Shown here in pieces: positions 1 to 64,000 of a stretch of 64,000 nt of DNA. The number at the start of each line of letters is the position of its first letter. Position 1 is the stretch's first letter. The stretch is from Bacteroidales bacterium (GTDB lineage Bacteria > Bacteroidota > Bacteroidia > Bacteroidales > M50B96). Both the position numbers and the translations under genes were made by a program. A model generated the notes under the pieces. It saw nothing but the letters and a program-made list of their open reading frames with translations, was not told where the DNA came from and searched no databases. The DNA lies in the NCBI GenBank assembly GCA_021740905.1, contig JAIOYV010000017.1:1-64000 (forward strand), read 5' to 3'.

Positions 1-37
1 ACTTTGTCTCGATTTCGTCAGAAATTAAATTTTTCAT

Positions 38-68
38 AAAATAGGGCTTTGTGGTAAGGCCCTATTTT
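38..68. terminator. Bidirectional hairpin terminator
   Basis: A 10-bp perfect stem (AAAATAGGGC at 38-47 with its complement at 59-68) encloses an 11-nt loop. The A-rich left end and T-rich right end let it act on both strands. It lies about 130 bp past the stop of the leftward gene at 198-1286 and may also end a gene left of the window. Confidence 0.6.
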
Positions 69-197
69 ACTTAGTTTTATGCAATTTACCAAATCAGGAT
101 GCTTTTTGTCGGTGAAATCACATTTTGGGAATGCACCCACTATATATTTGCCGACCAATTTTCCGGTTGAACCACAAATAACCTTTCTAAAGACCCA

Positions 198-1286
198 TTA
201 TTTAATCTTGATTTCAGATAATGAAACAATCAGGAACAAACTATACGAATAATCGAAATCCTTTCGCTGCGGGTCGTAAAAATACTGGATGCCCGATTGC
301 AATTTTACACCATTATATATAGTCATAAAATATCCGAATTCGGAAGATATCAATTTGCGCCCAGGACTTGTATATCCATCTATGCGCTCCGATACAGACT
401 GGAACATGGGATGCCCTTTCGAAGACATAAAATGATAGCCATACCAATAGTTGAACGAGAGCGAAAAATGCTTGTTTGCAAGCCCCAAACCCGAAAGCCA
501 CCCAAAGCCCTTGCTAAAATCATGTTGTTTGCTGGGTGAATTGTCGACATAGCTCAAGCAATAATTCTCCAGCTTTATCGAAGAAATAATTGGCGATTGG
601 GTGGGCATTTCAAAAACAATCCCAGCTGCCGAATTGGTCAGCGATTCAACATGGCCTTCGTGGATATTTCCCTGCCCGCCACGGTGCGTAAACAAAAACT
701 GGACAGGCAGGGAAATTTTTATTTTATCACTTTTCCTGAATGGATTTATCTTGCCCGAGAATCCCAGGCTGAAACGTTCCTGGTCATCTGATGAATTTTC
801 CATGAAGTCCTCCCAATTGATCCATAAATCGGATGTGATGAAACCGTTCTGAAAGAGGAACTGCACTCCGTTTTCCACATTTTCGCGCCAATGCAAATCG
901 GCGAAATAAAGCGGCTCGATCAATCCGTGTGCAAGCCCGCCATGAAGTGTGCCCATCCTCATTTCAAACTTTTCGTTTGGCATATAGACAGCCGAATACA
1001 GTGGAAGCACCTTTGTAAATTTATCCTTTCCTGAATATTTTAACAGATGCACGCCCACTTCGAGTTTTATTTTTTTTGCAGGGCGATAAGCGATGGTTGG
1101 TGCAACAAAATAGCCCAGGTCGGTGTAACCATCTACAATCGGGTTAAAGTATTCGGCATTTTTAAGGAAATTGAAATTTTCGATATTGAGGGAAAGTTTG
1201 GAGGTGGGAATAGAATCGTTTTGCCCTAGCAATGGCTTTAGCAAAAAAGTAATGATTAATATTATAATGAAAGATATTCTATTCAC
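198..1286 (-). CDS. Putative outer-membrane beta-barrel protein, unknown function
   Basis: A 362-residue protein with a hydrophobic signal peptide (about residues 1-21, ending LLGQ). The rest consists of alternating hydrophobic/polar strands rich in aromatic residues (YWYGYHF, FLFQNGF), as in Bacteroidota outer-membrane barrels. I recognise no enzymatic motif. Residues about 60-130 contain strand-like segments (APTIAYRP, KIKLEVGVHLLKY) typical of porin-like or PorP-like barrels, but the family cannot be named. A TATCTTTG box lies 23 bp upstream and a hairpin terminator lies downstream, so it is probably a single-gene transcript. The frame after its stop stays open for 59 more codons (197 down to 18); see findings. 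The barrel call is inferred from composition. Confidence 0.65.
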   Translation of the reverse strand: MNRISFIIILIITFLLKPLLGQNDSIPTSKLSLNIENFNFLKNAEYFNPIVDGYTDLGYFVAPTIAYRPAKKIKLEVGVHLLKYSGKDKFTKVLPLYSAVYMPNEKFEMRMGTLHGGLAHGLIEPLYFADLHWRENVENGVQFLFQNGFITSDLWINWEDFMENSSDDQERFSLGFSGKINPFRKSDKIKISLPVQFLFTHRGGQGNIHEGHVESLTNSAAGIVFEMPTQSPIISSIKLENYCLSYVDNSPSKQHDFSKGFGWLSGLGLANKHFSLSFNYWYGYHFMSSKGHPMFQSVSERIDGYTSPGRKLISSEFGYFMTIYNGVKLQSGIQYFYDPQRKDFDYSYSLFLIVSLSEIKIK

Positions 1287-1308
1287 CGGCTAATTTTTCT
1301 ATCGCGAA

Positions 1309-1316
1309 CAAAGATA
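1309..1316 (-). promoter_or_regulatory. Bacteroidota -7 box (TATCTTTG)
   Basis: The minus strand reads TATCTTTG, a perfect match to the Bacteroidota TAnnTTTG element, 23 bp before the start of the 362-residue gene. No clear TTG is seen at the expected -33 distance, so the assignment rests on the -7 box and its position. Confidence 0.45.
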
Positions 1317-1449
1317 ATTTTTTTAGCCGTGGTATGAGTGGTTTACCCATAGCAATACAAAGATTTGATTTATGATGGGACTTGCTATGCCTCCTGCCAA
1401 AGTAGCGAAGGTCGCCTGGAAATCTGTGGCACCCGAACTTTGCCAAGAA

Positions 1450-2085
1450 TCATTGGAGTTTGGATAATTTCTTCAACACCTTCTCAATCCTTTTCCTCTG
1501 CGAATCCTTTTCACATTCCGACAAACGATTTTCTATAATAGAAACAAACTCCTCCTTGTTTTTCTGACCAATGCTTCCAACCGATTTTTCAGCATACTGC
1601 GGCAATTGCTTGATGGGACATTTTGTGAGTTGTTCCATCAGCAAAGGGTCAACTTTGTCGTAATATTCATCAAACTTTAGAAGGGCAGCGTAAATTTGCA
1701 CCCCGGCATCAATGGTAATTACTGACCCCGCTTCAACAGTATCCACTATTGTATCGAGCGTAGCAAAGATATCTTTGTGTTTAATCCCGGCAATGGTCGC
1801 CAGGGCAATCATCGCCCCCCACACCAGGCGGTTGTTTTTGCTGGTGAGCAGTTTCAGGAAATCGGCAGAGTAGTCCGCAATCAACTCAGGTTTCAGGTAG
1901 CCTGTTTCGTATAGGCATTTAATGCAATCGCTTTGGATACGTTTGTCTTTGTTGCCCAGGTTTTCTGCCAGTTCTCTAATGGCGGCGGAGTCGTTGTTGT
2001 CGGCAATTTGTTTGGCCAGGTCAATTTCGTTGTTGTTGCCCGAAAAGCCCCGGACGGAGGAGAGTAATTTTATTATGCTCATCAT
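1450..2085 (-). CDS. HEAT-repeat-like protein, unknown function
   Basis: A 211-residue, nearly all-helical soluble protein without signal peptide. Residues about 30-130 show repeated helix pairs (AAIRELAENLGNKDKRIQS, LVWGAMIALATIAGI) with the spacing of HEAT/armadillo repeats, which usually form protein-binding scaffolds. The C-terminal 40 residues are highly charged and helical. The start codon directly abuts the stop of the lipoprotein gene upstream (2086), so the two are probably cotranscribed. A second ATG one codon in is an alternative start. Partner and function cannot be read from the sequence. Confidence 0.6.
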   Translation of the reverse strand: MMSIIKLLSSVRGFSGNNNEIDLAKQIADNNDSAAIRELAENLGNKDKRIQSDCIKCLYETGYLKPELIADYSADFLKLLTSKNNRLVWGAMIALATIAGIKHKDIFATLDTIVDTVEAGSVITIDAGVQIYAALLKFDEYYDKVDPLLMEQLTKCPIKQLPQYAEKSVGSIGQKNKEEFVSIIENRLSECEKDSQRKRIEKVLKKLSKLQ

Positions 2086-2682
2086 TTAATAGTTTTCTAC
2101 AAGAACTGGTTTTTTGTTGCCATAGTAGGCTACAAAGGGGATTCTTTTCCTTACTTTGGAGACAAGGGTATCATGATAGGGTGCATCGTCGGGAGTATCA
2201 AAAATATATCGGACAGGGGCTATGCCCAATACCTCTTTCGAGATTTTACCATCCCCATCCAAAGACCACTCTTCGATAAAAATCAAAGCTTTAATTTCAT
2301 TTAAGCGCAGTTCATTCTGAATTATTTTGGTTTCAGTTACCCCGGTTTCCACATCCAGGATGGTCATCGTATCGTTGATAGCATCCATGGTAAGGAGGAC
2401 ATCCTGCCAATCAATCGTTTCTTTCTGCGGATCATCGAGAAACCCATAAGCATCCAATTCGCCATTTTCAACCTGGGAAAAAAGTTTGGTTACCAGCTTT
2501 TTCTGGTCGATATTTCCCATCCAGTTGGGTGCTTCGGGGTCCAATTCTAGCGAAACTTCATAGATAACTGTCTGGTTCGTTTTTGCCAAAGATTCATCGG
2601 CAGATGGCTTGTCCGCCTTGTTGTTGCAGGAAACAAGCATCAGAATTGCGATTCCTGTAAAGAAAAAAAGTGTCTTATTCAT
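2086..2682 (-). CDS. Putative lipoprotein
   Basis: A 198-residue protein whose N-terminus is a lipoprotein signal: a hydrophobic core followed by the lipobox LVSC with Cys19 as the lipidated residue, then a polar NNKADKPSADES linker. The mature part has acidic, strand-like segments and no motif I can assign. It may resemble periplasmic solute-binding or gliding-type lipoproteins, but nothing in the sequence decides this. It is the first gene of a two-gene leftward unit with the HEAT-like gene and is divergent from anmK, with 50 bp between the starts. Confidence 0.7.
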   Translation of the reverse strand: MNKTLFFFTGIAILMLVSCNNKADKPSADESLAKTNQTVIYEVSLELDPEAPNWMGNIDQKKLVTKLFSQVENGELDAYGFLDDPQKETIDWQDVLLTMDAINDTMTILDVETGVTETKIIQNELRLNEIKALIFIEEWSLDGDGKISKEVLGIAPVRYIFDTPDDAPYHDTLVSKVRKRIPFVAYYGNKKPVLVENY

Positions 2683-2732
2683 AATTTTCGTATTTTGGTT
2701 CAGAATAAAGAACGAATATAATCTATTTTTCG

Positions 2733-3776
2733 ATGTATATACTTGGAATTATGTCAGGCACTTCGCTCGATGGTATAGATCTGGCACTGTGCAGTTTTTC
2801 AGAAGAAAAAGGAAAATCCTTTTATGAAATCCACCGGGCCAAAACAATCGGCTACCCCGAAAAATGGCAGAATAAATTGGCTAACACGCACCAGTTGTCT
2901 GCTTTCGAACTGCTTCAACTGCACAAAGAGTATGGCTTTCACCTTGGCTTCGTGGTCAATAACTTTTTAAAGGAATGTACCGTCAGGCCCGAATATATTG
3001 CCTCGCACGGCCACACGGTTTTTCACCAGCCCCGAAACTCGGTTACCTTTCAATTGGGTGATGGGGCCGCTATTGCAGCACGGACAGGCTTACCGGTGAT
3101 CTCCGATTTCCGGAACCAGGACGTTTGCCTGGGAGGTCAGGGCGCCCCTCTTGTTCCCATTGGCGATGAGCTTCTGTTCCCGGAATTTGATTATTGCCTA
3201 AACCTGGGGGGCTTTGCCAATGTGTCGTTCAAAGAAAATGGAAAGCGGATTGCCTTTGATATTTGCCCGGTCAATATTGTGCTGAACGAGTATGCCCGAA
3301 AAGCCGGGAAAGAATTCGACAAGTCAGGACAGTTGGGGAGCAAAGGCAAAATAAATAAAGCTTTAGTTGATGAACTCGATCAATTGAAATATTATCAACA
3401 AGTTGCCCCTAAATCGCTGGGCCGCGAATGGGTGGAGCAAAAAATGGTGCCCATTCTTCAAAAATATAATTGTTCGATCGAAGATACCCTGGCCAGCCTT
3501 TATGAGCATATTTCCAATCAATTGGCAAAGGCTATTTCCAAAAAGAGAGCAAAAATTCTGATTACAGGGGGCGGGGCATATAATGACTTTCTTATTGATA
3601 AGTTTTTTTTTAAGAATGACGGTGAAGTGCTAATCCCTGACGACGAATTGATCAATTTTAAAGAAGCCTTAATCTTTGCCTTTCTCGGCTACCGCTTTGT
3701 AAACGATGAGGTAAACTGCCTGGCATCGGTGACTGGGGCGAGCAGGGATTCGATAGGTGGGTGTCTTTTTAAATGA
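2733..3776 (+). CDS. anmK: Anhydro-N-acetylmuramic acid kinase
   Basis: Converts 1,6-anhydro-MurNAc plus ATP to MurNAc-6-phosphate in cytoplasmic peptidoglycan recycling. At 347 residues it is slightly shorter than the roughly 370-residue proteobacterial enzymes. Family motifs are intact: MSGTSLDGID at residues 7-16 (phosphate binding), SHGHTVFHQP, the DFRNQDVCLGGQGAPLVP block with the catalytic Asp, NLGGFANV, and the adenosine-side LITGGGAYN. The start is the only ATG ahead of the MSGTS motif. It is a single gene, divergent from the lipoprotein unit and convergent with rocD. No other murein-recycling gene such as murQ is in the window. Confidence 0.95.
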   Translation: MYILGIMSGTSLDGIDLALCSFSEEKGKSFYEIHRAKTIGYPEKWQNKLANTHQLSAFELLQLHKEYGFHLGFVVNNFLKECTVRPEYIASHGHTVFHQPRNSVTFQLGDGAAIAARTGLPVISDFRNQDVCLGGQGAPLVPIGDELLFPEFDYCLNLGGFANVSFKENGKRIAFDICPVNIVLNEYARKAGKEFDKSGQLGSKGKINKALVDELDQLKYYQQVAPKSLGREWVEQKMVPILQKYNCSIEDTLASLYEHISNQLAKAISKKRAKILITGGGAYNDFLIDKFFFKNDGEVLIPDDELINFKEALIFAFLGYRFVNDEVNCLASVTGASRDSIGGCLFK

Positions 3777-3824
3777 TTCTTATTTATTGATTAAAAATTT
3801 AGCTGATAGAAAATCCACCGCCTA

Positions 3825-3864
3825 TCCCCCGCCAGTCCCGACTGAATCGGGATAGACTGGGGGA
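3825..3864. repeat. Imperfect palindrome downstream of anmK
   Basis: TCCCCCGCCAGTCCCGA followed by a short loop and the near-complement ending in ACTGGGGGA forms a long, GC-rich imperfect hairpin. There is no T-run after it, so it looks more like a dispersed intergenic palindrome than a terminator. Confidence 0.5.
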
Positions 3865-3918
3865 AATCCTCCCGTTGAACCAATTGCACGCAATAATAAG
3901 CCTGCCACATAATACCTC

Positions 3919-3962
3919 AACTTCTCAACTCAGAACTTCTCAACTCAGAACCCCCTAACTCC
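3919..3962. repeat. 15-bp tandem repeat (AACTTCTCAACTCAG)
   Basis: Two exact 15-bp copies (3919-3933 and 3934-3948) and a degraded third copy (3949-3962) lie between anmK and the rocD terminator. This is one of several locus-specific short repeats in this window. Confidence 0.75.
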
Positions 3963-3965
3963 TAT

Positions 3966-3997
3966 AAAAAAAGCCATCTGCCCAATGGACAAATGGC
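3966..3997 (-). terminator. Rho-independent terminator of rocD
   Basis: Read on the minus strand, an 11-position stem from GCCATTTGTCC to GGGCAGATGGC with a 3-nt loop is followed by seven T residues, 26 bp after the rocD stop codon. The stem includes wobble pairs. Confidence 0.8.
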
Positions 3998-4022
3998 CTT
4001 CATTTTATGAAAACAGAAATTC

Positions 4023-5240
4023 TTATTCGAATTGTTTGAATGTTTTTTTGATGATTTCAATTGCTTCGTGCAATTGGGCTTCGGTAATGGTTAAGGGGGG
4101 TGCAAAGCGGATGATATGTCCGTGGGTTGGTTTTGCGATCAAACCATTTTCTTTCATGGCCACGCAAACATCCCAAGCTGTTTTGCCACCCTTCGGACGG
4201 ATAATCACAGCGTTCAAAAGACCTTTCCCACGAACTAATTCAATCATATCTGATTTGATACTCTTGAATTCCTCACGGAAAATCTGACCCATTTTTTCGG
4301 AGTTTTCCTCCAGTTTTTCGTCTTTTATCACATCCAATGCAGCAATAGCGACTTTGCATCCCAGTGGGTTTCCACCATACGTTGAACCATGTTCGCCTGG
4401 CTTTATTACCAACATTACATCGTCGTCGGCCAACACACACGAAACGGGGAAAACACCACCCGAAACAGCTTTGCCCAAAATCAGAATATCGGCACGGACA
4501 CCTTCGTGATCGCAAGCCAACATTTTGCCTGTACGCGCTATCCCTGTTTGTACCTCATCAGCAATGAAAAGTACATTTTTGGCTTTGCAAAGCTCGGATG
4601 CTTTCTTTAAATAACCATCTTCTGGTACATAAACACCAGCTTCGCCCTGGATAGGCTCAACAAGGAAACCTGCTATATTTGGGTCTTCCAAAGCTTTCTC
4701 CAATGCAGGGATGTCATTGTAAGGAACAATCACAAAACCGGGTGTGTAAGGGCCAAAACCCCCACGAGCATCCGGGTCGGTCGACATGGAAATGATTGTA
4801 GTTGTTCGACCGTGGAAGTTGCCTTCGCAAACAACAATCTTGGCCTGGTTTTCGGCAATGCCTTTCACATCGTATCCCCAGCGACGGCAAAGTTTAATAG
4901 CGGTTTCGTCAGCCTCGGCACCAGTATTCATTGGCAATACCTTATCGTAACCGAAGTATTTGGTGATATATTCTTCGAATTCGCCCAAAACCGAACTATA
5001 AAAAGCGCGTGAGGTCAGGGTCAGTTTTTTGGCTTGCTCATTTAAGGCCGCCACAATTTTAGGATGGCAGTGACCCTGGTTAACTGCGGAATATGCCGAC
5101 AAGAAATCGAAATAGCGTTTGCCTTCAACGTCCCACACAAAAACGCCTTCGCCCCGGTCCAAAACCACGGGTAGTGGATGATAGTTGTGCGCTCCAAATT
5201 TATCTTCCCTGTTGATGTAATCCTGTTGTGTCATTACCAT
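4023..5240 (-). CDS. rocD: Ornithine aminotransferase
   Basis: A PLP enzyme transferring the delta-amino group of ornithine to 2-oxoglutarate, giving glutamate-5-semialdehyde and glutamate. Its 405 residues are full length for class-III aminotransferases of the RocD/OAT type. Visible features are the N-terminal [19 protein letters not shown] segment, [12 protein letters not shown], the cofactor-binding [15 protein letters not shown], and the Schiff-base lysine at about residue 257 in [17 protein letters not shown] favours ornithine over acetylornithine or GABA aminotransferases. Two in-frame ATGs (residues 1 and 3) make the start uncertain by two codons. It is monocistronic with its own terminator. 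It connects with the carbamate kinase and ornithine carbamoyltransferase genes at 22-24 kb, since both routes handle ornithine. Confidence 0.93.
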
Positions 5241-5429
5241 AATAATTTTATTTTAAAGGTTTTACAAATATTCTTTCATGATTCTTTCAAAGTGCAAGTC
5301 TATAATAAGTTTTGCTCATTTCAAAGAAGAAATGTCAGGAAAAAAGGGAATGGATGTCCCGATTCGTTACGACTGGTTGCTGAATGATGGGTACTGGGTG
5401 CTGGGAATGGGATGTCGGTCAATTTTGAA

Positions 5430-5451
5430 GAGATGCGATTTATCGCGTCTC
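5430..5451. repeat. Dispersed palindrome, copy 1 (GATGCGATTTATCGCGTC type)
   Basis: A 22-bp near-perfect palindrome with GAGA/TCTC outer ends. Relative to the copies at 5588 and 46073 it carries two substitutions (A to T in the centre and C to T in the left arm), and its orientation is otherwise equivalent. Confidence 0.75.
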
Positions 5452-5587
5452 AATTGTTGCCCACTGCCCGTATTTCAAAAAGTGTCGATGTGACTGCGAG
5501 TCACGCCGACACTCGTCGTACTGCTGGCTGCTGATAATTTGTTTACCTGTATTGGGTTAGTGATTGACGATGTCTGACGGTTTTTTG

Positions 5588-5609
5588 GAGACGCGATAAA
5601 TCGCGTCTC
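5588..5609. repeat. Dispersed palindrome, copy 2 (GACGCGATAAATCGCGTC)
   Basis: A 22-bp palindrome, GAGA-CGCGATAAATCGCG-TCTC, perfect except at the central bases and followed by TAC. Its 18-bp core is identical to the copy at 46073-46090, 40 kb away, and it lies outside any gene. Confidence 0.8.
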
Positions 5610-5646
5610 TACTGCTACCAATTGCAAACATCCATCTGCCAACTGC

Positions 5647-6861
5647 CTACTTTTCATTTGTACCGTGCTGGGTGTGGATAAACTTCTTATTTGCCCCTTT
5701 TAGTTTCAGCATTGAAGTGGCCATAACTAAGAATGCTTTTGGCAGGGTGATTATAGCTTTCAATGTTTCGATGTTGTAGAACTTGCCGGGGATTGAGGCA
5801 ATGAAGGCAATAAATGTCAAAGCGAAAATGAATTTCCAATCATGAAAAGAGAAGACAAAAAGTGCTTCAAGGTTTTCGAATACTGGCAACAAAAGCAAGG
5901 CATACAACCCTGTCAGGATGGAAACCACACCAAGAAGGATAACCCGTGGGGGCTGCACCATTTGGATTACCTTATCGAAGAAATCAATATTTCCTTTGAA
6001 AAAGAGGTGGTATAAACCGGAGCCAACAAATCGCCTGAAGTAAATAAACTGTGCCGAGAGCCAACGACGGCGCTGGTTTGCAAATACATCCGACTTTTGA
6101 ACTTTCTCGTCGAGTACCAGGGCATCGTTTACGTATTCAATTTTGATTTTATCGCGGAGCATCTTCAACTCCAGCTCTTTATCGAAACCACCAATGGCTT
6201 TTACGTTCGACATAATTTCTTTAAAGAAGGCATAATCGAAGGCCATTCCTGAACCAATCAAAGCCGATGATAAACCCAGTACCCGATGTCCTTTTCTGAA
6301 AATGGAATTATTTACCTCTTCGCTGATCGCATCAAGGATAGCCAGCGAAGTGTTGAGGTTTTTGGCTGCCCGGTGACCTTGTACGGCAATAAACCCTCGG
6401 TTGAAGGCCTGGTTTATTTTGGTGATGAAATCGGGAGCCATCATATTGTCGGCATCGAGTATGAGTGCCACATCGTATCCATCGCCAATGGTAGCCATCG
6501 CTTTGTTCAATGCTTTCGACTTGGTGCTTTTCTCGAAACTCACTTCAACCAACTTGATAGGCAGTTTTCGTAACTCTTCCAGAGTAGCCGGGGCAAAAGA
6601 ATCTGCAATTACAACCACATCGTATTTCTCTTTGGGATAATCCTGGTTCAGGGCATCTAAAGCCACATCCACAATTACAGAGTCTTCCTTGTAGCCGGGA
6701 ATTAGGACGGCAAACTTTCGATTTGTCGTTGTGCTGGCAGCTTTGGGTTTATGGCTGAAAATACTGGCTACCCCAAAAATAAAAATGTAAACAGCCGCCA
6801 ATCCCAGATAGATGTAGAGGACGTACTCTATTATTTGTAGTATGATTCGTATGATTTCCAT
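5647..6861 (-). CDS. Membrane family 2 glycosyltransferase
   Basis: A 404-residue processive-type GT2 enzyme. The N-terminal transmembrane helix (about 8-34) precedes a cytosolic GT-A domain with VLIPGYKED, the nucleotide/metal-binding LDADNMM motif, and the acceptor-side QRRRW motif of cellulose/hyaluronan-synthase-like enzymes. Two or three more hydrophobic helices follow (about 300-375). It probably transfers sugars from an NDP-sugar to a polysaccharide or lipid acceptor at the inner membrane. Donor and product cannot be told. It is the last gene of the leftward group with the AsnB-like, acyltransferase and second GT2 genes, but a 288-bp repeat-bearing gap separates it from the AsnB-like gene, so a shared transcript is uncertain. 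Confidence 0.85.
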   Translation of the reverse strand: MEIIRIILQIIEYVLYIYLGLAAVYIFIFGVASIFSHKPKAASTTTNRKFAVLIPGYKEDSVIVDVALDALNQDYPKEKYDVVVIADSFAPATLEELRKLPIKLVEVSFEKSTKSKALNKAMATIGDGYDVALILDADNMMAPDFITKINQAFNRGFIAVQGHRAAKNLNTSLAILDAISEEVNNSIFRKGHRVLGLSSALIGSGMAFDYAFFKEIMSNVKAIGGFDKELELKMLRDKIKIEYVNDALVLDEKVQKSDVFANQRRRWLSAQFIYFRRFVGSGLYHLFFKGNIDFFDKVIQMVQPPRVILLGVVSILTGLYALLLLPVFENLEALFVFSFHDWKFIFALTFIAFIASIPGKFYNIETLKAIITLPKAFLVMATSMLKLKGANKKFIHTQHGTNEK

Positions 6862-6997
6862 ATTCTATTTCTTTTGAATATTTGAATTAGGCGAAAGGTT
6901 TAAATTCTGAATGCACATGTTCATAGGCAATAATGGAAGCTGATTCGGAGGATGTCCTCTTGACTTGTTCCCGATGCAGTTGGGATTGGCGGGGGCT

Positions 6998-7052
6998 AGG
7001 GGGTGGATTTAATTGCAGTAAATCCCCCCTCTTATTCTCCCCCCAGGGGGAG
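6998..7052. repeat. G/C-rich hairpin repeats
   Basis: Two neighbouring inverted repeats. AGGGGGTGGATTT (6998-7010) pairs imperfectly with AAATCCCCCC (7020-7029), and CTCCCCCCAGGGGGAG (7037-7052) is a palindrome. They sit between the GT2 and AsnB-like genes. I see no gene in this 288-bp gap. Confidence 0.55.
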
Positions 7053-7149
7053 ACAGTGCTCCGTTGCAACCTATCAGAAAAATGACATCCGATTTTTTCT
7101 TCTAACATTATAATATAGATATACTTATTCAATACCTAATTCTATAAAT

Positions 7150-9006
7150 TTACCAGATACTTTCTAAGTTCTCCCCTTTCTTCCCGTTCATCATCATCTC
7201 CCACCAAACGGTGAGCGACAAGAGGTTAAAATATTGGGTGGCTTTCACCTGGCTGTACCAAAACCAATAACTTCCTGCCGCAAGACCTTTGTTGTAATCT
7301 TCAATAAATTCCTGAATGGCTGGCCTGTTAAATAGCTCGTTTGATGCCGTTGAGTTTAAAATAAAATCAGCAATTTGCTTTCGATTGGCCTCATCTCTAA
7401 AAAAGATGGGCAATGGGGCAAAACCTCCCTGTTTTTTGCGTTCCGTAATTTCTTTGGGCAATTTGGGCTTTAAGTAATTCTTGTGCAGGAATTTGGTTAC
7501 CCCTTTGCCTTTGGACATTTCGTCCACTGTCCCTTTGCATTTTAATTCGCGTGGAAGGGTCATGAGGAAATTGTACAGATCGGTGCTCATATAGGGGAAC
7601 GAAAGTGCATTGTCATAGAGGCTAGCCATTTTCGAGGCTTTGAAAAGGATCACCTCGTTTATCACTTGCTTTATGTCGCCAAAGTAATTATGGATGAAAT
7701 AAAACTCATCAAAACCATTGTACGATTTTGGCAGATGGTTTAAATAAAGTGGCTTGCCAACCTGAATGCCGGGAGCTAGGATGTTTTTCATCTGCGAGGA
7801 AGTAAACCCAAACACATCGCTTTTGAGGATATTTAGTATTTTTTCGTTGTGAAATTTTATCCTGAAGAATTTATTGTCTTTGTTGAACAGAGGCATGCCC
7901 GACATGGCTGACACCATTTTTTGGAAGGGTTGCAAGCCTTTTTGCTTTAATTTGAAATGCAGGGCAAGCTCTTTTCCTGAAGTACCATGATGCTGGTCGT
8001 TGCCATCGCCACCAAGGATAATGTCTGGCTTCTTGTCGCCAATCAAGCCCATTGCTTTGTAGTTTACCATAAGGCCACCTTCCTGAAAAGGGTCGCCAAT
8101 GTGGGCCACTATTTGGGGCAAGTCGAATATTTCGCTGCCATCAATTTCGTACTCTTTGTGCTTGGCCCCAAAGCGTTCGGCCAGCAATTTTGCAAGAGGA
8201 AGCTCTGTCCACGGATTGTCTTTAAATCCAATCGAGAAGGTTGACACATCGCCCGAATATACATCGCGTAATTTTCCTATGTTGCCACCGGAATCGTATC
8301 CGCCACTCATCAGCAAACCGACCGAAGTTTTCCCCTCGATACGAGCTTCAATGGCCGCCTTGTGCAAACTTTCGTATTCATCGGTTGCGTCCTGGATGGA
8401 TAATTTACAAGTACCGACAGCCGACATAAACTCTTGGAAGCTGTATAAGTCGTGTACCTCTGCAAGCCCATCTTTAAAAATAAGGTATGAACCGGCAGGT
8501 AGTTTCTGAACCCCTTTCAAAGAGGACTGGGGTGAAGGGATATATCCAATCGACAAGAATGTGGTCAAGGCATGATAATCCGGTTCAAGCGAAAAGTCTT
8601 TGAAATCGCGGAAGGCAAACAGGTTGCTGCTGAAAAAATCATCAGAATAAAAAAATTGAGGCCCTGCGCCATGCCTGTCGCGACAAACAAAAGTCCGGCT
8701 TTCTTCTTTCAGGATAAAAGTAAATTCCCCATCCAAATACCGCATGGCACTGATTCCTTCCTTGAGGAAAAACCGGAGCAAGAAATCAGCTTCGTTACTA
8801 AACTGGATACTAAATCTGGCGGCCAGGTCCTTTATCCCATACAACCGACCCCAAAGCCATAGCTCTTTACTGTTTTCCTGAACGTGCAAACATTCAGTAT
8901 TATAGGCCAACTGGGGCGATATATTATACCCATCCAGCGAACCTGAAAATTGCTCCTGGATTTTTTTGTCTTCTTTGAAAGTACCGATAAAATCTGCTTT
9001 TTTCAT
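7150..9006 (-). CDS. Asparagine synthase-like protein lacking the glutaminase cysteine
   Basis: A 618-residue protein with the two-domain AsnB layout. The N-terminal Ntn-type glutaminase-like domain (about 1-205) retains DGEFTFIL and the RDRHGAGPQFFY segment. The C-terminal ATP-pyrophosphatase domain carries the PP-loop SGGYDS (residues 234-239) and a GDGNDQHHG segment in place of the usual GEGGDE. The catalytic Cys2 that AsnB exposes after Met removal is absent (sequence starts MKKADF), so glutamine hydrolysis is unlikely. By family logic it adenylates a carboxylate and passes it to ammonia or another amine, as in beta-lactam-synthetase-like or polysaccharide-amidating homologues. Location between acyltransferase and glycosyltransferase genes suggests modification of a surface glycan; that is inference. 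Confidence 0.8.
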   Translation of the reverse strand: MKKADFIGTFKEDKKIQEQFSGSLDGYNISPQLAYNTECLHVQENSKELWLWGRLYGIKDLAARFSIQFSNEADFLLRFFLKEGISAMRYLDGEFTFILKEESRTFVCRDRHGAGPQFFYSDDFFSSNLFAFRDFKDFSLEPDYHALTTFLSIGYIPSPQSSLKGVQKLPAGSYLIFKDGLAEVHDLYSFQEFMSAVGTCKLSIQDATDEYESLHKAAIEARIEGKTSVGLLMSGGYDSGGNIGKLRDVYSGDVSTFSIGFKDNPWTELPLAKLLAERFGAKHKEYEIDGSEIFDLPQIVAHIGDPFQEGGLMVNYKAMGLIGDKKPDIILGGDGNDQHHGTSGKELALHFKLKQKGLQPFQKMVSAMSGMPLFNKDNKFFRIKFHNEKILNILKSDVFGFTSSQMKNILAPGIQVGKPLYLNHLPKSYNGFDEFYFIHNYFGDIKQVINEVILFKASKMASLYDNALSFPYMSTDLYNFLMTLPRELKCKGTVDEMSKGKGVTKFLHKNYLKPKLPKEITERKKQGGFAPLPIFFRDEANRKQIADFILNSTASNELFNRPAIQEFIEDYNKGLAAGSYWFWYSQVKATQYFNLLSLTVWWEMMMNGKKGENLESIW

Positions 9007-9032
9007 ATTTTGTTTTTTTTTTCACCACAATG

Positions 9033-9150
9033 CACCACACTGAATTGTGTTGTTGTCTCAACCATTCAATTTTATTATTGATCACCACAATAAATTGTGG
9101 TGCTGTCTCCACATGTATTACCATAATAAATTATAGTGCTGTCTCAACCA
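9033..9150. repeat. Three degenerate palindromic repeat units
   Basis: Three units of roughly 40-50 bp each carry an inverted repeat like CACCACAATAAATTGTGGTG followed by TGTCTC. The middle unit (9083-9102) is a near-perfect palindrome and the outer two are degraded. They fill the gap between the AsnB-like and acyltransferase genes. Confidence 0.7.
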
Positions 9151-9152
9151 TA

Positions 9153-9770
9153 TCAACTTCGGTCGATGGTTTTTACAACCACGGCAGGAACCCCGGCAAC
9201 GATGCTGTTGGGTGGAACACTTTTAGTTACCACTGCACCAACTGCCACAATAGAACCTTCGCCGATGGTCACACCTTTTAATATGGTTGCACGGGCACCA
9301 ACCCACACATTGTCTTCAATACTAATTTCGCTGGTCTGACCCTCTTTCGAGTGGTCGTTTATATCGTGAAAGTCGCTGTCCATGATCATGGTGATGGGGC
9401 CAAACTTGCAGTTGTTGCCTATTTTTACCCGGCTCGATGCGGAGATAAAAACCCCGTTTATGAAATTATTGTTTCCAATTTCAATGGAGCCACCCCGGTG
9501 GGCACTCAGCCTTGTCCGGTGGATGGTCGACCAAATACTTACCACATTGCCTATTTTAATGCTGCCTTTATTGAGGATGGCAGGTCGGCCTTTGGTAAAA
9601 ACCATCGGGCCAAGCTTGTTGCATCTTATTAAGTAAACACGTGTTATTATAAGGTTGAATCCAAGTCCGATCAATCGGAAAATCAAGAGTAGATAAATGA
9701 AAGTCGATTTTTTGTCAACACCACGATCTTTCATTATTCTTTCTAATTCTCTTTGTAGTTGCTCTTTCAT
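9153..9770 (-). CDS. Hexapeptide-repeat O-acetyltransferase
   Basis: A 205-residue member of the left-handed beta-helix acyltransferases (maltose O-acetyltransferase/WbbJ type). Hexapeptide repeats run from about residue 75 to the end (IGNNNFINGVFISASS, IEDNVWVGARATILKGV, IGEGSIVAVGAVVTKSV), closing with the family's IVAGVPAVVVKTI. The likely catalytic histidine lies in DFHDIND. It probably acetylates a hydroxyl of a sugar using acetyl-CoA. The start was set at the ATG of MKEQLQREL, 10 bp after the upstream glycosyltransferase stop; an earlier in-frame ATG would overlap that gene by 41 bp. Tight spacing implies cotranscription with the GT2 gene. Confidence 0.85.
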   Translation of the reverse strand: MKEQLQRELERIMKDRGVDKKSTFIYLLLIFRLIGLGFNLIITRVYLIRCNKLGPMVFTKGRPAILNKGSIKIGNVVSIWSTIHRTRLSAHRGGSIEIGNNNFINGVFISASSRVKIGNNCKFGPITMIMDSDFHDINDHSKEGQTSEISIEDNVWVGARATILKGVTIGEGSIVAVGAVVTKSVPPNSIVAGVPAVVVKTIDRS

Positions 9771-9780
9771 ATCGATAAAA

Positions 9781-10782
9781 TTAAAATTGATGATATGTGT
9801 CCTTAAGTTCGTAGTAACCATCTCTTTCTATAAGCTTCGGATTTTTATGCACACCCTTATAATGTGTGAAATTCCAAAATATTCCCTTATTGAAAGCTTT
9901 GAACAAATCGAATTCCCCTTTCATTAAGTAAGTCAGCATTATTTTGGGAGTTGCCACAAATGAGAAGTACAACATACAAACAGTGAAAACCGACCATGAG
10001 GTTCGCCTCCTTAGATATAGCACCCGGTTGCGGGCCATGTGATAGGCTTTCAAGGGCGAATTCTTCCCAATCGAAATCGATTCTTTATGATACACAACCG
10101 ATTCGGCCACATACCAAACTTTCATGCCTTTTTGCCGAAGCATAGCGCACCAGTCGTGTTCTTCGTAATACAGGAAGAAAATGTCAGGCATCAAGCCAAA
10201 TTTCAGCATGGTATCCATGCGCACCAATAAAGCCGCACCATGCCCCAGGTCGGTTTCCTGCGATTCAGAAAATTGCCCCTTGTCGATTTGTTTGTACCCA
10301 ATGTTATAACCCCGCCCTGTGTATGGGTTTATAGCTTTTGCCCCGGCATATTGCACCATGTTTTTTCCTTCGCTGAAATAGAAAATTAGTTTGGGTGAGG
10401 CCATTACCACATCCTCTCTTTTCTCAAGGATATCGACCAAAGGTTCCAAAAAATCAGGTTCAGGTTCAGTGTCGTTGTTCAGGAAAAGGACATATTTTCC
10501 TTTCGCCTCTTTTACACCAAGGTTGTTTCCCCCGGCAAAGCCCAGGTTTTTTTTGCTGATGATAAGATTGACTTCGGGATATTTTTCTTTAATGTTTTCA
10601 GGTTTGTCGGAGGGTGAACCATTGTCCACAATGATGATCTCAAAATTTGGGTAGCTGATTTTCCGTAACGAATCAAGCATTTCGAGGGTAACCTGCGATT
10701 GGTTGTAGTTCACCGAAATTATGGAAACCAGTGGGTACTCTCTTTTCTCTGTCATGTGTTTTGTTATGTTTTCAATATTCAC
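9781..10782 (-). CDS. Family 2 glycosyltransferase (rhamnosyltransferase-like)
   Basis: A 333-residue WbbL/RfbN-like GT2 protein without signal peptide. Motifs are VSIISVNYN, IIIVDNGSPSDK (nucleotide binding), KNLGFAGGNNLG, the metal-binding LFLNNDTEP, and an acceptor-side FLYYEEHDWC with the catalytic acidic residues. A hydrophobic stretch near residues 255-275 may associate with the membrane. It likely adds a deoxysugar or similar residue to a lipid-linked surface glycan. It is the first gene of the leftward glycan group, with the acetyltransferase 10 bp downstream. An internal ATG at residue 10 is an alternative start. The upstream gap carries a CAGTC repeat and the deleted gene remnant. 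Confidence 0.85.
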   Translation of the reverse strand: MNIENITKHMTEKREYPLVSIISVNYNQSQVTLEMLDSLRKISYPNFEIIIVDNGSPSDKPENIKEKYPEVNLIISKKNLGFAGGNNLGVKEAKGKYVLFLNNDTEPEPDFLEPLVDILEKREDVVMASPKLIFYFSEGKNMVQYAGAKAINPYTGRGYNIGYKQIDKGQFSESQETDLGHGAALLVRMDTMLKFGLMPDIFFLYYEEHDWCAMLRQKGMKVWYVAESVVYHKESISIGKNSPLKAYHMARNRVLYLRRRTSWSVFTVCMLYFSFVATPKIMLTYLMKGEFDLFKAFNKGIFWNFTHYKGVHKNPKLIERDGYYELKDTYHQF

Positions 10783-10815
10783 TATGCGATTTACGGGAGA
10801 GGGCTAAAATAGTTG

Positions 10816-10865
10816 CAGTTGCCCAGATAGCAGTCCTCAGTCCCCAGTCGGCAGTCTTCAGTCGG
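10816..10865. repeat. Degenerate CAGTC repeat
   Basis: About seven imperfect 7-bp units related to CAGTCNN (CAGTCCT, CAGTCCC, CAGTCGG, CAGTCTT) lie between a gene remnant and the glycosyltransferase start. There is no spacer structure and no coding potential. Confidence 0.6.
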
Positions 10866-10916
10866 AAGCTTGGCGAGGCTTTTTTCAAAATTTCTATAAT
10901 TTTAGATTGAAATATG

Positions 10917-11331
10917 TCATCCGCCAATATTTTTCAATGATTGGTTTATAAAGGGTTTTGCCATTTCAAAATCTTCGTAACTTTTGATTGAATATTCGAG
11001 GTCGCCGGTTGCAAAATGCCCAATATTCCTTACATCCCTGGCTTGCTGGGGCATTTTCTCAATTTCGTCTGGGTTTAGTTTTAGGAAAAGGACTAATTTC
11101 TTTTTTTGCGGTTCGATGCAAACAAAATTCTGGGTTGTTATCTTCTGATATGGCCAATGTGTCAATCCTACCTGAATGGATGTTTCCTGTTGAAAATTCC
11201 GAAGCCACAAACCTGCAATTGAAAAATGTTTCCAAATTGTGTTCAACCAGGTTTTGCAAATCCTTTTCAAGCTTAAATTCTGTAGGCTTGATCCTTTTTA
11301 CTGTGTTGTTTTTAATTTCGAAAATTGCCAT
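10917..11331 (-). pseudogene. Internally deleted DUF5655-type protein gene
   Basis: Two parts of one family sit in different frames. The upstream frame (11331 down to about 11138) gives MAIFEIKNNTVKRIK through AISEDNNP, the usual N-terminus of PD-(D/E)XK-like predicted transport/DUF5655 proteins. The downstream frame resumes at QNFVCIEPQKKKLVLFL and runs to the typical C-terminus ending KNIGG at 10917. The junction lies in the AACCCAGAA stretch near 11138. Intact relatives as I recall them are around 300 residues; about 145 remain, so some 150-200 codons of the middle, including the catalytic core, are gone and the frame has shifted. Both retained ends look well preserved, which suggests a fairly recent deletion. 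The family assignment is from memory. Confidence 0.75.
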
Positions 11332-11356
11332 ATCATCCAGCTTTTTTTATTTAATC

Positions 11357-12181
11357 CTAATACTTCAAATCCTCTTTCTTTACAATAAACCAGGGGTTCA
11401 ACAGATTTTCTTTGTTGTAAACGACCGGGGTTTTGCCATCCTGTTGGGTAACCACAAACCCTGCGCCGAGGGCAATGGCATGTCCGGCTGCCGTGTCCCA
11501 TTCCATGGTGGGTGCAAAGCGGGGGTATACATCAGCACGACCTTCTGCAACCATACAAAGCTTTAATGAACTGCCTTTCGAGATAATGTCAACATCGCCA
11601 TAAATGCCAGCCAAATGGTTCATGAACTCCTCTGTTTCGGGAGTCTTGTGCGAACGGCTGCCCACAATGGTAAATTTATCTTTCAGTCCTTTGAGAGGTA
11701 ATTCATCAGATTGTTCGATCAATTGCACTATGTCGATTTCTTCTGAACTTCCTGGAAGGACATTCTCTTTTTTGAAAGCCCCACAAGCTGTATCGGCAAA
11801 GTATAATTCATTCAGGACAGGGACGTATATCACGCCTAAAATCGGCGTGCCGTCATAGATTAGGGCAATATTCACTGTAAATTCGCCATTGCGTTTAATA
11901 AATTCTTTGGTGCCATCGAGCGGATCGACCAGCCAGAAATATTTCCAGTTTTTGCGCTCTTCGTAGCTCATTTCCCTGCCTTCCTCACTTAAAATCGGAA
12001 GACCTGTTTTCGATAAATATTCCACGATCACTAGATGGGCCTTGCGATCGGCTAAAGTCAAGGGCGAATTATCCGATTTGAGGTTCACTTCAAAATCATC
12101 GCTGTTGTACACCTCTAAAACGGCTTTCCCAGCTTCGATGGCTGCCTTAATAGCAACTTCTTGTAAGTTGTCAAAATTCAT
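11357..12181 (-). CDS. cysQ: 3'(2'),5'-bisphosphate nucleotidase
   Basis: A 274-residue inositol-monophosphatase-fold enzyme hydrolysing 3'-phosphoadenosine 5'-phosphate (PAP) to AMP, which removes the inhibitory by-product of PAPS use. Key metal-binding motifs are SEEGREMSYEERK (motif with the catalytic Glu), WLVDPLDGTKEFI, and the C-terminal MEWDTAAGHAIA. DGTKEFI and the length match CysQ rather than SuhB. It lies 17 bp after an SLC13 permease gene on the same strand, so the two probably form an operon. That pairing supports a role in sulfate assimilation or sulfation, although no cysDNCH genes are in the window. Confidence 0.92.
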   Translation of the reverse strand: MNFDNLQEVAIKAAIEAGKAVLEVYNSDDFEVNLKSDNSPLTLADRKAHLVIVEYLSKTGLPILSEEGREMSYEERKNWKYFWLVDPLDGTKEFIKRNGEFTVNIALIYDGTPILGVIYVPVLNELYFADTACGAFKKENVLPGSSEEIDIVQLIEQSDELPLKGLKDKFTIVGSRSHKTPETEEFMNHLAGIYGDVDIISKGSSLKLCMVAEGRADVYPRFAPTMEWDTAAGHAIALGAGFVVTQQDGKTPVVYNKENLLNPWFIVKKEDLKY

Positions 12182-12198
12182 TTGATATCAATATAAAA

Positions 12199-13977
12199 TT
12201 AAAAATACATTAGACTTAAAATGGTTACTGTCACAATAAGATATAGGACGGTAAGGGGAAAACCTATCCTGAAAAAATCGCGGAAAGTGTATGCACCAGG
12301 TCCATAAACCATCAGATTGGTTTGGTATCCGTGGGGTGTCATGAAATTTGCCGCGGCAGCAAAGGCAACTATTAAAATAAACGGCATAGGGTTAAGGCCT
12401 TGATTAAGAGCCATTGTTAATGAAACCGGAAAAACAATGGCAGCTGCCGCTTTATTTGTGATATATGCCGCGAGCAATGAGGTAATCAGATATATTCCAA
12501 GAAGCAAACCTACATTTCCCAAAGGTAGGAAAACCTTTGTTAAAAGGTCCGAGACCAAATCGGCCACCCCTGTATTTATCATTGCTTTACCGAGGGCAAG
12601 CGACAGAGCAATTATGACAAACAAATTATAATCGAAGCCTTTTTTGATGTCTTTCAAAGTGGCAATTTTTAGCGCACCAAGAATAAGCAACAAAACCAAA
12701 AGGGCTTTAAATAAACTGACAACGTGGAATGCCGAAAGGGCGATGGCCAGAAATGTCCCACCCAGCAATACAGGTATTTTGTACCACTCGAATTCGTGGA
12801 TGTCTTTAATCTTGGATATGAGATAGAAATCCTGGGTCTCGGCTGAATGGGTCTCGAAATCGGACCCTGCCATCAAAAGAAGTACATCACCAGCCTTTAT
12901 TCGGACTTGTCCAATCTTACCCGATACCCTTTCCCCGTTTCGGTGGATGGCAATGATGGACGCATCATAATTGCTTCGGAAGTCAGCTAGTTTTGCTGTT
13001 TGGTTTATGAGCTGCGAATTATGCGAAACAACAATTTCAAGAATTTCCTTGTTTCGTTGGCCAGCATGTTTGTCTAAGTCGGGCAACACCAAACCCATAT
13101 TGGAATTTACCATATCGGCGACGGTTTCTGTTTCGCCGGCAAAAAGCAACCTGTCATTCTCCCTAATATATTCATCGGGCGAAACGGCACGTAGTTCCTT
13201 GTCATCGCGGATAATCTCGACCAGGAAAAGCCCTTTTAGATTCCTCAACCCGGCCTCTTCCACACTTTTACCTATAAGCGACGAATTGGGCTCAACAAGG
13301 GCTTCCACCATATATTCGCGGGTGTTTGTTGAAAAGTCGGACAAAACATCGGGATTGGATGGCAAAAGCTTATCGGCAAAAAACAGAAGGAAAAAGAAAC
13401 CGATCACGATCATGGGCAGCCCCACGTAAATAAAATCGAACATATTGAAGGTGGCAAGTCCAGGAATAACTTCCTGGTCGGCCAACAAACCATTCACAAT
13501 TAAGTTTGTTGAAGTTCCGATTAGTGTAGCACAACCACCTAATATAGCGGCGTAGGAGAGGGGTATCAATAATTTTGAGGGAGAGACATTATGTCGCTTA
13601 CTCCAGCTATGCACATAAGGCATCATCACTGCCACGAGGGGCGTGTTGTTCAAGAAGGCCGAAAAACCTGCAATCAATAATACCATCCTGCCCAAAAAAC
13701 TTTTATAGGTGTGGGCATGGCGAAATATTTTATCGAAGATGAACTCGACAGCGCGTGTTTTGCGGATTATATCCCCTAACAGCAATAATAGCATGATGAC
13801 AGCAATTTGCTCGTTGGCAAAACCATGCATCATTTCGAGAGGTGTAAGAATGCCCGCAACGCCAAGCACTACAATGGCAATCAAAAAGGTAAATGCCATC
13901 CCAAGCAATTCTTTGTATAATGATACAAGGATAAACAGGATGACAACAAAAACTACAATGACATCAAGGTTCAACAT
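12199..13977 (-). CDS. SLC13-family anion permease with RCK_C domains
   Basis: A 592-residue inner-membrane transporter of the divalent anion:Na+ symporter family. Hydrophobic helices in the first 200 residues (two transporter half-sites, including NNTPLVAVMMP and GTSTNLIVNG) are interrupted by a cytosolic insert of about 180 residues holding two TrkA-C/RCK_C domains (around 215-295 and 305-385), followed by a second membrane block with ITNKAAAAIVFP. This arrangement is typical of bacterial sulfate/thiosulfate-type SLC13 proteins. Coupling with cysQ (17 bp downstream) makes sulfate the most likely substrate; that is inference from context. The RCK_C domains suggest allosteric control by a small ligand. 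Confidence 0.88.
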   Translation of the reverse strand: MLNLDVIVVFVVILFILVSLYKELLGMAFTFLIAIVVLGVAGILTPLEMMHGFANEQIAVIMLLLLLGDIIRKTRAVEFIFDKIFRHAHTYKSFLGRMVLLIAGFSAFLNNTPLVAVMMPYVHSWSKRHNVSPSKLLIPLSYAAILGGCATLIGTSTNLIVNGLLADQEVIPGLATFNMFDFIYVGLPMIVIGFFFLLFFADKLLPSNPDVLSDFSTNTREYMVEALVEPNSSLIGKSVEEAGLRNLKGLFLVEIIRDDKELRAVSPDEYIRENDRLLFAGETETVADMVNSNMGLVLPDLDKHAGQRNKEILEIVVSHNSQLINQTAKLADFRSNYDASIIAIHRNGERVSGKIGQVRIKAGDVLLLMAGSDFETHSAETQDFYLISKIKDIHEFEWYKIPVLLGGTFLAIALSAFHVVSLFKALLVLLLILGALKIATLKDIKKGFDYNLFVIIALSLALGKAMINTGVADLVSDLLTKVFLPLGNVGLLLGIYLITSLLAAYITNKAAAAIVFPVSLTMALNQGLNPMPFILIVAFAAAANFMTPHGYQTNLMVYGPGAYTFRDFFRIGFPLTVLYLIVTVTILSLMYF

Positions 13978-14096
13978 TGTCTATTTGATTACTTTATTTT
14001 GCTATTAATATTTTTTTTGTTCTCTAAAAATGAAAATAAATACGACGTAAATATAGTGTTTGTATAGGATTAAGAGCCAATTTAAATGAATAGGAT

Positions 14097-16412
14097 TTAT
14101 AATTGTTGGATTTCTTGCTTGATTTTTTCACTCGCCATCAATATCTTTTCATGTGTTGCAGGAATATTCAAATCAGGTTCGATTTTATGGTCCCCAACTG
14201 CCGAAACAGCATCCTTTATGGCCAGCCAAACTGATAGAGCCAGCATAAAAGGAGGCTCCCCAACCGCTTTGCTTTGTCTAATGGTATTTGGATTTGGATA
14301 GCCTTTCAGCAATTCGACATTGAATATTTCCGGAATGTCGTTGATGCCCGGTATTTTATAAGTGTCGGGCGAATGGTTTAATAAATTTCCTTTTGAATCC
14401 CATTTACATTCTTCGCTGGTAACCCAACCCACACCCTGGATAAATCCACCTTCAATCTGACCAATATCAAGGGCTTCGTTGATGGAGTTTCCGGCATCAT
14501 GCAAAATATCTGTTCGCAGAATCCGGTGATGACCCGTCAACACATCCAATTCCACTTCGCTCACAGCCATTCCAAAAGCATAATAATGGAACGGGTGTCC
14601 TATTCCTTTAACTTTGTCGAAATGGATGTTTGGTGTTTTATAAAATCCGGTCGCGCTCAAACTTTCCTGATTGAAATATGCTTGAAGCACGGCATCATTA
14701 AAAGAAATCTTTCTTTCCTTGAAGGGTTGGTCCCAGATGAAATTGTTTTTAAAAATGAGTTTCTCCGAATTGCATGAGTAGCCATATTTTTCGCTGAGGA
14801 TTTTTGCAATAGATTCCCCTATCCTTTTTTTCAATTTTGAAATGGCATCTTTCACAGCCATCCCGTTCAAGTCGCTCCCCGATGATGCTGCCGTTGCCGA
14901 GGTGTTGGGCACTTTTGAAGTATTGGTGGCAGTAACTTTTACCTGGTCGATTGAGATTCCAAGCTCCAGTGCTGCGATCTGCCGGATTTTTGTGTGTAAG
15001 CCTTGTCCCATCTCAGTGCCCCCATGATTGACCAACACGCTGCCATCCTTATAAATATTCACCAAAGCCCCGGCTTGGTTAAGGAAGGAAGTGGTAAAAG
15101 AAATACCGAATTGTACAGGTGAAAGTGCCAATCCTCTTTTAAGAAATTCATTTTCAGCATTGAAAACGTTGATGGATTTTCTTCTTTCCGAATAATTCGA
15201 TGAATGGATGAGTTTTTCCCACAAAACATGCAAGCGATTATTTTTAACTTTCTGTTGATAGGGTGTGATATTCCTCTCCTTCATCCCAAAGAAATTCAGG
15301 TAACGAATTTCTGCCGGATCTTTTCCCAGTTTTCTGGATATCCTGTCGATAATGTTTTCGATGGCGGCTATTCCTTGTGGCCCTCCAAAACCCCGAAAGG
15401 CGGTATTCGACATTTGATTGGTTTTCCAAGCCTTGCCTACAATCCTGACGTTTGGGATATAATAAGCATTCGTGGCATGGAACATAGCCCGCTCTAAAAT
15501 AGCCATGGACAAGTCTGTTGCATAACCAGCATTGGCGTTCAATTCCACATCGAGGGCGGCAATTTTTCCTTTGCCCGTAAAAGCCACTTTATAGTTGATA
15601 AGGAATGGATGCCGTTTTCCGGTCATAATCTGATCCTCATCGCGCGACAGCCTTAACTTCACAGGCTTCCCGGTTGCATTGGCCAACAAAGCTGCCCAAA
15701 CAGATACATGGTTAGCCTGGGTTTCTTTTCCTCCGAATGCACCACCCATCCTGCGGATTTCAACCTCGACCTGATTTTTGGGAATATCGAGGACTTCGGC
15801 CACGAGGGCCTGGGTTTCGCTGGGGTGCTGGGTCGATGCAAAAACTTTCATTTCCTGCCCTTCGCCAGGGATTGCCATCGCCACCTGGGTTTCGAGGTAC
15901 CAGTGCTCTTGTGCCCCGGTTTCGAACTTTCCCTCCAAATAATTTTCTGCTTCCGCCAAGCCCTTTTCTACAGACCCACATTCTATTTTCCGTGGTGGCT
16001 GCAAAAGGTTTCTCGCAGAAATGGCATCATCTATAGTGAGAATGGCCGGGCTTTCTTCAATTTCGATTTCAATCAATCGCAAAGCCTCGCGACCTGTATT
16101 TTCAGAAGTGGCGGCGATAAGGAAAATGGCTTGACCAATACACTCAAGGGTTTCCTCGGCCAAAGCTGGTTCATCATGAATAACCGGTCCCATTTGATTT
16201 TCGCCAGGAATATCGCGGTAGCACAAAATAGCTTCGATGCCCGGAACTGCTTTGGCTTTTTCAATGTTGAAAGAGAAAATACGCCCGGATGCTACAGAAG
16301 AGGTAAACACAAACCCGTGTAACAGGCCCGGAAGTTCAGGCATATCGTCGATATAAACAGCCTTTCCTGTGACATGCAAAAGGCCACTTTCGTGTTTCTC
16401 TTTGTTATTCAT
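14097..16412 (-). CDS. xdhB: Xanthine dehydrogenase molybdopterin-binding large subunit
   Basis: A 771-residue Mo-hydroxylase subunit matching XdhB of two-subunit bacterial enzymes. Conserved parts are the N-terminal a/b hammerhead (GKAVYIDDMPE), GAQEHWYLETQ, RRMGGAFGGKE, FRGFGGPQG, GGTEMGQGLHTK, and the C-terminal AVGEPPF whose Glu is the catalytic base. It hydroxylates hypoxanthine/xanthine or a related heterocycle. The gene overlaps the preceding FeS/FAD subunit by 4 bp (ATGA at 16409-16412), indicating translational coupling. The operon order is xdhC, FeS/FAD subunit, Mo subunit. Substrate identity cannot be fixed from sequence; purine is the most likely. Symbols follow Rhodobacter usage. 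Confidence 0.9.
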   Translation of the reverse strand: MNNKEKHESGLLHVTGKAVYIDDMPELPGLLHGFVFTSSVASGRIFSFNIEKAKAVPGIEAILCYRDIPGENQMGPVIHDEPALAEETLECIGQAIFLIAATSENTGREALRLIEIEIEESPAILTIDDAISARNLLQPPRKIECGSVEKGLAEAENYLEGKFETGAQEHWYLETQVAMAIPGEGQEMKVFASTQHPSETQALVAEVLDIPKNQVEVEIRRMGGAFGGKETQANHVSVWAALLANATGKPVKLRLSRDEDQIMTGKRHPFLINYKVAFTGKGKIAALDVELNANAGYATDLSMAILERAMFHATNAYYIPNVRIVGKAWKTNQMSNTAFRGFGGPQGIAAIENIIDRISRKLGKDPAEIRYLNFFGMKERNITPYQQKVKNNRLHVLWEKLIHSSNYSERRKSINVFNAENEFLKRGLALSPVQFGISFTTSFLNQAGALVNIYKDGSVLVNHGGTEMGQGLHTKIRQIAALELGISIDQVKVTATNTSKVPNTSATAASSGSDLNGMAVKDAISKLKKRIGESIAKILSEKYGYSCNSEKLIFKNNFIWDQPFKERKISFNDAVLQAYFNQESLSATGFYKTPNIHFDKVKGIGHPFHYYAFGMAVSEVELDVLTGHHRILRTDILHDAGNSINEALDIGQIEGGFIQGVGWVTSEECKWDSKGNLLNHSPDTYKIPGINDIPEIFNVELLKGYPNPNTIRQSKAVGEPPFMLALSVWLAIKDAVSAVGDHKIEPDLNIPATHEKILMASEKIKQEIQQL

Positions 16413-17863
16413 CGATGGTGGTTTTTTGTGGTGTCAAACCAAAATTTTAATAATAGATTTCCTGCCATGATCCTTCGGCCTGCGGCTTCTGCACGGGCAT
16501 CCGAAATGGGTTTAAATTCTTCTGAAAGAATCAGTATTGCTTCTTCGACCGTTTTTTTATTCCATTCATTATTAAAAAGAGAAGCCTCTGTTTTAATGGC
16601 TTTGACCGGAGTAGCTGCCATTCCACCATAATAAATGGCAATATCAACAATTTTGTTCTGATTCAGTTTTACTCGAAAAGCTGCACTTACCGATGAAATA
16701 TCGAGGTCGTTTCGTTTTGAATTTTTATAGAACCGGACAATTATTCCTTCTCCAGTTTTTGGGATGATAATTCTGGTAACGATTTCATTTTCGGCAAGTA
16801 CGGTTTTTCTGTATCCCGAAATAAAGTTTTCGACAGGCACTATTCTTTCTCCATCAACCGACTGTAGTACAATCTGGGCTTTGTAGGCCATCAACACGGG
16901 AAGACTATCCCCAATTGGGGAAGCTGAAACAATATTGCCACCCAAGGTCGCCAGGTTTCGGATTTGGGTCGATCCAAACCAGTGCAACATTTCAGCGAGG
17001 ACAGGGAATTCTTCCTTTACCAAGTCCTTTATTTCTGACAAAGGAAGGCCGGAACCAATTGATATTTCATTCTGCTTCTTTTGAAAGCTTTTCAATTCTG
17101 AAATCTGTGACAAATCCAAAATGTGAGCAAGCTTTTCGTGTTTCTTTGTTACTTGCAATGCAATATCGGTGGCACCAGAAATGATAAGGGTATCGGAATT
17201 TTCAGCACGATACTTTAGAACATCAGCCAAACTCTTTGGGGAATAATATACCTGCCCGTTGCCTGAAATATAAATCCCTTTCGAGTTGTTTTTTATTTCA
17301 TTTAGAAGTTTTTTAATGCTTCCTTCCTCTTCTGAAAAATGATCCTTAGTTGGGTTCGAACAAGTTGATTTAGTGGCATCGATTATGGGTTTATAACCGG
17401 TACATCGACAAAGGTTGCCAGCCAGTTCGTGACGGATTTTTTCATCATCTAATTTGATGGCTGATTTATATAATGGAAAAGTTGTCATGATAAATCCGGG
17501 CGTGCAATAACCACATTGAGAAGCATGGTGATCATAGTAAGCTAATTGGATAGGATGCAACCTTCCATCCTTTTCCAAATTTTCAATAGTGATAATTTGT
17601 TTGCCGTGAACTACTGGCAAAAAGATGAGGCATGAATTAACTGCCTTATATTGAAGATTTCCCCCTTGCGAAAGCTCGGCCAAAACCACTGTGCAAGCAC
17701 CACAGTCTCCTTCGGCACATCCTTCTTTGGCTCCTTTGTGATTGGGAAGGCTACGAAGATATTTCAGAAGCGTAGTGGTTGGAGAAACACCCTCAGCATG
17801 AAAATCGAGACGACAGACATTTCCATCCAGTATAAATTCAATGTAGGATTGACTTTCTTCCAT
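16409..17863 (-). CDS. xdhA: Xanthine dehydrogenase FeS/FAD small subunit
   Basis: A 484-residue electron-transfer subunit. The N-terminal plant-ferredoxin [2Fe-2S] domain has GCAEGDCGACTV (about residues 48-59). A second all-alpha [2Fe-2S] domain has SQCGYCTPGF and GNLCRCTGYKPI (about 113-160). After a linker comes a PCMH-type FAD-binding domain with IISGATDIALQV and LATLGGNIVSASPIGDS, then the CO_deh_flav_C domain. Electrons pass from the Mo centre through both clusters to FAD and on to NAD+ or another acceptor. It starts 11 bp after the xdhC stop and overlaps the Mo-subunit gene by 4 bp. Confidence 0.9.
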   Translation of the reverse strand: MEESQSYIEFILDGNVCRLDFHAEGVSPTTTLLKYLRSLPNHKGAKEGCAEGDCGACTVVLAELSQGGNLQYKAVNSCLIFLPVVHGKQIITIENLEKDGRLHPIQLAYYDHHASQCGYCTPGFIMTTFPLYKSAIKLDDEKIRHELAGNLCRCTGYKPIIDATKSTCSNPTKDHFSEEEGSIKKLLNEIKNNSKGIYISGNGQVYYSPKSLADVLKYRAENSDTLIISGATDIALQVTKKHEKLAHILDLSQISELKSFQKKQNEISIGSGLPLSEIKDLVKEEFPVLAEMLHWFGSTQIRNLATLGGNIVSASPIGDSLPVLMAYKAQIVLQSVDGERIVPVENFISGYRKTVLAENEIVTRIIIPKTGEGIIVRFYKNSKRNDLDISSVSAAFRVKLNQNKIVDIAIYYGGMAATPVKAIKTEASLFNNEWNKKTVEEAILILSEEFKPISDARAEAAGRRIMAGNLLLKFWFDTTKNHHR

Positions 17864-17874
17864 TTATTTTGCTT

Positions 17875-18645
17875 TTACCCCTTCATCATTTTTCCTCTCA
17901 CGTCAATCAACTTGGCAAGGATCGAAATTACAATCTCCTCTGGGGTTTGACATTCAATCGGGATGCCCATAGGCCAGTCAATGGCATTCATTTCCGTTTC
18001 TGTCAAGAGATTTTGTTCGGTGAAGATTTGTCGCGCCTTTGCAATTTTTCGCTGGCTGCCAATCATCCCAAGATATGCATGAGGCTGCCGGGCGCAGTGT
18101 GCCACAATTTCCCGGTCGTATTCATGCAGGTGACTGATGGATGTAATAAAGGTGTGATCATCATAAGCTAATTCCTCGAAGGCAAGTTTATGGTTTTTGT
18201 TTATTCGGGCAATCCCATCTGAATGATTAGAACCAAGAACTTCCGGTCGTTCATCAATTAACGTAACAGTAAATCCTAACCTGCTTGCCTGGATAGCCAG
18301 GCCTGCACCAATATGTCCGGCACCAAAAATATGCAGACGAAATTTCCTGCCAATGGGTTCGATATAAACCTGAACAGTTCCTCCACAACTCATGTCGTGG
18401 TCGGAGGTAAGGTTGTGGTCGAACAATTTGGCTTTTCCTTCTTTTAGAACTCCCAAGGCATCCTGGATCACTTTGTGTTCGAGATTGCCGCCACCAATCG
18501 ACCCAAATACACTGCCATCGGTGTAAACAAGCATTTTTGAACCCTGCTTTCGTGGGGTTGATCCTTTTGTTTGAGTGATGATGCAAAGTGCTGTTTCTTT
18601 GCCACTTTGTTCACATTCTGCAATTTTCTGATAGATGCTTTCCAT
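17875..18645 (-). CDS. xdhC: XdhC-family molybdenum cofactor insertion protein
   Basis: A 256-residue XdhC/CoxI protein. In related systems it binds molybdenum cofactor, supports its sulfuration and inserts it into the dehydrogenase. The N-terminal XdhC/CoxI domain shows TKGSTPRKQGSKMLV and SIGGGNLEHKVI with a conserved SCGG cysteine (DMSCGGTVQV). The C-terminal Rossmann domain has HIFGAGHIGAGLA and ends with AYLGMIGSQRKIAK and IGIPIECQTPEEI-like segments. It is the first gene of the xdh operon. The upstream gap carries a GCGGAT repeat element and no recognisable regulator. Confidence 0.9.
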   Translation of the reverse strand: MESIYQKIAECEQSGKETALCIITQTKGSTPRKQGSKMLVYTDGSVFGSIGGGNLEHKVIQDALGVLKEGKAKLFDHNLTSDHDMSCGGTVQVYIEPIGRKFRLHIFGAGHIGAGLAIQASRLGFTVTLIDERPEVLGSNHSDGIARINKNHKLAFEELAYDDHTFITSISHLHEYDREIVAHCARQPHAYLGMIGSQRKIAKARQIFTEQNLLTETEMNAIDWPMGIPIECQTPEEIVISILAKLIDVRGKMMKG

Positions 18646-18706
18646 GTCTTCGATGATTTGTCACGAAAAATACAAAAAAAAATGAAGCACGCAGGAATTT
18701 TATTTT

Positions 18707-18867
18707 GACGCAGATTTGCACGGAATATCGCGGATGCATAATGTAAGAAGAAATCCGCGTCATCCGCGTAAATCTGCGTCTACATTTTTTTTTTGAAGCG
18801 GATGAACGCGGAAAAAAGCGGATCAAATTAAAAGAAAAAAACCGCGGTATCCGCGTAAATCCGTGTC
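18707..18867. repeat. CGCGGAT/ATCCGCG repeat element
   Basis: Several variants of ATCCGCGTAAATC and its inverse GCGGATGAACGCGG are arranged as direct and inverted copies around two A/T tracts, giving a large imperfect hairpin-like element of about 160 bp between xdhC and the EamA gene. Similar ATCCGCG-rich elements occur between genes in many bacteria, in my recollection. An open frame across it is compositional and not coding. Confidence 0.75.
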
Positions 18868-18911
18868 GAAATTCATCAGCAAAAAGGCTATTTTTACCCA
18901 AAACATTTTTG

Positions 18912-19778
18912 ATGCTGAACCTTCTGTTTTCTATACTTAGCTCCGGGGTTATCTTTGCCTTGTTCAAATTGGCCGAAATAAAAAAAGTCGACAATGTCCG
19001 TATTATCATAATCAACTACCTCACTGCTTCTATTTTGGGCTTTTCACTAAACAGGATTGACCCAAGCCTTGCCAATACCATCCATTCCAACTGGCTTTTT
19101 CTTGCCATATTTATTGGTGTAATGTTTATCGGTATGTTTTTTCTGATTGGCTATTCGGCACAAAAGGCTGGCATTTCTGTAACAACGGTGTCCACAAAAA
19201 TGTCGGTGGTGGTCCCAATCCTTTTTTCCATATTGTATGACCCTCAAGACAAAATCAGTCTAATTAAAGCACTTGGCATTGGCCTTGCGCTGGTTGCCCT
19301 TTTCCTCTCGGTGTATAAAAAGCGAACTGAAAAGCTGGAGATGAAATTTGTCTTTCTTCCGGTTATCCTTTTTTTTGGCATGGGACTGGTTGATAGTTTT
19401 GTAAAATTCGCTCAGCAAGATTATTTGGATGACAATAACTTACCCATGTTTACAGCCTTCACATTTGCTGGTGCTTTGTTTACCGGGTTGATTGTGCTTG
19501 CTGTGCTTCGTTACCCCATCAAAAACTTTCTTTCGATCAAGGCCTGGGTGATTGGAATATTGCTGGGATCGGCAAATTTTGGTTCCATGTATTTTTTAGT
19601 CCGAGCTTTGGAGTATGGGAATTTTGCAAGTTCCGCCGTATTTGGGATAAACAATATTGGGATTGTGAGCGTATCGGTTTTCCTTGCCCTATTGTTCTTT
19701 AAAGAGCGCTTAAAACCTATAAACTGGATAGGTATATTAGTGGCAGTGATGGCTATTTGGATATTGTCAACAGCTTAA
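18912..19778 (+). CDS. EamA/DMT-family transporter
   Basis: A 288-residue integral membrane protein with about ten hydrophobic helices arranged as two EamA halves (roughly 1-135 and 145-288). The second half ends with the characteristic VFLALLFFKERLKPINWIGILVA-like region, where an acidic/basic ER pair follows a phenylalanine-rich helix. Such proteins export amino acids, metabolites or nucleotides, and this one's substrate is unknown. The start is the ATG at 18912; an in-frame TTG one codon earlier is less likely. It ends 7 bp from the convergent rel gene. No neighbour gives a functional clue. Confidence 0.85.
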   Translation: MLNLLFSILSSGVIFALFKLAEIKKVDNVRIIIINYLTASILGFSLNRIDPSLANTIHSNWLFLAIFIGVMFIGMFFLIGYSAQKAGISVTTVSTKMSVVVPILFSILYDPQDKISLIKALGIGLALVALFLSVYKKRTEKLEMKFVFLPVILFFGMGLVDSFVKFAQQDYLDDNNLPMFTAFTFAGALFTGLIVLAVLRYPIKNFLSIKAWVIGILLGSANFGSMYFLVRALEYGNFASSAVFGINNIGIVSVSVFLALLFFKERLKPINWIGILVAVMAIWILSTA

Positions 19779-19785
19779 GTTCAAA

Positions 19786-22038
19786 TCAATCGATCCTATA
19801 CACTGAGTCAATTCCTTTAATCTTCATAAGGTTAAGGATGAGGTTGTTCAGATTTTCGGTATTATGGACATAAATTGATATTGTACCTTCGAATATACCA
19901 TTGTTACTATCAAATTGTAGCGATTTCATGTTTACGTTCAACTGTTCGGAGATAACACGTGTAACCTGGTTTAACATGCCCATCTTGTCGGCTCCTTTGA
20001 GCCGTATTTTTGTTAAGAACGAAACTTTTTCGCGAACGGTCCATTTTGCATCAATCAACTTGTCGCCGTACAAGGTCATTAGATCAGTGGCATTGGAGCA
20101 ATCTTTTTTATGGATCACAACTGGTTTTCCCTTATGTGCAAATGCAATTACATCATCGCCAGGTATTGGGTTACAACAATTTGCCAGGTTATACGAAGCC
20201 TTGCTTTTATCATCAATATGAAAAGGTTCTTTGCTATTCCCTTTCGCGGTTTTTGGCCCGTCTATCAGTTTAATTTCTTTATTTTTTTGATTATTAGGTC
20301 TGAACTGGATTTGCCAGTATCGTTTTAATAATCCGCGATTGCGCCGTCGTAATACTTTTATAAGATCATCCTTCACAATCAATCCAACTCCTATCGCAAA
20401 AAAGAAATCATCATGATTGCGGGCACTGTAACTGGTCATTACCTCCTTAATACCTTTAGGGTCTATTTCAATTTTGTTTTGCTGAAGGATATTTTCATAC
20501 CCTTGTTTTCCAGATGAGATATATTCCTTTCGTTGCTTCCGTAAGGCTTCCTTAATCTTGCTTTTTGCCTTGGCTGTAATGGCAAAATCGAGCCATTCGG
20601 GTTCGGGTTTTTGGGTTTCCAGTGTAATAATCTCGACCCTGTCGCCACTATTTAAGACATGGTTGCGTGGCACCAGTTTATAATTCACCTTGGCTCCAAT
20701 GCAATTATCGCCTATCTGGCTGTGTACTTCATAAGCAAAATCGATGACAGTAGAATCTTCGGGAAGTTTTAGCAAATGGCCCTTGGGTGTAAATACCATG
20801 ATCTCATACGAGAACAGGTTCGACCTAAAATCTTCGACAAATTCTAAAGCATCCTGGTCTTTGTCCAGCTCATTTTGTACCGTAGTTAGCCAATTTTTAA
20901 TTACCGAATCGGATGATTTCTGGCCTTGTCGTCGCCAATAGGAAGCAAAACCGTGTTCAGCAATTTCGTGCATCTCGCGTGTCCTGATCTGGATTTCGAC
21001 CCATCTTCCTTCGGGTCCCATTACGGTAAGGTGCAGGGCCTGATACCCATTTCCTTTGGGATTCGAAATCCAATCGCGGATGCGTTCGGGTTTTGGCGAA
21101 TAGTTGTCAGTTATGATTGAGTATATATTCCAGCATTGATTTTTAGAGGATAGTTCTTTATCGGGTGTGAAAACGATGCGTATGCTGAACAGGTCATCTA
21201 TTTCATCGAAAGCCATGCTCGAATCCTGCATCTTCCTCCAGATGGAATAAACGGACTTGATCACAGTTTGTATTTCATATTCGAGGTGAAGGTTGTCGAG
21301 CGATTTCCTTATAGGGTCAACGAAACTAAGAAATAGCCTTTCGATCCCAACTCTGGCCACATCTAGTTTTTCTTTAATTTCATTATAAATTTCGGGGTGG
21401 CGAAACTCGAAACTGAGTTCTTCAAGCTCGGTCTTAATTTCGTACAAGCCCAATCTATGAGCCAATGGTGCAAACAGATACATCGTTTCCGAAGCAATTT
21501 TATATTGCTTGTTCGGTGGCATGGATGAAAGTGTTCGCATATTGTGGAGGCGGTCAGCAATCTTGATCAGGATCACCCTAATATCATCACCAAGGGTCAA
21601 AAGAAGTTTTTTAAAATTCTCTGCCTGCATGGAATTGTCCTGTGCAAGTACTCCTGACAATTTTGTAAGACCATCGACCAATGAGGCAATGGTTTCACCA
21701 AATTGATTTTTAATATCTTCGAGAGTATATTCTGTGTCTTCCACCACATCGTGGAGAATGGCTGCTACAATGCTTTTTGTACCAAGGCCAATTTCACTGC
21801 TTACAATAGTGGCAACAGCCAAAGGATGAATAATGTATGGTTCTCCTGATTTCCGAAGCACCCCATTATGTGCATTATAGGCCAACTCGAAAGCATCACT
21901 TATTAACTTTAGTTTGTCGCTTTCGTTATGTTCAGTACTATCAGAAAGTAATTCCTGAAATAGCTTATCAACATCTATTTTTTCATTTTCAATTATTGTT
22001 TCCACGAAATAGTTTACCCCCAAATTATCAGAAGACAC
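19786..22038 (-). CDS. Bifunctional (p)ppGpp synthetase/hydrolase (Rel/SpoT)
   Basis: A 750-residue long RSH protein controlling the stringent response. Domains in order: HD hydrolase with HPLAVATIVSSE and the metal-binding HDVVEDT (His96-Asp97); synthetase with RDWISNPKGNGYQALH and WVEIQIRT; TGS (FTPKGHLLKLPEDSTVIDFA); a conserved-cysteine region (NLANCCNPIPGDD); and a C-terminal ACT domain. Both catalytic halves look intact, so it should make and degrade (p)ppGpp. The first available start is a GTG at 22038 with a stop six codons upstream. A TAACTTTG box overlaps that GTG; if it is the promoter, translation begins further in, for example at the TTG at 22023. The protein is Rel-type; naming relA or spoT would over-interpret. 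Confidence 0.93.
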   Translation of the reverse strand: MSSDNLGVNYFVETIIENEKIDVDKLFQELLSDSTEHNESDKLKLISDAFELAYNAHNGVLRKSGEPYIIHPLAVATIVSSEIGLGTKSIVAAILHDVVEDTEYTLEDIKNQFGETIASLVDGLTKLSGVLAQDNSMQAENFKKLLLTLGDDIRVILIKIADRLHNMRTLSSMPPNKQYKIASETMYLFAPLAHRLGLYEIKTELEELSFEFRHPEIYNEIKEKLDVARVGIERLFLSFVDPIRKSLDNLHLEYEIQTVIKSVYSIWRKMQDSSMAFDEIDDLFSIRIVFTPDKELSSKNQCWNIYSIITDNYSPKPERIRDWISNPKGNGYQALHLTVMGPEGRWVEIQIRTREMHEIAEHGFASYWRRQGQKSSDSVIKNWLTTVQNELDKDQDALEFVEDFRSNLFSYEIMVFTPKGHLLKLPEDSTVIDFAYEVHSQIGDNCIGAKVNYKLVPRNHVLNSGDRVEIITLETQKPEPEWLDFAITAKAKSKIKEALRKQRKEYISSGKQGYENILQQNKIEIDPKGIKEVMTSYSARNHDDFFFAIGVGLIVKDDLIKVLRRRNRGLLKRYWQIQFRPNNQKNKEIKLIDGPKTAKGNSKEPFHIDDKSKASYNLANCCNPIPGDDVIAFAHKGKPVVIHKKDCSNATDLMTLYGDKLIDAKWTVREKVSFLTKIRLKGADKMGMLNQVTRVISEQLNVNMKSLQFDSNNGIFEGTISIYVHNTENLNNLILNLMKIKGIDSVYRID

Positions 22039-22088
22039 AAAGTTAGTTAAATTTTATTTCTCTCTAAACTACATTATGACGGTGATTA

Positions 22089-22121
22089 ATAAAAAAAGGC
22101 ACCTCATTTCTGTGAGATGCC
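22089..22121 (-). terminator. Rho-independent terminator of the arcC-arcB pair
   Basis: On the minus strand GGCATCTCA, a 6-nt loop and TGAGGTGCC form a 9-bp stem (one wobble) followed by TTTTTTTATT. It begins 25 bp after the ornithine carbamoyltransferase stop. Confidence 0.85.
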
Positions 22122-22146
22122 TTCTTTTTATTGAAAATTTAACAGA

Positions 22147-23148
22147 TTAGGCTCCAAGTGTTGCAACCATAACAGCTTTGATGGTATGCAAGCGGTTTTC
22201 GGCTTCGTCAAATACAACTGAGTGGGCCGATTCGAAAACCTCTTCCGTAACCTCCAATTCAGGGAAGCCAAATTTTTGAAAAATTTCCTCACCAACAGTT
22301 GTTTCGCGGTTGTGGAAAGCGGGCAAGCAATGTAAGAATTTCACATTGGGATTACCCGTTTTTTTAACCATTTCCATATTCACCTGATAGGGTTTCATTA
22401 TTTTAAGGCGGGCTTCCCATACTTCGTCAGGTTCGCCCATCGACACCCATACATCGGTGTACAGGAAGTCAACCCCTTTAACCCCTTCGTCCACATTATC
22501 GGTAAGCATAATACTGGCACCAGTTTCTTTGGCGATGGCCCTGCACTGGTCTACTAATTCTTTTTCAGGATGAAGGTCTCTTGGGGCTACTGCACGGAAG
22601 TTCATTCCCATTTTGGCAGCACCCACCATGAGCGAATTCCCCATATTATTTCGGGCATCACCAAGATATGCAAACGACACTTCGTTCAATGGCTTGTTCG
22701 AATGTTCTTGCATGGTGAGGAAATCGGCCAATATTTGGGTGGGGTGAAATTCAGTGGTCAGTCCGTTCCACACGGGCACTCCAGCATATTTGCCTAATTC
22801 TTCAACTATTTCCTGGCCAAAACCACGGTATTCGATGCCATCGTACATACGGCCCAATACCCGGGCTGTATCTTTCATCGACTCTTTTTTGCCCATTTGC
22901 GAACCCGATGGTCCGAGAAAAGTTACGTGTGCCCCCTGGTCTAAGGCAGCTACTTCAAATGCACAACGTGTGCGGGTGGAATCTTTTGCAAAAAGCAGGA
23001 CGATATTTTTGCCTTCCAACCTTTTTTGTTCATATCCGCCATATTTGGCCTTTTTTAGATCCGCAGAAAGATCGATTAAATATTTGATCTCCTGTGGAGT
23101 AAAATCCAATAATTTCAAAAAGTTACGGTTTCTTAAATTGAATGCCAT
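22147..23148 (-). CDS. arcB: Ornithine carbamoyltransferase (catabolic type likely)
   Basis: Interconverts ornithine plus carbamoyl phosphate and citrulline plus phosphate. The 333 residues match the long ArgF/ArcB group. Motifs are the carbamoyl-phosphate-binding DSTRTR (residues 56-61), [12 protein letters not shown], the ornithine loop VSMGE, and [11 protein letters not shown] with the catalytic Cys. It lacks the signs of N-succinyl- or N-acetylornithine carbamoyltransferases and should use ornithine itself. Its gene lies 42 bp downstream of carbamate kinase on the same strand and ends in a strong terminator, so it probably works in the citrulline-to-ATP direction. argF is the alternative name if it is biosynthetic. 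No arginine deiminase or ArcD antiporter is present here. Confidence 0.9.
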
Positions 23149-23190
23149 GATGTTTTATTTTAAGGTTTAAATTCTAATTTTATTTTTCAT

Positions 23191-24135
23191 TTACACAATC
23201 GTAATCCTTGTGCCACCATCGTCAACACCCAAAAGGGTTGTTTTTGTGATGATAGAGTCTTTTCCGGTATTTTTGGTGAATTCGATAGCTGCCCTAATTT
23301 TTGGTCCCATACTTCCTTCTCCAAACTGACCTTCGTCAAGGTATATTTTAGCTTGGGCAATACTCATTTTATCAATAGCCTTCTCTTGAGGTGTATTAAA
23401 ATTTATACACACCTTAGGCACATCTGTAAGAATAAATAATTTATCAGCATTTATTTGACGTGCTAACAATGAGGAAGCAAGGTCTTTGTCGATCACAGCA
23501 TCAATTCCCTGAAGCTTGTTTTCTTCGACATAAAAAGTAGGGATACCACCACCACCCACTGCGATTACAATCTGTCCTCCACGTGCAATCTTTTCAATGG
23601 TCGTTCTATTCGAAATGGCTCTGGGTTTTGGTGAGGCAACAACCTTTCTCCACCCCCCTCTTTTCGTATCTTCTTTATAAACAGAGCCTGTTTCTTTAGC
23701 AAGAGTTTCAGCTTGTTCTTTCGTGAAATACGGACCAACTGGTTTTGTTGGATTCTCGAAGGCAGGATCGTCTTTATTTACTAAAACCTGCGTAATGATT
23801 GTAATAATGTCGCGATCGATGTCTTGTGCTCGAAGGACATTGTGCAATTGCTGTTCGATCATGTATCCAATAAATCCCTGAGAATAGGCCACAGCAATAT
23901 CCAAAGGCAAGTCTGGTACGCCATGCATTTCAGCACCAGCTGAATTGGCCAATAAAATATTTCCTACTTGGGGGCCATTTCCATGGGTAACTACAAGGTT
24001 ATAATTCCTCTTAATCAGTTTGGTAAGATTCTCACTTGCATGTAAAACATTAAGTTCCTGCTCATCAATTGTACCTTTCTGACCTGCCTGGAGCAAAGCG
24101 TTTCCGCCAAAGGCAACTACAGCGAGTTTGTTCAT
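23191..24135 (-). CDS. arcC: Carbamate kinase
   Basis: Makes ATP and carbamate from carbamoyl phosphate and ADP, the last step of the arginine deiminase and related carbamoyl-phosphate-yielding pathways. The 314-residue protein has the amino-acid-kinase fold with VVAFGGNALLQ at the N-terminus, VVTHGNGPQVGN, GWRKVVASPKP, AVGGGGIPTF, DKDLASSLLA and LTDVPKVCINF. The C-terminal EGSMGPKIRAAIEF is characteristic of ArcC. It is the first gene of a two-gene unit with ornithine carbamoyltransferase, supporting a catabolic, energy-yielding role. The 275-bp upstream gap shared with the divergent histidine kinase gene is A/T rich and shows no clear operator. Confidence 0.95.
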   Translation of the reverse strand: MNKLAVVAFGGNALLQAGQKGTIDEQELNVLHASENLTKLIKRNYNLVVTHGNGPQVGNILLANSAGAEMHGVPDLPLDIAVAYSQGFIGYMIEQQLHNVLRAQDIDRDIITIITQVLVNKDDPAFENPTKPVGPYFTKEQAETLAKETGSVYKEDTKRGGWRKVVASPKPRAISNRTTIEKIARGGQIVIAVGGGGIPTFYVEENKLQGIDAVIDKDLASSLLARQINADKLFILTDVPKVCINFNTPQEKAIDKMSIAQAKIYLDEGQFGEGSMGPKIRAAIEFTKNTGKDSIITKTTLLGVDDGGTRITIV

Positions 24136-24394
24136 ATATCTAATTTATTCGTTCAAAATTCATCATCTATTGAAAAGTCTGCAAAACTATAAAAAAAAAC
24201 AACCTGACATAATAAAAGCAAGAGTTGAATATTGGGTTTATTAGTTTGTTCATCAGTCGTTTATAAAATATTTCACATGATTAATGTCATGTTTGGACTA
24301 ATTGTATGGAGCAGTCAACCCAGCTTCCAATGTCCATTCATGAATTTTGTTTTTAGTTTTTTGTTCATTTAATAAATTTTCCATTCTGAATGAT

Positions 24395-24402
24395 TAGTTT
24401 TG
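24395..24402 (+). promoter_or_regulatory. Possible -7 box (TAGTTTTG) before the histidine kinase
   Basis: TAGTTTTG fits the TAnnTTTG pattern and lies 8 bp before the ATG at 24411, followed by a run of seven G. If used, the transcript would be almost leaderless and the in-frame ATG at 24390 would be excluded. No TTG at the right -33 spacing is seen. Confidence 0.35.
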
Positions 24403-24410
24403 CGGGGGGG

Positions 24411-27400
24411 ATGAGAAAATTCAAAATCTATAGTTTAGTCATAGGCATTTTGCTATCTATCCAGGTCTTTGGACAAAAGGAAAAGATAATTGACAGCCTG
24501 GAGAGCATATTGCCTGGCTTGCAAGATTCGGCAAGGATCGGTGTTTTATGTGAGCTTTCGTATAAATACAGGCTTATTGATTTAGACAAATCGTATTCTT
24601 TATTGCATGAGTCAATAATTCTTGCCAAAAAAATGAATCAAGCCGATGTACTTAAATTAGCATACTCTAAAGCCGTTCAAATACATTACAAAAACGGAAA
24701 CATCGATTCGGCACTGATCTACTCCCATCGTTTTTATGATATCCTTGTCGACCTTCATGATTCGCTCGAAATGGCCCAGGCAGCCAATAACTTGGGGGTT
24801 TTGAATAAAATCACAGGCGATCATTCAAAGGCCCTCGAATTTTATAAGATATCGCTGGACATCAAAATAAAAATGAAAAACCAATTGGGCATTGCCAAAT
24901 CCTTGAACAATATGGGTTTGGTATACGAACAACTGGGCGCTTATGAAAAGGCACTCGACTACTATCTAAAGTCCCTGGATATAAAGCGGAAGATGGACGA
25001 CCAAAGTTCGACAGCGGCATCGTTGATAAATATTGGGAATATCTATGAGAAGCTAAGTATGGATAGCCTCGCTTTTGCATCGCAATACGAGGCCCTCGGA
25101 TTGTATGAGCAAAGCAATAATTTGAAAGGAAAAGCAACTGCATACAATAACCTTGGGGAATTGATGCAGAAAAGAGGAGATGTTGATCAGGCATTTACTT
25201 ATTTCGAAAAGGCCCTTGCCCTAAATGATTCGGTTAAAAACATTTCGGGTCTTGCTTATTCTTACAACAACCTGGGATCGGTGCTTGCCCGGCAAGGAAA
25301 AAAGGATGAAGCCATCAGGAAGCACAAAAAAGCAATCGAGTATATCGCACCCCTTGGCGACCCGTATGCAATGGCCCGCTTTTGCTTAGACCTTGGCAAC
25401 ACCTATCTGTTAACAGAAAATACACGCATGGCAAAAGAATACCTGGACAAAAGCTTACAAATCGCCCGAAAAGAAAAGCTAATGCCCCTGAAATATAAGA
25501 TCATATTAAGCTTATCGAAACTTAAATATCAACAAGGAAAATATTATGCTGCTTTCGACTTGCAGGAACAAGGACATGCTATCAAAGACAGTATTTTCAA
25601 TGAGGAAAGCAAACAGGCCATTGCCAACCTCCAAATTATAAATGAAGTAGATGCACAACAAAAGCACATCGAAAGCCTAACAAAAACGAATTCTATTCAA
25701 CAGGAAAAGCTAAAGCAAAGCAAATACTTTACCTGGTCGCTTGCAATAAACCTGGTGGCATTTTTTGTGTTCATTATTATTGGGATAATCAGGTTCAGGC
25801 ATTTATCGAAATTGAACAAACAACTGAACCATCATCAATCGGAATTAACAAAGCAAAACGAGTTTTTGGGCACCCTGATAAAAACCATTCCCATGCCCAT
25901 GATATATAAAGACAAGGACTTAAAAATAGTAGGCTGCAATTCCTATTTCGAGGAAATGATTGGAAAATCGGAAAAGGAACTGATTGGGAGCACCCTCGAG
26001 AAATATCAAAAGTTTAGCAATATTACTGCTCATCATCATGAAGATAAAAAGGCATTGGAAGATCCTGGCATCCGTTCTTATGAGGAGAAAATTGTTTTTG
26101 CCGATAAGAAAGAGCATGACGTGATTGTCTATAAATCGAGTTTTAAGAATGAGAATAATGAGGTAGCCGGCATATTGGGTATCATCCTTGATATTACATC
26201 GCGAAAACAATATGAAAAGGAACTACATCAAAACGAACAACGCCTTGTAATTTTAAACGAACTATACAAAGACCTTGATGGATTGTACGAAGACTTGGTC
26301 TGCAAATCGCACCAGAAAATATGTGAGTTTACTTCCGCTACTGCTAGTTTTTGTTTAACTTGGGTGTCTGATGATCGCAAAAAAATGGAGTTGTGTTCTT
26401 TTAATGCGACAAGCAACCAATTTAAGATTTCGAGTGAGACTGATTTGCAATTTGGAAATTTTCCTGATTTTGAAACGATCGTGAAGGGGAAAAAGTATTT
26501 AAATATACAAGGAAAGGATGAGGGAATTAAGCATTACTCCAAACTCTTCGATGTTCCGAAAACGGCCTTAAATGATCTCCAGTTATTACCGATAATCGAA
26601 GGTGACAATGTGGTTGGCATAGCCGGGATTGCTAATTTCGATCGAGCATTTATAAGCTCAAAGCAATCAAACCTTTCTCTTTTTGTTTCTGAAATATGGA
26701 GCTTGTTGCAACGTAAAAAAAGTCTGGTCGACCTGGAGAAAAGCAAGAATAAGCTAAAGGAAACTATCGATGCCAAAGACAAATTCTTCTCCATTATTGC
26801 CCACGACCTGAAAAACCCTTTCAATGCCATCCTTGGTTTTGCCCAGCTTTTATCCGATTATTTCCATGAATTTGATGAAAATGAAAAATTTCAATATATA
26901 CAAAACCTAAGAGAGGCAAGCGAAGCGACCTACAAGTTATTGGAGAACCTTTTACAATGGTCGTTTGCACAAACCGGAAAAGTGGACTTTAAGCCCGAAG
27001 AAATCGATTTAAGTGTTTTAGCAAACGAATGTGCCGTGCTGTCCAAACCCTCTTGTGATAAAAAGGATATCCATATCAGCATCCAGATTGAGTTTAATTC
27101 AACAGTTTTTGCCGATTCAAACATGGTTCAGACCATATTTAGAAACCTGCTGTCGAATGCTATTAAATTCTCCAATCGGGGACAGACCATAAAACTGAAA
27201 ATCACAAACAACGAAAATTTCAGGACCGTACATGTTATAGATGAGGGAGTTGGGATAAATTCAGAAAACATGAACAAGCTATTTAAGGTAGGGGAAAAAG
27301 TTAAATCCGAAGGAACAGAGTATGAAAAAGGCACCGGCCTTGGGCTTCTTTTATGCAAAGAATTTGTGGAGATGAATGGGGGCACCATCCAGTTTGAATC

Positions 27401-27452
27401 GGAACCGGGAAAAGGGAGTACGTTTAGTTTTTCATTGCCACGTTCTCAGTAG
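24411..27452 (+). CDS. TPR-PAS-GAF hybrid-type sensor histidine kinase
   Basis: A 1013-residue membrane sensor. A signal peptide (to about residue 22) leads into a periplasmic region with about seven tetratricopeptide repeats (roughly 70-390; repeated pattern NNLGxxxxxxGxxxxAxxxYxxALxI). A transmembrane helix (about 440-460), a coiled coil, a PAS domain (about 485-605) and a GAF-like domain (about 615-765) follow. The kinase core has the phospho-accepting His798 in IIAHDLKNP, then NLLSNAIKFSN, DEGVGI and GTGLGLLLCKEF. No receiver or DNA-binding domain is fused and no response regulator gene is adjacent, so its partner is unknown. The ATG at 24411 was preferred over 24390 because it begins the signal peptide. 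Confidence 0.9.
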   Translation: MRKFKIYSLVIGILLSIQVFGQKEKIIDSLESILPGLQDSARIGVLCELSYKYRLIDLDKSYSLLHESIILAKKMNQADVLKLAYSKAVQIHYKNGNIDSALIYSHRFYDILVDLHDSLEMAQAANNLGVLNKITGDHSKALEFYKISLDIKIKMKNQLGIAKSLNNMGLVYEQLGAYEKALDYYLKSLDIKRKMDDQSSTAASLINIGNIYEKLSMDSLAFASQYEALGLYEQSNNLKGKATAYNNLGELMQKRGDVDQAFTYFEKALALNDSVKNISGLAYSYNNLGSVLARQGKKDEAIRKHKKAIEYIAPLGDPYAMARFCLDLGNTYLLTENTRMAKEYLDKSLQIARKEKLMPLKYKIILSLSKLKYQQGKYYAAFDLQEQGHAIKDSIFNEESKQAIANLQIINEVDAQQKHIESLTKTNSIQQEKLKQSKYFTWSLAINLVAFFVFIIIGIIRFRHLSKLNKQLNHHQSELTKQNEFLGTLIKTIPMPMIYKDKDLKIVGCNSYFEEMIGKSEKELIGSTLEKYQKFSNITAHHHEDKKALEDPGIRSYEEKIVFADKKEHDVIVYKSSFKNENNEVAGILGIILDITSRKQYEKELHQNEQRLVILNELYKDLDGLYEDLVCKSHQKICEFTSATASFCLTWVSDDRKKMELCSFNATSNQFKISSETDLQFGNFPDFETIVKGKKYLNIQGKDEGIKHYSKLFDVPKTALNDLQLLPIIEGDNVVGIAGIANFDRAFISSKQSNLSLFVSEIWSLLQRKKSLVDLEKSKNKLKETIDAKDKFFSIIAHDLKNPFNAILGFAQLLSDYFHEFDENEKFQYIQNLREASEATYKLLENLLQWSFAQTGKVDFKPEEIDLSVLANECAVLSKPSCDKKDIHISIQIEFNSTVFADSNMVQTIFRNLLSNAIKFSNRGQTIKLKITNNENFRTVHVIDEGVGINSENMNKLFKVGEKVKSEGTEYEKGTGLGLLLCKEFVEMNGGTIQFESEPGKGSTFSFSLPRSQ

Positions 27453-27493
27453 GCAGTCAACAATAAGCAGTAATCGTCAGCCCGCAACGCGCA

Positions 27494-27540
27494 ACTCGAA
27501 ACCCGAAACCCAAAACCCAAGACCCGAAACCCAAGACCAG
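27494..27540. repeat. Degenerate AAACCC repeat
   Basis: About six imperfect copies of a 7-8-bp unit (CGAAACCC, AAAACCC, AAGACCC) follow the histidine kinase gene, with a CAGTC-like stretch just before. It lies in an in-frame upstream extension of the S41 protease frame but looks non-coding. Confidence 0.65.
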
Positions 27541-27597
27541 TATATTTTCCTACCTTTGGGGCTGATAATTTATTTAACATTCGCATTAATTTCTAAA

Positions 27598-29205
27598 ATG
27601 ATAAAATTGATCCATAAAACGTGGTGGCTGGTCGGTATAACTTTTTTATTATCCTCGGTTAGCCTCCTGTCGCAGAACGATATACAGGCCAAGAAATTTG
27701 AACGATTACTCAACCTGATAGAAAAGCAATATGTTGATACGGTTGATTCTGAGGCATTGGTCGAAGCTGCCATTGTTGGCCTGTTGAAAGAACTCGATCC
27801 CCATTCGGTGTATATCAGCAAAGATGAAGTAAAGGGAATGAACGAACCTTTGCAGGGAAACTTTGAAGGAATTGGCGTGCAGTTCAACATACTAGATGAT
27901 ACCATCATAGTTATCCATCCAATTTCGGGTGGGCCATCCGACAAATTGGGTATAAAATCGGGCGACAGGATTGTGACTATAAATGATGAAAATGTAGCTG
28001 GCAACGGCATCACAAACAATAAAGTGCGGAGCAAGCTGATGGGCAATAAGGGCACTGTGGTAAATGTGGGCATCAAGCGCTTTGGGTCGAAAAAACTGCT
28101 CGACTTTGCCATTACCCGCGACAAAATCCCAATCCACAGTGTGGATGCAGCTTACATGATGGACAAAAAAACGGGTTACATAAAATTGAACCGTTTTTCG
28201 GCCACCACCTTGAAAGAGTTTGAAGAAGCCCTTACCACATTAAAAAACAAGGGGATGAAGCAACTTATCCTGGACTTGGAAGGGAATGGGGGTGGCTACC
28301 TGAACATGGCCATCGAGTTGTCGGATGTATTTTTAAGCGAAGGGCAATTGATTGTTTATACCGAGGGGATCAATAATCCAAAGAAGACATACAATGCCAG
28401 CAATAAAGGTGATTTCGAGTCAGGAAGATTGGTTTTGATTATTAACGAGGGCTCAGCTTCGGCCAGCGAGATTGTTTCGGGGGCCATCCAGGATTGGGAC
28501 CGTGGTGTGCTGATTGGCCGCCGCTCATTTGGAAAAGGGCTGGTGCAAAGGCAATTTCCCCTTACCGATGGTTCGGCAGCAAGGCTGACCATTGCCCATT
28601 ATTATACACCTACAGGCCGATCAATCCAAAAACCCTATAACGAAGGTGTGGAGAGCTATCGCAAGGATATTAGCGATCGCTATAAAAATGGCGAGCTGAG
28701 CAATGAAGACAGCATCCACTTTGCCGATTCACTGAAATTTGAAACCTTGTCCTCGCAACGGACTGTCTTTGGTGGAGGTGGCATAATGCCCGATATTTTT
28801 GTCCCTATCGACACAACAGCCTACACCGATTATTATAGAGACCTGGTGCGAAAAGGCATCCTGAACAAATTTGTACTTGGCAAAATTGATAGCAATCGCG
28901 CGGAATTAAAAATGGAATATCCCGATTTCAATCTATTCAAATTGAATTTTAATGTTGATAGCCTTTTCTTAAATGAATTGTTCGATATGGCCGAAGGGGA
29001 AGGAATTGAGAAAGAACAGGAAGAAATGGGCCGATCAATAGAACTACTTCGGGTACAAGTCAAAGCATTGCTTGGCCGCGATTTGTATGAAGAAGGGAAT
29101 TACTTTGAACTATTTAATGCTATTGATCCATTGGTGCTTAAAGCTTACGAGGTAATCAATGACAAGAAGGAGTATAATGATATTTTGAAGGGAAAAAATG
29201 AGTAA
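27598..29205 (+). CDS. S41-family C-terminal processing peptidase
   Basis: A 535-residue secreted or periplasmic serine protease of the CtpA/Prc type, degrading or trimming envelope proteins at C-termini. An N-terminal signal sequence (about 1-26) precedes a helical region, a PDZ domain (about 90-170, with SGDRIVTIN), and the protease core. The catalytic dyad can be placed by comparison with E. coli Prc: Ser288 in SASASE, Lys313 in SFGKG and the supporting Gln317. Family members from Bacteroidota usually have this length. The frame stays open for 74 codons upstream, but that stretch contains repeats and no plausible start; the ATG of MIKLIHKTWW begins the signal peptide. Confidence 0.93.
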   Translation: MIKLIHKTWWLVGITFLLSSVSLLSQNDIQAKKFERLLNLIEKQYVDTVDSEALVEAAIVGLLKELDPHSVYISKDEVKGMNEPLQGNFEGIGVQFNILDDTIIVIHPISGGPSDKLGIKSGDRIVTINDENVAGNGITNNKVRSKLMGNKGTVVNVGIKRFGSKKLLDFAITRDKIPIHSVDAAYMMDKKTGYIKLNRFSATTLKEFEEALTTLKNKGMKQLILDLEGNGGGYLNMAIELSDVFLSEGQLIVYTEGINNPKKTYNASNKGDFESGRLVLIINEGSASASEIVSGAIQDWDRGVLIGRRSFGKGLVQRQFPLTDGSAARLTIAHYYTPTGRSIQKPYNEGVESYRKDISDRYKNGELSNEDSIHFADSLKFETLSSQRTVFGGGGIMPDIFVPIDTTAYTDYYRDLVRKGILNKFVLGKIDSNRAELKMEYPDFNLFKLNFNVDSLFLNELFDMAEGEGIEKEQEEMGRSIELLRVQVKALLGRDLYEEGNYFELFNAIDPLVLKAYEVINDKKEYNDILKGKNE

Positions 29206-29207
29206 AT

Positions 29208-29340
29208 GAAAAATTAGGGAATTGTGAAATTAGGGAAATGAGAAATTAAGGAAATGAATAATTAGGGAAATGAGAAACTTGGGAGGCACATCCTTATTTA
29301 CCTACACCCCTTAATTCCCTAATTCCACAATTCCCTATTC
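29208..29340. repeat. Degenerate repeat with long inverted arms between ctp and pnuC
   Basis: Left side (29208-29251): three to four variants of GAAATTAGGGAAAT. Right side (29309-29340): TTAATTCCCTAATTCC and ACAATTCCC, which are the complement of the left units. Transcribed, the two arms can pair over about 30 bp with a loop of about 57 nt. It may separate the protease and pnuC transcripts. Confidence 0.7.
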
Positions 29341-29350
29341 AACTTAAAAA

Positions 29351-29962
29351 ATGGAAATAATAAACTGGCTAACCAATAACTACATCGAGCTTTTCGCGGC
29401 CCTCACAGGTTTCGTTTACATCTACTTTTCGATAAACGAGAAAATATGGCTCTGGCCTTGGGGTATCGCCACCTCTTCGTTTTTGGTGGTCGTTTTTTTT
29501 ACATCGAAATTTTATGCCGACATGGGCTTGCAGGTATATTATGTGGTAATCAGCATTTATGGCTGGGCACACTGGGCACGAAAAGGAAAACTGTTTGAGG
29601 AGAAAAACCTCCCAGTCATAAAACTGAATTTTGCGTTAAGTATAAAATTGCTTTTGATTTTTATTCTCATTTTCATCACCATTGCTTTTATTCTCATTCG
29701 ATTTACTGACTCCCCTTTGCCCTGGTGGGATTCATTCACTACTTCGTTGAGTATTGTGGCCACATGGATGTTGGCCCGAAAATACATCGAGCAATGGCTC
29801 ATTTGGATATTGGTCGATATGGTTTCCACAGGATTGTACATCTATCGCGAATTATATATCACCGCTATCCTAATGACAGTATATGGTATTTTGGCCATTG
29901 TTGGCTATCGGGTTTGGCGAAAATCACTTCATGAAAATTTACTTTCCGTTCAAATTAAATAA
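29351..29962 (+). CDS. pnuC: PnuC-family nicotinamide riboside transporter
   Basis: A 203-residue inner-membrane protein with about seven hydrophobic helices. Family motifs are present: the first helix, EKIWLWPWGIATS, QVYYVVISIYGWAHW, and the C-terminal WILVDMVSTGLYIYRELY. PnuC carries nicotinamide riboside inward by facilitated diffusion, trapped by phosphorylation. The next gene, immediately adjacent, encodes a NadR-like P-loop kinase, which supports nicotinamide riboside over thiamine (PnuT) or riboflavin (PnuX) as substrate. The two form a tight two-gene unit. No riboswitch is apparent upstream; the gap is occupied by an inverted repeat. Confidence 0.9.
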   Translation: MEIINWLTNNYIELFAALTGFVYIYFSINEKIWLWPWGIATSSFLVVVFFTSKFYADMGLQVYYVVISIYGWAHWARKGKLFEEKNLPVIKLNFALSIKLLLIFILIFITIAFILIRFTDSPLPWWDSFTTSLSIVATWMLARKYIEQWLIWILVDMVSTGLYIYRELYITAILMTVYGILAIVGYRVWRKSLHENLLSVQIK

Positions 29963-30502
29963 GTGAGGATGGTAACGAAAGACAAGTCATTGAGGATAGT
30001 CATCACAGGGGCCGAATCGACCGGAAAAACAGAAATTGCAAAGAAACTTGCCAGCCACTTCAACGGAATACTTATTCCTGAACTGGCCCGCGAATATGTG
30101 GAAACTCTCGACAGACATTATAGTTTCGATGATGTTGTGCAGATTGCACATCAGCAAATTTCTGTTGAAAAGGAATTGTCTGATACATCTGGAATAATCA
30201 TTTTCGATACCTGGCTGATCCTTACGAAAATTTGGTTCCAGGAAGTTTACCAGCAAGTTCCCTATTGGGTCGAAACCTACATAAACGCTCACCCACCCGA
30301 TTTTTTCCTGGTTTGCGAAAACGATCTCGAATGGGTTTACGACCCGGTACGCGAAAACAAAGATAAACGCGATTATCTTCAGGCTTTGTATATTTCGGAA
30401 ATCGAAAAACTTGGAAAACCATGGTGCAAGATAGGTGGAAAAGGGGAACAACGAACTTTGAATGCCATAAAAACCATCGAGACATTTTTGAAGGATCGGT
30501 AG
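29963..30502 (+). CDS. NadR-like nicotinamide riboside kinase (AAA ATPase)
   Basis: A 179-residue P-loop protein corresponding to the C-terminal kinase domain of NadR. Walker A is GAESTGKT (residues 16-23), followed by PELAREYVE, a Walker-B-like IIFDTWLI, and a VYDPVRENKD lid segment. It should phosphorylate nicotinamide riboside to NMN, trapping substrate brought in by PnuC. NadR's N-terminal HTH and adenylyltransferase domains are absent. The listed start is a GTG directly after the pnuC stop; the ATG at 29969 (177 residues) is equally plausible. It is cotranscribed with pnuC. Confidence 0.85.
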   Translation: MRMVTKDKSLRIVITGAESTGKTEIAKKLASHFNGILIPELAREYVETLDRHYSFDDVVQIAHQQISVEKELSDTSGIIIFDTWLILTKIWFQEVYQQVPYWVETYINAHPPDFFLVCENDLEWVYDPVRENKDKRDYLQALYISEIEKLGKPWCKIGGKGEQRTLNAIKTIETFLKDR

Positions 30503-30504
30503 TG

Positions 30505-30533
30505 TTGCCAACTATTTTAAATAACTATCTTTG
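30505..30533 (+). promoter_or_regulatory. Bacteroidota promoter of ppa (TTG-N18-TATCTTTG)
   Basis: TTG at 30505-30507 and TATCTTTG at 30526-30533 are 18 bp apart, a full match to the Bacteroidota sigma-A consensus. It lies just after the nicotinamide riboside kinase stop and about 50 bp before the pyrophosphatase start, so ppa has its own promoter. Confidence 0.75.
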
Positions 30534-30583
30534 CAGCAGTTATCAGAATATCAATTTTTTAACGAATAAAACTAACTATTAGG

Positions 30584-31258
30584 ATGAAAAACAATATCAT
30601 GGATCAAATAGGCCGCTTAATGGGCCTTCGCTATAAATCACATCCCTGGCACGGTATCGATGTCGGACCGGATTCACCGGATATAGTAATGTCATTTATC
30701 GAAATGGTTCCTACGGATACAGTAAAATACGAAATCGACAAAGATAGTGGGTACTTGCGTATCGACAGGCCTCAAAAGTTCTCGAATGTAATCCCTGCCT
30801 TATATGGTTTCATCCCTCAAACTTATTGTGCCAAAAACGTGGCAAAACTTAGCCAGGATGCACTCAAGCGGCCCGATATAATTGGCGATTGCGACCCTCT
30901 TGATATTTGCATTTTGACTGAGAAGACCATCTCTCATGGCAATATAATTGTTCGCGCAAGGCCTCTCGGTGGCTTTCGCATGATTGACGGCAACGAGGCT
31001 GACGACAAAATTATAGCAGTTCTAAACAATGATGCTGTGTATGCCCAGTACAATGAGATATCAGAATTACCCGAAATGGTAGTAGAACGTTTGCGCCATT
31101 ATTTTCTTACTTATAAAGATATGCCGGGAGGTGGAAAGCGTAATGCCGAAATTACCCACACGTATGGAAGTAAAGAGGCGAAAATAGTAATTGGCGAGGC
31201 CGTAAAGGATTACAATAATAAGTTTCAAAACCTTGAGACTATATACGGACAGGGATAA
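30584..31258 (+). CDS. ppa: Family I inorganic pyrophosphatase
   Basis: A 224-residue cytoplasmic enzyme hydrolysing pyrophosphate to phosphate. The metal-binding motif GDCDPLDICI is at residues 101-110, with YGFIPQTYC before it and a C-terminal basic stretch. Other conserved Asp/Lys/Tyr residues (YEIDKDSGYLRIDR) fit the active site. It is slightly longer than the E. coli enzyme (176 residues) at both ends, as in eukaryote-like or Bacteroidota members. ATGs at residues 1 and 6 are both possible starts. A canonical promoter sits upstream, consistent with a strongly expressed housekeeping gene. It is convergent with folD; the 184-bp gap shows nothing clear. Confidence 0.92.
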   Translation: MKNNIMDQIGRLMGLRYKSHPWHGIDVGPDSPDIVMSFIEMVPTDTVKYEIDKDSGYLRIDRPQKFSNVIPALYGFIPQTYCAKNVAKLSQDALKRPDIIGDCDPLDICILTEKTISHGNIIVRARPLGGFRMIDGNEADDKIIAVLNNDAVYAQYNEISELPEMVVERLRHYFLTYKDMPGGGKRNAEITHTYGSKEAKIVIGEAVKDYNNKFQNLETIYGQG

Positions 31259-31442
31259 ATTGTTGCGCCTCCTATTAGTAGCATTAACGAAGGATGAGGT
31301 TTCGCCAAACTATGTGAAAGATTCGTGGGGTAAAGGCTCGTGTTCTATTCCCCATGTAGTTTGATTTATTTCCTTTTGCGTAATTATTCTGAAGTAAATT
31401 CTGATTTCGTCCGTAAAGTTTGATCAAGGTGCAGATTGTTTT

Positions 31443-32324
31443 CTATTCCGCAGCCCTCCTCTTCATTGCCAACAAAGTATTCTTCATTAACGAAACGATG
31501 GTCATTGGGCCAACGCCTCCAGGAACGGGGGTTATGTGCGAACATTTTGGGGCTACCTCGTCGAATTTGACATCGCCATATAGTTTCCAGCCCGATTTGG
31601 TTAGATCGGATTTTACACGGTGCATACCTACGTCAATAACTACTGCCCCTTCTTTCACCATGTCGCCGGTAACGAATTCTTTTTGCCCAATGGCCACGAT
31701 AAGGATGTCGGCTGTAAGACAAACTTCATTTATATTTTTAGTGCGACTGTGACAGATTGTTACGGTGGCATTGCCCGGTTTGCTTTTTCGCGATAGCAGA
31801 ACACTAACTGGAGTGCCCACGATGTTACTACGGCCCAGTACCACACAATGTTTTCCTTCGGTTTCGATATTGTACCGCTCTAACAAATCGACAATTCCTG
31901 CCGGGGTTGCGGAAATAAAAGCTGGAAGTCCGATCATCATCCGGCCTAAGTTTATAGGATGGAAGCCGTCTACATCCTTCGATGGGTCTATAGCCTCGAT
32001 TACTTTGTTTTCATCAATGTGTTTTGGTAGCGGAAGTTGCACGATAAAACCATCGATTTCGGCATCCTTATTCAGCTCATCAATTTTGGCCATCAAGGTG
32101 GCTTCGTCGATGCTTTCGGGATATTCAATAACAGTTGACAGAAAACCCACCTGCTCGCAGGATTTCATTTTGTTGTGCACGTATGTGCGGCTTGCTCCAT
32201 CGTCGCCCACAATAATCACAGCCAGAGAAGGGGTTTTGCCCCCGCCTTCTTTTATCTTGATTACTTCCTGCCGGATTTCTTCTTTAATTGTGGCTGAGGT
32301 TTGTTTTCCGTCGATTATTGTCAT
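31443..32324 (-). CDS. folD: Bifunctional methylenetetrahydrofolate dehydrogenase/cyclohydrolase
   Basis: A 293-residue cytoplasmic enzyme interconverting 5,10-methylene-, methenyl- and 10-formyl-THF, for purine and fMet-tRNA synthesis. Motifs include [17 protein letters not shown] with the catalytic Lys, [26 protein letters not shown], the NADP-binding [13 protein letters not shown] and the C-terminal [12 protein letters not shown]. The start was moved to the ATG at 32324 (MTIIDGKQ) because the 26 upstream codons run into a palindromic repeat. It is a single leftward gene between repeat-rich gaps. Confidence 0.95.
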
Positions 32325-32353
32325 AGCCCAGAGTTTTATAAATAATTGATTAC

Positions 32354-32432
32354 GCCCTTTCAGGGCTAGATAACGAACTTTACCTTTTCCATAGGGCTTC
32401 ACCCTATGCTATTGCTTACGCACCTTTGGTGC
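32354..32432. repeat. Triple short-palindrome element upstream of folD
   Basis: Three small hairpins in a row: GCCCTTTCAGGGC (32354-32366), ATAGGGCTTCACCCTAT (32391-32407) and GCACCTTTGGTGC (32420-32432). The arrangement and wording resemble REP-like intergenic elements I recall from other Bacteroidota genomes. Confidence 0.65.
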
Positions 32433-32452
32433 TTTTGATTGTCAACAAAAAC

Positions 32453-32573
32453 TTTCGACTGCCTGTTGAGGATTGCCCACTGAGAACTGAAAACTGCCAA
32501 CTGTAAACTACCGACTGTAAACTGAATACTGTGGTCTGACTGCCTACTGAAGACTGAGGACTGCCTACTGAAG
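32453..32573. repeat. Degenerate ACTG-rich tandem repeat
   Basis: About twelve imperfect units related to AACTGAAAACTGCC and GACTGCCTACTGAA fill the gap between folD and the 3' end of ffh. CTACTGAAGACT occurs twice almost unchanged at 32544 and 32564. Confidence 0.7.
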
Positions 32574-32574
32574 A

Positions 32575-33912
32575 CTACCTCCGCCGCGCTTGCATTTTCT
32601 GCATCATCCGGGCTTTGTTGCCGCCACCGGTAGTCATCATGCGCATCATTTTACGGGTTTCGTCGAATTGTTTGATCAGGCGATTTACATCCTGGATAGT
32701 TGTTCCACTACCACCTGCTATCCGTTTCCGGCGGCTACCGTTCAAAACTGCAGGATCGCTTCTTTCCAATGGGGTCATAGAGTGAATAATAGCTTCTATA
32801 CCTTTGAAAGCATCATCATCAATATCCAGATTTTTCAATGCTTTGCCTACGCCAGGGATCATGCTGGCCAGGTCTTTCAGGTTACCCATCTTTTTGATCT
32901 GGGCAATCTGGTTCAGGAAGTCGTCGAAGTTAAACTGGTTTTTGGCAATTTTCTTTTGAAGGGCACGGGCCTCTTCGGCATTGTATTGCTCCTGGGCTTT
33001 TTCGACCAACGACACCACATCGCCCATGCCTAGGATACGGTTGGCCATCCTCTCGGGATGAAAGACATCGAGGGCATCCATTTTTTCGCCAGTACCCACA
33101 AATTTGATGGGCTTGTTTACTACCGAACGAATGGAAAGTGCAGCCCCACCGCGCGTATCACCGTCGAGTTTGGTCAACACGACTCCGTCGAAATCCAACC
33201 GGTCGTTAAATTCCTTGGCAGTGTTCACAGCATCCTGACCGGTCATAGAGTCGACCACAAATAGAGTCTCATGGGGTTCGATAGCCTTTTTTACATTGGC
33301 TATCTCGTTCATCATTTCCTCATCAATGGCCAAACGCCCTGCGGTATCGATAATGATCAGGTTGTGCCCCTGCATCCTGGCAAACTTGATGGCCTCTTTG
33401 GCAATCTTCACCGGGTTTTTGTTATCGTCCTCGGTATAAACAGGAACGCCAATTTGTTCGCCCAGTACTTTCAATTGCTCGATAGCGGCAGGACGGTACA
33501 CGTCGCAGGCCACCAGCAAAGGGCTTTTGCCTTTTTTGGTTTTCAGCATGTGAGCCAACTTGCCCGAGAAAGTGGTTTTACCCGAACCTTGCAGACCGGC
33601 AATAAGGATAATGCTGGGGTTTGTTTTTATGTTGATATCGACCATTTGGCCACCCATCAATTTGGCCAGCTCGTCATGCACGATCTTGGTCATCATCTGA
33701 CCAGGCTTCACCGATTTCAACACATCCTGGCCGAGAGCCTCTTCCTTTACCGTATCGGTAAAGCTTTTGGCTATCTTGAAATTCACATCGGCATCCAGCA
33801 ACGCCCTGCGAATATCCTTCAGGGTTTCAGCAACATTTATCTCAGTTATCCTGCCTTCGCCTTTCAGCAGCTTAAATGACTTCTCTAATCGATCGCTTAA
33901 ATTTTCAAACAT
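32575..33912 (-). CDS. ffh: Signal recognition particle protein Ffh
   Basis: A 445-residue SRP54-type GTPase that, with 4.5S RNA, targets nascent membrane proteins to FtsY and SecYEG. The N domain (1-85) is followed by the G domain with the P-loop GLQGSGKTTFSG (residues 106-117), DTAGR, and TKLDGDTRGGA. The methionine-rich M domain (about 300-445) ends RMMQKMQARRR. Length and motifs are standard. It is monocistronic. A TATTTTTG box lies 30 bp upstream of its start. Confidence 0.97.
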   Translation of the reverse strand: MFENLSDRLEKSFKLLKGEGRITEINVAETLKDIRRALLDADVNFKIAKSFTDTVKEEALGQDVLKSVKPGQMMTKIVHDELAKLMGGQMVDINIKTNPSIILIAGLQGSGKTTFSGKLAHMLKTKKGKSPLLVACDVYRPAAIEQLKVLGEQIGVPVYTEDDNKNPVKIAKEAIKFARMQGHNLIIIDTAGRLAIDEEMMNEIANVKKAIEPHETLFVVDSMTGQDAVNTAKEFNDRLDFDGVVLTKLDGDTRGGAALSIRSVVNKPIKFVGTGEKMDALDVFHPERMANRILGMGDVVSLVEKAQEQYNAEEARALQKKIAKNQFNFDDFLNQIAQIKKMGNLKDLASMIPGVGKALKNLDIDDDAFKGIEAIIHSMTPLERSDPAVLNGSRRKRIAGGSGTTIQDVNRLIKQFDETRKMMRMMTTGGGNKARMMQKMQARRR

Positions 33913-33941
33913 CTTCTTTGGTCCATTTTATTTCAGGGGGG

Positions 33942-33949
33942 CAAAAATA
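33942..33949 (-). promoter_or_regulatory. Possible -7 box of ffh (TATTTTTG)
   Basis: The minus strand reads TATTTTTG, matching TAnnTTTG, 30 bp before the ffh ATG. No TTG at -33 distance is visible because the upstream side is a degenerate repeat. Confidence 0.4.
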
Positions 33950-33957
33950 GTAATATA

Positions 33958-34080
33958 AGTTCGTAGTTGAAAAGTTTTGATGGCTCGGAATTGGGGAGTT
34001 CAAAGTTGAAAAGTTCTGTATTGAAAAGTTGAGGAGTTCAGAGTTGAAAAGTTTTAAGTTGAGGTGTTCTAGGTTGAATT
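33958..34080. repeat. Degenerate GTTGAAAAGTT repeat
   Basis: Imperfect units around GTTGAAAAGTT with spacers such as CTGTATT or GAGGAGTTCAGA recur about seven times upstream of ffh. The unit resembles the complement of the AACTTCTCAACTCAG unit at 3919. Confidence 0.65.
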
Positions 34081-34200
34081 CCATATTTGGTCAACAAACC
34101 AGTCGTGTAAAGTTGGCAAACAGATTTCTCCCCCGGCACACTTACTAAGTATTTTTAAGATGCTAAGTAAGTTGTGATCACAAAATCCAAAGTTAAGGGT

Positions 34201-34398
34201 TCATTCAGCCTCAAAAATAAACACCTCCTCAATTTTCATTTCAAATTGCTTTGCAATATCGTATGCCAGTTTCAAGGACGGGTTGTACTTGTTTTTTTCA
34301 AGAAAAACAATGGTTTCCCGCCGCACCCCAACTTTAAGGGCCAGGGCTTCCTGGGTTAAATCGAACCTTGCCCGGAACTCTTTAATTCTATTTTTCAT
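34201..34398 (-). CDS. XRE-family HTH transcriptional regulator
   Basis: A 65-residue protein that is almost entirely one Cro/CI-type helix-turn-helix domain. [21 protein letters not shown] (about 14-34, shown in parts: [20 protein letters not shown]) forms the recognition region, and the C-terminus [11 protein letters not shown] is typical of small YozG/XRE regulators. It is translated from a start inside the 3' end of the membrane-protein gene (11-bp overlap), so the pair is translationally coupled. Such pairs of a small regulator and a small multi-helix membrane protein are common in Firmicutes and Bacteroidota. Target genes are unknown; autoregulation is plausible. Confidence 0.9.
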
Positions 34399-34789
34399 TG
34401 AACCACTGCTTTATAACAAACTTAGCAACTATATAACTCAATGCCGACAGGAATATCCCCCAGGCAAATATCGATTCGGAATAATGATTCAGCTTCATAA
34501 ACACATAAATAAAAATCCATATTGGCATCGAAATAAAAAAGGCGAAGTAGCCTGCTTTGTATTTAATTCGATTACTCATTTCATCATCTATAGGAAAGCC
34601 CTGTATTTCTTCTTTGTTTAATTTTGCTGCTCTAGAAACAGTAAATACAACATTCCCGATTAGCAAAATCAGAAGAATTAAATCCAGTTCATTAAACAAG
34701 CCTTTGTTTTTTTTGAAGACGAGAAATGCTACAAGGATGATTGCTAATAACTTGTAGGCTGCCCAAAGGGTTCTTTTGTTTAGGTTCAT
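34388..34789 (-). CDS. Small integral membrane protein paired with XRE regulator
   Basis: A 133-residue protein with four hydrophobic segments (about 8-25, 31-48, 76-96 and 105-125). Charged loops lie between, and the short C-terminal tail is KQWFNEK. The layout resembles DUF2178/DUF6773-like proteins found beside small XRE regulators, but I cannot name the family with certainty. It overlaps the regulator gene by 11 bp and is upstream of it in the same operon. It may sense or respond to membrane stress or an antimicrobial compound; that is inference from the pairing alone. Confidence 0.8.
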
Positions 34790-34963
34790 GGTTTTTGATT
34801 ATGTTAATTATATCTAACACAAAGATAGAAATATATAATATTCAAATCCAAATTGAAATTTATTTTTTTTGAATCTCACACATCCTTTCATCCACCGTCT
34901 GGCTTCGAGCAAGAAAGCGTAGGTGGGACTCAACTTCGCCCATTAAAAATGAAGTGTGAATCA

Positions 34964-35071
34964 AATGACCATCAATAACAACCGAATGACTATGAATGAC
35001 AATCGAATGACAATCGAATGACAACCTAATGACCATCAATGACAACCTAATGACCATTGAATGACACTCAA
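34964..35071. repeat. AATGACAATCG tandem repeat, about ten units
   Basis: Ten contiguous units of 10-11 bp (AATGACAATCG, AATGACAACCT, AATGACCATC and variants), the most regular short repeat in the window. It occupies the 385-bp gap (34790-35174) between the membrane-protein gene and the TonB receptor gene. Otherwise that gap shows only A/T-rich sequence. Confidence 0.8.
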
Positions 35072-35174
35072 TAAATAATTGCAAAAGACAATAGATTTCC
35101 CGTTTTCCAGTTTCGATAGCAGCACCCAATTTCGGTATGCTTTAAATTAAATTGTTCTGACTATTTTTGCCCGG

Positions 35175-37625
35175 ATGAAAATTGTGAATCTGTTTATACT
35201 GCTTATATTCTCTGCCATTGGATTGGAATCCTTTGGTCAAAATGCCACCCTTTATGGTTCGCTGAAAGACGAGCGGAACCGGCCGGTCGAGAAGGCTGAG
35301 ATCTTTTTGTTTGGATATCCTTCCGGGACAACCAGCAATGCAGAGGGTGAATATGAATTTTCGGTACCTTCAAACGAAAAAATTACTGTCTATTTTAAGT
35401 ACCTGGGATATAAGATCGAAAAGTTTGATTTGGAATTAAAGCCCGGCGAGCGAAAAAAGATCAATGTCCATTTTAAGGTCGAAAAGCACGAGGTTGAAAA
35501 TATCGATATTTTTGCCGAACAGGAGCGCAGCATGAACATGACCCGTCTCGACCCAAAACTTATCAATGTTTTGCCCGACGCTTCCGGGGGAATTGAAGGG
35601 ATCGTAAAAACCTTTCCTGGCGTGTCTTCAAACAACGAACTTAGCTCACAATACTCGGTGCGTGGTGGTAATTTCGACGAAAACCTGGTGTATGTAAACG
35701 ATATTGAAGTGTACCGTCCATTCCTGATCCGGTCGGGGCAACAAGAGGGGCTTAGTTTTATCAATGCCGATATGGTTTCTTCCATCCTCTTTTCGGCAGG
35801 GGGTTTTGAAGCTAAATATGGTGATAAAATGTCTTCGGTGCTCGACATCAAATATAAGAAACCAACCGAGTTTGGAGCATCGGCATCGGCCAGTTTGATG
35901 GGTGGTTCGTTCCACCTCGAAGGTTCGACCGATAATCACCGACTAACACACATCTCAGGGTTCCGATACAAGAGCAACCAGTACATCCTGAAAAGTATGG
36001 ACACGCAGGGCGATTACCAACCTACTTTCATCGACTTTCAAACGTATTGGACTTTTGATGTGACCGATAAATTTGAAGTCAATTTCCTCGGAAACTTTGC
36101 CCAAAACAAATATCTTTTTATCCCAACTACCCGCGAGACATCCTTCGGTACGGTGCACGAAGCGTTGAAGCTAAAAATTTATTTTGATGGAAAGGAGTTG
36201 AATCAGTTCACTACTTTCACCGGGGCATTGGCGGCCCATTACAAACCCAATCTTTCGACCAAACTTTCGTTGACCGCCTCTGCATATCAAACCCGCGAAG
36301 AAGAAACGTTTGATATTTTAGGTCAATATTACTTGAACGAACTGGACAATCAACTGGGATCCGATAATCTTGGCGACAGCCTGATGAACCTCGGAATTGG
36401 GACATTTCTGAACCATGGCCGGAATTATTTAGATGCTTCCGTACTAAGCCTATCGCATAAAGGCTATATCACCAACGACCAGAATTTCATACAATGGGGC
36501 GCAAAATTCCAGCACGAAAAAATCTCAAACGATTTAAACGAATGGCAAATGTTGGATTCGGCAGGCTATTCGCTACCCTACTCCGATACAGCCGTGAATT
36601 TGTTCAGCACCATCATCACCGATGCCAACCTGGACTTGAATCGGGTTACTGCCTACCTTCAAAACACCTATAGTTTCGAGCGCGACAGTGTGGAGTATAG
36701 TTTCACGGCTGGGATCCGTTCGCATTTCAGCGACCTGAACAACGAACTCCTCTTAAGCCCTCGGGTAAACTTCTCTTTTAAACCCAATTGGAAAAAGGAT
36801 TATCTTTTCCGATTTGCTACAGGTTATTACTATCAGCCCCCATTTTTTAAGGAATTGAAAAAGCTCAATGGGGAAATCAACACAAATATCCAGGCCCAAA
36901 AGTCGGTCCATTTTGTTGTAGGCAGCGATTATCAGTTTAAAGCATGGAACCGCGATTTCAAATTTGTGGCCGAAGCTTATTACAAGCATCTCGAAAACTT
37001 GATCCCCTATGATGTCGACAATGTGCGGATCCGTTACTACGGCAACAACAACGCAAAGGGCTATGCCATGGGCATTGACTTTAAGGTGAATGGCCAGTTT
37101 GTAAATGGTGCCGAGTCGTGGGCCAGTTTGTCGTTTATGCGCACCCGCGAAGTGATCAATGGGATATTCACTTACAACGACACTGACTCGACCGTAATGG
37201 TAGCAGGAAATACCGATTATATCCCACGGCCAACCGATCAGATTGTAAATTTTGGATTGTTCTTCCAGGATTACCTGCCCGGGAATCCATCTTATAAAAT
37301 GCAACTCAACTTGCTATACGGTGCCGGTTTGCCCTTTGGCCCGCCCAATGCAAACAAGGCCATATTAGATTGGCCCACCATGCCCGCCTATCGCCGTGTA
37401 GATATTGGTTTTTCAAAAGTGCTGAAAAGCGAGGACAAGTTGATGACCCATTCTATGTTGAAGCATTTCAAAAGCCTTTGGATTGCTGTTGAAGTATTTA
37501 ACTTGCTCGACATCAACAACACCATATCGTATGTCTGGATCACAGATATCCGAAACCAACAATACGCAGTACCCAACTATCTTACCTCACGTAGGTTGAA
37601 TGTGAAATTGATTGCCAGGTTTTAA
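35175..37625 (+). CDS. TonB-dependent outer membrane receptor
   Basis: An 816-residue receptor importing a substrate across the outer membrane with TonB/ExbBD energy. After the signal peptide (about 1-22) comes a carboxypeptidase-regulatory-like beta-sandwich (about 23-110; ATLYGSLKDERNRPV). The plug follows (about 125-225; QYSVRGGNFDENLVYVND, AGGFEAKYGDKMSSVLDI) and then a 22-strand-type barrel ending in the aromatic terminus KLIARF. There is no adjacent SusD homologue, so it is not a classic glycan-uptake pair. Substrate could be an iron chelate, cobalamin, peptide or other. A TATTTTTG sequence immediately before the ATG may be a promoter with almost no leader, but this is weak. Confidence 0.92.
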   Translation: MKIVNLFILLIFSAIGLESFGQNATLYGSLKDERNRPVEKAEIFLFGYPSGTTSNAEGEYEFSVPSNEKITVYFKYLGYKIEKFDLELKPGERKKINVHFKVEKHEVENIDIFAEQERSMNMTRLDPKLINVLPDASGGIEGIVKTFPGVSSNNELSSQYSVRGGNFDENLVYVNDIEVYRPFLIRSGQQEGLSFINADMVSSILFSAGGFEAKYGDKMSSVLDIKYKKPTEFGASASASLMGGSFHLEGSTDNHRLTHISGFRYKSNQYILKSMDTQGDYQPTFIDFQTYWTFDVTDKFEVNFLGNFAQNKYLFIPTTRETSFGTVHEALKLKIYFDGKELNQFTTFTGALAAHYKPNLSTKLSLTASAYQTREEETFDILGQYYLNELDNQLGSDNLGDSLMNLGIGTFLNHGRNYLDASVLSLSHKGYITNDQNFIQWGAKFQHEKISNDLNEWQMLDSAGYSLPYSDTAVNLFSTIITDANLDLNRVTAYLQNTYSFERDSVEYSFTAGIRSHFSDLNNELLLSPRVNFSFKPNWKKDYLFRFATGYYYQPPFFKELKKLNGEINTNIQAQKSVHFVVGSDYQFKAWNRDFKFVAEAYYKHLENLIPYDVDNVRIRYYGNNNAKGYAMGIDFKVNGQFVNGAESWASLSFMRTREVINGIFTYNDTDSTVMVAGNTDYIPRPTDQIVNFGLFFQDYLPGNPSYKMQLNLLYGAGLPFGPPNANKAILDWPTMPAYRRVDIGFSKVLKSEDKLMTHSMLKHFKSLWIAVEVFNLLDINNTISYVWITDIRNQQYAVPNYLTSRRLNVKLIARF

Positions 37626-37763
37626 GTGATTATTGTTGATTGATTATTGATGAATTGTTTTTAGATCGGACTCAATGACAATTTTCATTTCTAATCTTCC
37701 TCTAATTTCTTTTCTTTGAAACCATAGACTTTTTATTGATTTTCAATTCAAAATTAGTGTACC

Positions 37764-38033
37764 ATGAATGAAATCCGAATACTGGGATTACGTGTAAGCG
37801 ACCGAATCAAAGAAGCGGGCCGGGCACAAACAATCCTTACCCACTATGCCGAATGTGTGAATACCCGTCTGGGTTTTCACGAGGTAAGCGATGATGTGAA
37901 CAGCCGCACAGGTTTTATCATCCTCGAATTGCGCGGTGCTCCCGAAAAATGGGACTTGCTGGAAAAAGAACTTGGCGAAGTAGGTGGCCTGGATGTTAAG
38001 AAAATGAGTTTCAACCAAAAGCAAAAAGGATAG
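37764..38033 (+). CDS. TM1266-like iron-only hydrogenase system regulator, copy 1
   Basis: An 89-residue protein of the CopG/ACT-like TM1266 family, small ferredoxin-fold proteins usually encoded with the [FeFe]-hydrogenase maturation genes hydE, hydF and hydG. The pattern is EIRILGLRVSDR, TRLGF, IILELRG and a closing KKMSF. The next gene is a paralogue starting 2 bp downstream, so they are translated together. No hydrogenase or maturation gene lies in the window. The biochemical role of the family is not established; a regulatory or assembly role is assumed from context in other genomes. The upstream 138 bp has a degenerate GATTATTG-like stretch. Confidence 0.8.
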   Translation: MNEIRILGLRVSDRIKEAGRAQTILTHYAECVNTRLGFHEVSDDVNSRTGFIILELRGAPEKWDLLEKELGEVGGLDVKKMSFNQKQKG

Positions 38034-38035
38034 CC

Positions 38036-38284
38036 ATGAACGATGCAGAAATTCGCATACTTGGGGTGCTGATCACCGACCGGACAAAAGATGCCGGGAG
38101 TTTCCAATATACCCTCACCAAATATGGAGGTTCGATAAAAACCCGCCTGGGCATCAACATCCCGGACGAAAAAGCGGGCTTGCTGATATTGGAACTTATC
38201 GGCGATACAAATGAGATGAACAACCTTCAGGCAGCCATCGAAAAAATCGAGGGTGTCGAGATTCAGAGTATGGTGTTTGATTAG
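38036..38284 (+). CDS. TM1266-like iron-only hydrogenase system regulator, copy 2
   Basis: An 82-residue paralogue of the preceding protein. Both share EIRILG, a DR..(D/E)AG segment, a TRLG motif, a long hydrophobic strand (LLILELIG) and a C-terminal QSMVF/KKMSF strand. It starts 2 bp after the first gene's stop. Members of this family normally occur singly; a tandem pair suggests a heterodimer of two diverged subunits. A 181-bp A/T-rich gap follows before the next gene. Confidence 0.8.
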   Translation: MNDAEIRILGVLITDRTKDAGSFQYTLTKYGGSIKTRLGINIPDEKAGLLILELIGDTNEMNNLQAAIEKIEGVEIQSMVFD

Positions 38285-38465
38285 GTTTTGAAATTAATCC
38301 CGAACGATCCTTAAAAAACCCATATTTCATTGAAGAAGTAAACAGAACAAAAGTCAGGATATATGGATGATAGCAAAAACTATATTATTGTTTTAAAAAA
38401 CCTTATACAAGTGTAAGCTAAAAAATAAGCCCCACCTAATTGGGCATAACTAAATTGAAATTGAA

Positions 38466-41036
38466 ATGAAAAAGATAGCATATTTCGGAGGAATAGCATT
38501 AATGCTGATCTTCATTTTTACATATAATTTTTCAGATAGAATAAAACAACCTCTCCCCACCGAATTAATTTCATCCGAAACCGAAGATTACAAACTCCAA
38601 CGCGAAGCCTGGATAAAAGAAATGCACCGCGCTGCCCCCGATGTCGACTGGAAGGAGATCGAATACCAAAACAGGCTGGAGAAAAGAGAGCGGATACAGG
38701 AATCCAGAAAGCAACTTTCAAAGGAAGGCAGGTCGCTAAAATCCATCACTTCAGAAGAAATAATCCCCAATGTATTGTCGGGCACCTGGATGGAAAAGGG
38801 CAGCAACAATATGTCGGGAAGGATGATGACGGTGGATGTGGATTTTGAGGATAGTCTTATTTATGCGGCCTCACAGGGTGGCAATATATGGAAATCGCCT
38901 TTGGATGGCTCCAATTGGGAATGTCTGAACGACTACATGAACATGGGCAATGTAAGAACAGTTCGGGTGTTTACTCATAATGGAGGAAAACGGATACTGG
39001 TGGTTTCGAGCCAGGAATCGTTTTACTCCGACAATGATGGCCAGACATGGAATACGGCTACCGGGTTAGAAGGGCCACAAAGTTGGGGCAGCCTTCTGAA
39101 AACTGCGATTATGGCCGATAGCCTTCAAACCATTTATATACTCTGTTTGGAATGGGATTACACCAATTGGAATTCTGTTACCAGTCTGTATAATTCAACA
39201 GACCAGGGAGAGAGTTATTCACAACTCGCAAGCTTTGCCAAAGATTACAAGTATTTCGATATCTGGACATCAAAAACAAGCTCCGGCGATTTATATATGT
39301 TGAATGGCGATTCACTGTTTATGCATGATAGTGCGGGCTTCAACTTGCAATCGCTTATCAACTCGCCCTATCCCGAAGGTGATATGAGCGAAGTACTTAT
39401 GGCAGGCCATCAATCGGCGAACAACCTGGTTTTATATGCACTGCAAAAGGTGCCTGGCGAGAGCGCTATTTTTTATTCTGAAAACGGGGGGCAATCCTGG
39501 GTCCAAAAAACAAGCATCCCGGAAGGCCCATTCACGAGCAATAGTTTTCATGTTTCGCTCCTCGATTCATCCAAGGTGTTTTTTGGCGGGATGCAAGCAT
39601 ACCGGAGTTACGATGCGGCCACAAGCTGGACCATGGTCAATACCTGGGGATCCTATTATGCCGACCCGGATATCCGGCTTCATGCTGATATTCCCGAAAT
39701 AGAAAGTTTTATCGACCCAAGCGGGGCAGAACATTTTTATGTATCGACTGATGGTGGCTGTTATCATTCATCGGATGCTTTACAAACGGTTTGGAATATT
39801 TCGTTGGATGGTTTGCACGTGAGCCAGTATTATTCTGTTTATAGCGATCCCGATAGCCCTTCGGATATTTTTGCAGGCAGTCAGGATCAGGGTTTTCAGC
39901 AAAGTTTACCAGGCAGCAGCCCAATTGTGGAATTCGATCAGGTGATCAGTGGCGACTACGGGCATCTGGGCTCAGGCAACGATGGCGATGTTCTGTGGTG
40001 TGTTTACCCTAGCTTTGCCATGTTTGTGGAGACAAGCAGCCCATACCTGGACTATTACGATTTTGTTGGCACCAACTTTCTGTGGATGCCCCCCATCTAC
40101 CCCGATCCCGACAATGGCTACAAGGCTTATGCAGGTGGCGGCGGTTCAAATGGCGGCGCGCATATTATTGAAATCGACAATACGACAGGGAGCATCACCG
40201 GAACAGAACTAAGTTTCGATTTTTCGGAGGGTAATGCAAATGAAAGGATTTCGGCCCTGGCCATTTCGCTGGTGCTGACAACAAACCGCTATGTGTGCAC
40301 CACCGAGGGCGATTTCTTTTACTCTGTCAACAATGGAACAAGCTGGACCAAAAACAGTACGTTTGAAGCCCCCGACAATCATTATTTCTACGGAAACGAG
40401 ATCACCCCTTCCAATCTCGATCCTGATAAAGTATATGTGGCCGGTTCTGGTTATTCCAACCCTGCGGTGTATGTTTCCTACAATCATGGCCAAAATTTTA
40501 CAGCCATCGACAATAACCTGCCACCGACGCTTGTGTATGGCATGGCCCTTACGCTCGATGATGAAATGTTGTTTGCTGCCACAGAGGCCGGGCCTTATGT
40601 GTATGTCGACAGCCTGGGTTTGTGGTTCAACCTGACGGGCATCAGTGCCCCCGATCAAACCTATTGGTCGGTTGAATACATTCCGTTGATCAAAACTGCC
40701 CGCTTTGGCACGCATGGCCGGGGCATTTGGGATTTTGTGATCGACCCCACCACCTTTATTCCTGAAAACCAAGGATCGATACAAGCAAGCGTTTATCCCA
40801 ACCCTTTTGTTGAATACATAACTTTTGATGCTGACAAATTGAAAGGCAAGAGGGTGCAATTGGAAATCTTATCAGCTACAGGTCAAAAGATTTATTCGGC
40901 ACAGAGTGAAAATTTTGAAGGAAAATTCCTTTGGGATGGAAATGATATTTCTGGTAACCGGGTAAATCCAGGCTTGTATTTCTATACCATCATAGCCAAT
41001 GGAGAGAAGGTTGTTGGGAAGGTTTGTAAGTTGTAG
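38466..41036 (+). CDS. T9SS-secreted protein with Asp-box (BNR-like) beta-propeller
   Basis: An 856-residue secreted protein. A short signal/anchor region (about 1-22) and charged helices precede a propeller-like domain (about 110-765). It carries repeated Asp-box motifs SxDxGxTW, for example SDNDGQTW, SENGGQSW and SVNNGTSW, plus STDQGESY and SYNHGQNF variants. Such propellers are found in sialidases, xyloglucanases and VPS10/sortilin-like sensors; no sialidase catalytic RIP/arginine triad is evident. The C-terminal 85 residues (VYPNPFVEYITF through GLYFYTIIANGEKVVGKV) form a T9SS type A sorting domain, so it should be exported to the cell surface or released. The start is the ATG of MKKIAYFGGI. 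Confidence 0.88.
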   Translation: MKKIAYFGGIALMLIFIFTYNFSDRIKQPLPTELISSETEDYKLQREAWIKEMHRAAPDVDWKEIEYQNRLEKRERIQESRKQLSKEGRSLKSITSEEIIPNVLSGTWMEKGSNNMSGRMMTVDVDFEDSLIYAASQGGNIWKSPLDGSNWECLNDYMNMGNVRTVRVFTHNGGKRILVVSSQESFYSDNDGQTWNTATGLEGPQSWGSLLKTAIMADSLQTIYILCLEWDYTNWNSVTSLYNSTDQGESYSQLASFAKDYKYFDIWTSKTSSGDLYMLNGDSLFMHDSAGFNLQSLINSPYPEGDMSEVLMAGHQSANNLVLYALQKVPGESAIFYSENGGQSWVQKTSIPEGPFTSNSFHVSLLDSSKVFFGGMQAYRSYDAATSWTMVNTWGSYYADPDIRLHADIPEIESFIDPSGAEHFYVSTDGGCYHSSDALQTVWNISLDGLHVSQYYSVYSDPDSPSDIFAGSQDQGFQQSLPGSSPIVEFDQVISGDYGHLGSGNDGDVLWCVYPSFAMFVETSSPYLDYYDFVGTNFLWMPPIYPDPDNGYKAYAGGGGSNGGAHIIEIDNTTGSITGTELSFDFSEGNANERISALAISLVLTTNRYVCTTEGDFFYSVNNGTSWTKNSTFEAPDNHYFYGNEITPSNLDPDKVYVAGSGYSNPAVYVSYNHGQNFTAIDNNLPPTLVYGMALTLDDEMLFAATEAGPYVYVDSLGLWFNLTGISAPDQTYWSVEYIPLIKTARFGTHGRGIWDFVIDPTTFIPENQGSIQASVYPNPFVEYITFDADKLKGKRVQLEILSATGQKIYSAQSENFEGKFLWDGNDISGNRVNPGLYFYTIIANGEKVVGKVCKL

Positions 41037-41273
41037 GTGAGTTTCAGTTTACTGTGATTGGATCATATAAAATCAATCTGGCCTGCGGAAGCTAGGGAAC
41101 ACTAGTTTACCATACTGTCGTTCATACGTAATTATTGGTGATAACGCCCAGAGTTGATAAACCTCGAAGAGGCGAGAGCAGGGTCGTCATAAAAATATCG
41201 TATCTATGGAAAGTCCCGTAGCGACGGCTCGATTCAGAAAGCCCTAGCTTTCAATTTGCCATCGAATATAAAC

Positions 41274-41738
41274 CTACCCAACCGGTGCAGCCACCACGCT
41301 AATTGCCAATTTCACATCATCCTCTAACAGATACGAATGTTTCATAATGAAAAAATCATCATCCCCAAAACGTTCCTTTTTGCGGATTTGAAAAATCGCT
41401 TCCAATTCGGGATCGCCATTTTCTCCTTTAAAATTAGGCAACATTGCCATTAGTCGCCTACTTAAAGGATGTTCTGGAAATTTATTGACCACCTCAATAT
41501 TCCACATTAGTTGACCAAAGTTCAGGGTATTTGCCAACAACGTTTCATCATCGATCACTTCCTCGATAAATGGTCCCATGTAGGCATGAAATATTTCAGA
41601 GAATTTAACCGGGTTCTGATGTTGTCTTAGTTCCACATTTTTATCTCGAAAAGAATCTTCAAGCTTACGGGTGGTGTGCTCGATCATCTTTTCGTGTTGA
41701 TTGTCGCTCCCTGAATTGTAATTTGAATTTTTGTCCAT
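41274..41738 (-). CDS. Unknown small protein A, paralogue of the neighbour
   Basis: A 154-residue soluble protein I do not recognise. The first 50 residues are polar and partly disordered-looking (NYNSGSDNQHEK). The rest aligns with the adjacent 121-residue protein: FSEIFHAYMGPFIEEV, GQLMWNIEVVNKFPEH and a C-terminal DVKLAISVV strand. It is the last gene of an apparent leftward operon (CHU_C protein, PorP/SprF, protein B, protein A), starting 15 bp after its paralogue. Function unknown; the operon suggests a link to surface export or gliding-type machinery. Confidence 0.7.
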   Translation of the reverse strand: MDKNSNYNSGSDNQHEKMIEHTTRKLEDSFRDKNVELRQHQNPVKFSEIFHAYMGPFIEEVIDDETLLANTLNFGQLMWNIEVVNKFPEHPLSRRLMAMLPNFKGENGDPELEAIFQIRKKERFGDDDFFIMKHSYLLEDDVKLAISVVAAPVG

Positions 41739-41753
41739 ATCAAAAGGTAGTTT

Positions 41754-42119
41754 TTACCGTGTTGTTTCATGTATTGGATAAACAGTCACACTTATTGATA
41801 ATCTTCCATGACTCTCTATAAGTGTGACATTCTCAACAATAACAAAATGGGCATCAGAAAAATGTCTGTTTTTCCGGTCAATGAGCGACGACCACAACAC
41901 TTTATCAGGAAATATTGCACTGTATGGTAGGATAAATAATCTTAACTCAATACATTTGTGGTCATTTGGAAATTCTTCAACAACAGCCATGTTCCAGGCA
42001 TATTGCCCAATATTAACTCTTTCCCTTAGCTGTTCTTCATCCCATAGCTCATTCAAATAAGGTTCCAAAAATTTATGAAAAATTTGAGAGTACTTTTTGG
42101 GTTTTGGGATAGATTTCAT
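41754..42119 (-). CDS. Unknown small protein B, paralogue of the neighbour
   Basis: A 121-residue protein without signal peptide, rich in aromatics. Shared pattern with the downstream gene: (Y/F)SxIFHxxxxPxxxE near residue 10, GQYAWNMAVVEEFPND near residue 40, and a C-terminal strand GRLSISVTVYPI. The pair probably arose by tandem duplication, now strongly diverged (I estimate under 40 percent identity by eye). It lies 41 bp downstream of the PorP/SprF gene on the same strand. Confidence 0.7.
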   Translation of the reverse strand: MKSIPKPKKYSQIFHKFLEPYLNELWDEEQLRERVNIGQYAWNMAVVEEFPNDHKCIELRLFILPYSAIFPDKVLWSSLIDRKNRHFSDAHFVIVENVTLIESHGRLSISVTVYPIHETTR

Positions 42120-42160
42120 ATCAAAATCAAAAGTTCAAGATTCAACATCCAAAATTTCTT

Positions 42161-43138
42161 TTACCACCGTTCTTTCCACTTGTTAGTTTTGGGGTTGAAG
42201 TTGTATTGGTATTCGTGCTTCCACCTATTCCATTTGCCTTTTTTGCTTGGGATGATGAACGACATGATTATTTCGTGGCTGCCCGAATTGTAGGCTTTTA
42301 GCGGAGAAGTCACAATATCATAAGAATAGGCTATTTTCAAATGATCTTTTACTTTTACCCCGGCCACTAACACCATGGCATCTTTCATCCGGTACGAGAA
42401 ACCCACCAGCAATTTCCCGAGGTACTGCACATTTAAGTTTATGTCGAACTGGGCAGGTGTTCCACGGGCCATGACCCAGAGAATGGACGGGTCGAAATCA
42501 AAATTACGGATGGGGCTAAAGCTATACCCGCCGTTCACATAATAATGCCGGACCAAATCGATATTGCCTTGCTGTCCCTCTTCTGTAAAAAGTTCAACAG
42601 TCGACCCAAGCATGTTCATCATTGAAAATCCAAAATAAAAGCTTTCGTTGTAAAGCAAAGCCCCGAAAGTAGCATCGGGCCGCCATTTTTTATCAAACAC
42701 TTCCAGATTAATGGCATCGTCGTTGGTTTCCTGGATGGTTATCAGGTTGCCATCCAAACCATATTGAAGGATGTCGCCTGTAAGCCCAAAGGCCAGGTTG
42801 ATTCGTTCCATTTCGATATGGTGGGCATACGCGATTTTCAACCCTACCGTTTTTTGAGGGCCAATCTGATCTTTAAAAAAAGAGATGCCAAAACCCATCA
42901 ACCGGTTTAGGCGGGTATGGAATGTAAAGGAAGAAGTTTTTGGTGCCCCCTCAAATCCTTTCCATTGGCTGCGGTTGTGCCACATAAACTCGGAGTATAC
43001 TTTCGACCCAACAAAAGCGGGGTTGTATTGGTACATGTCAATCATACGCTGGCTGAATTGGGGAGTCTGCTGCCCAACACCTGCCAGGGAAAAAAGTGAA
43101 AGTATAAGTAAGATTATATGTTTTTTTATATTGATCAT
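42161..43138 (-). CDS. PorP/SprF-family type IX secretion membrane protein
   Basis: A 325-residue outer-membrane protein of the PorP/SprF family, associated with T9SS export of gliding-type (type B) cargo. Signal peptide about 1-22. The diagnostic N-terminus follows: MIDMYQYNPAFVGS, then FMWHNRSQWKGFEGAP and SFTFHTRLNRLMGFGISFF. The rest is a beta-barrel. It starts 12 bp after the upstream CHU_C protein gene, the standard arrangement in which a PorP/SprF protein serves its neighbouring secreted protein. Two small unknown genes follow. Which of PorP or SprF it is cannot be decided. Confidence 0.92.
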   Translation of the reverse strand: MINIKKHIILLILSLFSLAGVGQQTPQFSQRMIDMYQYNPAFVGSKVYSEFMWHNRSQWKGFEGAPKTSSFTFHTRLNRLMGFGISFFKDQIGPQKTVGLKIAYAHHIEMERINLAFGLTGDILQYGLDGNLITIQETNDDAINLEVFDKKWRPDATFGALLYNESFYFGFSMMNMLGSTVELFTEEGQQGNIDLVRHYYVNGGYSFSPIRNFDFDPSILWVMARGTPAQFDINLNVQYLGKLLVGFSYRMKDAMVLVAGVKVKDHLKIAYSYDIVTSPLKAYNSGSHEIIMSFIIPSKKGKWNRWKHEYQYNFNPKTNKWKERW

Positions 43139-43150
43139 AAAGAGAAATCT

Positions 43151-45871
43151 TTACCGGATTATTGTTATTGTTCCTTTATACACTTCAGTTTCGCCTTCGC
43201 CAGGGTAGAAGATATAAAAATAGGTATGGGCAGGAACCTCCTTTCCATTGTAAGTCCCGGCCCAATCGTTTTGGTAGTTATTGGCTGAAAAGATTTTGTG
43301 GCCGTTTCGGTTGTAAATTTCGAGCACTGAACTTTCATAATCCTCCCCATTTTCGATTACCCAGAAATCGTTTGTGCCGTCGCCATTGGGGGTGAAGGTA
43401 TTGTAAAAGGTTAGTGTGGGCAATGGCCTTTCCGAAACAGAAATGGTAATGGTGGCCTGATCGCGACAACCCAGGGTGTCGGTCACTTCAACCTGATAGG
43501 TAGTAGTCGTTTGGGGCGATGCAACCGGGTTGTAAATAGTAGTATCGCTTAATCCATAACCAGGTGACCAGGCATATTGCCAACCCGAGTTATGATTCAC
43601 TGAAAGCTGAATACTTTCGTCGTCGAAAATAGCTGTGTCGTTGCCAATAAATACATAAGGATTAGGGTTAACAGCCACAAACACCGAATCGGAATCGGAA
43701 GCACAAATATTTGAAACCGTAACATAATACATTCCCTCGATACCCACCGTGAAACTATTTGAATTGGAACCATTCGACCACGAATAGTCGGTGATAAAAT
43801 CGCCAAAGGCTTCGATCAAAATTACATCGCCATCGCAAATCACTGTGTCGGGGCTTGTCGAAACAGTTGGGGTTTCAAGGACGGTAATAATAACACTGTC
43901 GGTTGGTTGTGCACAATTCGTATTAGGATAATAAGCTAAAAGGGAGTATGCACCCGTTGTGGTTGCAATGATGGATTGTGTGGTACTTCCATTTGACCAA
44001 AGGTAACTCGATCCCAAATCGCCTGGGTCGAGGGTCACGGTATCGCCAGGGCAAATCGAAGTGTCGTTCCCCAAATCGAAAGAAAGGGTCGGCAGAACCG
44101 CTATTTGGATTGAATCGGTGGTTTCGCCACATCGGTTGGTCACAGTCACAAAATACTGACCGGTTGTGTTTACTGTAATAGAAGAAGCTGTATTCCCGGT
44201 CGACCATAAATACTCACCCTCTTCAAAAAAAGCATTCAAAGTGATAGGGCTTTCTTCGCAAATAGTGACATTATTTCCGAGGTTAATAGAAGGTGGAGGA
44301 AGATGGGAAATTGTAATTTGATCGGAGTTTTTACATCCAAAATCATCGGTTACTGTCACAGAATAAACCCCCACATCGGATGCAGTGATGCTATTGGTAA
44401 CCGATCCATTTTGCCAGATATAGGCAGCGTATCCGTAGCCGGCAAAAAGAACGGTGTCGGTGCCTTCACAAATGGAAAGAAAGTTCCCTCCCAGGTTAAC
44501 ATTTGGAAGACCATGTATCGTTACTTGCTGGATAACAGTGTCAGTATAGGCCGCCATGTTACGGATCAAGCGAACCTGATAAGCCCCGGGGGCACTAAAA
44601 ATATGGTATGCTGAAAAGTCAGTAGAAACATTTGCCACACCGGATGAAGGGTCGCCAAAGTTCCAATTTACTGAGTTTACCCCATTCAAATCGGAGATGA
44701 AGAAATAGGTTGAATCGCCCAGGCATAGATTCAAATAGGTGAACCGTGGATTGTTAAAATAACTTTGGATGAAATTGGGCAATCCTCGACGGCTCTTTTC
44801 ACCATTCAGATAAACTCCATCGTCGACATAGTTGCATGTAGTGCCGGGCGAATTAGGAAAATTGATCACACCTAGATAACCGGCCAGGTAGCGAGCCAGG
44901 TAAATCCGGCTGTCAGGTCCCAACTGTAGACCGCCAATGGTAGCTGTTGCAGAAGTAATAACTAAAGTACCCGATCCGATAATCCCCCCTGGTGTTCCGG
45001 CAGCCATATTGAATTGGTACACAATATTAGTGTCGGTACAACTGCAATATAACTTTGTGCCATCGGGTGAGAATTCAACCCCATAAGGAGTTTCATACAT
45101 TGACCCGTTTATAGTGATTGGATTTGATACCTGTCCTGTTGTATTGTTGAAATTAAGGATTTCAAAAGTATTCCCATTAGCTGCCGTTGCAAGGGCAATC
45201 TTTGTCCCATCAGGCGAAACCTTCATTTGACCTTCGAGCACAGAGGCATTAGGGGAAGTCCCCGAGTGAATTGTCCCTGCGCTTGAAACAATAGGCGTGC
45301 CTACCCCAAGCGAGGTAACAAGGATGGCCGAAAAGGAATTGTCGTAGCGACCATGAGTGATCACCCACACATCCGTTTCGTTGGCATGAAACGTCGCAGT
45401 AAGCTTTTCGGCCGTGGAGTCGACCACCTGAATATTTTTATTGCTGGTTACGTCGCCCAACCCACCGGCAAGGGTAATATCAACTTCGGAATAGCGCAAT
45501 CCCTCAGTACCATCCGATTTGTCGTTGGTGAAAACGAAGTAGATGTTGCTTGACCCGGGCTTGGGGACAATAAGGCTGTTTTGAGTGGCAGAAGAATGGC
45601 CCAACAACATTGAACCATTGGGCATGGGGACATGGTTTTTGTTCCAAATTGTCATGCCATTGGTGTAAAAAAGCAAGTTTCCGTTGGCATCTGAAATGGC
45701 AGCCGAACCACCATGGGCATTTACCATACCACCAATCAATGCAGAGGGGTTTGGGCCACTAAAATTAAGGCCGGATTCTTTCCCAAAATACCAGTTGTTC
45801 GACTCATTCTGCGACAACAAAGCTTGAAGTGGAAATAGGAATAGGATAATTAAAACAAGTATACGGTTCAT
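43151..45871 (-). CDS. T9SS type B (gliding motility-associated, CHU_C) secreted protein
   Basis: A 906-residue secreted protein. Signal peptide about 1-20. Residues about 25-365 form a beta-propeller-like domain with repeated KLTATFHANETDV and VEFSPDGTKLYCS segments. A PKD domain follows (about 375-455; VNWNFGDPSSG). Then come five immunoglobulin-like repeats of about 75-80 residues with a shared ICxGDxxxL/W(S)NG(S) pattern (about 456-805). The last 90 residues are the gliding motility-associated C-terminal domain (TFTPNGDGTNDFWVIEN through TEVYKGTITIIR). It heads an operon with the PorP/SprF gene 12 bp downstream. The repeats suggest an adhesin or filament-like surface protein. Confidence 0.92.
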   Translation of the reverse strand: MNRILVLIILFLFPLQALLSQNESNNWYFGKESGLNFSGPNPSALIGGMVNAHGGSAAISDANGNLLFYTNGMTIWNKNHVPMPNGSMLLGHSSATQNSLIVPKPGSSNIYFVFTNDKSDGTEGLRYSEVDITLAGGLGDVTSNKNIQVVDSTAEKLTATFHANETDVWVITHGRYDNSFSAILVTSLGVGTPIVSSAGTIHSGTSPNASVLEGQMKVSPDGTKIALATAANGNTFEILNFNNTTGQVSNPITINGSMYETPYGVEFSPDGTKLYCSCTDTNIVYQFNMAAGTPGGIIGSGTLVITSATATIGGLQLGPDSRIYLARYLAGYLGVINFPNSPGTTCNYVDDGVYLNGEKSRRGLPNFIQSYFNNPRFTYLNLCLGDSTYFFISDLNGVNSVNWNFGDPSSGVANVSTDFSAYHIFSAPGAYQVRLIRNMAAYTDTVIQQVTIHGLPNVNLGGNFLSICEGTDTVLFAGYGYAAYIWQNGSVTNSITASDVGVYSVTVTDDFGCKNSDQITISHLPPPSINLGNNVTICEESPITLNAFFEEGEYLWSTGNTASSITVNTTGQYFVTVTNRCGETTDSIQIAVLPTLSFDLGNDTSICPGDTVTLDPGDLGSSYLWSNGSTTQSIIATTTGAYSLLAYYPNTNCAQPTDSVIITVLETPTVSTSPDTVICDGDVILIEAFGDFITDYSWSNGSNSNSFTVGIEGMYYVTVSNICASDSDSVFVAVNPNPYVFIGNDTAIFDDESIQLSVNHNSGWQYAWSPGYGLSDTTIYNPVASPQTTTTYQVEVTDTLGCRDQATITISVSERPLPTLTFYNTFTPNGDGTNDFWVIENGEDYESSVLEIYNRNGHKIFSANNYQNDWAGTYNGKEVPAHTYFYIFYPGEGETEVYKGTITIIR

Positions 45872-46072
45872 TCAAATAGTTCTATTTTAATATTCAGAAT
45901 AACGACAAATTAATCAATTTGTTATGTGCTTTCCAGGCATCAAAAATACAAAGAATCGGGCAAATAATTGCAGGGAAGGTGAATAATCATCGTAATTGGT
46001 AGATGGATTCTTTGGTTGATGGATTGGTAATACCGGCGGGGCTTTCCTTATAGTAAGGTCGTGTATTGGGAA

Positions 46073-46090
46073 GACGCGATAAATCGCGTC
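46073..46090. repeat. Dispersed palindrome, copy 3 (GACGCGATAAATCGCGTC)
   Basis: The 18-bp palindrome is identical to the core of the copy at 5588-5609 and is again followed by TCTAC, so conservation extends one-sidedly beyond the palindrome. It lies in a gap between two T9SS cargo genes. Confidence 0.8.
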
Positions 46091-46279
46091 TCTACATGAA
46101 GGTGGTCGGTTGCCCGGATATTCAGTGGTTAGGGCGTGGACACACTTTAAAAGTTAATATTACAATACAATGATTCTCTATTAAAATTCTGGAATATTTT
46201 ACCCTGCTGCCATTTCTATTAACGAGGATAAACTTTTGAAGTGGTGCATTGGTACCGTGGTACGGTGGTATGGTTTTGC

Positions 46280-46314
46280 AAAAAAAAAGCCCCGACATGG
46301 CCGGGGCTTTTTTT
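46280..46314. terminator. Strong bidirectional terminator (GCCCCG...CGGGGC)
   Basis: GCCCCG at 46289-46294 pairs with CGGGGC at 46302-46307 across a 7-nt loop, flanked by nine A residues to the left and seven T residues to the right. It ends the leftward T9SS gene starting at 48544, 26 bp after its stop. Confidence 0.88.
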
Positions 46315-46333
46315 ATTTATTGTTAAAACCAGA

Positions 46334-48544
46334 TTACTTGATCAGGTTTATTTTCTTTGAAACTACATTGTTATTTGTAATTACTTTCACAATGTATGTG
46401 CCCTCGGCAAATTCGTTGAGGTCGATACGGGCTTGATTATTTGCCTGCTCGATAGAAGCCACTTGTTCGCCAACTATATTGTAAACAATGATGGTTGAAT
46501 TGGCAACATTCTCCACATTTAAAATACCTGTTGTTGGATTGGGATATATATTTACCGGGTTCTCAACAAGCTCTTCGGTACCGTCAGGATATACAACATC
46601 TACCCAATAATATTGCTCGTTTGTCTCTGTGCCATTGTCGGCAAAAACAGTAATCCTAAACGAAGTATTCCCAAGTACTACAGGGTTTGCTGTACTAGGA
46701 GCTATTGTACTTATACTAATCGTACCGTCGCCATTATCGATATATGTCAACTGGAGATCGGGGTTATTTATAGTTGCAGTTAAAGTAAGCGGCAAATTCT
46801 GTGGATCGACAGCTGTGATAGTATCCTCATAAGGCGTGCTAAAATAGCACAAAGTATCAGGTACAGAAGTGAATTGCGGAGGCAAAATTGCCCCATCCAT
46901 GTTTAACCTTACCAAAGGAAGCCCATTGCTAATCCAGAACCAATCGGTAGTAAGCCTTACTACTGATTCATACCAAAGCATGTGAGGGTAGCCAGCATCT
47001 TCATCTCCAATGTAAACACGCTCACCTGCATTATAATAACACTCAACACCAACAATATAGTGGGATCCACCGGGAATAACCTCCGATCCTGGATTAATAA
47101 TGTAAATGGGTATAGTGACCCATGTGCCAAGATGCCAGGGCATAATAGTAAATTCATCTGTACCGATCCATTCCGTTTGTGTTGTACTAACTGTACCCTG
47201 ATATATTTGTCCCTTGATGGTAGTATAGGGGGTAGTCCGGTAGTCGACATAAACTGAAATAGAATTCACAGTTTCAGTGTTCGGCACATAATGATCTACA
47301 CCAACGAAATCGCCAGTCAATCCGCCACCAAACAATGAAGGTGATGTAGCTCCATGCGTAAAGCGCTCAGGCCTATCTCGGGCGAAAATCTTATTATTGG
47401 TAATTTCGTATGAAATAGTATCCATCACATTGTCTATAGGAATTTGTTCTGTCTCAAATTGATAGCATTGGTATGCAACTGTGTATTTATCAGCAGTGGT
47501 TGGAACAAAAGTGTTTGGGGTATACAACGTAACTGTATCGTTATAGGCAAGTTGCGTGGTGTCCTCAGTTTCATTATAAACAATTGAATTGGCCGAATTC
47601 CATATTGTGGCTTCAAATGTTACATCTGTTTGGGTTATAAATCCATTATTGTAGATAGAACCTCCACAAACGTTGTCCATTACCTGGCTTAGGGGAAGTC
47701 TTGCATAGGGACCGGCAATTATTCCTGCTGATGAATCCCAGAAGTAATTGAGTCCTTCAACTAATCGAATATCGTTGTCAGGTGCTTCAACCAGGCTAAA
47801 ATCATCGATATGCCACCAATAATCCCATAAGCCCTGCATACGGAAATATATTTTCACTGAGGCCTGGCTACCAGCAATGTTCGAGATATTGAGTAAATAA
47901 TAGGCTGGATTATTGGTCACATCGCCAGTCTCAAAATCGACATGGATTTCAATTTCTGTGTAGGTAATTCCACCATCGACAGAAACACCAACAAAAGTAT
48001 AGTTTTCGCCATACGGATTTAGGATTGGAGGATTCGCGGTATTGACTCCTAACCCCCAACGCCTGTAAAATTCTTCCCAAGCAATGGCAACCGACGAATA
48101 AGCTGAACAGTTGTAAGTTGGCGAATAAAGGAAAGCATCGTAGCTACCTTGTCCATTACCATCCGAGTCATACATCATCCACCCATTGGCCTCTGTTGTC
48201 GATTCGAAAGGATCGCTTCCATACGAACCGGTTGTCCCAGTAGTTGTATATAGCCATGTGTAATTATTGTTTTGCCCATCAATATCTTCTGTAGTCCATC
48301 CAGTGGGCAAATCGTCAACGGTAGGACCACCGGTGCTAAAGTCGTCATAAGCAATCGTGTCGCCAAATGATTTGGTTGCCCTTTGAAAATCAGCGTGATT
48401 GTTGTATTTCTTCAATTTAATGCTCATCTCAGGAGAGGCTCCCTTAACAACATTTTTCTTTACACTAGGCCAGTCAGCATTCGTTTGAGCAAACATACTG
48501 AAAGAAAACGCCAAGATTAAACTTAGTAGAGTAAATTTCTTCAT
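46334..48544 (-). CDS. T9SS type A cargo with jelly-roll and Ig-like domains
   Basis: A 736-residue secreted protein. Start set at MKKFTLLSL (signal peptide about 1-21, ending MFAQ); an upstream in-frame ATG adds 13 residues without purpose. Residues about 55-260 resemble the adhesin/choice-of-anchor J jelly-roll (DDFSTGGPTVDDLPTGW, WHIDDFSLVEAP). A second half contains a cadherin-like Ig domain (about 560-650; PPQFTSVPDTLCYFSTPYEDTITAVD). The C-terminal 75 residues (NIYPNPTTGILNVENVANS through YIVKVITNNNVVSKKINL) are a T9SS type A sorting domain. No enzyme motif is apparent. A TATATTTG promoter box is upstream and a strong terminator downstream, so it is a single-gene unit. Confidence 0.88.
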   Translation of the reverse strand: MKKFTLLSLILAFSFSMFAQTNADWPSVKKNVVKGASPEMSIKLKKYNNHADFQRATKSFGDTIAYDDFSTGGPTVDDLPTGWTTEDIDGQNNNYTWLYTTTGTTGSYGSDPFESTTEANGWMMYDSDGNGQGSYDAFLYSPTYNCSAYSSVAIAWEEFYRRWGLGVNTANPPILNPYGENYTFVGVSVDGGITYTEIEIHVDFETGDVTNNPAYYLLNISNIAGSQASVKIYFRMQGLWDYWWHIDDFSLVEAPDNDIRLVEGLNYFWDSSAGIIAGPYARLPLSQVMDNVCGGSIYNNGFITQTDVTFEATIWNSANSIVYNETEDTTQLAYNDTVTLYTPNTFVPTTADKYTVAYQCYQFETEQIPIDNVMDTISYEITNNKIFARDRPERFTHGATSPSLFGGGLTGDFVGVDHYVPNTETVNSISVYVDYRTTPYTTIKGQIYQGTVSTTQTEWIGTDEFTIMPWHLGTWVTIPIYIINPGSEVIPGGSHYIVGVECYYNAGERVYIGDEDAGYPHMLWYESVVRLTTDWFWISNGLPLVRLNMDGAILPPQFTSVPDTLCYFSTPYEDTITAVDPQNLPLTLTATINNPDLQLTYIDNGDGTISISTIAPSTANPVVLGNTSFRITVFADNGTETNEQYYWVDVVYPDGTEELVENPVNIYPNPTTGILNVENVANSTIIVYNIVGEQVASIEQANNQARIDLNEFAEGTYIVKVITNNNVVSKKINLIK

Positions 48545-48580
48545 TTTATTAATTTTTGTTAAACAATTTATTTCGCTGCA

Positions 48581-48588
48581 CAAATATA
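48581..48588 (-). promoter_or_regulatory. Bacteroidota -7 box (TATATTTG)
   Basis: The minus strand has TATATTTG, a perfect TAnnTTTG match, 36 bp before the start of the 736-residue T9SS gene. A TTG further upstream is at 23 bp, longer than the usual 17-20. Confidence 0.55.
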
Positions 48589-48883
48589 ATTAAAATCCAG
48601 TTGGTCTTTATCAAATTTCTTTTTTTATAAGCTTATTAACTGCTCCTAAAAACGATGCAAAAATAATTGACAATCAATAAGTTTAAAGAAATAATTTGGA
48701 TTGAGCTACTTGTGTAGTACAACATTAGCTTTGTACAGACACCCAAAGTTGGTAAGCGAATATCATTCAATCCTCTATAATAAACCAGTTAATTTATTGT
48801 GAATTGAATAATACCAAAGTGTAAACTACTTTGTGGTACTTATGAAAGAGACTAAAAATCTATACAAACCTTTGCCATCCGTA

Positions 48884-48899
48884 CGTCGAATATTCGACG
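48884..48899. promoter_or_regulatory. Perfect 16-bp palindrome CGTCGAATATTCGACG
   Basis: A perfect dyad about 60 bp past the stop of the 496-residue T9SS gene and 340 bp upstream of the next gene. It has no T-run, so it is not a classic terminator; it could be a regulator-binding dyad or a transcript-end hairpin. A second inverted repeat lies about 50 bp away. Confidence 0.35.
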
Positions 48900-48959
48900 G
48901 TGGTCACGCTCGTTCAAATCTATAATTTGCAGCTTGGAGTTCCTCAGGAAATAATCAGG

Positions 48960-50450
48960 TTAATGAAGAATCATCACTGGAAACGATTCGACTTTTTCGT
49001 TTTTGATAATCCTGATCCTATAAATACCCTGTGAATATTCGGAAACATTGAGTTTCCAAAACTCTGGTATGTTTTCTTCTTTCCTAATAAGGCGACCTTC
49101 CGAATTATACATTTCGACAGATGAAGCCCTGGCATTTTCAATAATAAGGGTTTCTGACACTGGGTTCGGGAAAAGGTTGATTTCACTCTTTGCAGTCTCG
49201 TCAATGCCTATCTGGCCTATGGTATCGATCTCAATATCATCAATTAAAAATATAAAAGAATTGTTAGACACACATTGGATAGCCACATGCACCTCAACAT
49301 TCGACCAAGCTGATAAATCGTATTCAAAATAAGTCCAAGCGGTATCGACTTGTTGAACCTGCAATGTGGAAAATGGGATTGAAGGTGTAAGCACATTGGA
49401 AAATTCCGATGGAACAGGATTTCCTGTAGAAACCAATACCCTGAACGTTTCTAGCGCGTATTGCATGGAATAGGAACGTGCATAAAAACGGACACTGCCA
49501 CTTTCTGAAATAATCACTTTGGGCGAAATCAGCCAATCGTCGTTGGGGCCAAAAACGGCAGCAAAACAAGCCCCGTACTTACTGCCACCACCGGAATGTG
49601 GATCTGCCGAAGTCAATGGTGGGCTGACTAAGTCGGGATTGAAGGCTATGAACGACATTGCCTCTGCGCTGTGCGGAAATGTATGATTTGATATACCATA
49701 AGTTTGAGAACTATCCATGTCGATAGTTATCCAGGGCGTAAGGTCGAGCGAAAAATCATCGGCTTCCTCAAAAGTCCCAGTCACCGTGCCTTGCGGTACT
49801 GGTGGTATCCCAACCTTAACATCATCAATTCCAAGTATCTCCTGGTTCGTTGAAGTATGCCTGAAGGCAATGGAAACCGTATCGTTGATCCATGAAGCGA
49901 GATCTATTTCGTGGCTTGCCCAGACAGTTTCTTCGGCGGCCACCGATTCGAGCAGTGTCGAGAAATCGGTATGTGTTGTAGCTGTGCCGGACGTGATGTA
50001 AACTTCGTAACTTTCGTGTGTGTTATTGTTGCCAGTAACAGAAACAGAGCGTCCTTTCCAGAGTAATTTGGCATTATTGGTAACGGGAATGTTGGGGATT
50101 ATCATCCAACGGTCGGCTTGGCCTGCAGGACTGAAATACGAGTTACTTCCCATCCAGTTGTTCGATTCGCCGCTAAATTCGAGCAAGAGCCAAACATCGT
50201 CGTAAAAATTAAGATTGGTTATAACCGACACATCGGGATGATCCTGAAGGCTGTCGAGGTTTTCGAATATTAAGTCGCCCAGCACAGTGTTATCTTCAAA
50301 GTCAAGATTAAAATCCCAGGTGGATGCCGATCGGGTTGTTTGTACAAAATCGTGTGCCTTTTGGATTTTGGTTGAAGGCAATGATCGGGTTTGTGAAAAC
50401 CCCACAAGTGTAATGCAGAAGAATATGAAGCTCAACAGGATACTTTTCAT
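48960..50450 (-). CDS. T9SS type A cargo with two adhesin-like jelly-roll domains
   Basis: A 496-residue secreted protein. Signal peptide about 1-19 (CITLVGFSQ). Two choice-of-anchor J/cleaved-adhesin-like domains follow: the first about 45-210 (SPAGQADRWMIIPNI, EILGIDDVKVG) and the second about 225-410 (GPNDDWLISPKVIISESG, FIFLIDDIEID). The shared motif, a D(R/D)W(M/L)I(I/S)P strand and a closing IDD strand, shows an internal duplication. The C-terminal 75 residues (NLFPNPVSETLIIENARAS through YRIRIIKNEKVESFPVM) are a T9SS type A sorting domain. No protease or glycosidase catalytic motif is seen, so a surface-binding function is the most likely. Confidence 0.88.
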   Translation of the reverse strand: MKSILLSFIFFCITLVGFSQTRSLPSTKIQKAHDFVQTTRSASTWDFNLDFEDNTVLGDLIFENLDSLQDHPDVSVITNLNFYDDVWLLLEFSGESNNWMGSNSYFSPAGQADRWMIIPNIPVTNNAKLLWKGRSVSVTGNNNTHESYEVYITSGTATTHTDFSTLLESVAAEETVWASHEIDLASWINDTVSIAFRHTSTNQEILGIDDVKVGIPPVPQGTVTGTFEEADDFSLDLTPWITIDMDSSQTYGISNHTFPHSAEAMSFIAFNPDLVSPPLTSADPHSGGGSKYGACFAAVFGPNDDWLISPKVIISESGSVRFYARSYSMQYALETFRVLVSTGNPVPSEFSNVLTPSIPFSTLQVQQVDTAWTYFEYDLSAWSNVEVHVAIQCVSNNSFIFLIDDIEIDTIGQIGIDETAKSEINLFPNPVSETLIIENARASSVEMYNSEGRLIRKEENIPEFWKLNVSEYSQGIYRIRIIKNEKVESFPVMILH

Positions 50451-50492
50451 TTCAATTATATTTTAATTTTAAAGACCATTTTTATCAAGACG

Positions 50493-50500
50493 CAAAAATA
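50493..50500 (-). promoter_or_regulatory. Possible -7 box (TATTTTTG)
   Basis: TATTTTTG on the minus strand lies 42 bp before the start of the 496-residue T9SS gene and matches TAnnTTTG. The -33 element is not clear. Confidence 0.4.
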
Positions 50501-50616
50501 TCAAAAAAGGCCTTCGCTTTTTTGCTCCTGATTAAACGGCTAAAATACTTACTCATTGCCGAATTTCATAATAATTCCCAAATAAAGGGAATCATAAACA
50601 ATATTTACTTTCAATT

Positions 50617-50658
50617 AATCAATTATCATTCAACAATAATCAATCATCATTCAACAAT
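50617..50658. repeat. 21-bp tandem duplication
   Basis: AATCAATTATCATTCAACAAT (50617-50637) is repeated directly at 50638-50658 with one substitution. It ends 4 bp before the pgk stop codon region and is the longest-unit short repeat in the window. Confidence 0.8.
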
Positions 50659-50662
50659 TAAT

Positions 50663-51850
50663 TTATCCCCTAATAGCCTTTATGCCAGGCAATTCTTTTC
50701 CTTCGATATATTCCAACAAAGCCCCGCCCCCTGTGGATACGTAACTTACTTTGTCAGCCATGTCGTATTTGTTGATGGCCGCCACCGAGTCGCCGCCACC
50801 AATAAGGGTAAACGCCCCTTTTTTAGTGGCTTCGACCAAAGCATTGGCAACGGCTTTCGTGCCAGCCTCGAAATTCGACATTTCGAAAACACCCATTGGT
50901 CCGTTCCATAAAATGGTGTTCGATTGTTTGATGATCTGTGCAAATGCTTCAGCTGATTTTTCTCCAATATCAAGACCCATCCATCCTTCTTCGATGTTGT
51001 GTACATCTGACATTTTAAAGTTGGCATCGTTGTCGAACTTATCGGCCACAATAGTATCCACTGGCAAATGAATCTGGACCTTGTTCTTTTTGGCTGCGTC
51101 GAGGATGTTTAAGGCCATCTCAAGCTTGTCTTCTTCAACCATCGACGAACCCACATTGCCGCCCAATGCTTTGGCAAAGGTGAACATCATGCCACCGCCC
51201 ACAATCAGGTGGTCAACCTTATCCAACAGGGTTTCGATAATCGTAATTTTGGTCGAAACTTTGGCTCCACCCAAAATAGCTGTAAACGGCCCTTTGGCAT
51301 CGTGCAACACTTTGTCAATGCTATCCAGTTCGCCTTCAATCACATAACCAAACATTTTATTCTCGGGGAAAAAGTTGGCAATTATTGTGGTAGAAGCATG
51401 GGCACGATGAGCGGTCCCGAAGGCATCGTTTACGTACACATCGGCCAGATTTGCCAGTTGCTTGGCAAAACCCTCGTCGCCCTTGGTTTCTTGCGCATGG
51501 AAGCGAAGGTTTTCCAACAACAATACCTCGCCAGGTTTTAGGTTGGCAGCCATTGACGAAGTTTCCTCACCAATGCTATCTTTCGCAAAGATTACCGGAG
51601 TGCCAATCGATTTCGAAAGATGATCGACAATGTGTCGAAGGCTGAATTTATCTTCAGGTCCCGACTTTGGCCTTCCGAGATGCGACATAAGGATAACGGA
51701 GCCTCCATCGTTCAATACCTTTTTAATGGTAGGAATGGCAGCCCTGATGCGGGTATCGTCGGTAATTTCAAAATTACTGTTCAGGGGTACGTTAAAATCG
51801 ACCCGTATAATGGCTTTCAAGCCCTTAAAGTTGAATTCGTCAAATTTCAT
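50663..51850 (-). CDS. pgk: Phosphoglycerate kinase
   Basis: A 395-residue glycolytic enzyme forming ATP and 3-phosphoglycerate from 1,3-bisphosphoglycerate. Standard motifs are present: RVDFNVPLN (residues 16-24), [46 protein letters not shown], the P-loop-like [11 protein letters not shown], and GGGDSVAA near the C-terminus. Length is typical. It is a housekeeping gene embedded among T9SS cargo genes, with its own promoter box 28 bp upstream and repeats on both sides. Confidence 0.97.
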
Positions 51851-51877
51851 AATTCCAATATTTATTTAATCAGCCGA

Positions 51878-51885
51878 CAAAGATA
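51878..51885 (-). promoter_or_regulatory. Bacteroidota -7 box of pgk (TATCTTTG)
   Basis: TATCTTTG on the minus strand, a perfect consensus, 28 bp upstream of the pgk start. The -33 region is inside a G-rich repeat and shows no TTG. Confidence 0.5.
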
Positions 51886-51897
51886 TAAAAAGAGCAG

Positions 51898-52014
51898 GGA
51901 AATTGATGGGGAAAAAGTTGGGTGGGGAATTGGGGAATTGAGGTGAGTAAGATAAGTTGGTGAGTGGGTAGTGGGTAAGTAAGTTGAGTTGGGGGTAGTG
52001 AGATTGTTGGTAGA
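51898..52014. repeat. Degenerate G/T-rich repeat upstream of pgk
   Basis: Imperfect units such as GGGGAATT, GGTGAGT, GTGGGTAGT and AAGTTGAGTTGGGG tile about 115 bp of the 315-bp gap between pgk and the 690-residue gene. The rest of that gap is A/T rich, with a GAAGGAAGGG-like hairpin (CCTTCCTTG/CAAGGAAGG) near 52062-52086. No gene is supported. Confidence 0.65.
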
Positions 52015-52165
52015 AAGGAGACCTTCGAATGTAACCAAGCATTGTGCAACGAAGACAAGCCCTTCCTTGTTTTTAAGGAAGGGTTGGTATGGATGAAAAA
52101 AAAGTGAAATATATATCCAAATTCTTTTTTTCAATTCAGTATGTACAAAACCTCCTAATCAGCCT

Positions 52166-54238
52166 CTACTTCTGTATTACAATCTTTTGTTGATGTACTT
52201 CTTCTGATGTTTCGATTTTCAATATGTAAATGCCGGAACTAATGCCGGAACAATCAATGAAGATTTGATTTTCATTCGAATTGATCAACAATATACTTTT
52301 TCCAGTAATATCGAAAATTTCTATGGTACATTCAGGTTTTCCAGGCACTAATATGCTTATCCCATTGTAGGCTGGGTTGGGGTAAACCAATATTTCATTA
52401 TGTGGCGAATAGGAAACAAACTTCAACACATGTACATCGAGTGGCCCAAACGACAAGGACAAACCCTTGTCGGCAGTAAGCAATTTGTAATAATAGTGAA
52501 GCAATTTGCCGGTATTGTCGACTGTTTCGCGGTAGTTTACCAGTGAGTCAACTATTTTATAATCCTGCCCAGTGACATCCTGGTTGGTTTCAAACAAAAC
52601 TTCAACCCCGATTGCATTTTGAATTTGAGGATCGCCTATTTGGCTAAAATCCAGATCAACATCCAAAATCGGGACCGGGAGCATATTGGCAATTATCAGT
52701 ATAGTTTCATCGCCATTTGTGCGGATTGTATATCGCAAACCATAATTTTCGCTAAAATGATCATTGAAAGTGTGCATCAATGGATGATTTAGTTGAGCAT
52801 AAAAAGGGGCTGGAATTTTAGAATCGTTGATGTAGTCCGGATATTCAGGCACTATCCCATTGACATCAGCATGATCAGTTTTTGTATGAATAACAGAAGT
52901 GTTTTTATCGAGAAAGCCCTTTTGTGAGAGGTAGTTTAATTCCCGGGCCAGATTCGAAAGGTAATATCGATATCTCCGAGGGAAATATTTCCGGTCGAAC
53001 CTATCTTCAATTGTATTGGGGTTGGCCCAAACAGAGGGGTCTTCAGCGTTGGAAATATTCTGGATCTCATTGGTTTCAGTTTCCCATAATCCGGGTAACC
53101 ACCAAAACCATATTCCGTCAACGCCATGTATAATGGAAGCATAAGCCTGAAGCCAAAGGTAATTTGCATTCGGTATGTAAACATCTGTATGTAATGGACT
53201 TTCTAGAGAACCATTGTCATAGTAGGCCATTAAAATATTATGGACTGAATTGGCATGTTCCTTTGCAAAATCAATACTTCCTAAAAACCCCAAATAATGT
53301 TTGCCTCCTTCTGCTATTTGCGAATAGCTTTCGATAGCCCAGGCAATTGGCTCCCAGGTAAAATAAGATCCTTCGAAAAACACATCCCTAGTATCGCTCT
53401 TATCTAAAAGTTCAATATATTCAAAGGGATCGTAGTCGATGGGTTGATTCTGTCCCCAGGAGTTTGTGCTTGTCTGCCATTCTTGGTCATTATAATTATA
53501 ATTGATAGTCGCTCTATGATTTGCCTCCATTATCACCATTTTTTGATGGGTAATTCCGGCATTGCTCAAAATGCTTTTGTACAAGTCCATACCCTCTTTT
53601 ATATTTGAAGGGGGGATTTCGGTTCCTCTAAAATCAATATCTGCTTTTGCCTGGCAATTTTCGTTGACGAGTTTGGGGTGCAAGTACGATGCTTCCTCTC
53701 CAAGATGATGACCCCAAATAATATCCTTGTATTCGTCCTGGATACAAATATTTGTGAAAATGTCGAAAATATTGTGGAGGTAATAATCATAATAGTAGGG
53801 TGGGTTGGGATTATTGTATTCGTAAGGGGTTAAGCAAATTGGATAACTCGTATTACAGTTGTCGTAATCATTGTACCCGGTTCCTGTATAATTTCCTTCT
53901 TCATCCAAAATTGGCCTATAGTTTATCCCCGGCGAAAGCTCGATTTGCATACCATTGTTGCCTGTTAGCTTAATTAAACTTTGAACAACAGCGATCGAAG
54001 TCCAAACGTTTGGGACATACTTATTTATAATATTAAACCCATCTTCTTTGAATACATTTAATGTACTTGTTTTGAATCCGCTATCTAAGGGAGCTTCATA
54101 AACTACCTGACATCCGTTCACCTCATGTACTTTAAATTCAACGCCGAACATGCCAATCTTAAAATCGTTGGTTTGGGCACTTGCAATAAATATGTTCGAT
54201 ACAATCAGAATGAATACTATTGACAGTTTTGGTTTCAT
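52166..54238 (-). CDS. T9SS type A secreted protein, possible TIM-barrel fold, unknown activity
   Basis: A 690-residue secreted protein. Signal peptide about 1-21 (SNIFIASA). The body (about 25-610) is rich in Trp/Tyr/His and has alternating hydrophobic strands and acidic loops typical of (beta/alpha)8 glycosidases. Candidate active-site segments are WGHHLGEEASYL, MVIMEANHRAT and WFWWLPGLWE, but I recognise no glycoside-hydrolase family. The C-terminal 75 residues (LVYPNPAYNGISILVPG through YILKIETSEEVHQQKIVI) are a T9SS type A sorting domain. It is divergent from the tandem DUF5060 genes across 159 bp, so shared regulation is possible. A polysaccharide-acting role is inference from neighbours and composition. 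Confidence 0.78.
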   Translation of the reverse strand: MKPKLSIVFILIVSNIFIASAQTNDFKIGMFGVEFKVHEVNGCQVVYEAPLDSGFKTSTLNVFKEDGFNIINKYVPNVWTSIAVVQSLIKLTGNNGMQIELSPGINYRPILDEEGNYTGTGYNDYDNCNTSYPICLTPYEYNNPNPPYYYDYYLHNIFDIFTNICIQDEYKDIIWGHHLGEEASYLHPKLVNENCQAKADIDFRGTEIPPSNIKEGMDLYKSILSNAGITHQKMVIMEANHRATINYNYNDQEWQTSTNSWGQNQPIDYDPFEYIELLDKSDTRDVFFEGSYFTWEPIAWAIESYSQIAEGGKHYLGFLGSIDFAKEHANSVHNILMAYYDNGSLESPLHTDVYIPNANYLWLQAYASIIHGVDGIWFWWLPGLWETETNEIQNISNAEDPSVWANPNTIEDRFDRKYFPRRYRYYLSNLARELNYLSQKGFLDKNTSVIHTKTDHADVNGIVPEYPDYINDSKIPAPFYAQLNHPLMHTFNDHFSENYGLRYTIRTNGDETILIIANMLPVPILDVDLDFSQIGDPQIQNAIGVEVLFETNQDVTGQDYKIVDSLVNYRETVDNTGKLLHYYYKLLTADKGLSLSFGPLDVHVLKFVSYSPHNEILVYPNPAYNGISILVPGKPECTIEIFDITGKSILLINSNENQIFIDCSGISSGIYILKIETSEEVHQQKIVIQK

Positions 54239-54397
54239 AATTTCAGGGGCTTTGATTATTTCTACCTTTATGTTGAAAAAATATTGTCTAAAGGTAATTA
54301 AAATACTTCATCCGTGGAGGGTCTTTGAAGTCACTTCTATAAATCTTTTTCTTACTTTTACAGCAAATCATCTAAAAATTTCACCTTGGAAAACTGC

Positions 54398-57300
54398 ATG
54401 TTGATAGGTCGGGGCACATTCAGACAGGTTTTGTCGTTCTTCATTCTTCTTATGGCATTGAGTCTATTGCAGGGGAATGCCATCGCACAAGATTGGAACC
54501 AATATCCAAATTCACCCATTATCAAGAAATATGAAAAGTTTGAACTGATCATTCGGGCCGATTATCAAAGCATCAGGCAGCACATCATCCAACCGTGGGA
54601 TAACCCAAACGATGCGGGAAAATTGAACCCATTCAACCCCGATTATCAAAATGAAAATGGGATAAGCCTGGAGGCTGTATTTACTTCCCCTACCGGGATT
54701 CAGCATAAAGTGTATGGTTTCTACATGGAGGACTGGGCATACAACGGCAATCTGAATAACTATTATTATGATGCCCTTACCGATTCGAATCAATACAAAT
54801 GGCGTATCCGTTTTTCGCCTAATGAAGTGGGCAACTGGTCATATAGTTACACCTTCTATTTCTCGGTTCAACCAAGCTTTAAAAGCTATACCAGCGATGG
54901 TAACTTTACATGTGAAGAATCCGGTCACCATGGTTTTCTGAAAGTAGGGCCAAACAATGCCTATTTGCAATTCGACGATGGCACAAGCTTTTTTGGGATT
55001 GGCGAAAATATGGGCTTTGCCAGCCAATTCGATTTTTTAGGCGACAACGTTTCGAATAGTACAAAGATCGCCAAATATAAGGCACACCGAAAACTTCTTC
55101 CTGAATTGTCACAAAATGGTGGGAATTATGTCCGATCCTTTCAACTTATCATGGATTATGCCTTCGACTTTGCCAGTGCAGAACAATATTTCGAAGGCCA
55201 AAAACGATGTTTTGAAACTGAAAATTTTATTGAAGAAGCTGAAAGAGCGGGGATCTACCTACAGTTTAACATACAAGATGATACAGGTTTTAGTAAAGAA
55301 TGGCCTTTTAAGTGGCACGACAATCCCTATTATTCCATTGTCGACAATCCTCAAGACACAACCTATTCCTTCTTTCATACCGAAAGAGTGAAAACTTTGT
55401 GGGAAAGGAAATTTAGGTATATCATAGCTCGCTGGGGCTATTCAAAAAATATTGCCTGTTGGGAATTGTGGAACGAACCCCGAAATTGCAAATACTGGCA
55501 AACCCAGAGCCCGGGAGCAGTACTAACTGATTCGGTAATTGCCACATGGCTAATTGGCAGGGCAAATTATGCCGTAGATCTTTTTAAGCTCGACACAATA
55601 AATTATGGACAACATGCCAACTTTCACCCCATTATGGGTTCAAACAACGGTGACCCATTTGCTGAATTCATGTCGGTCGACTCGAAGAGTGCAATTCATC
55701 TGTTGTCCATGCACACCTATACCTCCGATCGCTTGGGCAATTTTTATTATTGGGTTAAACTTCAACAATATGAAGATCCCGGCACAATTAGCCCGGGCCG
55801 GATAAAAAAGCCGACCAACTGGGGAGAAATAAATTCTGGCAATGCCGATATGAACCGGTGCACCGATATTGAATTTCATAAAAAAATATGGAGTACTTCA
55901 ATGGTGGGGGGATTTTCTACAGGAATGTCGTGGTTTTACCATCATGATCATGCGTATAATAGGATTGCCGGTTATGCCGATATAGCCAGCTTTTTTAAAA
56001 ATGAGGATATGCAGGAATATGGTGCCTTTTTCCCGGGAAGGTATCCCTACAAAAACCTGAATGCCCCGGAGGACAGGGAATGGGAGAAAATGGAAAAGGA
56101 GGGCTATGATTATCCCTATATGAATAGTGTATATATGGTAAACAATTTCAAAAACCGGGGAATGGGTTGGACATCGAACCCAACCCACTATTGGTATAAT
56201 TTCCAGGATTCACCAAATATAGTCTACTGCGTTGATTCCATTGCTACATTACATGGAGATAGATTTGTATTGCCTACTGATGATGATGCCACAAATGTCG
56301 CAATTTACAATGGGTTTAGCAGTACAATTGAAATTAATGGATTGAACCCGGACAATTGGTACAAAGTGGAATGGTACCGGACCCTCAAATTAAAATACAT
56401 TGCAAGCTCGGCATACAAAGCCAATAATGAGGGTCAATTATTTGTTGAAACACCCCAAACAGGTGCTGGCGATATTGACCCAAACGATCCTTATTATCCC
56501 GATTATGCATTTAAATTTTTTGAAGACTTGTGCGGGAATGATTTCCCCTTGTTGCATAATGGTTGGGAAAGGGTATGTGGAAGTGTGAACTACCCCATTT
56601 CTAAATACGACAAGCTGGTTGTGGGCGATTTTGATGGAAATGGAGTGGATGATATTTTAGGATTCAATTTAGAAAATAGGGCAACTTTTTTCAAATATGA
56701 AAATGAGACTTTCAATAATTCATATTGCTGCAACAATGGAAGTTTAATTGTTTGGGACAGCCTTACCAGTTATAGAGACAATATGTGGGTTGGCGATTTC
56801 GATGGTGATGGATTGGATGAAATTTTATGCGCAAAACCATCAGGTCATTTTCTTGCTGTTTTTGAATTCGATCCTTTACAAAAGAATTTTTATAAATTCT
56901 GTGAAACAAACCCGAACCTTTCATGGGAAGGAATGACTGGCTTCAATAATTTCCTGATTGGCGATTTCGATGGAGATGGGAAAGACGAGGTGCTTTCTGC
57001 AAATTATGCAAAACAATGTGTGGCATTGTTTAAGTTCGATGCGACAGGCAAAAAGTTTAAGAAAGAAAGTGACAACTCATGCAACCCGGACAGTTGGGAT
57101 TCGATTTCATCCTTCACCGATTATTGGTGGGTGGGAAATTTTGATGCAAGCAACGATCCTCCCAAAGGTAAAAAGGATGAAATAATCGCCTTTTCGTTTG
57201 ATCCTGAAGTGGAACGATTATTTGAGTTCAACAATCAGCCGGAAGTGAACGCCTTTAAAGAACTTGCTTCACAGGATTTTAAATACAAGGACGACCATCA

Positions 57301-57913
57301 GCTTTGGAATTTTGTAAACAGTCATCCGTGGAGCAGCTATTACGATGGCAACATCACAGTATTGGATTTCGATTCCGATGGAGTGGACGAAATCATGGCA
57401 GGCAATAAGTCTATTTCTGGCTTTACCGAGTTTTCATTGCAAATCGATTCTGCCGGTTTTACAAACATAGCGGGCAACTTTAAAGATGAACCCCAAATTG
57501 CAGATATGCCGGCCCTAAAGATTGAGAATGGCCTTATTCAAAAATTCAGCGATGGAACAAACGATAAACTAATGATACAGATGCCATGCAGGAATGAATA
57601 TTATGTGGGTCTCTATCAAAAAAACGACACCTCCGGTTTAATCAACTTCCCCTCTCCTACCGCAAGCAAACTAATTGACCCCGTTCAAATTTATCCAAAT
57701 CCCACATCAAGCCTGGTTGAAGTAGAGTCGATATTGCCAATCATTCATTATGAGCTTTATGATTTCAGTGGCCGGAAAATGAAATCGGATGAGACGAACG
57801 GATTGTATTATCTAAAATTGAATCTTAACGAAATGCCACAAGGCTTGTATATCCTTAAACTTTGGTTCGATGAAAAAAGCAGCGCACATAAAATTATGCT
57901 GATAGGACAATAA
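54398..57913 (+). CDS. T9SS-secreted DUF5060/GH-A-like protein with FG-GAP repeats, copy 1
   Basis: A 1171-residue secreted protein. Signal peptide about 1-29 (start set at the ATG of MLIGRGTF; an in-frame TTG lies 12 bp upstream). The DUF5060 beta-sandwich covers about 35-165 (YEKFELIIRADY, GIQHKVYGFYMEDW). The clan GH-A-like catalytic barrel (about 180-640) has WELWNEPRN with Glu360 as likely acid/base and NWGEINSG with Glu477 as likely nucleophile. Five FG-GAP/VCBS-like repeats follow (about 735-1000), each with a DFDGDGxDE-type calcium-binding motif, one degraded. The C-terminal 80 residues are a T9SS type A sorting domain. It is probably a surface glycosidase; substrate unknown. Its paralogue lies 89 bp downstream. 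Confidence 0.85.
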   Translation: MLIGRGTFRQVLSFFILLMALSLLQGNAIAQDWNQYPNSPIIKKYEKFELIIRADYQSIRQHIIQPWDNPNDAGKLNPFNPDYQNENGISLEAVFTSPTGIQHKVYGFYMEDWAYNGNLNNYYYDALTDSNQYKWRIRFSPNEVGNWSYSYTFYFSVQPSFKSYTSDGNFTCEESGHHGFLKVGPNNAYLQFDDGTSFFGIGENMGFASQFDFLGDNVSNSTKIAKYKAHRKLLPELSQNGGNYVRSFQLIMDYAFDFASAEQYFEGQKRCFETENFIEEAERAGIYLQFNIQDDTGFSKEWPFKWHDNPYYSIVDNPQDTTYSFFHTERVKTLWERKFRYIIARWGYSKNIACWELWNEPRNCKYWQTQSPGAVLTDSVIATWLIGRANYAVDLFKLDTINYGQHANFHPIMGSNNGDPFAEFMSVDSKSAIHLLSMHTYTSDRLGNFYYWVKLQQYEDPGTISPGRIKKPTNWGEINSGNADMNRCTDIEFHKKIWSTSMVGGFSTGMSWFYHHDHAYNRIAGYADIASFFKNEDMQEYGAFFPGRYPYKNLNAPEDREWEKMEKEGYDYPYMNSVYMVNNFKNRGMGWTSNPTHYWYNFQDSPNIVYCVDSIATLHGDRFVLPTDDDATNVAIYNGFSSTIEINGLNPDNWYKVEWYRTLKLKYIASSAYKANNEGQLFVETPQTGAGDIDPNDPYYPDYAFKFFEDLCGNDFPLLHNGWERVCGSVNYPISKYDKLVVGDFDGNGVDDILGFNLENRATFFKYENETFNNSYCCNNGSLIVWDSLTSYRDNMWVGDFDGDGLDEILCAKPSGHFLAVFEFDPLQKNFYKFCETNPNLSWEGMTGFNNFLIGDFDGDGKDEVLSANYAKQCVALFKFDATGKKFKKESDNSCNPDSWDSISSFTDYWWVGNFDASNDPPKGKKDEIIAFSFDPEVERLFEFNNQPEVNAFKELASQDFKYKDDHQLWNFVNSHPWSSYYDGNITVLDFDSDGVDEIMAGNKSISGFTEFSLQIDSAGFTNIAGNFKDEPQIADMPALKIENGLIQKFSDGTNDKLMIQMPCRNEYYVGLYQKNDTSGLINFPSPTASKLIDPVQIYPNPTSSLVEVESILPIIHYELYDFSGRKMKSDETNGLYYLKLNLNEMPQGLYILKLWFDEKSSAHKIMLIGQ
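54678..55008 (+). repeat. Near-identical block shared with 58262-58592
   Basis: Bases 54678-54798 (121 bp) are identical to 58262-58382 at every position, synonymous sites included. The block then stays above about 90 percent identical to roughly 55008. Flanking coding sequence of the two paralogues is much more diverged. It encodes the end of DUF5060 and the start of the barrel. Confidence 0.9.
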
Positions 57914-57918
57914 CAGTT

Positions 57919-57946
57919 TTGCCTACCGACAAATCCTTTATCTTTA
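57919..57946 (+). promoter_or_regulatory. Promoter of DUF5060 copy 2 (TTG-N17-TATCTTTA)
   Basis: TTG at 57919-57921 and TATCTTTA at 57939-57946 are 17 bp apart, with one mismatch to TAnnTTTG. It starts 6 bp after the copy 1 stop and lies 57 bp before the ATG at 58003, implying separate transcription of the two genes. Confidence 0.5.
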
Positions 57947-58002
57947 CAAAAATTCATCAATTGGATCTTACATTGAGACTAAATATTGTAATCGGACCGA
58001 AA

Positions 58003-61000
58003 ATGACGAGACCATTCCTTGCCAATTTGTTGCTTATCGCATTGTTTCTGCCGATGAGCAATTTGTTTGCTCAGGATTGGGCCCATTATCCAAATTCATC
58101 CACAGTAAAGAAATATGAAAAATTTGAATTGATCCTCCGGGCCGATTATCAAAAAATTAGACAGCGTACCATTGACTTGACGGATGATCCAAACGATCCT
58201 GAAAAATTGAATCCATTCAACCCAGATTATAAAAAAGAAAATGGGATTAGCCTCGAAGCTTTATTTACTTCCCCTACCGGGATTCAGCATAAAGTGTATG
58301 GTTTCTACATGGAGGACTGGGCATACAACGGCAATCTGAATAACTATTATTATGATGCCCTTACCGATTCGAATCAATACAAGTGGCGTATCCGTTTTTC
58401 GCCTAATGAGGTGGGCAACTGGTCATTTAGTTACACCTTCTATTACTCGGTTCAACCAGGCATTGAAAGCTATACCGACAGTGGCAGTTTTATGTGTAAA
58501 GAATCCGGTCACCACGGTTTTCTGAAAGTGGGGGCAAACAATGCCTATTTGCAATTCGACGATGGTACAAGTTTTTTTGGGATCGGGGAGAATTTATACT
58601 CGGCCAGTTTTTGGTCCCAAATGGAATCCATAGTAAATGTACAGGCAAGGATTGCCAGGTATCAAATACATCGCGACCGGCTTGTTGAATTAGCTGCGAA
58701 CCATGGTAACTATGGCAGGTTTTGGACTTCGAGCATTGATTATGCTTTTGATTTCAGAAGCCCTGAACAATACCTTGAAGGCCAGATACGATGTTTCGAG
58801 ATTGAGAACTTTGTGGAAATGGCCGAGCAAAATGGGATTTATTTGCAGTTTGTAGTTCAAAATTCATGGGGCTTTGGGGAGGGAAACCAGGTCCTGGAGG
58901 CCAATTGGGAGATGAACCCCTATAATAATCCGGCCATTCTGGATTCTCAACCCGACGGGGTCTACTCTTTTTTCAAAACCGAAAGAGTAAAGACTTTGTG
59001 GGAAAGGAAGCTGAGGTATTTTGTGGCACGATGGGGCTACTCGAAAAACATTGCCTGTTGGGAATTGTGGAACGAACCCAGGAATATGTTGGCCTTTGCC
59101 CAAAATGCTGCAAACAACGATTCCATTTCGGAGGATCAACTTGCCGATTGGCTTGTGGAGCGGGCTAAAAAAATGGTTGAACTTTTTCCCCTTGAAAATC
59201 AATCGACCTCTGATGATTATAACCAACACGCCAACTTTCACCCCATAATGGGCGCGACCAACAACGACCCCTTTGTTCTGTTCAGACAAGAAGCCACACG
59301 CGGTGTTATCCATTTGTTGTCGATGCATGCTTATGGATCGGATAGAACAGGCAATCATTATTACTGGAATAAATTCAATCAGTTTGAGAACCCATTGACG
59401 ATAGCTGCCGACTGTATGAAAAAGCCTATGAATTGGGGCGAAATCTACGCCGGAAACAGCGAAATGGATATGTGTACCCATCTCGAATTTCATCGAAAGC
59501 TTTGGGCCACGGCAATGGCAGGAGGGTTTTCTACAGGCTTGTCGTGGTTTTTTGGCACCGATCATGGATATGGGCGAATTGTTGAATATGCCGACATTGC
59601 CAGCTTCTTCAAAAATGAAAATTTGCAGGAATACGGTATCACCATCCCGGGTCGGTATCCCGATGATCATTGGTATGATTATTTTCAGGAAAATAAAGAC
59701 AATTATCCATACATGCAAAGCATTTATATGGTGAACAACGATAAAAGCCAGGGAATGGGTTGGACCGAAAACCCTTCGCACTACTGGTACAATTTCCCGG
59801 AAATTGTTGTTTGTGCCGATAGTGCAACCGCCGCCAATGGCGATGCCTTGCGCTTACCAAGCGACGATGATGAGAACATTTATCCTATATATAATGGATT
59901 TGACAGACACATCACAATAAAAGGATTAAACCCCGGCAAGTGGTACAAAGTAGAATGGTACCGTACCCAAAACCTGAAATATTTTGCTAGTACAGCTTAC
60001 CAGGCCAATGACAATGGTGAGATGATCATGGAAACGCCCATGTCGGGTGGCGGGGATATTGATCCAAACGATCCGTTTTATCCCGACTATGCTTTTAAAT
60101 TTTATGAAGATTTATGTGGAAACAATTATCCATTACTGCACAATGGCTGGGAAAGGGTTTGTGGGAGTGTCAATCATCCCATTTCAAAATGCGATAAGTT
60201 GGTTGTTGGCGATTTCGATGGTGATAGTGTGGATGATATACTGGGATTTGATTCGGAAAATAGATCGACATTTTTCAAGTATGAAAATGAAACTTTTAAT
60301 AATACCTATTGCAGCAACGATGGGGATGCAAGTAGTTGGGACTGCATTTCAGCCAATAAAGAAAAAATGTGGATTGGCGACTTTGATGGCGATAGTATGG
60401 ATGAGATTTTAGGTTATGATTCAACAGGTAATCTTGTTGTTTATAAGTTTGATAAATCGTTGAAAAGATTTTACAGAATGAGCCCAATAAATCATGATAA
60501 TTCCTTGAAGGACATGGCATTATATTTCAATTTTCTGATTGGCGATTTCGATGGTAATGGAAAGGATGAATTAATTGCTTCAAGCACCATAAATAACTGG
60601 GTGATTTTGTACCGATTTAATACCCTAAACCATAGCTTTGAGGTTGACCATCATAATTCCTGCCTTATGGCTAACTGGGATTCGATTTCATATTTTACAA
60701 ATTATTTGTGGTCTGGAAATTTTGATAAGAGCAATGATTTGACCTGGACAGCAAAAGATGAAATATTTGCTATTTCGTTTGAACTGGGCATGGCCCGGAT
60801 ATTTGAGTTTTCCAGTTCAGCTTTTCATGAGAAATCCTCAATGCCAATTTTAGACCAACAGGGCTATCAATTGTGGGAATATGTGAACTGCCAGCCCTGG
60901 AATAATTCCTACGAAGGCAACATCATTGTATTGGATTTCGATTCGGATGGAATAGATGAGATCATGGCGGGCAACAAATCAATCAATGCCTTTACCGAAT

Positions 61001-61479
61001 TTTCGCTGCAAATTGTTGCCCCCTATTTAACGACTCTTGCAGGCAGCTTTAAAGATGAAATCCAAATTGCCGATATGCCTGCCATTAAAATTGAAAAAGG
61101 AGAAATACAGAAATTCAACGATGGAATAAATGACATGCTCCTTATCCAAATGCAATGCGGCACCGAATTTTATGTGGGCTTATATCAAAAAACGGACTCC
61201 TCAGGTTTTACCGACTTCCCCTCTCCCACCTCAGATAATATAGTTGATCCAGCACTTATATATCCAAATCCTTCAACCGGTATGATTGAAGTTGAGTCGA
61301 TTTTACCCCTTTTCAATTATGAAGTATTTGATTACAGTGGACGAAAGTTGAAGTCGGAAGAAGTGAATGGCTTGTATTATCTGAAATTGAATTTCAACGA
61401 AATGCCACAAGGATTGTACATCCTGAAACTTTGCAGCAAAGAGAATTGTAACACGTATAAAATCATGATAATAAGATAA
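58003..61479 (+). CDS. T9SS-secreted DUF5060/GH-A-like protein with FG-GAP repeats, copy 2
   Basis: A 1158-residue paralogue of the preceding protein with the same domain order. Signal peptide about 1-22 (LFAQDW), DUF5060 about 28-160, GH-A-like barrel with Glu358 in WELWNEPRN and Glu480 in NWGEIYAG, five FG-GAP-like repeats about 730-995, and a T9SS type A sorting domain at the C-terminus. The start is the ATG of MTRPFLANLL; an in-frame TTG 84 bp upstream is part of the probable promoter. A strong terminator follows, then a tRNA on the other strand. Compared with copy 1, the region after the NEPRN motif (residues about 362-400) has the largest insertions and substitutions, which may change specificity. 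Confidence 0.87.
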   Translation: MTRPFLANLLLIALFLPMSNLFAQDWAHYPNSSTVKKYEKFELILRADYQKIRQRTIDLTDDPNDPEKLNPFNPDYKKENGISLEALFTSPTGIQHKVYGFYMEDWAYNGNLNNYYYDALTDSNQYKWRIRFSPNEVGNWSFSYTFYYSVQPGIESYTDSGSFMCKESGHHGFLKVGANNAYLQFDDGTSFFGIGENLYSASFWSQMESIVNVQARIARYQIHRDRLVELAANHGNYGRFWTSSIDYAFDFRSPEQYLEGQIRCFEIENFVEMAEQNGIYLQFVVQNSWGFGEGNQVLEANWEMNPYNNPAILDSQPDGVYSFFKTERVKTLWERKLRYFVARWGYSKNIACWELWNEPRNMLAFAQNAANNDSISEDQLADWLVERAKKMVELFPLENQSTSDDYNQHANFHPIMGATNNDPFVLFRQEATRGVIHLLSMHAYGSDRTGNHYYWNKFNQFENPLTIAADCMKKPMNWGEIYAGNSEMDMCTHLEFHRKLWATAMAGGFSTGLSWFFGTDHGYGRIVEYADIASFFKNENLQEYGITIPGRYPDDHWYDYFQENKDNYPYMQSIYMVNNDKSQGMGWTENPSHYWYNFPEIVVCADSATAANGDALRLPSDDDENIYPIYNGFDRHITIKGLNPGKWYKVEWYRTQNLKYFASTAYQANDNGEMIMETPMSGGGDIDPNDPFYPDYAFKFYEDLCGNNYPLLHNGWERVCGSVNHPISKCDKLVVGDFDGDSVDDILGFDSENRSTFFKYENETFNNTYCSNDGDASSWDCISANKEKMWIGDFDGDSMDEILGYDSTGNLVVYKFDKSLKRFYRMSPINHDNSLKDMALYFNFLIGDFDGNGKDELIASSTINNWVILYRFNTLNHSFEVDHHNSCLMANWDSISYFTNYLWSGNFDKSNDLTWTAKDEIFAISFELGMARIFEFSSSAFHEKSSMPILDQQGYQLWEYVNCQPWNNSYEGNIIVLDFDSDGIDEIMAGNKSINAFTEFSLQIVAPYLTTLAGSFKDEIQIADMPAIKIEKGEIQKFNDGINDMLLIQMQCGTEFYVGLYQKTDSSGFTDFPSPTSDNIVDPALIYPNPSTGMIEVESILPLFNYEVFDYSGRKLKSEEVNGLYYLKLNFNEMPQGLYILKLCSKENCNTYKIMIIR
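58262..58592 (+). repeat. Near-identical block shared with 54678-55008
   Basis: Partner of the block in copy 1. The first 121 bp (58262-58382) are identical and the remainder highly similar, ending near the GIGEN codons. Outside it the two genes differ at many positions. Confidence 0.9.
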
Positions 61480-61484
61480 TAACG

Positions 61485-61514
61485 AAAAAGTCCTGACAAC
61501 CATCAGGACTTTTT
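61485..61514. terminator. Strong hairpin terminator after DUF5060 copy 2
   Basis: AAAAAGTCCTGA (61485-61496), loop CAACCA, and TCAGGACTTTTT (61503-61514) form a perfect 12-bp stem ending in a T-run, 6 bp after the stop codon. The A-run makes it work on the minus strand too, where it would follow the tRNA. Confidence 0.92.
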
Positions 61515-61524
61515 CTGTTAAAAG

Positions 61525-61611
61525 CGGAGAGACAGGGATTCGAACCCTGGGTCCGCTTGCGCGGACAACGGTTTTCGAGACCGCCCCGATCGACCACTCT
61601 GGCATCTCTCC
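61525..61611 (-). tRNA. tRNA-Ser (CGA)
   Basis: An 87-nt type II tRNA. Acceptor GGAGAGA pairs with TCTCTCC and is followed by discriminator G, as usual for serine tRNAs. The anticodon loop reads CT-CGA-AA, decoding UCG. A long variable arm (GTTGTCCGCGCAAGCGGAC region) and a T-arm GGTTCGAATCC are present. CCA is not encoded after the discriminator. It sits between convergent-type units: the DUF5060 terminator lies just past its 3' end and a T9SS gene lies upstream. Confidence 0.95.
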
Positions 61612-61718
61612 TTTTAAGTGTGGCCATTCAGTAATTAAGGGCTGCAAAAGTAGAAATAAAGCTTAGGATTGCAAACATCAAATTACAGAAACTCATTCAA
61701 AAAAAAACTAAAAAACAT

Positions 61719-61747
61719 AAAAAAGCCCCCTGGTAGTACCAGGAGGC
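61719..61747 (-). terminator. Rho-independent terminator of the lamin-tail T9SS gene
   Basis: On the minus strand GCCTCCTGG, loop TACTA, and CCAGGGGGC (9 pairs, one wobble) precede a run of six T residues. It begins 23 bp after the stop codon at 61771. Confidence 0.88.
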
Positions 61748-61770
61748 TTTTGTATATTTTCAAATCAAAA

Positions 61771-64000
61771 TTATTCCTTGATGAATCTCTTCGTAGAAGA
61801 GCGTCCATCTTCGTTCTTGATATTTACAAAGTAAACACCAGGGACAAGGGTTTGAACATCAATTTGAGTTGTATTCCCAGTAGGTATAACTTGGCTTAAT
61901 TCTTCACCCAGGATGTTGTAAATACCAATACGGTCAATGTTTTGAGTGCCTTTAACAGTTAACATACTATTAACCGGATTTGGGTAGAGCGCAAAACCTG
62001 TGTGGCCCACTTCTTCAATATCAACATAAATAGTAACATCATCGGCCATGCGCAATTCAATTTTCCATTCCTCAAAAGTATAATTCACAACCCCTTGAAC
62101 ATTATAATGCTCACCTAAAACAGGGGTGTAAGTATAAGCGGAATTATTATGTACAAGAGTGGTATCACTTCCATCAAATAATTTCCACATGCCATATCCT
62201 GCATCTTCATCCGTGCATTCGGCGTTCTCAACCCGGACAAAAACACCCTCGTAGGCTTCATCGTTTACAGCTCCGGTAGTAAGGACTTCGGGGTTTGGTA
62301 GTGCATTCCCACTTGAATTTATGATAAGCGAAGTCACATTTTTCAATTCTGTTAATTCATAATACTCATCAATTTCTCCTGAAACAGTAATTTCATCTCC
62401 TAATGATACAACTTGGGTATTGTACACATAAAGCCCGTTCCATGCTCCATCTCCATCTTGAATAAAAAAGCCGGCGGCTGAAGGGATGGCGGTTACAATA
62501 CCTGTAGTTGTCACAGTTTGTCCATCAAAAGGAGAAACAGAAGTTTGCCCTTGTATGTCGTAAATTGAAGTATTTGTTGGCGCGTTTGAGACAGAGTATG
62601 ATTGAATCAAAATGGTAGTATCGTTGTCATCATCAATGGCCATGAACTTATAAAACACCTCGGTTCCGAGAGCCTGAGCAGGGATGCTGTTTGGGAAGCA
62701 GCTGTAAATACTAAATACGTTGGTCAAAGCCAGGTTGTTTGGGAAATTTATTCCGTCAAGGCCCCAGGTAAGTGTTACCAGGGTTACTGTTCCATCTACA
62801 TCAGTAACTGAAGCGGAAATCACTACGGTATCGCTTGGTGTAACAACTGTAGGGGACACAGTTATATTTGATATGCTTGGGGGTACGTTTCCTCCTGCCA
62901 TGAAATATCCAAGATCGGTGAAATCGTTTTGTGGCATCACTACCCATTCCGAATTTGTGGCATCTGTACCGAAAGAAGCCAACCAGTTGGTGTTCCCCGA
63001 AGTTGTGGTAAGTTTTCTGCGTAGGGTGTATTCATGTGTAGCATCAGGAACGCCTGCAACTGGCCATGCAGCTCCGGGATCGTTGTCTGGATCGCCAAAC
63101 TGGTCAATAATAATAGTATCAGGACCCACAATATGACACAAGGCCCGAGCATCGTCCCCATTAAAATGAACTACGCTTTGGAAAGAACCTGGATAGGTAA
63201 GCACTTCATCGGCATTCGCAGCTGGGAATAGTAAAGGATCTACCTGATTGGTGATAATAACCCAAACATCGTGAGAGTTTAATACAGCCCCGGCAGGAAA
63301 AATATGATAGACTTCCCAACCGCCACCACCAGAAGACAACGCAACTACATAATCATCAAGATCAACAGGAGTCGACTTAGGATTGTATATCTCCAAGGCT
63401 TTGTTGTTGCTTGTTCCTTCAATATATTCCGAAATAAACAAATCAGGTTCGGCAGCTACGTTTACGGTAACAACCCATGTTTGTGCCACTGCCGTGGATG
63501 ATGTAACTGTATACGTAACAGGTAATGTAAAATCCTGTAAGACTCCCGATGCAGGTGATATTGTAGCACCAGTAGATACGGTAATGGTTGGCGTAAGGCT
63601 GGCTATATTTGTTCCTGCTGCTACAGTAATATCAACAGTAAAGTTTGTACCATCGATAGTTGCAGGGCCAGTTTGTTGAGGAAGCTCAAAACTTAAAATA
63701 TCGTTTGCAGAAGTAGTAGCAGTATAAAAAGAAAGCTCATCGACATACAATTCGCTTCCTACCTGAATATTATTAGGGTCGGAGCTAAGTATGTTGATGT
63801 TCATATAATTTGGCATCGAAGTCGAGAAATATGTAATCTGGGCCTCGAAAGGCTGCCAACCATTTGTGGCTGAAGTGCCTACAAAATATCCTGCTCCGAT
63901 AGTATCAATAATAGTATTTGTGCTTGTATTGTAATTCAAAAGAACCACTTCAAACATACATTGATCGGTATTTTCGGGGTCGTAATTATAGTAGCCCATA
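61771..64000 (-). CDS. T9SS type A cargo with lamin-tail domain (5' end outside window)
   Basis: A partial protein of at least 743 residues; the frame runs off the right edge, with no signal peptide, so the true start is beyond it. The visible part begins with a jelly-roll-like segment (about 1-92), then an Ig-like domain (about 97-182; SFELPQQTGPATIDGTNFTV). A lamin-tail (LTD) domain follows at about 185-370 (FISEYIEGTSNNKALEIYNP), another Ig-like unit, then a DUF5689-like OB-fold (about 485-600; GIVTAIPSAAGFFIQDGDG). The last 75 residues (FALYPNPVNSMLTVKG through VYFVNIKNEDGRSSTKRF) are a T9SS type A sorting domain. LTD/OB pairs occur in secreted nucleases, but no nuclease domain is in the visible portion. 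Confidence 0.88.
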   Translation of the reverse strand, partial: MGYYNYDPENTDQCMFEVVLLNYNTSTNTIIDTIGAGYFVGTSATNGWQPFEAQITYFSTSMPNYMNINILSSDPNNIQVGSELYVDELSFYTATTSANDILSFELPQQTGPATIDGTNFTVDITVAAGTNIASLTPTITVSTGATISPASGVLQDFTLPVTYTVTSSTAVAQTWVVTVNVAAEPDLFISEYIEGTSNNKALEIYNPKSTPVDLDDYVVALSSGGGGWEVYHIFPAGAVLNSHDVWVIITNQVDPLLFPAANADEVLTYPGSFQSVVHFNGDDARALCHIVGPDTIIIDQFGDPDNDPGAAWPVAGVPDATHEYTLRRKLTTTSGNTNWLASFGTDATNSEWVVMPQNDFTDLGYFMAGGNVPPSISNITVSPTVVTPSDTVVISASVTDVDGTVTLVTLTWGLDGINFPNNLALTNVFSIYSCFPNSIPAQALGTEVFYKFMAIDDDNDTTILIQSYSVSNAPTNTSIYDIQGQTSVSPFDGQTVTTTGIVTAIPSAAGFFIQDGDGAWNGLYVYNTQVVSLGDEITVSGEIDEYYELTELKNVTSLIINSSGNALPNPEVLTTGAVNDEAYEGVFVRVENAECTDEDAGYGMWKLFDGSDTTLVHNNSAYTYTPVLGEHYNVQGVVNYTFEEWKIELRMADDVTIYVDIEEVGHTGFALYPNPVNSMLTVKGTQNIDRIGIYNILGEELSQVIPTGNTTQIDVQTLVPGVYFVNIKNEDGRSSTKRFIKE

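Follow-up and report, generated by a model that had tools for sequence, protein, structure and literature searches.

The window, a stretch of 64,000 nucleotides from a Bacteroidota bacterium, contains two duplicated genes for probable secreted enzymes on the forward strand (P0002 and P0003) beside a third gene for a secreted protein on the reverse strand (P0001). ORF calling placed the three genes at 52166–54238 (−, 690 aa), 54386–57913 (+) and 57919–61479 (+). The first ATG of the first pair ORF is at 54398, and for the second the ATG at 58003, ahead of the signal peptide, was used. All three ORFs were present where a first-pass annotation of this DNA had put them, and each product carries a T9SS type A sorting domain, with scores of 55.4, 31.1 and 26.0 bits for P0001, P0002 and P0003 respectively against the TIGR04183 cut-off of 23. 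No match to the Bacteroidetes-type promoter consensus was found in the 159-base stretch between the divergent genes. The features of the locus are collected in Table 1.

Table 1. Coordinates of genes, domains and candidate catalytic codons at the locus
Feature	Position	Strand	Basis
P0001, 690-aa secreted protein	52166..54238	-	ORF; signal peptide (by eye), ~590-residue core, T9SS tail
T9SS type A sorting domain of P0001	52175..52387	-	Pfam/NCBIfam
~590-residue core of P0001	52409-54172	-	Five-member alignment
Glu289 codon (FFEGSY), P0001	53372..53374	-	4/5 members, Asn in L094; putative second catalytic acid
Glu182 codon, P0001	53693..53695	-	Sole Glu invariant in 5/5 members; putative acid/base
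Divergent intergenic stretch P0001/pair, 159 bases	54239..54397	.	Promoter-consensus scan
P0002, first enzyme of pair, from first ATG	54398..57913	+	ORF, Pfam, phmmer, fold search
DUF5060 of P0002	54659..54856	+	Pfam
Glu codon of WNE motif, P0002 (Glu360)	55475..55477	+	Aligned with ManDH5 E303Q site; putative acid/base
Glu codon of WGE motif, P0002 (Glu477)	55826..55828	+	Alignments; putative nucleophile
FG-GAP/VCBS-type propeller of P0002	56522..57655	+	Pfam, alignment, propeller HMM
T9SS sorting domain of P0002	57689..57898	+	Pfam/NCBIfam
P0003, second enzyme of pair, from ATG before signal peptide	58003..61479	+	ORF, Pfam, phmmer
DUF5060 of P0003	58210..58440	+	Pfam
Glu codon of WNE motif, P0003 (Glu358 from ATG)	59074..59076	+	Residue numbering
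Glu codon of WGE motif, P0003 (Glu480 from ATG)	59440..59442	+	Residue numbering
FG-GAP/VCBS-type propeller of P0003	60106..61224	+	Pfam, propeller HMM
T9SS sorting domain of P0003	61258..61470	+	Pfam/NCBIfam

Further T9SS cargo flanks the locus on both sides (43151–50450 and 61771–63999, by Pfam scan), and a phosphoglycerate kinase gene at 50663–51850 was recognized by eye only. The first-pass annotation had reported no polysaccharide-utilization genes nearby, and the same was found here for the ORFs scanned, namely 24 of the 48 window ORFs of at least 150 aa and three ORFs downstream. Among these there was no SusD, sulfatase or other polysaccharide-utilization family and no SusC/SusD pair beside the enzymes of the kind that would define a polysaccharide-utilization locus; the sole TonB-type receptor seen was at 35175–37625.

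The domain order in the pair is DUF5060, (beta/alpha)8 barrel, beta-sandwich, FG-GAP/VCBS propeller and T9SS tail, and the two proteins are tandem duplicates, 60 % identical along their length. The DUF5060 domain proposed earlier for both was recovered with 32.8 bits in P0002 and 27.9 bits in P0003 (PF16586, gathering cut-off 27.2). The FG-GAP repeats, also proposed for both, stood by score in P0002 (FG-GAP_3, 41.4 bits against a cut-off of 26.9) but fell marginally short in P0003 (26.4 bits), although this region is 58 % identical to that of P0002; a VCBS/FG-GAP propeller (PF13517/PF01839) was assigned to the pair from score and repeated DxDGDG blades together. Matches of the pair to Beta-prop_CGLA, Itfg2 and Bile_Hydr_Trans were all sub-threshold and were set aside. 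Between the copies dN was 0.28 and dS 1.79, and the overall dN/dS is rough, since dS has reached saturation in the barrel and the sandwich, for which no value was returned. From these rates the duplication looks old and the copies look constrained. Divergence was highest within the barrel and the middle propeller blades, and the two copies may differ in fine specificity.

The nearest relative of the pair with a solved structure, by sequence as well as by model, is ManDH5, a DUF5060 protein of Dictyoglomus thermophilum, which was matched by phmmer to residues 79–542 of P0002 (E 4e-21) and residues 97–387 of P0003 (E 3e-18). In a fold search with the AlphaFold model of P0002, ManDH5 ranked first (Z 34.1, rmsd 3.7, 522 residues), as it did again in Foldseek. 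The entry after it was well below, at Z 24.9, and was followed mostly by GH5 mannanases, mannosidases and glucanases, with many GH5 enzymes in the range Z 18.5–22.6. The model has a mean pLDDT of 55, with an uneven barrel (blocks of about 34–88) and values below 50 from model residue 863 on at the propeller end, and the fold search hardly tested the part beyond about residue 680. A GH5-like (beta/alpha)8 barrel is thus assigned to P0002 by this model and to P0003 by identity to P0002. Neither protein matched the Pfam GH5 model PF00150 at E 0.1.

We take the GH5 active-site set to consist of a Glu after strand 4 (NE), a Glu after strand 7, an Arg, a His-Tyr and a Trp. Both copies have the Arg of GNYxR, the NE, the His-Tyr of MHxY, the GE and the Trp of SWF, and in P0002 these align with ManDH5; the Gln in the NE motif of the ManDH5 E303Q sequence aligns with the WNE Glu of P0002. 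Counted from the ATGs, the Glu pair is 360/477 in P0002 and 358/480 in P0003, intact and numbered as in the first-pass annotation (from TTG starts the numbers would be 364/481 and 386/508). In an alignment of the pair with 14 relatives (16 sequences), both catalytic Glu and the His of MHxY were invariant, the Arg of GNYxR was not conserved in most of the relatives and the Trp of SWF was only nearly conserved. The earlier view of these proteins as glycosidase-type barrels is therefore upheld by an intact catalytic pair and by a mannanase, not a non-catalytic fold, as top structural match. P0002 and ManDH5 are only about 21 % identical in the structural alignment, and the substrate is therefore not transferable to the pair. 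Our best call from alignments and model is that the pair are putative beta-glycosidases of the retaining kind, of the same DUF5060/GH5-like type as ManDH5, and perhaps mannanases.

For P0001, only the T9SS tail passed a Pfam or NCBIfam cut-off, and its core was without a Pfam or PDB match; a peptide-arginase model was set aside at 16 bits against 350. The suggestion that the protein is a TIM barrel was not confirmed, given this absence of matches, a single-sequence AlphaFold model of pLDDT 35 and a non-significant hhalign comparison of its family with the DUF5060 barrels (P 0.16). Four relatives (L091–L094, 27–41 % pairwise identity) were found among 394 other genomes of its class, two further matches (E 0.004 and 0.007) being discarded as chance similarity. 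The family as a whole was likewise without a match in Pfam (all five members) and the PDB (family profile). Neither the 246 other genomes of its own order nor 295 genomes of a phylum sample yielded a member, and a five-member profile run against the orders of three relatives (12, 108 and 12 genomes), leaving out that of the fourth (G738), recovered only the centre genome in each. As judged from these searches, P0001 is a member of a rare, unnamed secreted family. Two of the four relatives, L093 and L094, end in an FG-GAP stretch and a T9SS tail, all above cut-off; they are the only relatives passing for T9SS, with L091 at 26.6 against 27 and L092 without a match. A mobile origin was set aside for P0001, whose core had no match in phages or viral contigs (the latter by pattern scan), and for the pair, whose DUF5060 core had no match in plasmids.

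FG-GAP repeats on such enzymes had been called unusual. They are indeed rare but not unique, since L093 and L094 are joined by L109, with an FG-GAP propeller behind a GH5-like (mannanase-like) barrel in one ORF, L107, with a propeller after a DUF5060 barrel and a frame break between, and L084, with FG-GAP repeats in an ORF adjoining a DUF5060 gene. The L107 and L109 propellers were found independently of the source sequences of the propeller profile. The propellers of L093 and L094 are of the same general kind as that of the pair and likewise precede the T9SS tail. That they are of the same subtype is scored only moderately, because L093 was missed by an HMM built on just the window pair and a five-member HMM also scored the other FG-GAP protein, L084, at 45 bits compared to 75–76 for the pair. 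Among solved sequences, the profile came nearest to the secreted esterase entry 9oee (E 4e-11), perhaps an umbrella lectin by its domain order, and to PL11 lyases (E 1e-4). Similar propellers follow the barrels of L107 and L109 and end two P0001 relatives; thus the propeller looks like an exchangeable module, probably glycan-binding by analogy with its superfamily, and the distribution suggests that the P0001 family is a candidate new glycosidase family sharing targeting parts with known ones. Propellers of the VCBS-like superfamily typically have a link to the recognition of carbohydrates (PMC9218822; PMC8023676), and in passages of two other papers nothing on enzyme fusions of this kind appears beyond PL11 (PMC3192720; PMC3123361).

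The idea of the three genes as a conserved unit was not supported. No relative of the P0001 core was found at 34 DUF5060 loci (best phmmer E 0.27, tblastn 2.2), an absence that the first-pass annotation had itself named as refuting. Within the order, 25 other genomes have a DUF5060 match, and 20 of them were taken for this comparison (G010, G015, G041, G194 and G218 being left out). The whole genomes of 14 named DUF5060 loci gave 0/14 at E 0.1, in a search with no internal positive control whose query finds its own genome in other searches. In the opposite direction, no DUF5060 gene was present in the stretches around the four P0001 relatives, and a conserved trio was rejected. This lack of conservation is consistent with an arrangement of ordinary neighbours, in which the duplicated DUF5060 glycosidase happens to lie next to a T9SS protein unrelated to it and the propeller is a generic calcium-stabilized spacer. 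The T9SS cargo on both flanks, the PKD domains carried as extra parts by six longer DUF5060 relatives scanned and the score of the five-member HMM for another FG-GAP protein point the same way. However, P0001 relatives in two other genomes bear a pair-like propeller before the T9SS tail, and the pair has stayed intact despite an old divergence (dS partly saturated), so that chance adjacency appears somewhat unlikely.

Alternatively, P0001 could lack enzymatic activity and serve at the cell surface in glycan binding or adhesion. The missing fold match would fit, as would the single invariant Glu of the family, the second candidate being Asn in L094. The five-member alignment, however, showed conserved W-G-x(5)-E and N-x-N-x-L-W-x(3)-Y-x-S-I motifs and invariant His positions, which in our reading look like a pocket, and the propeller-bearing members would otherwise have two binding parts and no catalyst. 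A non-catalytic role is considered unlikely; most probably P0001 is a further hydrolase, with the glycan of the pair or a connected one as its target.

Gene neighbourhoods were used to weigh a role in trimming or binding exopolysaccharide made by the cell itself and not food. Several observations favour such remodelling: the window ORFs scanned included no SusC/SusD pair or sugar transporter, about 6.4 kb downstream of the pair there is an exopolysaccharide gene of the YjbH type (L110:4875-6200), and a Methyltransf_24 gene adjoins a P0001-family gene in L091 and propeller genes in L108 and L109. Near the relative from Saprospiraceae, L026, are genes for a glycosyltransferase, a sulfotransferase and, by a weak match, a methyltransferase, and models for UDP-GlcNAc 2-epimerase and GDP-mannose dehydratase each matched single genes next to DUF5060 relatives. 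In contrast, Methyltransf_24 relatives were absent from the window and L110, and other DUF5060 relatives lie near catabolic-type genes, including SusC/D-like genes (L027 and L079), 3-keto-disaccharide hydrolase (2 of 52 neighbours), MFS transporters and a SASA esterase. Self-glycan remodelling is regarded as quite improbable.

The reading that we favour, with modest confidence, is a small surface glycan-cutting locus composed of a retaining glycosidase pair with propellers and P0001 as a likely further hydrolase. Export of the pair would use Sec at the inner membrane and T9SS at the outer, after which the enzymes would stay on the surface or be released. The propeller would hold a glycan and so keep the barrel on its substrate, a beta-linked chain that is perhaps mannan-like, which would be cut by double displacement, the WNE Glu serving as acid/base and that of WGE as nucleophile. 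A broader proposal is that the P0001 proteins represent a new family of glycoside hydrolases and that the propeller is an unrecognized carbohydrate-binding module, exchanged among at least three T9SS catalytic families (DUF5060/GH5-like, the other GH5-like barrel and the P0001 family), aiming at one glycan class and accompanied in some genomes by a sugar-modifying methyltransferase; we regard it as rather unlikely. If true, it would give a handle, with candidate catalytic residues, on a family unrecognized by Pfam (five members), the PDB (profile) and NCBIfam (window protein), and would make the propeller a candidate portable glycan-binding module of T9SS enzymes. The comparison also sets the DUF5060 proteins of Bacteroidota next to a mannanase of the GH5 type, resting on the 2025 structure series of ManDH5.

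Among known systems, ManDH5 (PDB 9gmj, 9gpa, 9gpc, 9gpe and 9gpg), described in the PDB titles as a GH5-family beta-D-mannanase, shares with the pair a DUF5060 and a (beta/alpha)8 barrel in that order, the NE/GE pair and the Arg, His-Tyr and Trp positions. In a literature search on ManDH5 and its PDB codes, none of the matches listed was a paper naming it. Unlike the pair, its chain of 568 aa has neither propeller nor T9SS tail, and it matches the P0002 model only up to residue 679. Other Bacteroidota DUF5060 proteins (L026–L039 and L065–L084) have the same DUF5060–barrel–sandwich core, with both catalytic Glu invariant in the 14 aligned. The parts beyond the core differ: among the DUF5060 proteins of 10 of the 34 loci that were Pfam-scanned, six carry PKD domains, those of L027, L032 and L034 are without FG-GAP, and that of L026 has another kind of repeat, which DUF346 matches below threshold. 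The blades of the pair are of the DxDGDGxDE type seen in VCBS/FG-GAP propellers such as PVL lectin, integrin-like proteins, PL11 lyase and umbrella toxin lectins, and the propeller differs from these systems in lying between a GH5-like barrel and a T9SS tail.

A first-pass annotation had claimed three ORFs at the window positions tabulated below; all three are present there and the locus is real. P0001 (the 690-aa protein), P0002 and P0003 (the divergent pair) each begin with an N-terminal stretch that looks by eye like a signal peptide, and the C-terminal T9SS type A sorting domain of each scores over its cut-off. In P0002 and P0003, Pfam recognises DUF5060 and FG-GAP repeats, with a central region between them to which it assigns no family; the tail follows. 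Around the locus (42161–50450 and 61771–63999) lie a PorP/SprF gene and several genes for T9SS cargo, the latter with CHU_C and type A tails, and a gene for a YjbH-type exopolysaccharide protein lies downstream, beyond the window (4875–6200 of L110, the downstream stretch of the contig; about 67874–69199 of the contig). In the gap between P0002 and P0003 (57914–58002), TTTG and TATCTTTA were seen by eye 17 bases apart, an arrangement that we take to be close to the Bacteroidetes promoter consensus and that may provide P0003 with its own promoter.

Features of the locus (window positions) and of related loci in other genomes (locus positions)
Feature	Position	Strand	Remarks
P0001	52166–54238	minus	ORF, 690 aa; divergent from pair
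P0002	54386–57913	plus	ORF; ATG at 54398
P0003	57919–61479	plus	ORF; ATG at 58003
High-identity tract between copies	54629–54988 and 58213–58572	plus	85–97% DNA identity
Methyltransf_24 gene	L091 6608–7510		adjoins 690-aa family gene
Methyltransf_24 gene	L108 5488–6345		adjoins propeller gene
Methyltransf_24 gene	L109 9379–10239		adjoins propeller gene

Outside the tail, the sole match of P0002 among PDB sequences was ManDH5, a DUF5060 protein of Dictyoglomus thermophilum titled there as a GH5-type beta-D-mannanase (E 4e-21, residues 79–542), and P0003 likewise matched ManDH5 (E 3e-18). PF00150 (GH5) matched neither copy. P0002 residues 36–1100 were modelled with AlphaFold from a 16-sequence alignment of the pair with 14 relatives that had been fetched, giving a mean pLDDT of 55, with barrel blocks at about 34–88 and the propeller end below 50. 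The five top fold matches of the model were ManDH5 entries (best Z 34.1, rmsd 3.7 over 522 residues, 21% identity), ahead of a putative Bacteroides glycoside hydrolase (Z 24.9), with mostly GH5 mannanases, mannosidases and glucanases lower in the ranking; Foldseek also ranked ManDH5 first. The WNE motif of P0002 aligns with the Gln in the sequence of the ManDH5 mutant entry E303Q, and both copies have the Arg of GNYxR, NE, the His-Tyr of MHxY, GE and the Trp of SWF, positions that we take to be the GH5 active-site set. Both Glu residues and the His of MHxY were invariant across the 16 aligned proteins and the Trp nearly so; the Arg was not conserved in most of the pair's relatives in this alignment. 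The sequence and fold match to ManDH5, combined with the active-site residues, therefore supports the earlier reading of the pair as glycosidases and suggests that they are likely retaining beta-glycosidases of the ManDH5 kind, with mannan as only a possible substrate.

P0002 and P0003 are 60% identical end to end, and the eight other P0002 matches in the same genome were all confined to the tail. Overall dN and dS between the copies were 0.28 and 1.79, but in the barrel and sandwich dS had reached saturation. The high-identity tract covers P0002 residues 82–201 (DUF5060 and just beyond), and an exact stretch of 121 bases is shared at 54678 and 58262; outside the tract the copies differ by 19–54% per 40-codon window. 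Identity falls to 46–66% in barrel windows of about 40 residues, save the window ending at the NE motif (79%). This suggests probable gene conversion, confined to the DUF5060/front domain while the barrel and middle blades diverged.

For the P0001 core (residues 23–610), nothing above cut-off was found in Pfam or NCBIfam, nor any match in the PDB. Relatives were absent from phages and viral contigs, from 246 other genomes of its own order and from a 295-genome phylum sample; clear relatives were present in 4 of 394 other genomes of the class sample (L091, L092, L093 and L094; E 6e-89 to 9e-37). Pairwise identity within this five-member family is 27–41%. In its alignment Glu182, within W-G-x(5)-E, is the sole invariant Glu, and Glu289 is kept in four of five members; His187 and His241 do not vary, and there is a conserved N-x-N-x-L-W block. 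We regard P0001 as a candidate enzyme. The best PDB hit of the family profile, at E 1.5, was not credible, and a comparison with the profile of the DUF5060 barrel aligned 48 columns with P 0.16. The T9SS cut-off was passed by L093 and L094, L091 fell just under it and L092 had no tail match.

A pattern scan of an 84,980-species collection gave 14 loci at 23–30% identity to the pair, and among 246 other genomes of the order, 25 had a DUF5060-type match. No P0001 relative occurred in the 34 loci whose surroundings were inspected (the 14 and 20 of the 25), nor did the stretches retrieved on either side of the four P0001 relatives contain a DUF5060 gene (the L093 contig being only 7.9 kb). The trio is not supported as a conserved unit. 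A phmmer search of the 34 DUF5060 loci with the P0002 propeller gave no match; a later five-member propeller HMM detected an FG-GAP protein directly adjoining the DUF5060 gene in L084. At 2955–8408 of that locus, FG-GAP repeats and a DUF5060 barrel occur in two neighbouring same-strand ORFs, together with what by eye is the beginning of an esterase-like domain (GQSNAV); the two ORFs look like one long protein, split. PKD was the extra Pfam domain in DUF5060 proteins of 6 of the 10 loci scanned among the 34, and the DUF5060 protein of L026 has a different repeat (weak DUF346 match). Gene neighbourhoods of the DUF5060 relatives vary in kind. Near L026 lie genes for a glycosyltransferase, a sulfotransferase and, by a weak match, a methyltransferase. 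SusC/D-like genes neighbour DUF5060 relatives in L027 and L079 (SusD by eye); other neighbours, from a Pfam survey of 52 (best 25 of 105 families), include a 3-keto-disaccharide hydrolase, sugar transporters and a SASA esterase.

In L093 and L094 a P0001-like core is followed by FG-GAP repeats and a T9SS tail. Of 395 class genomes, six were matched at E 1e-20 by a profile built from the L093 and L094 propellers together with the two of the pair; three of the six had supplied the profile and three were independent (G832, G641 and G807). The G832 locus (L107) has a DUF5060-barrel ORF (ManDH5 by phmmer, E 4e-25), then propeller and tail in another frame; the frame change, near 7663, is a sequencing error or a true break. 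Barrel, propeller and tail form a single ORF in G807 (L109), the barrel having a short, weak match to a plant mannanase around the NE motif (E 1e-5) and no Pfam GH5 match at 0.001. In G641 (L108) there is a propeller with its tail, and no catalytic part was recognised. With an HMM of the five non-window propellers, both P0002 and P0003 scored 75–76 bits (E about 1e-22) in a set of 505 ORFs to which they belong, with one further FG-GAP protein, in L084, at 45 bits. The HMM from the window pair alone detected four of the five and missed L093, which a pairwise BLAST run recovered weakly (E 2e-7). From these scores we judge the propeller kinship to be real at superfamily level and a common subtype to be probable, not proven. 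The new part is a rare, unnamed 690-aa family with a propeller module that it probably shares.

A METHYLTRANSFERASE neighbour, Methyltransf_24, occurs at three of seven non-window loci bearing the 690-aa core or the propeller, the L091 and L108 copies being 54% and 65% identical to that of L109; none was found in the window or downstream stretch. Judged from these neighbourhoods, the gene is a link between the 690-aa and propeller families in other genomes, and it could be part of a hitch-hiking cluster.

Among the matches listed in open-licence literature, no paper was by title on this propeller–enzyme fusion. Against the PDB, the four-propeller profile matched 9oee, entered as a secreted esterase (4e-11), as well as PL11 lyases (1e-4). 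In the available excerpts of three papers, VCBS-like propellers are typically tied to carbohydrate recognition, those of PL11 being catalytic (PMC9218822), the supercluster of this propeller includes PVL lectin, integrins and PL11 (PMC8023676), and a lectin with a propeller fold is described whose ligand is a bacterial glycopolymer (PMC13274773). Entry 9oee may be that lectin. By analogy with these known propellers, our best guess is that the propeller of the pair would hold glycan.
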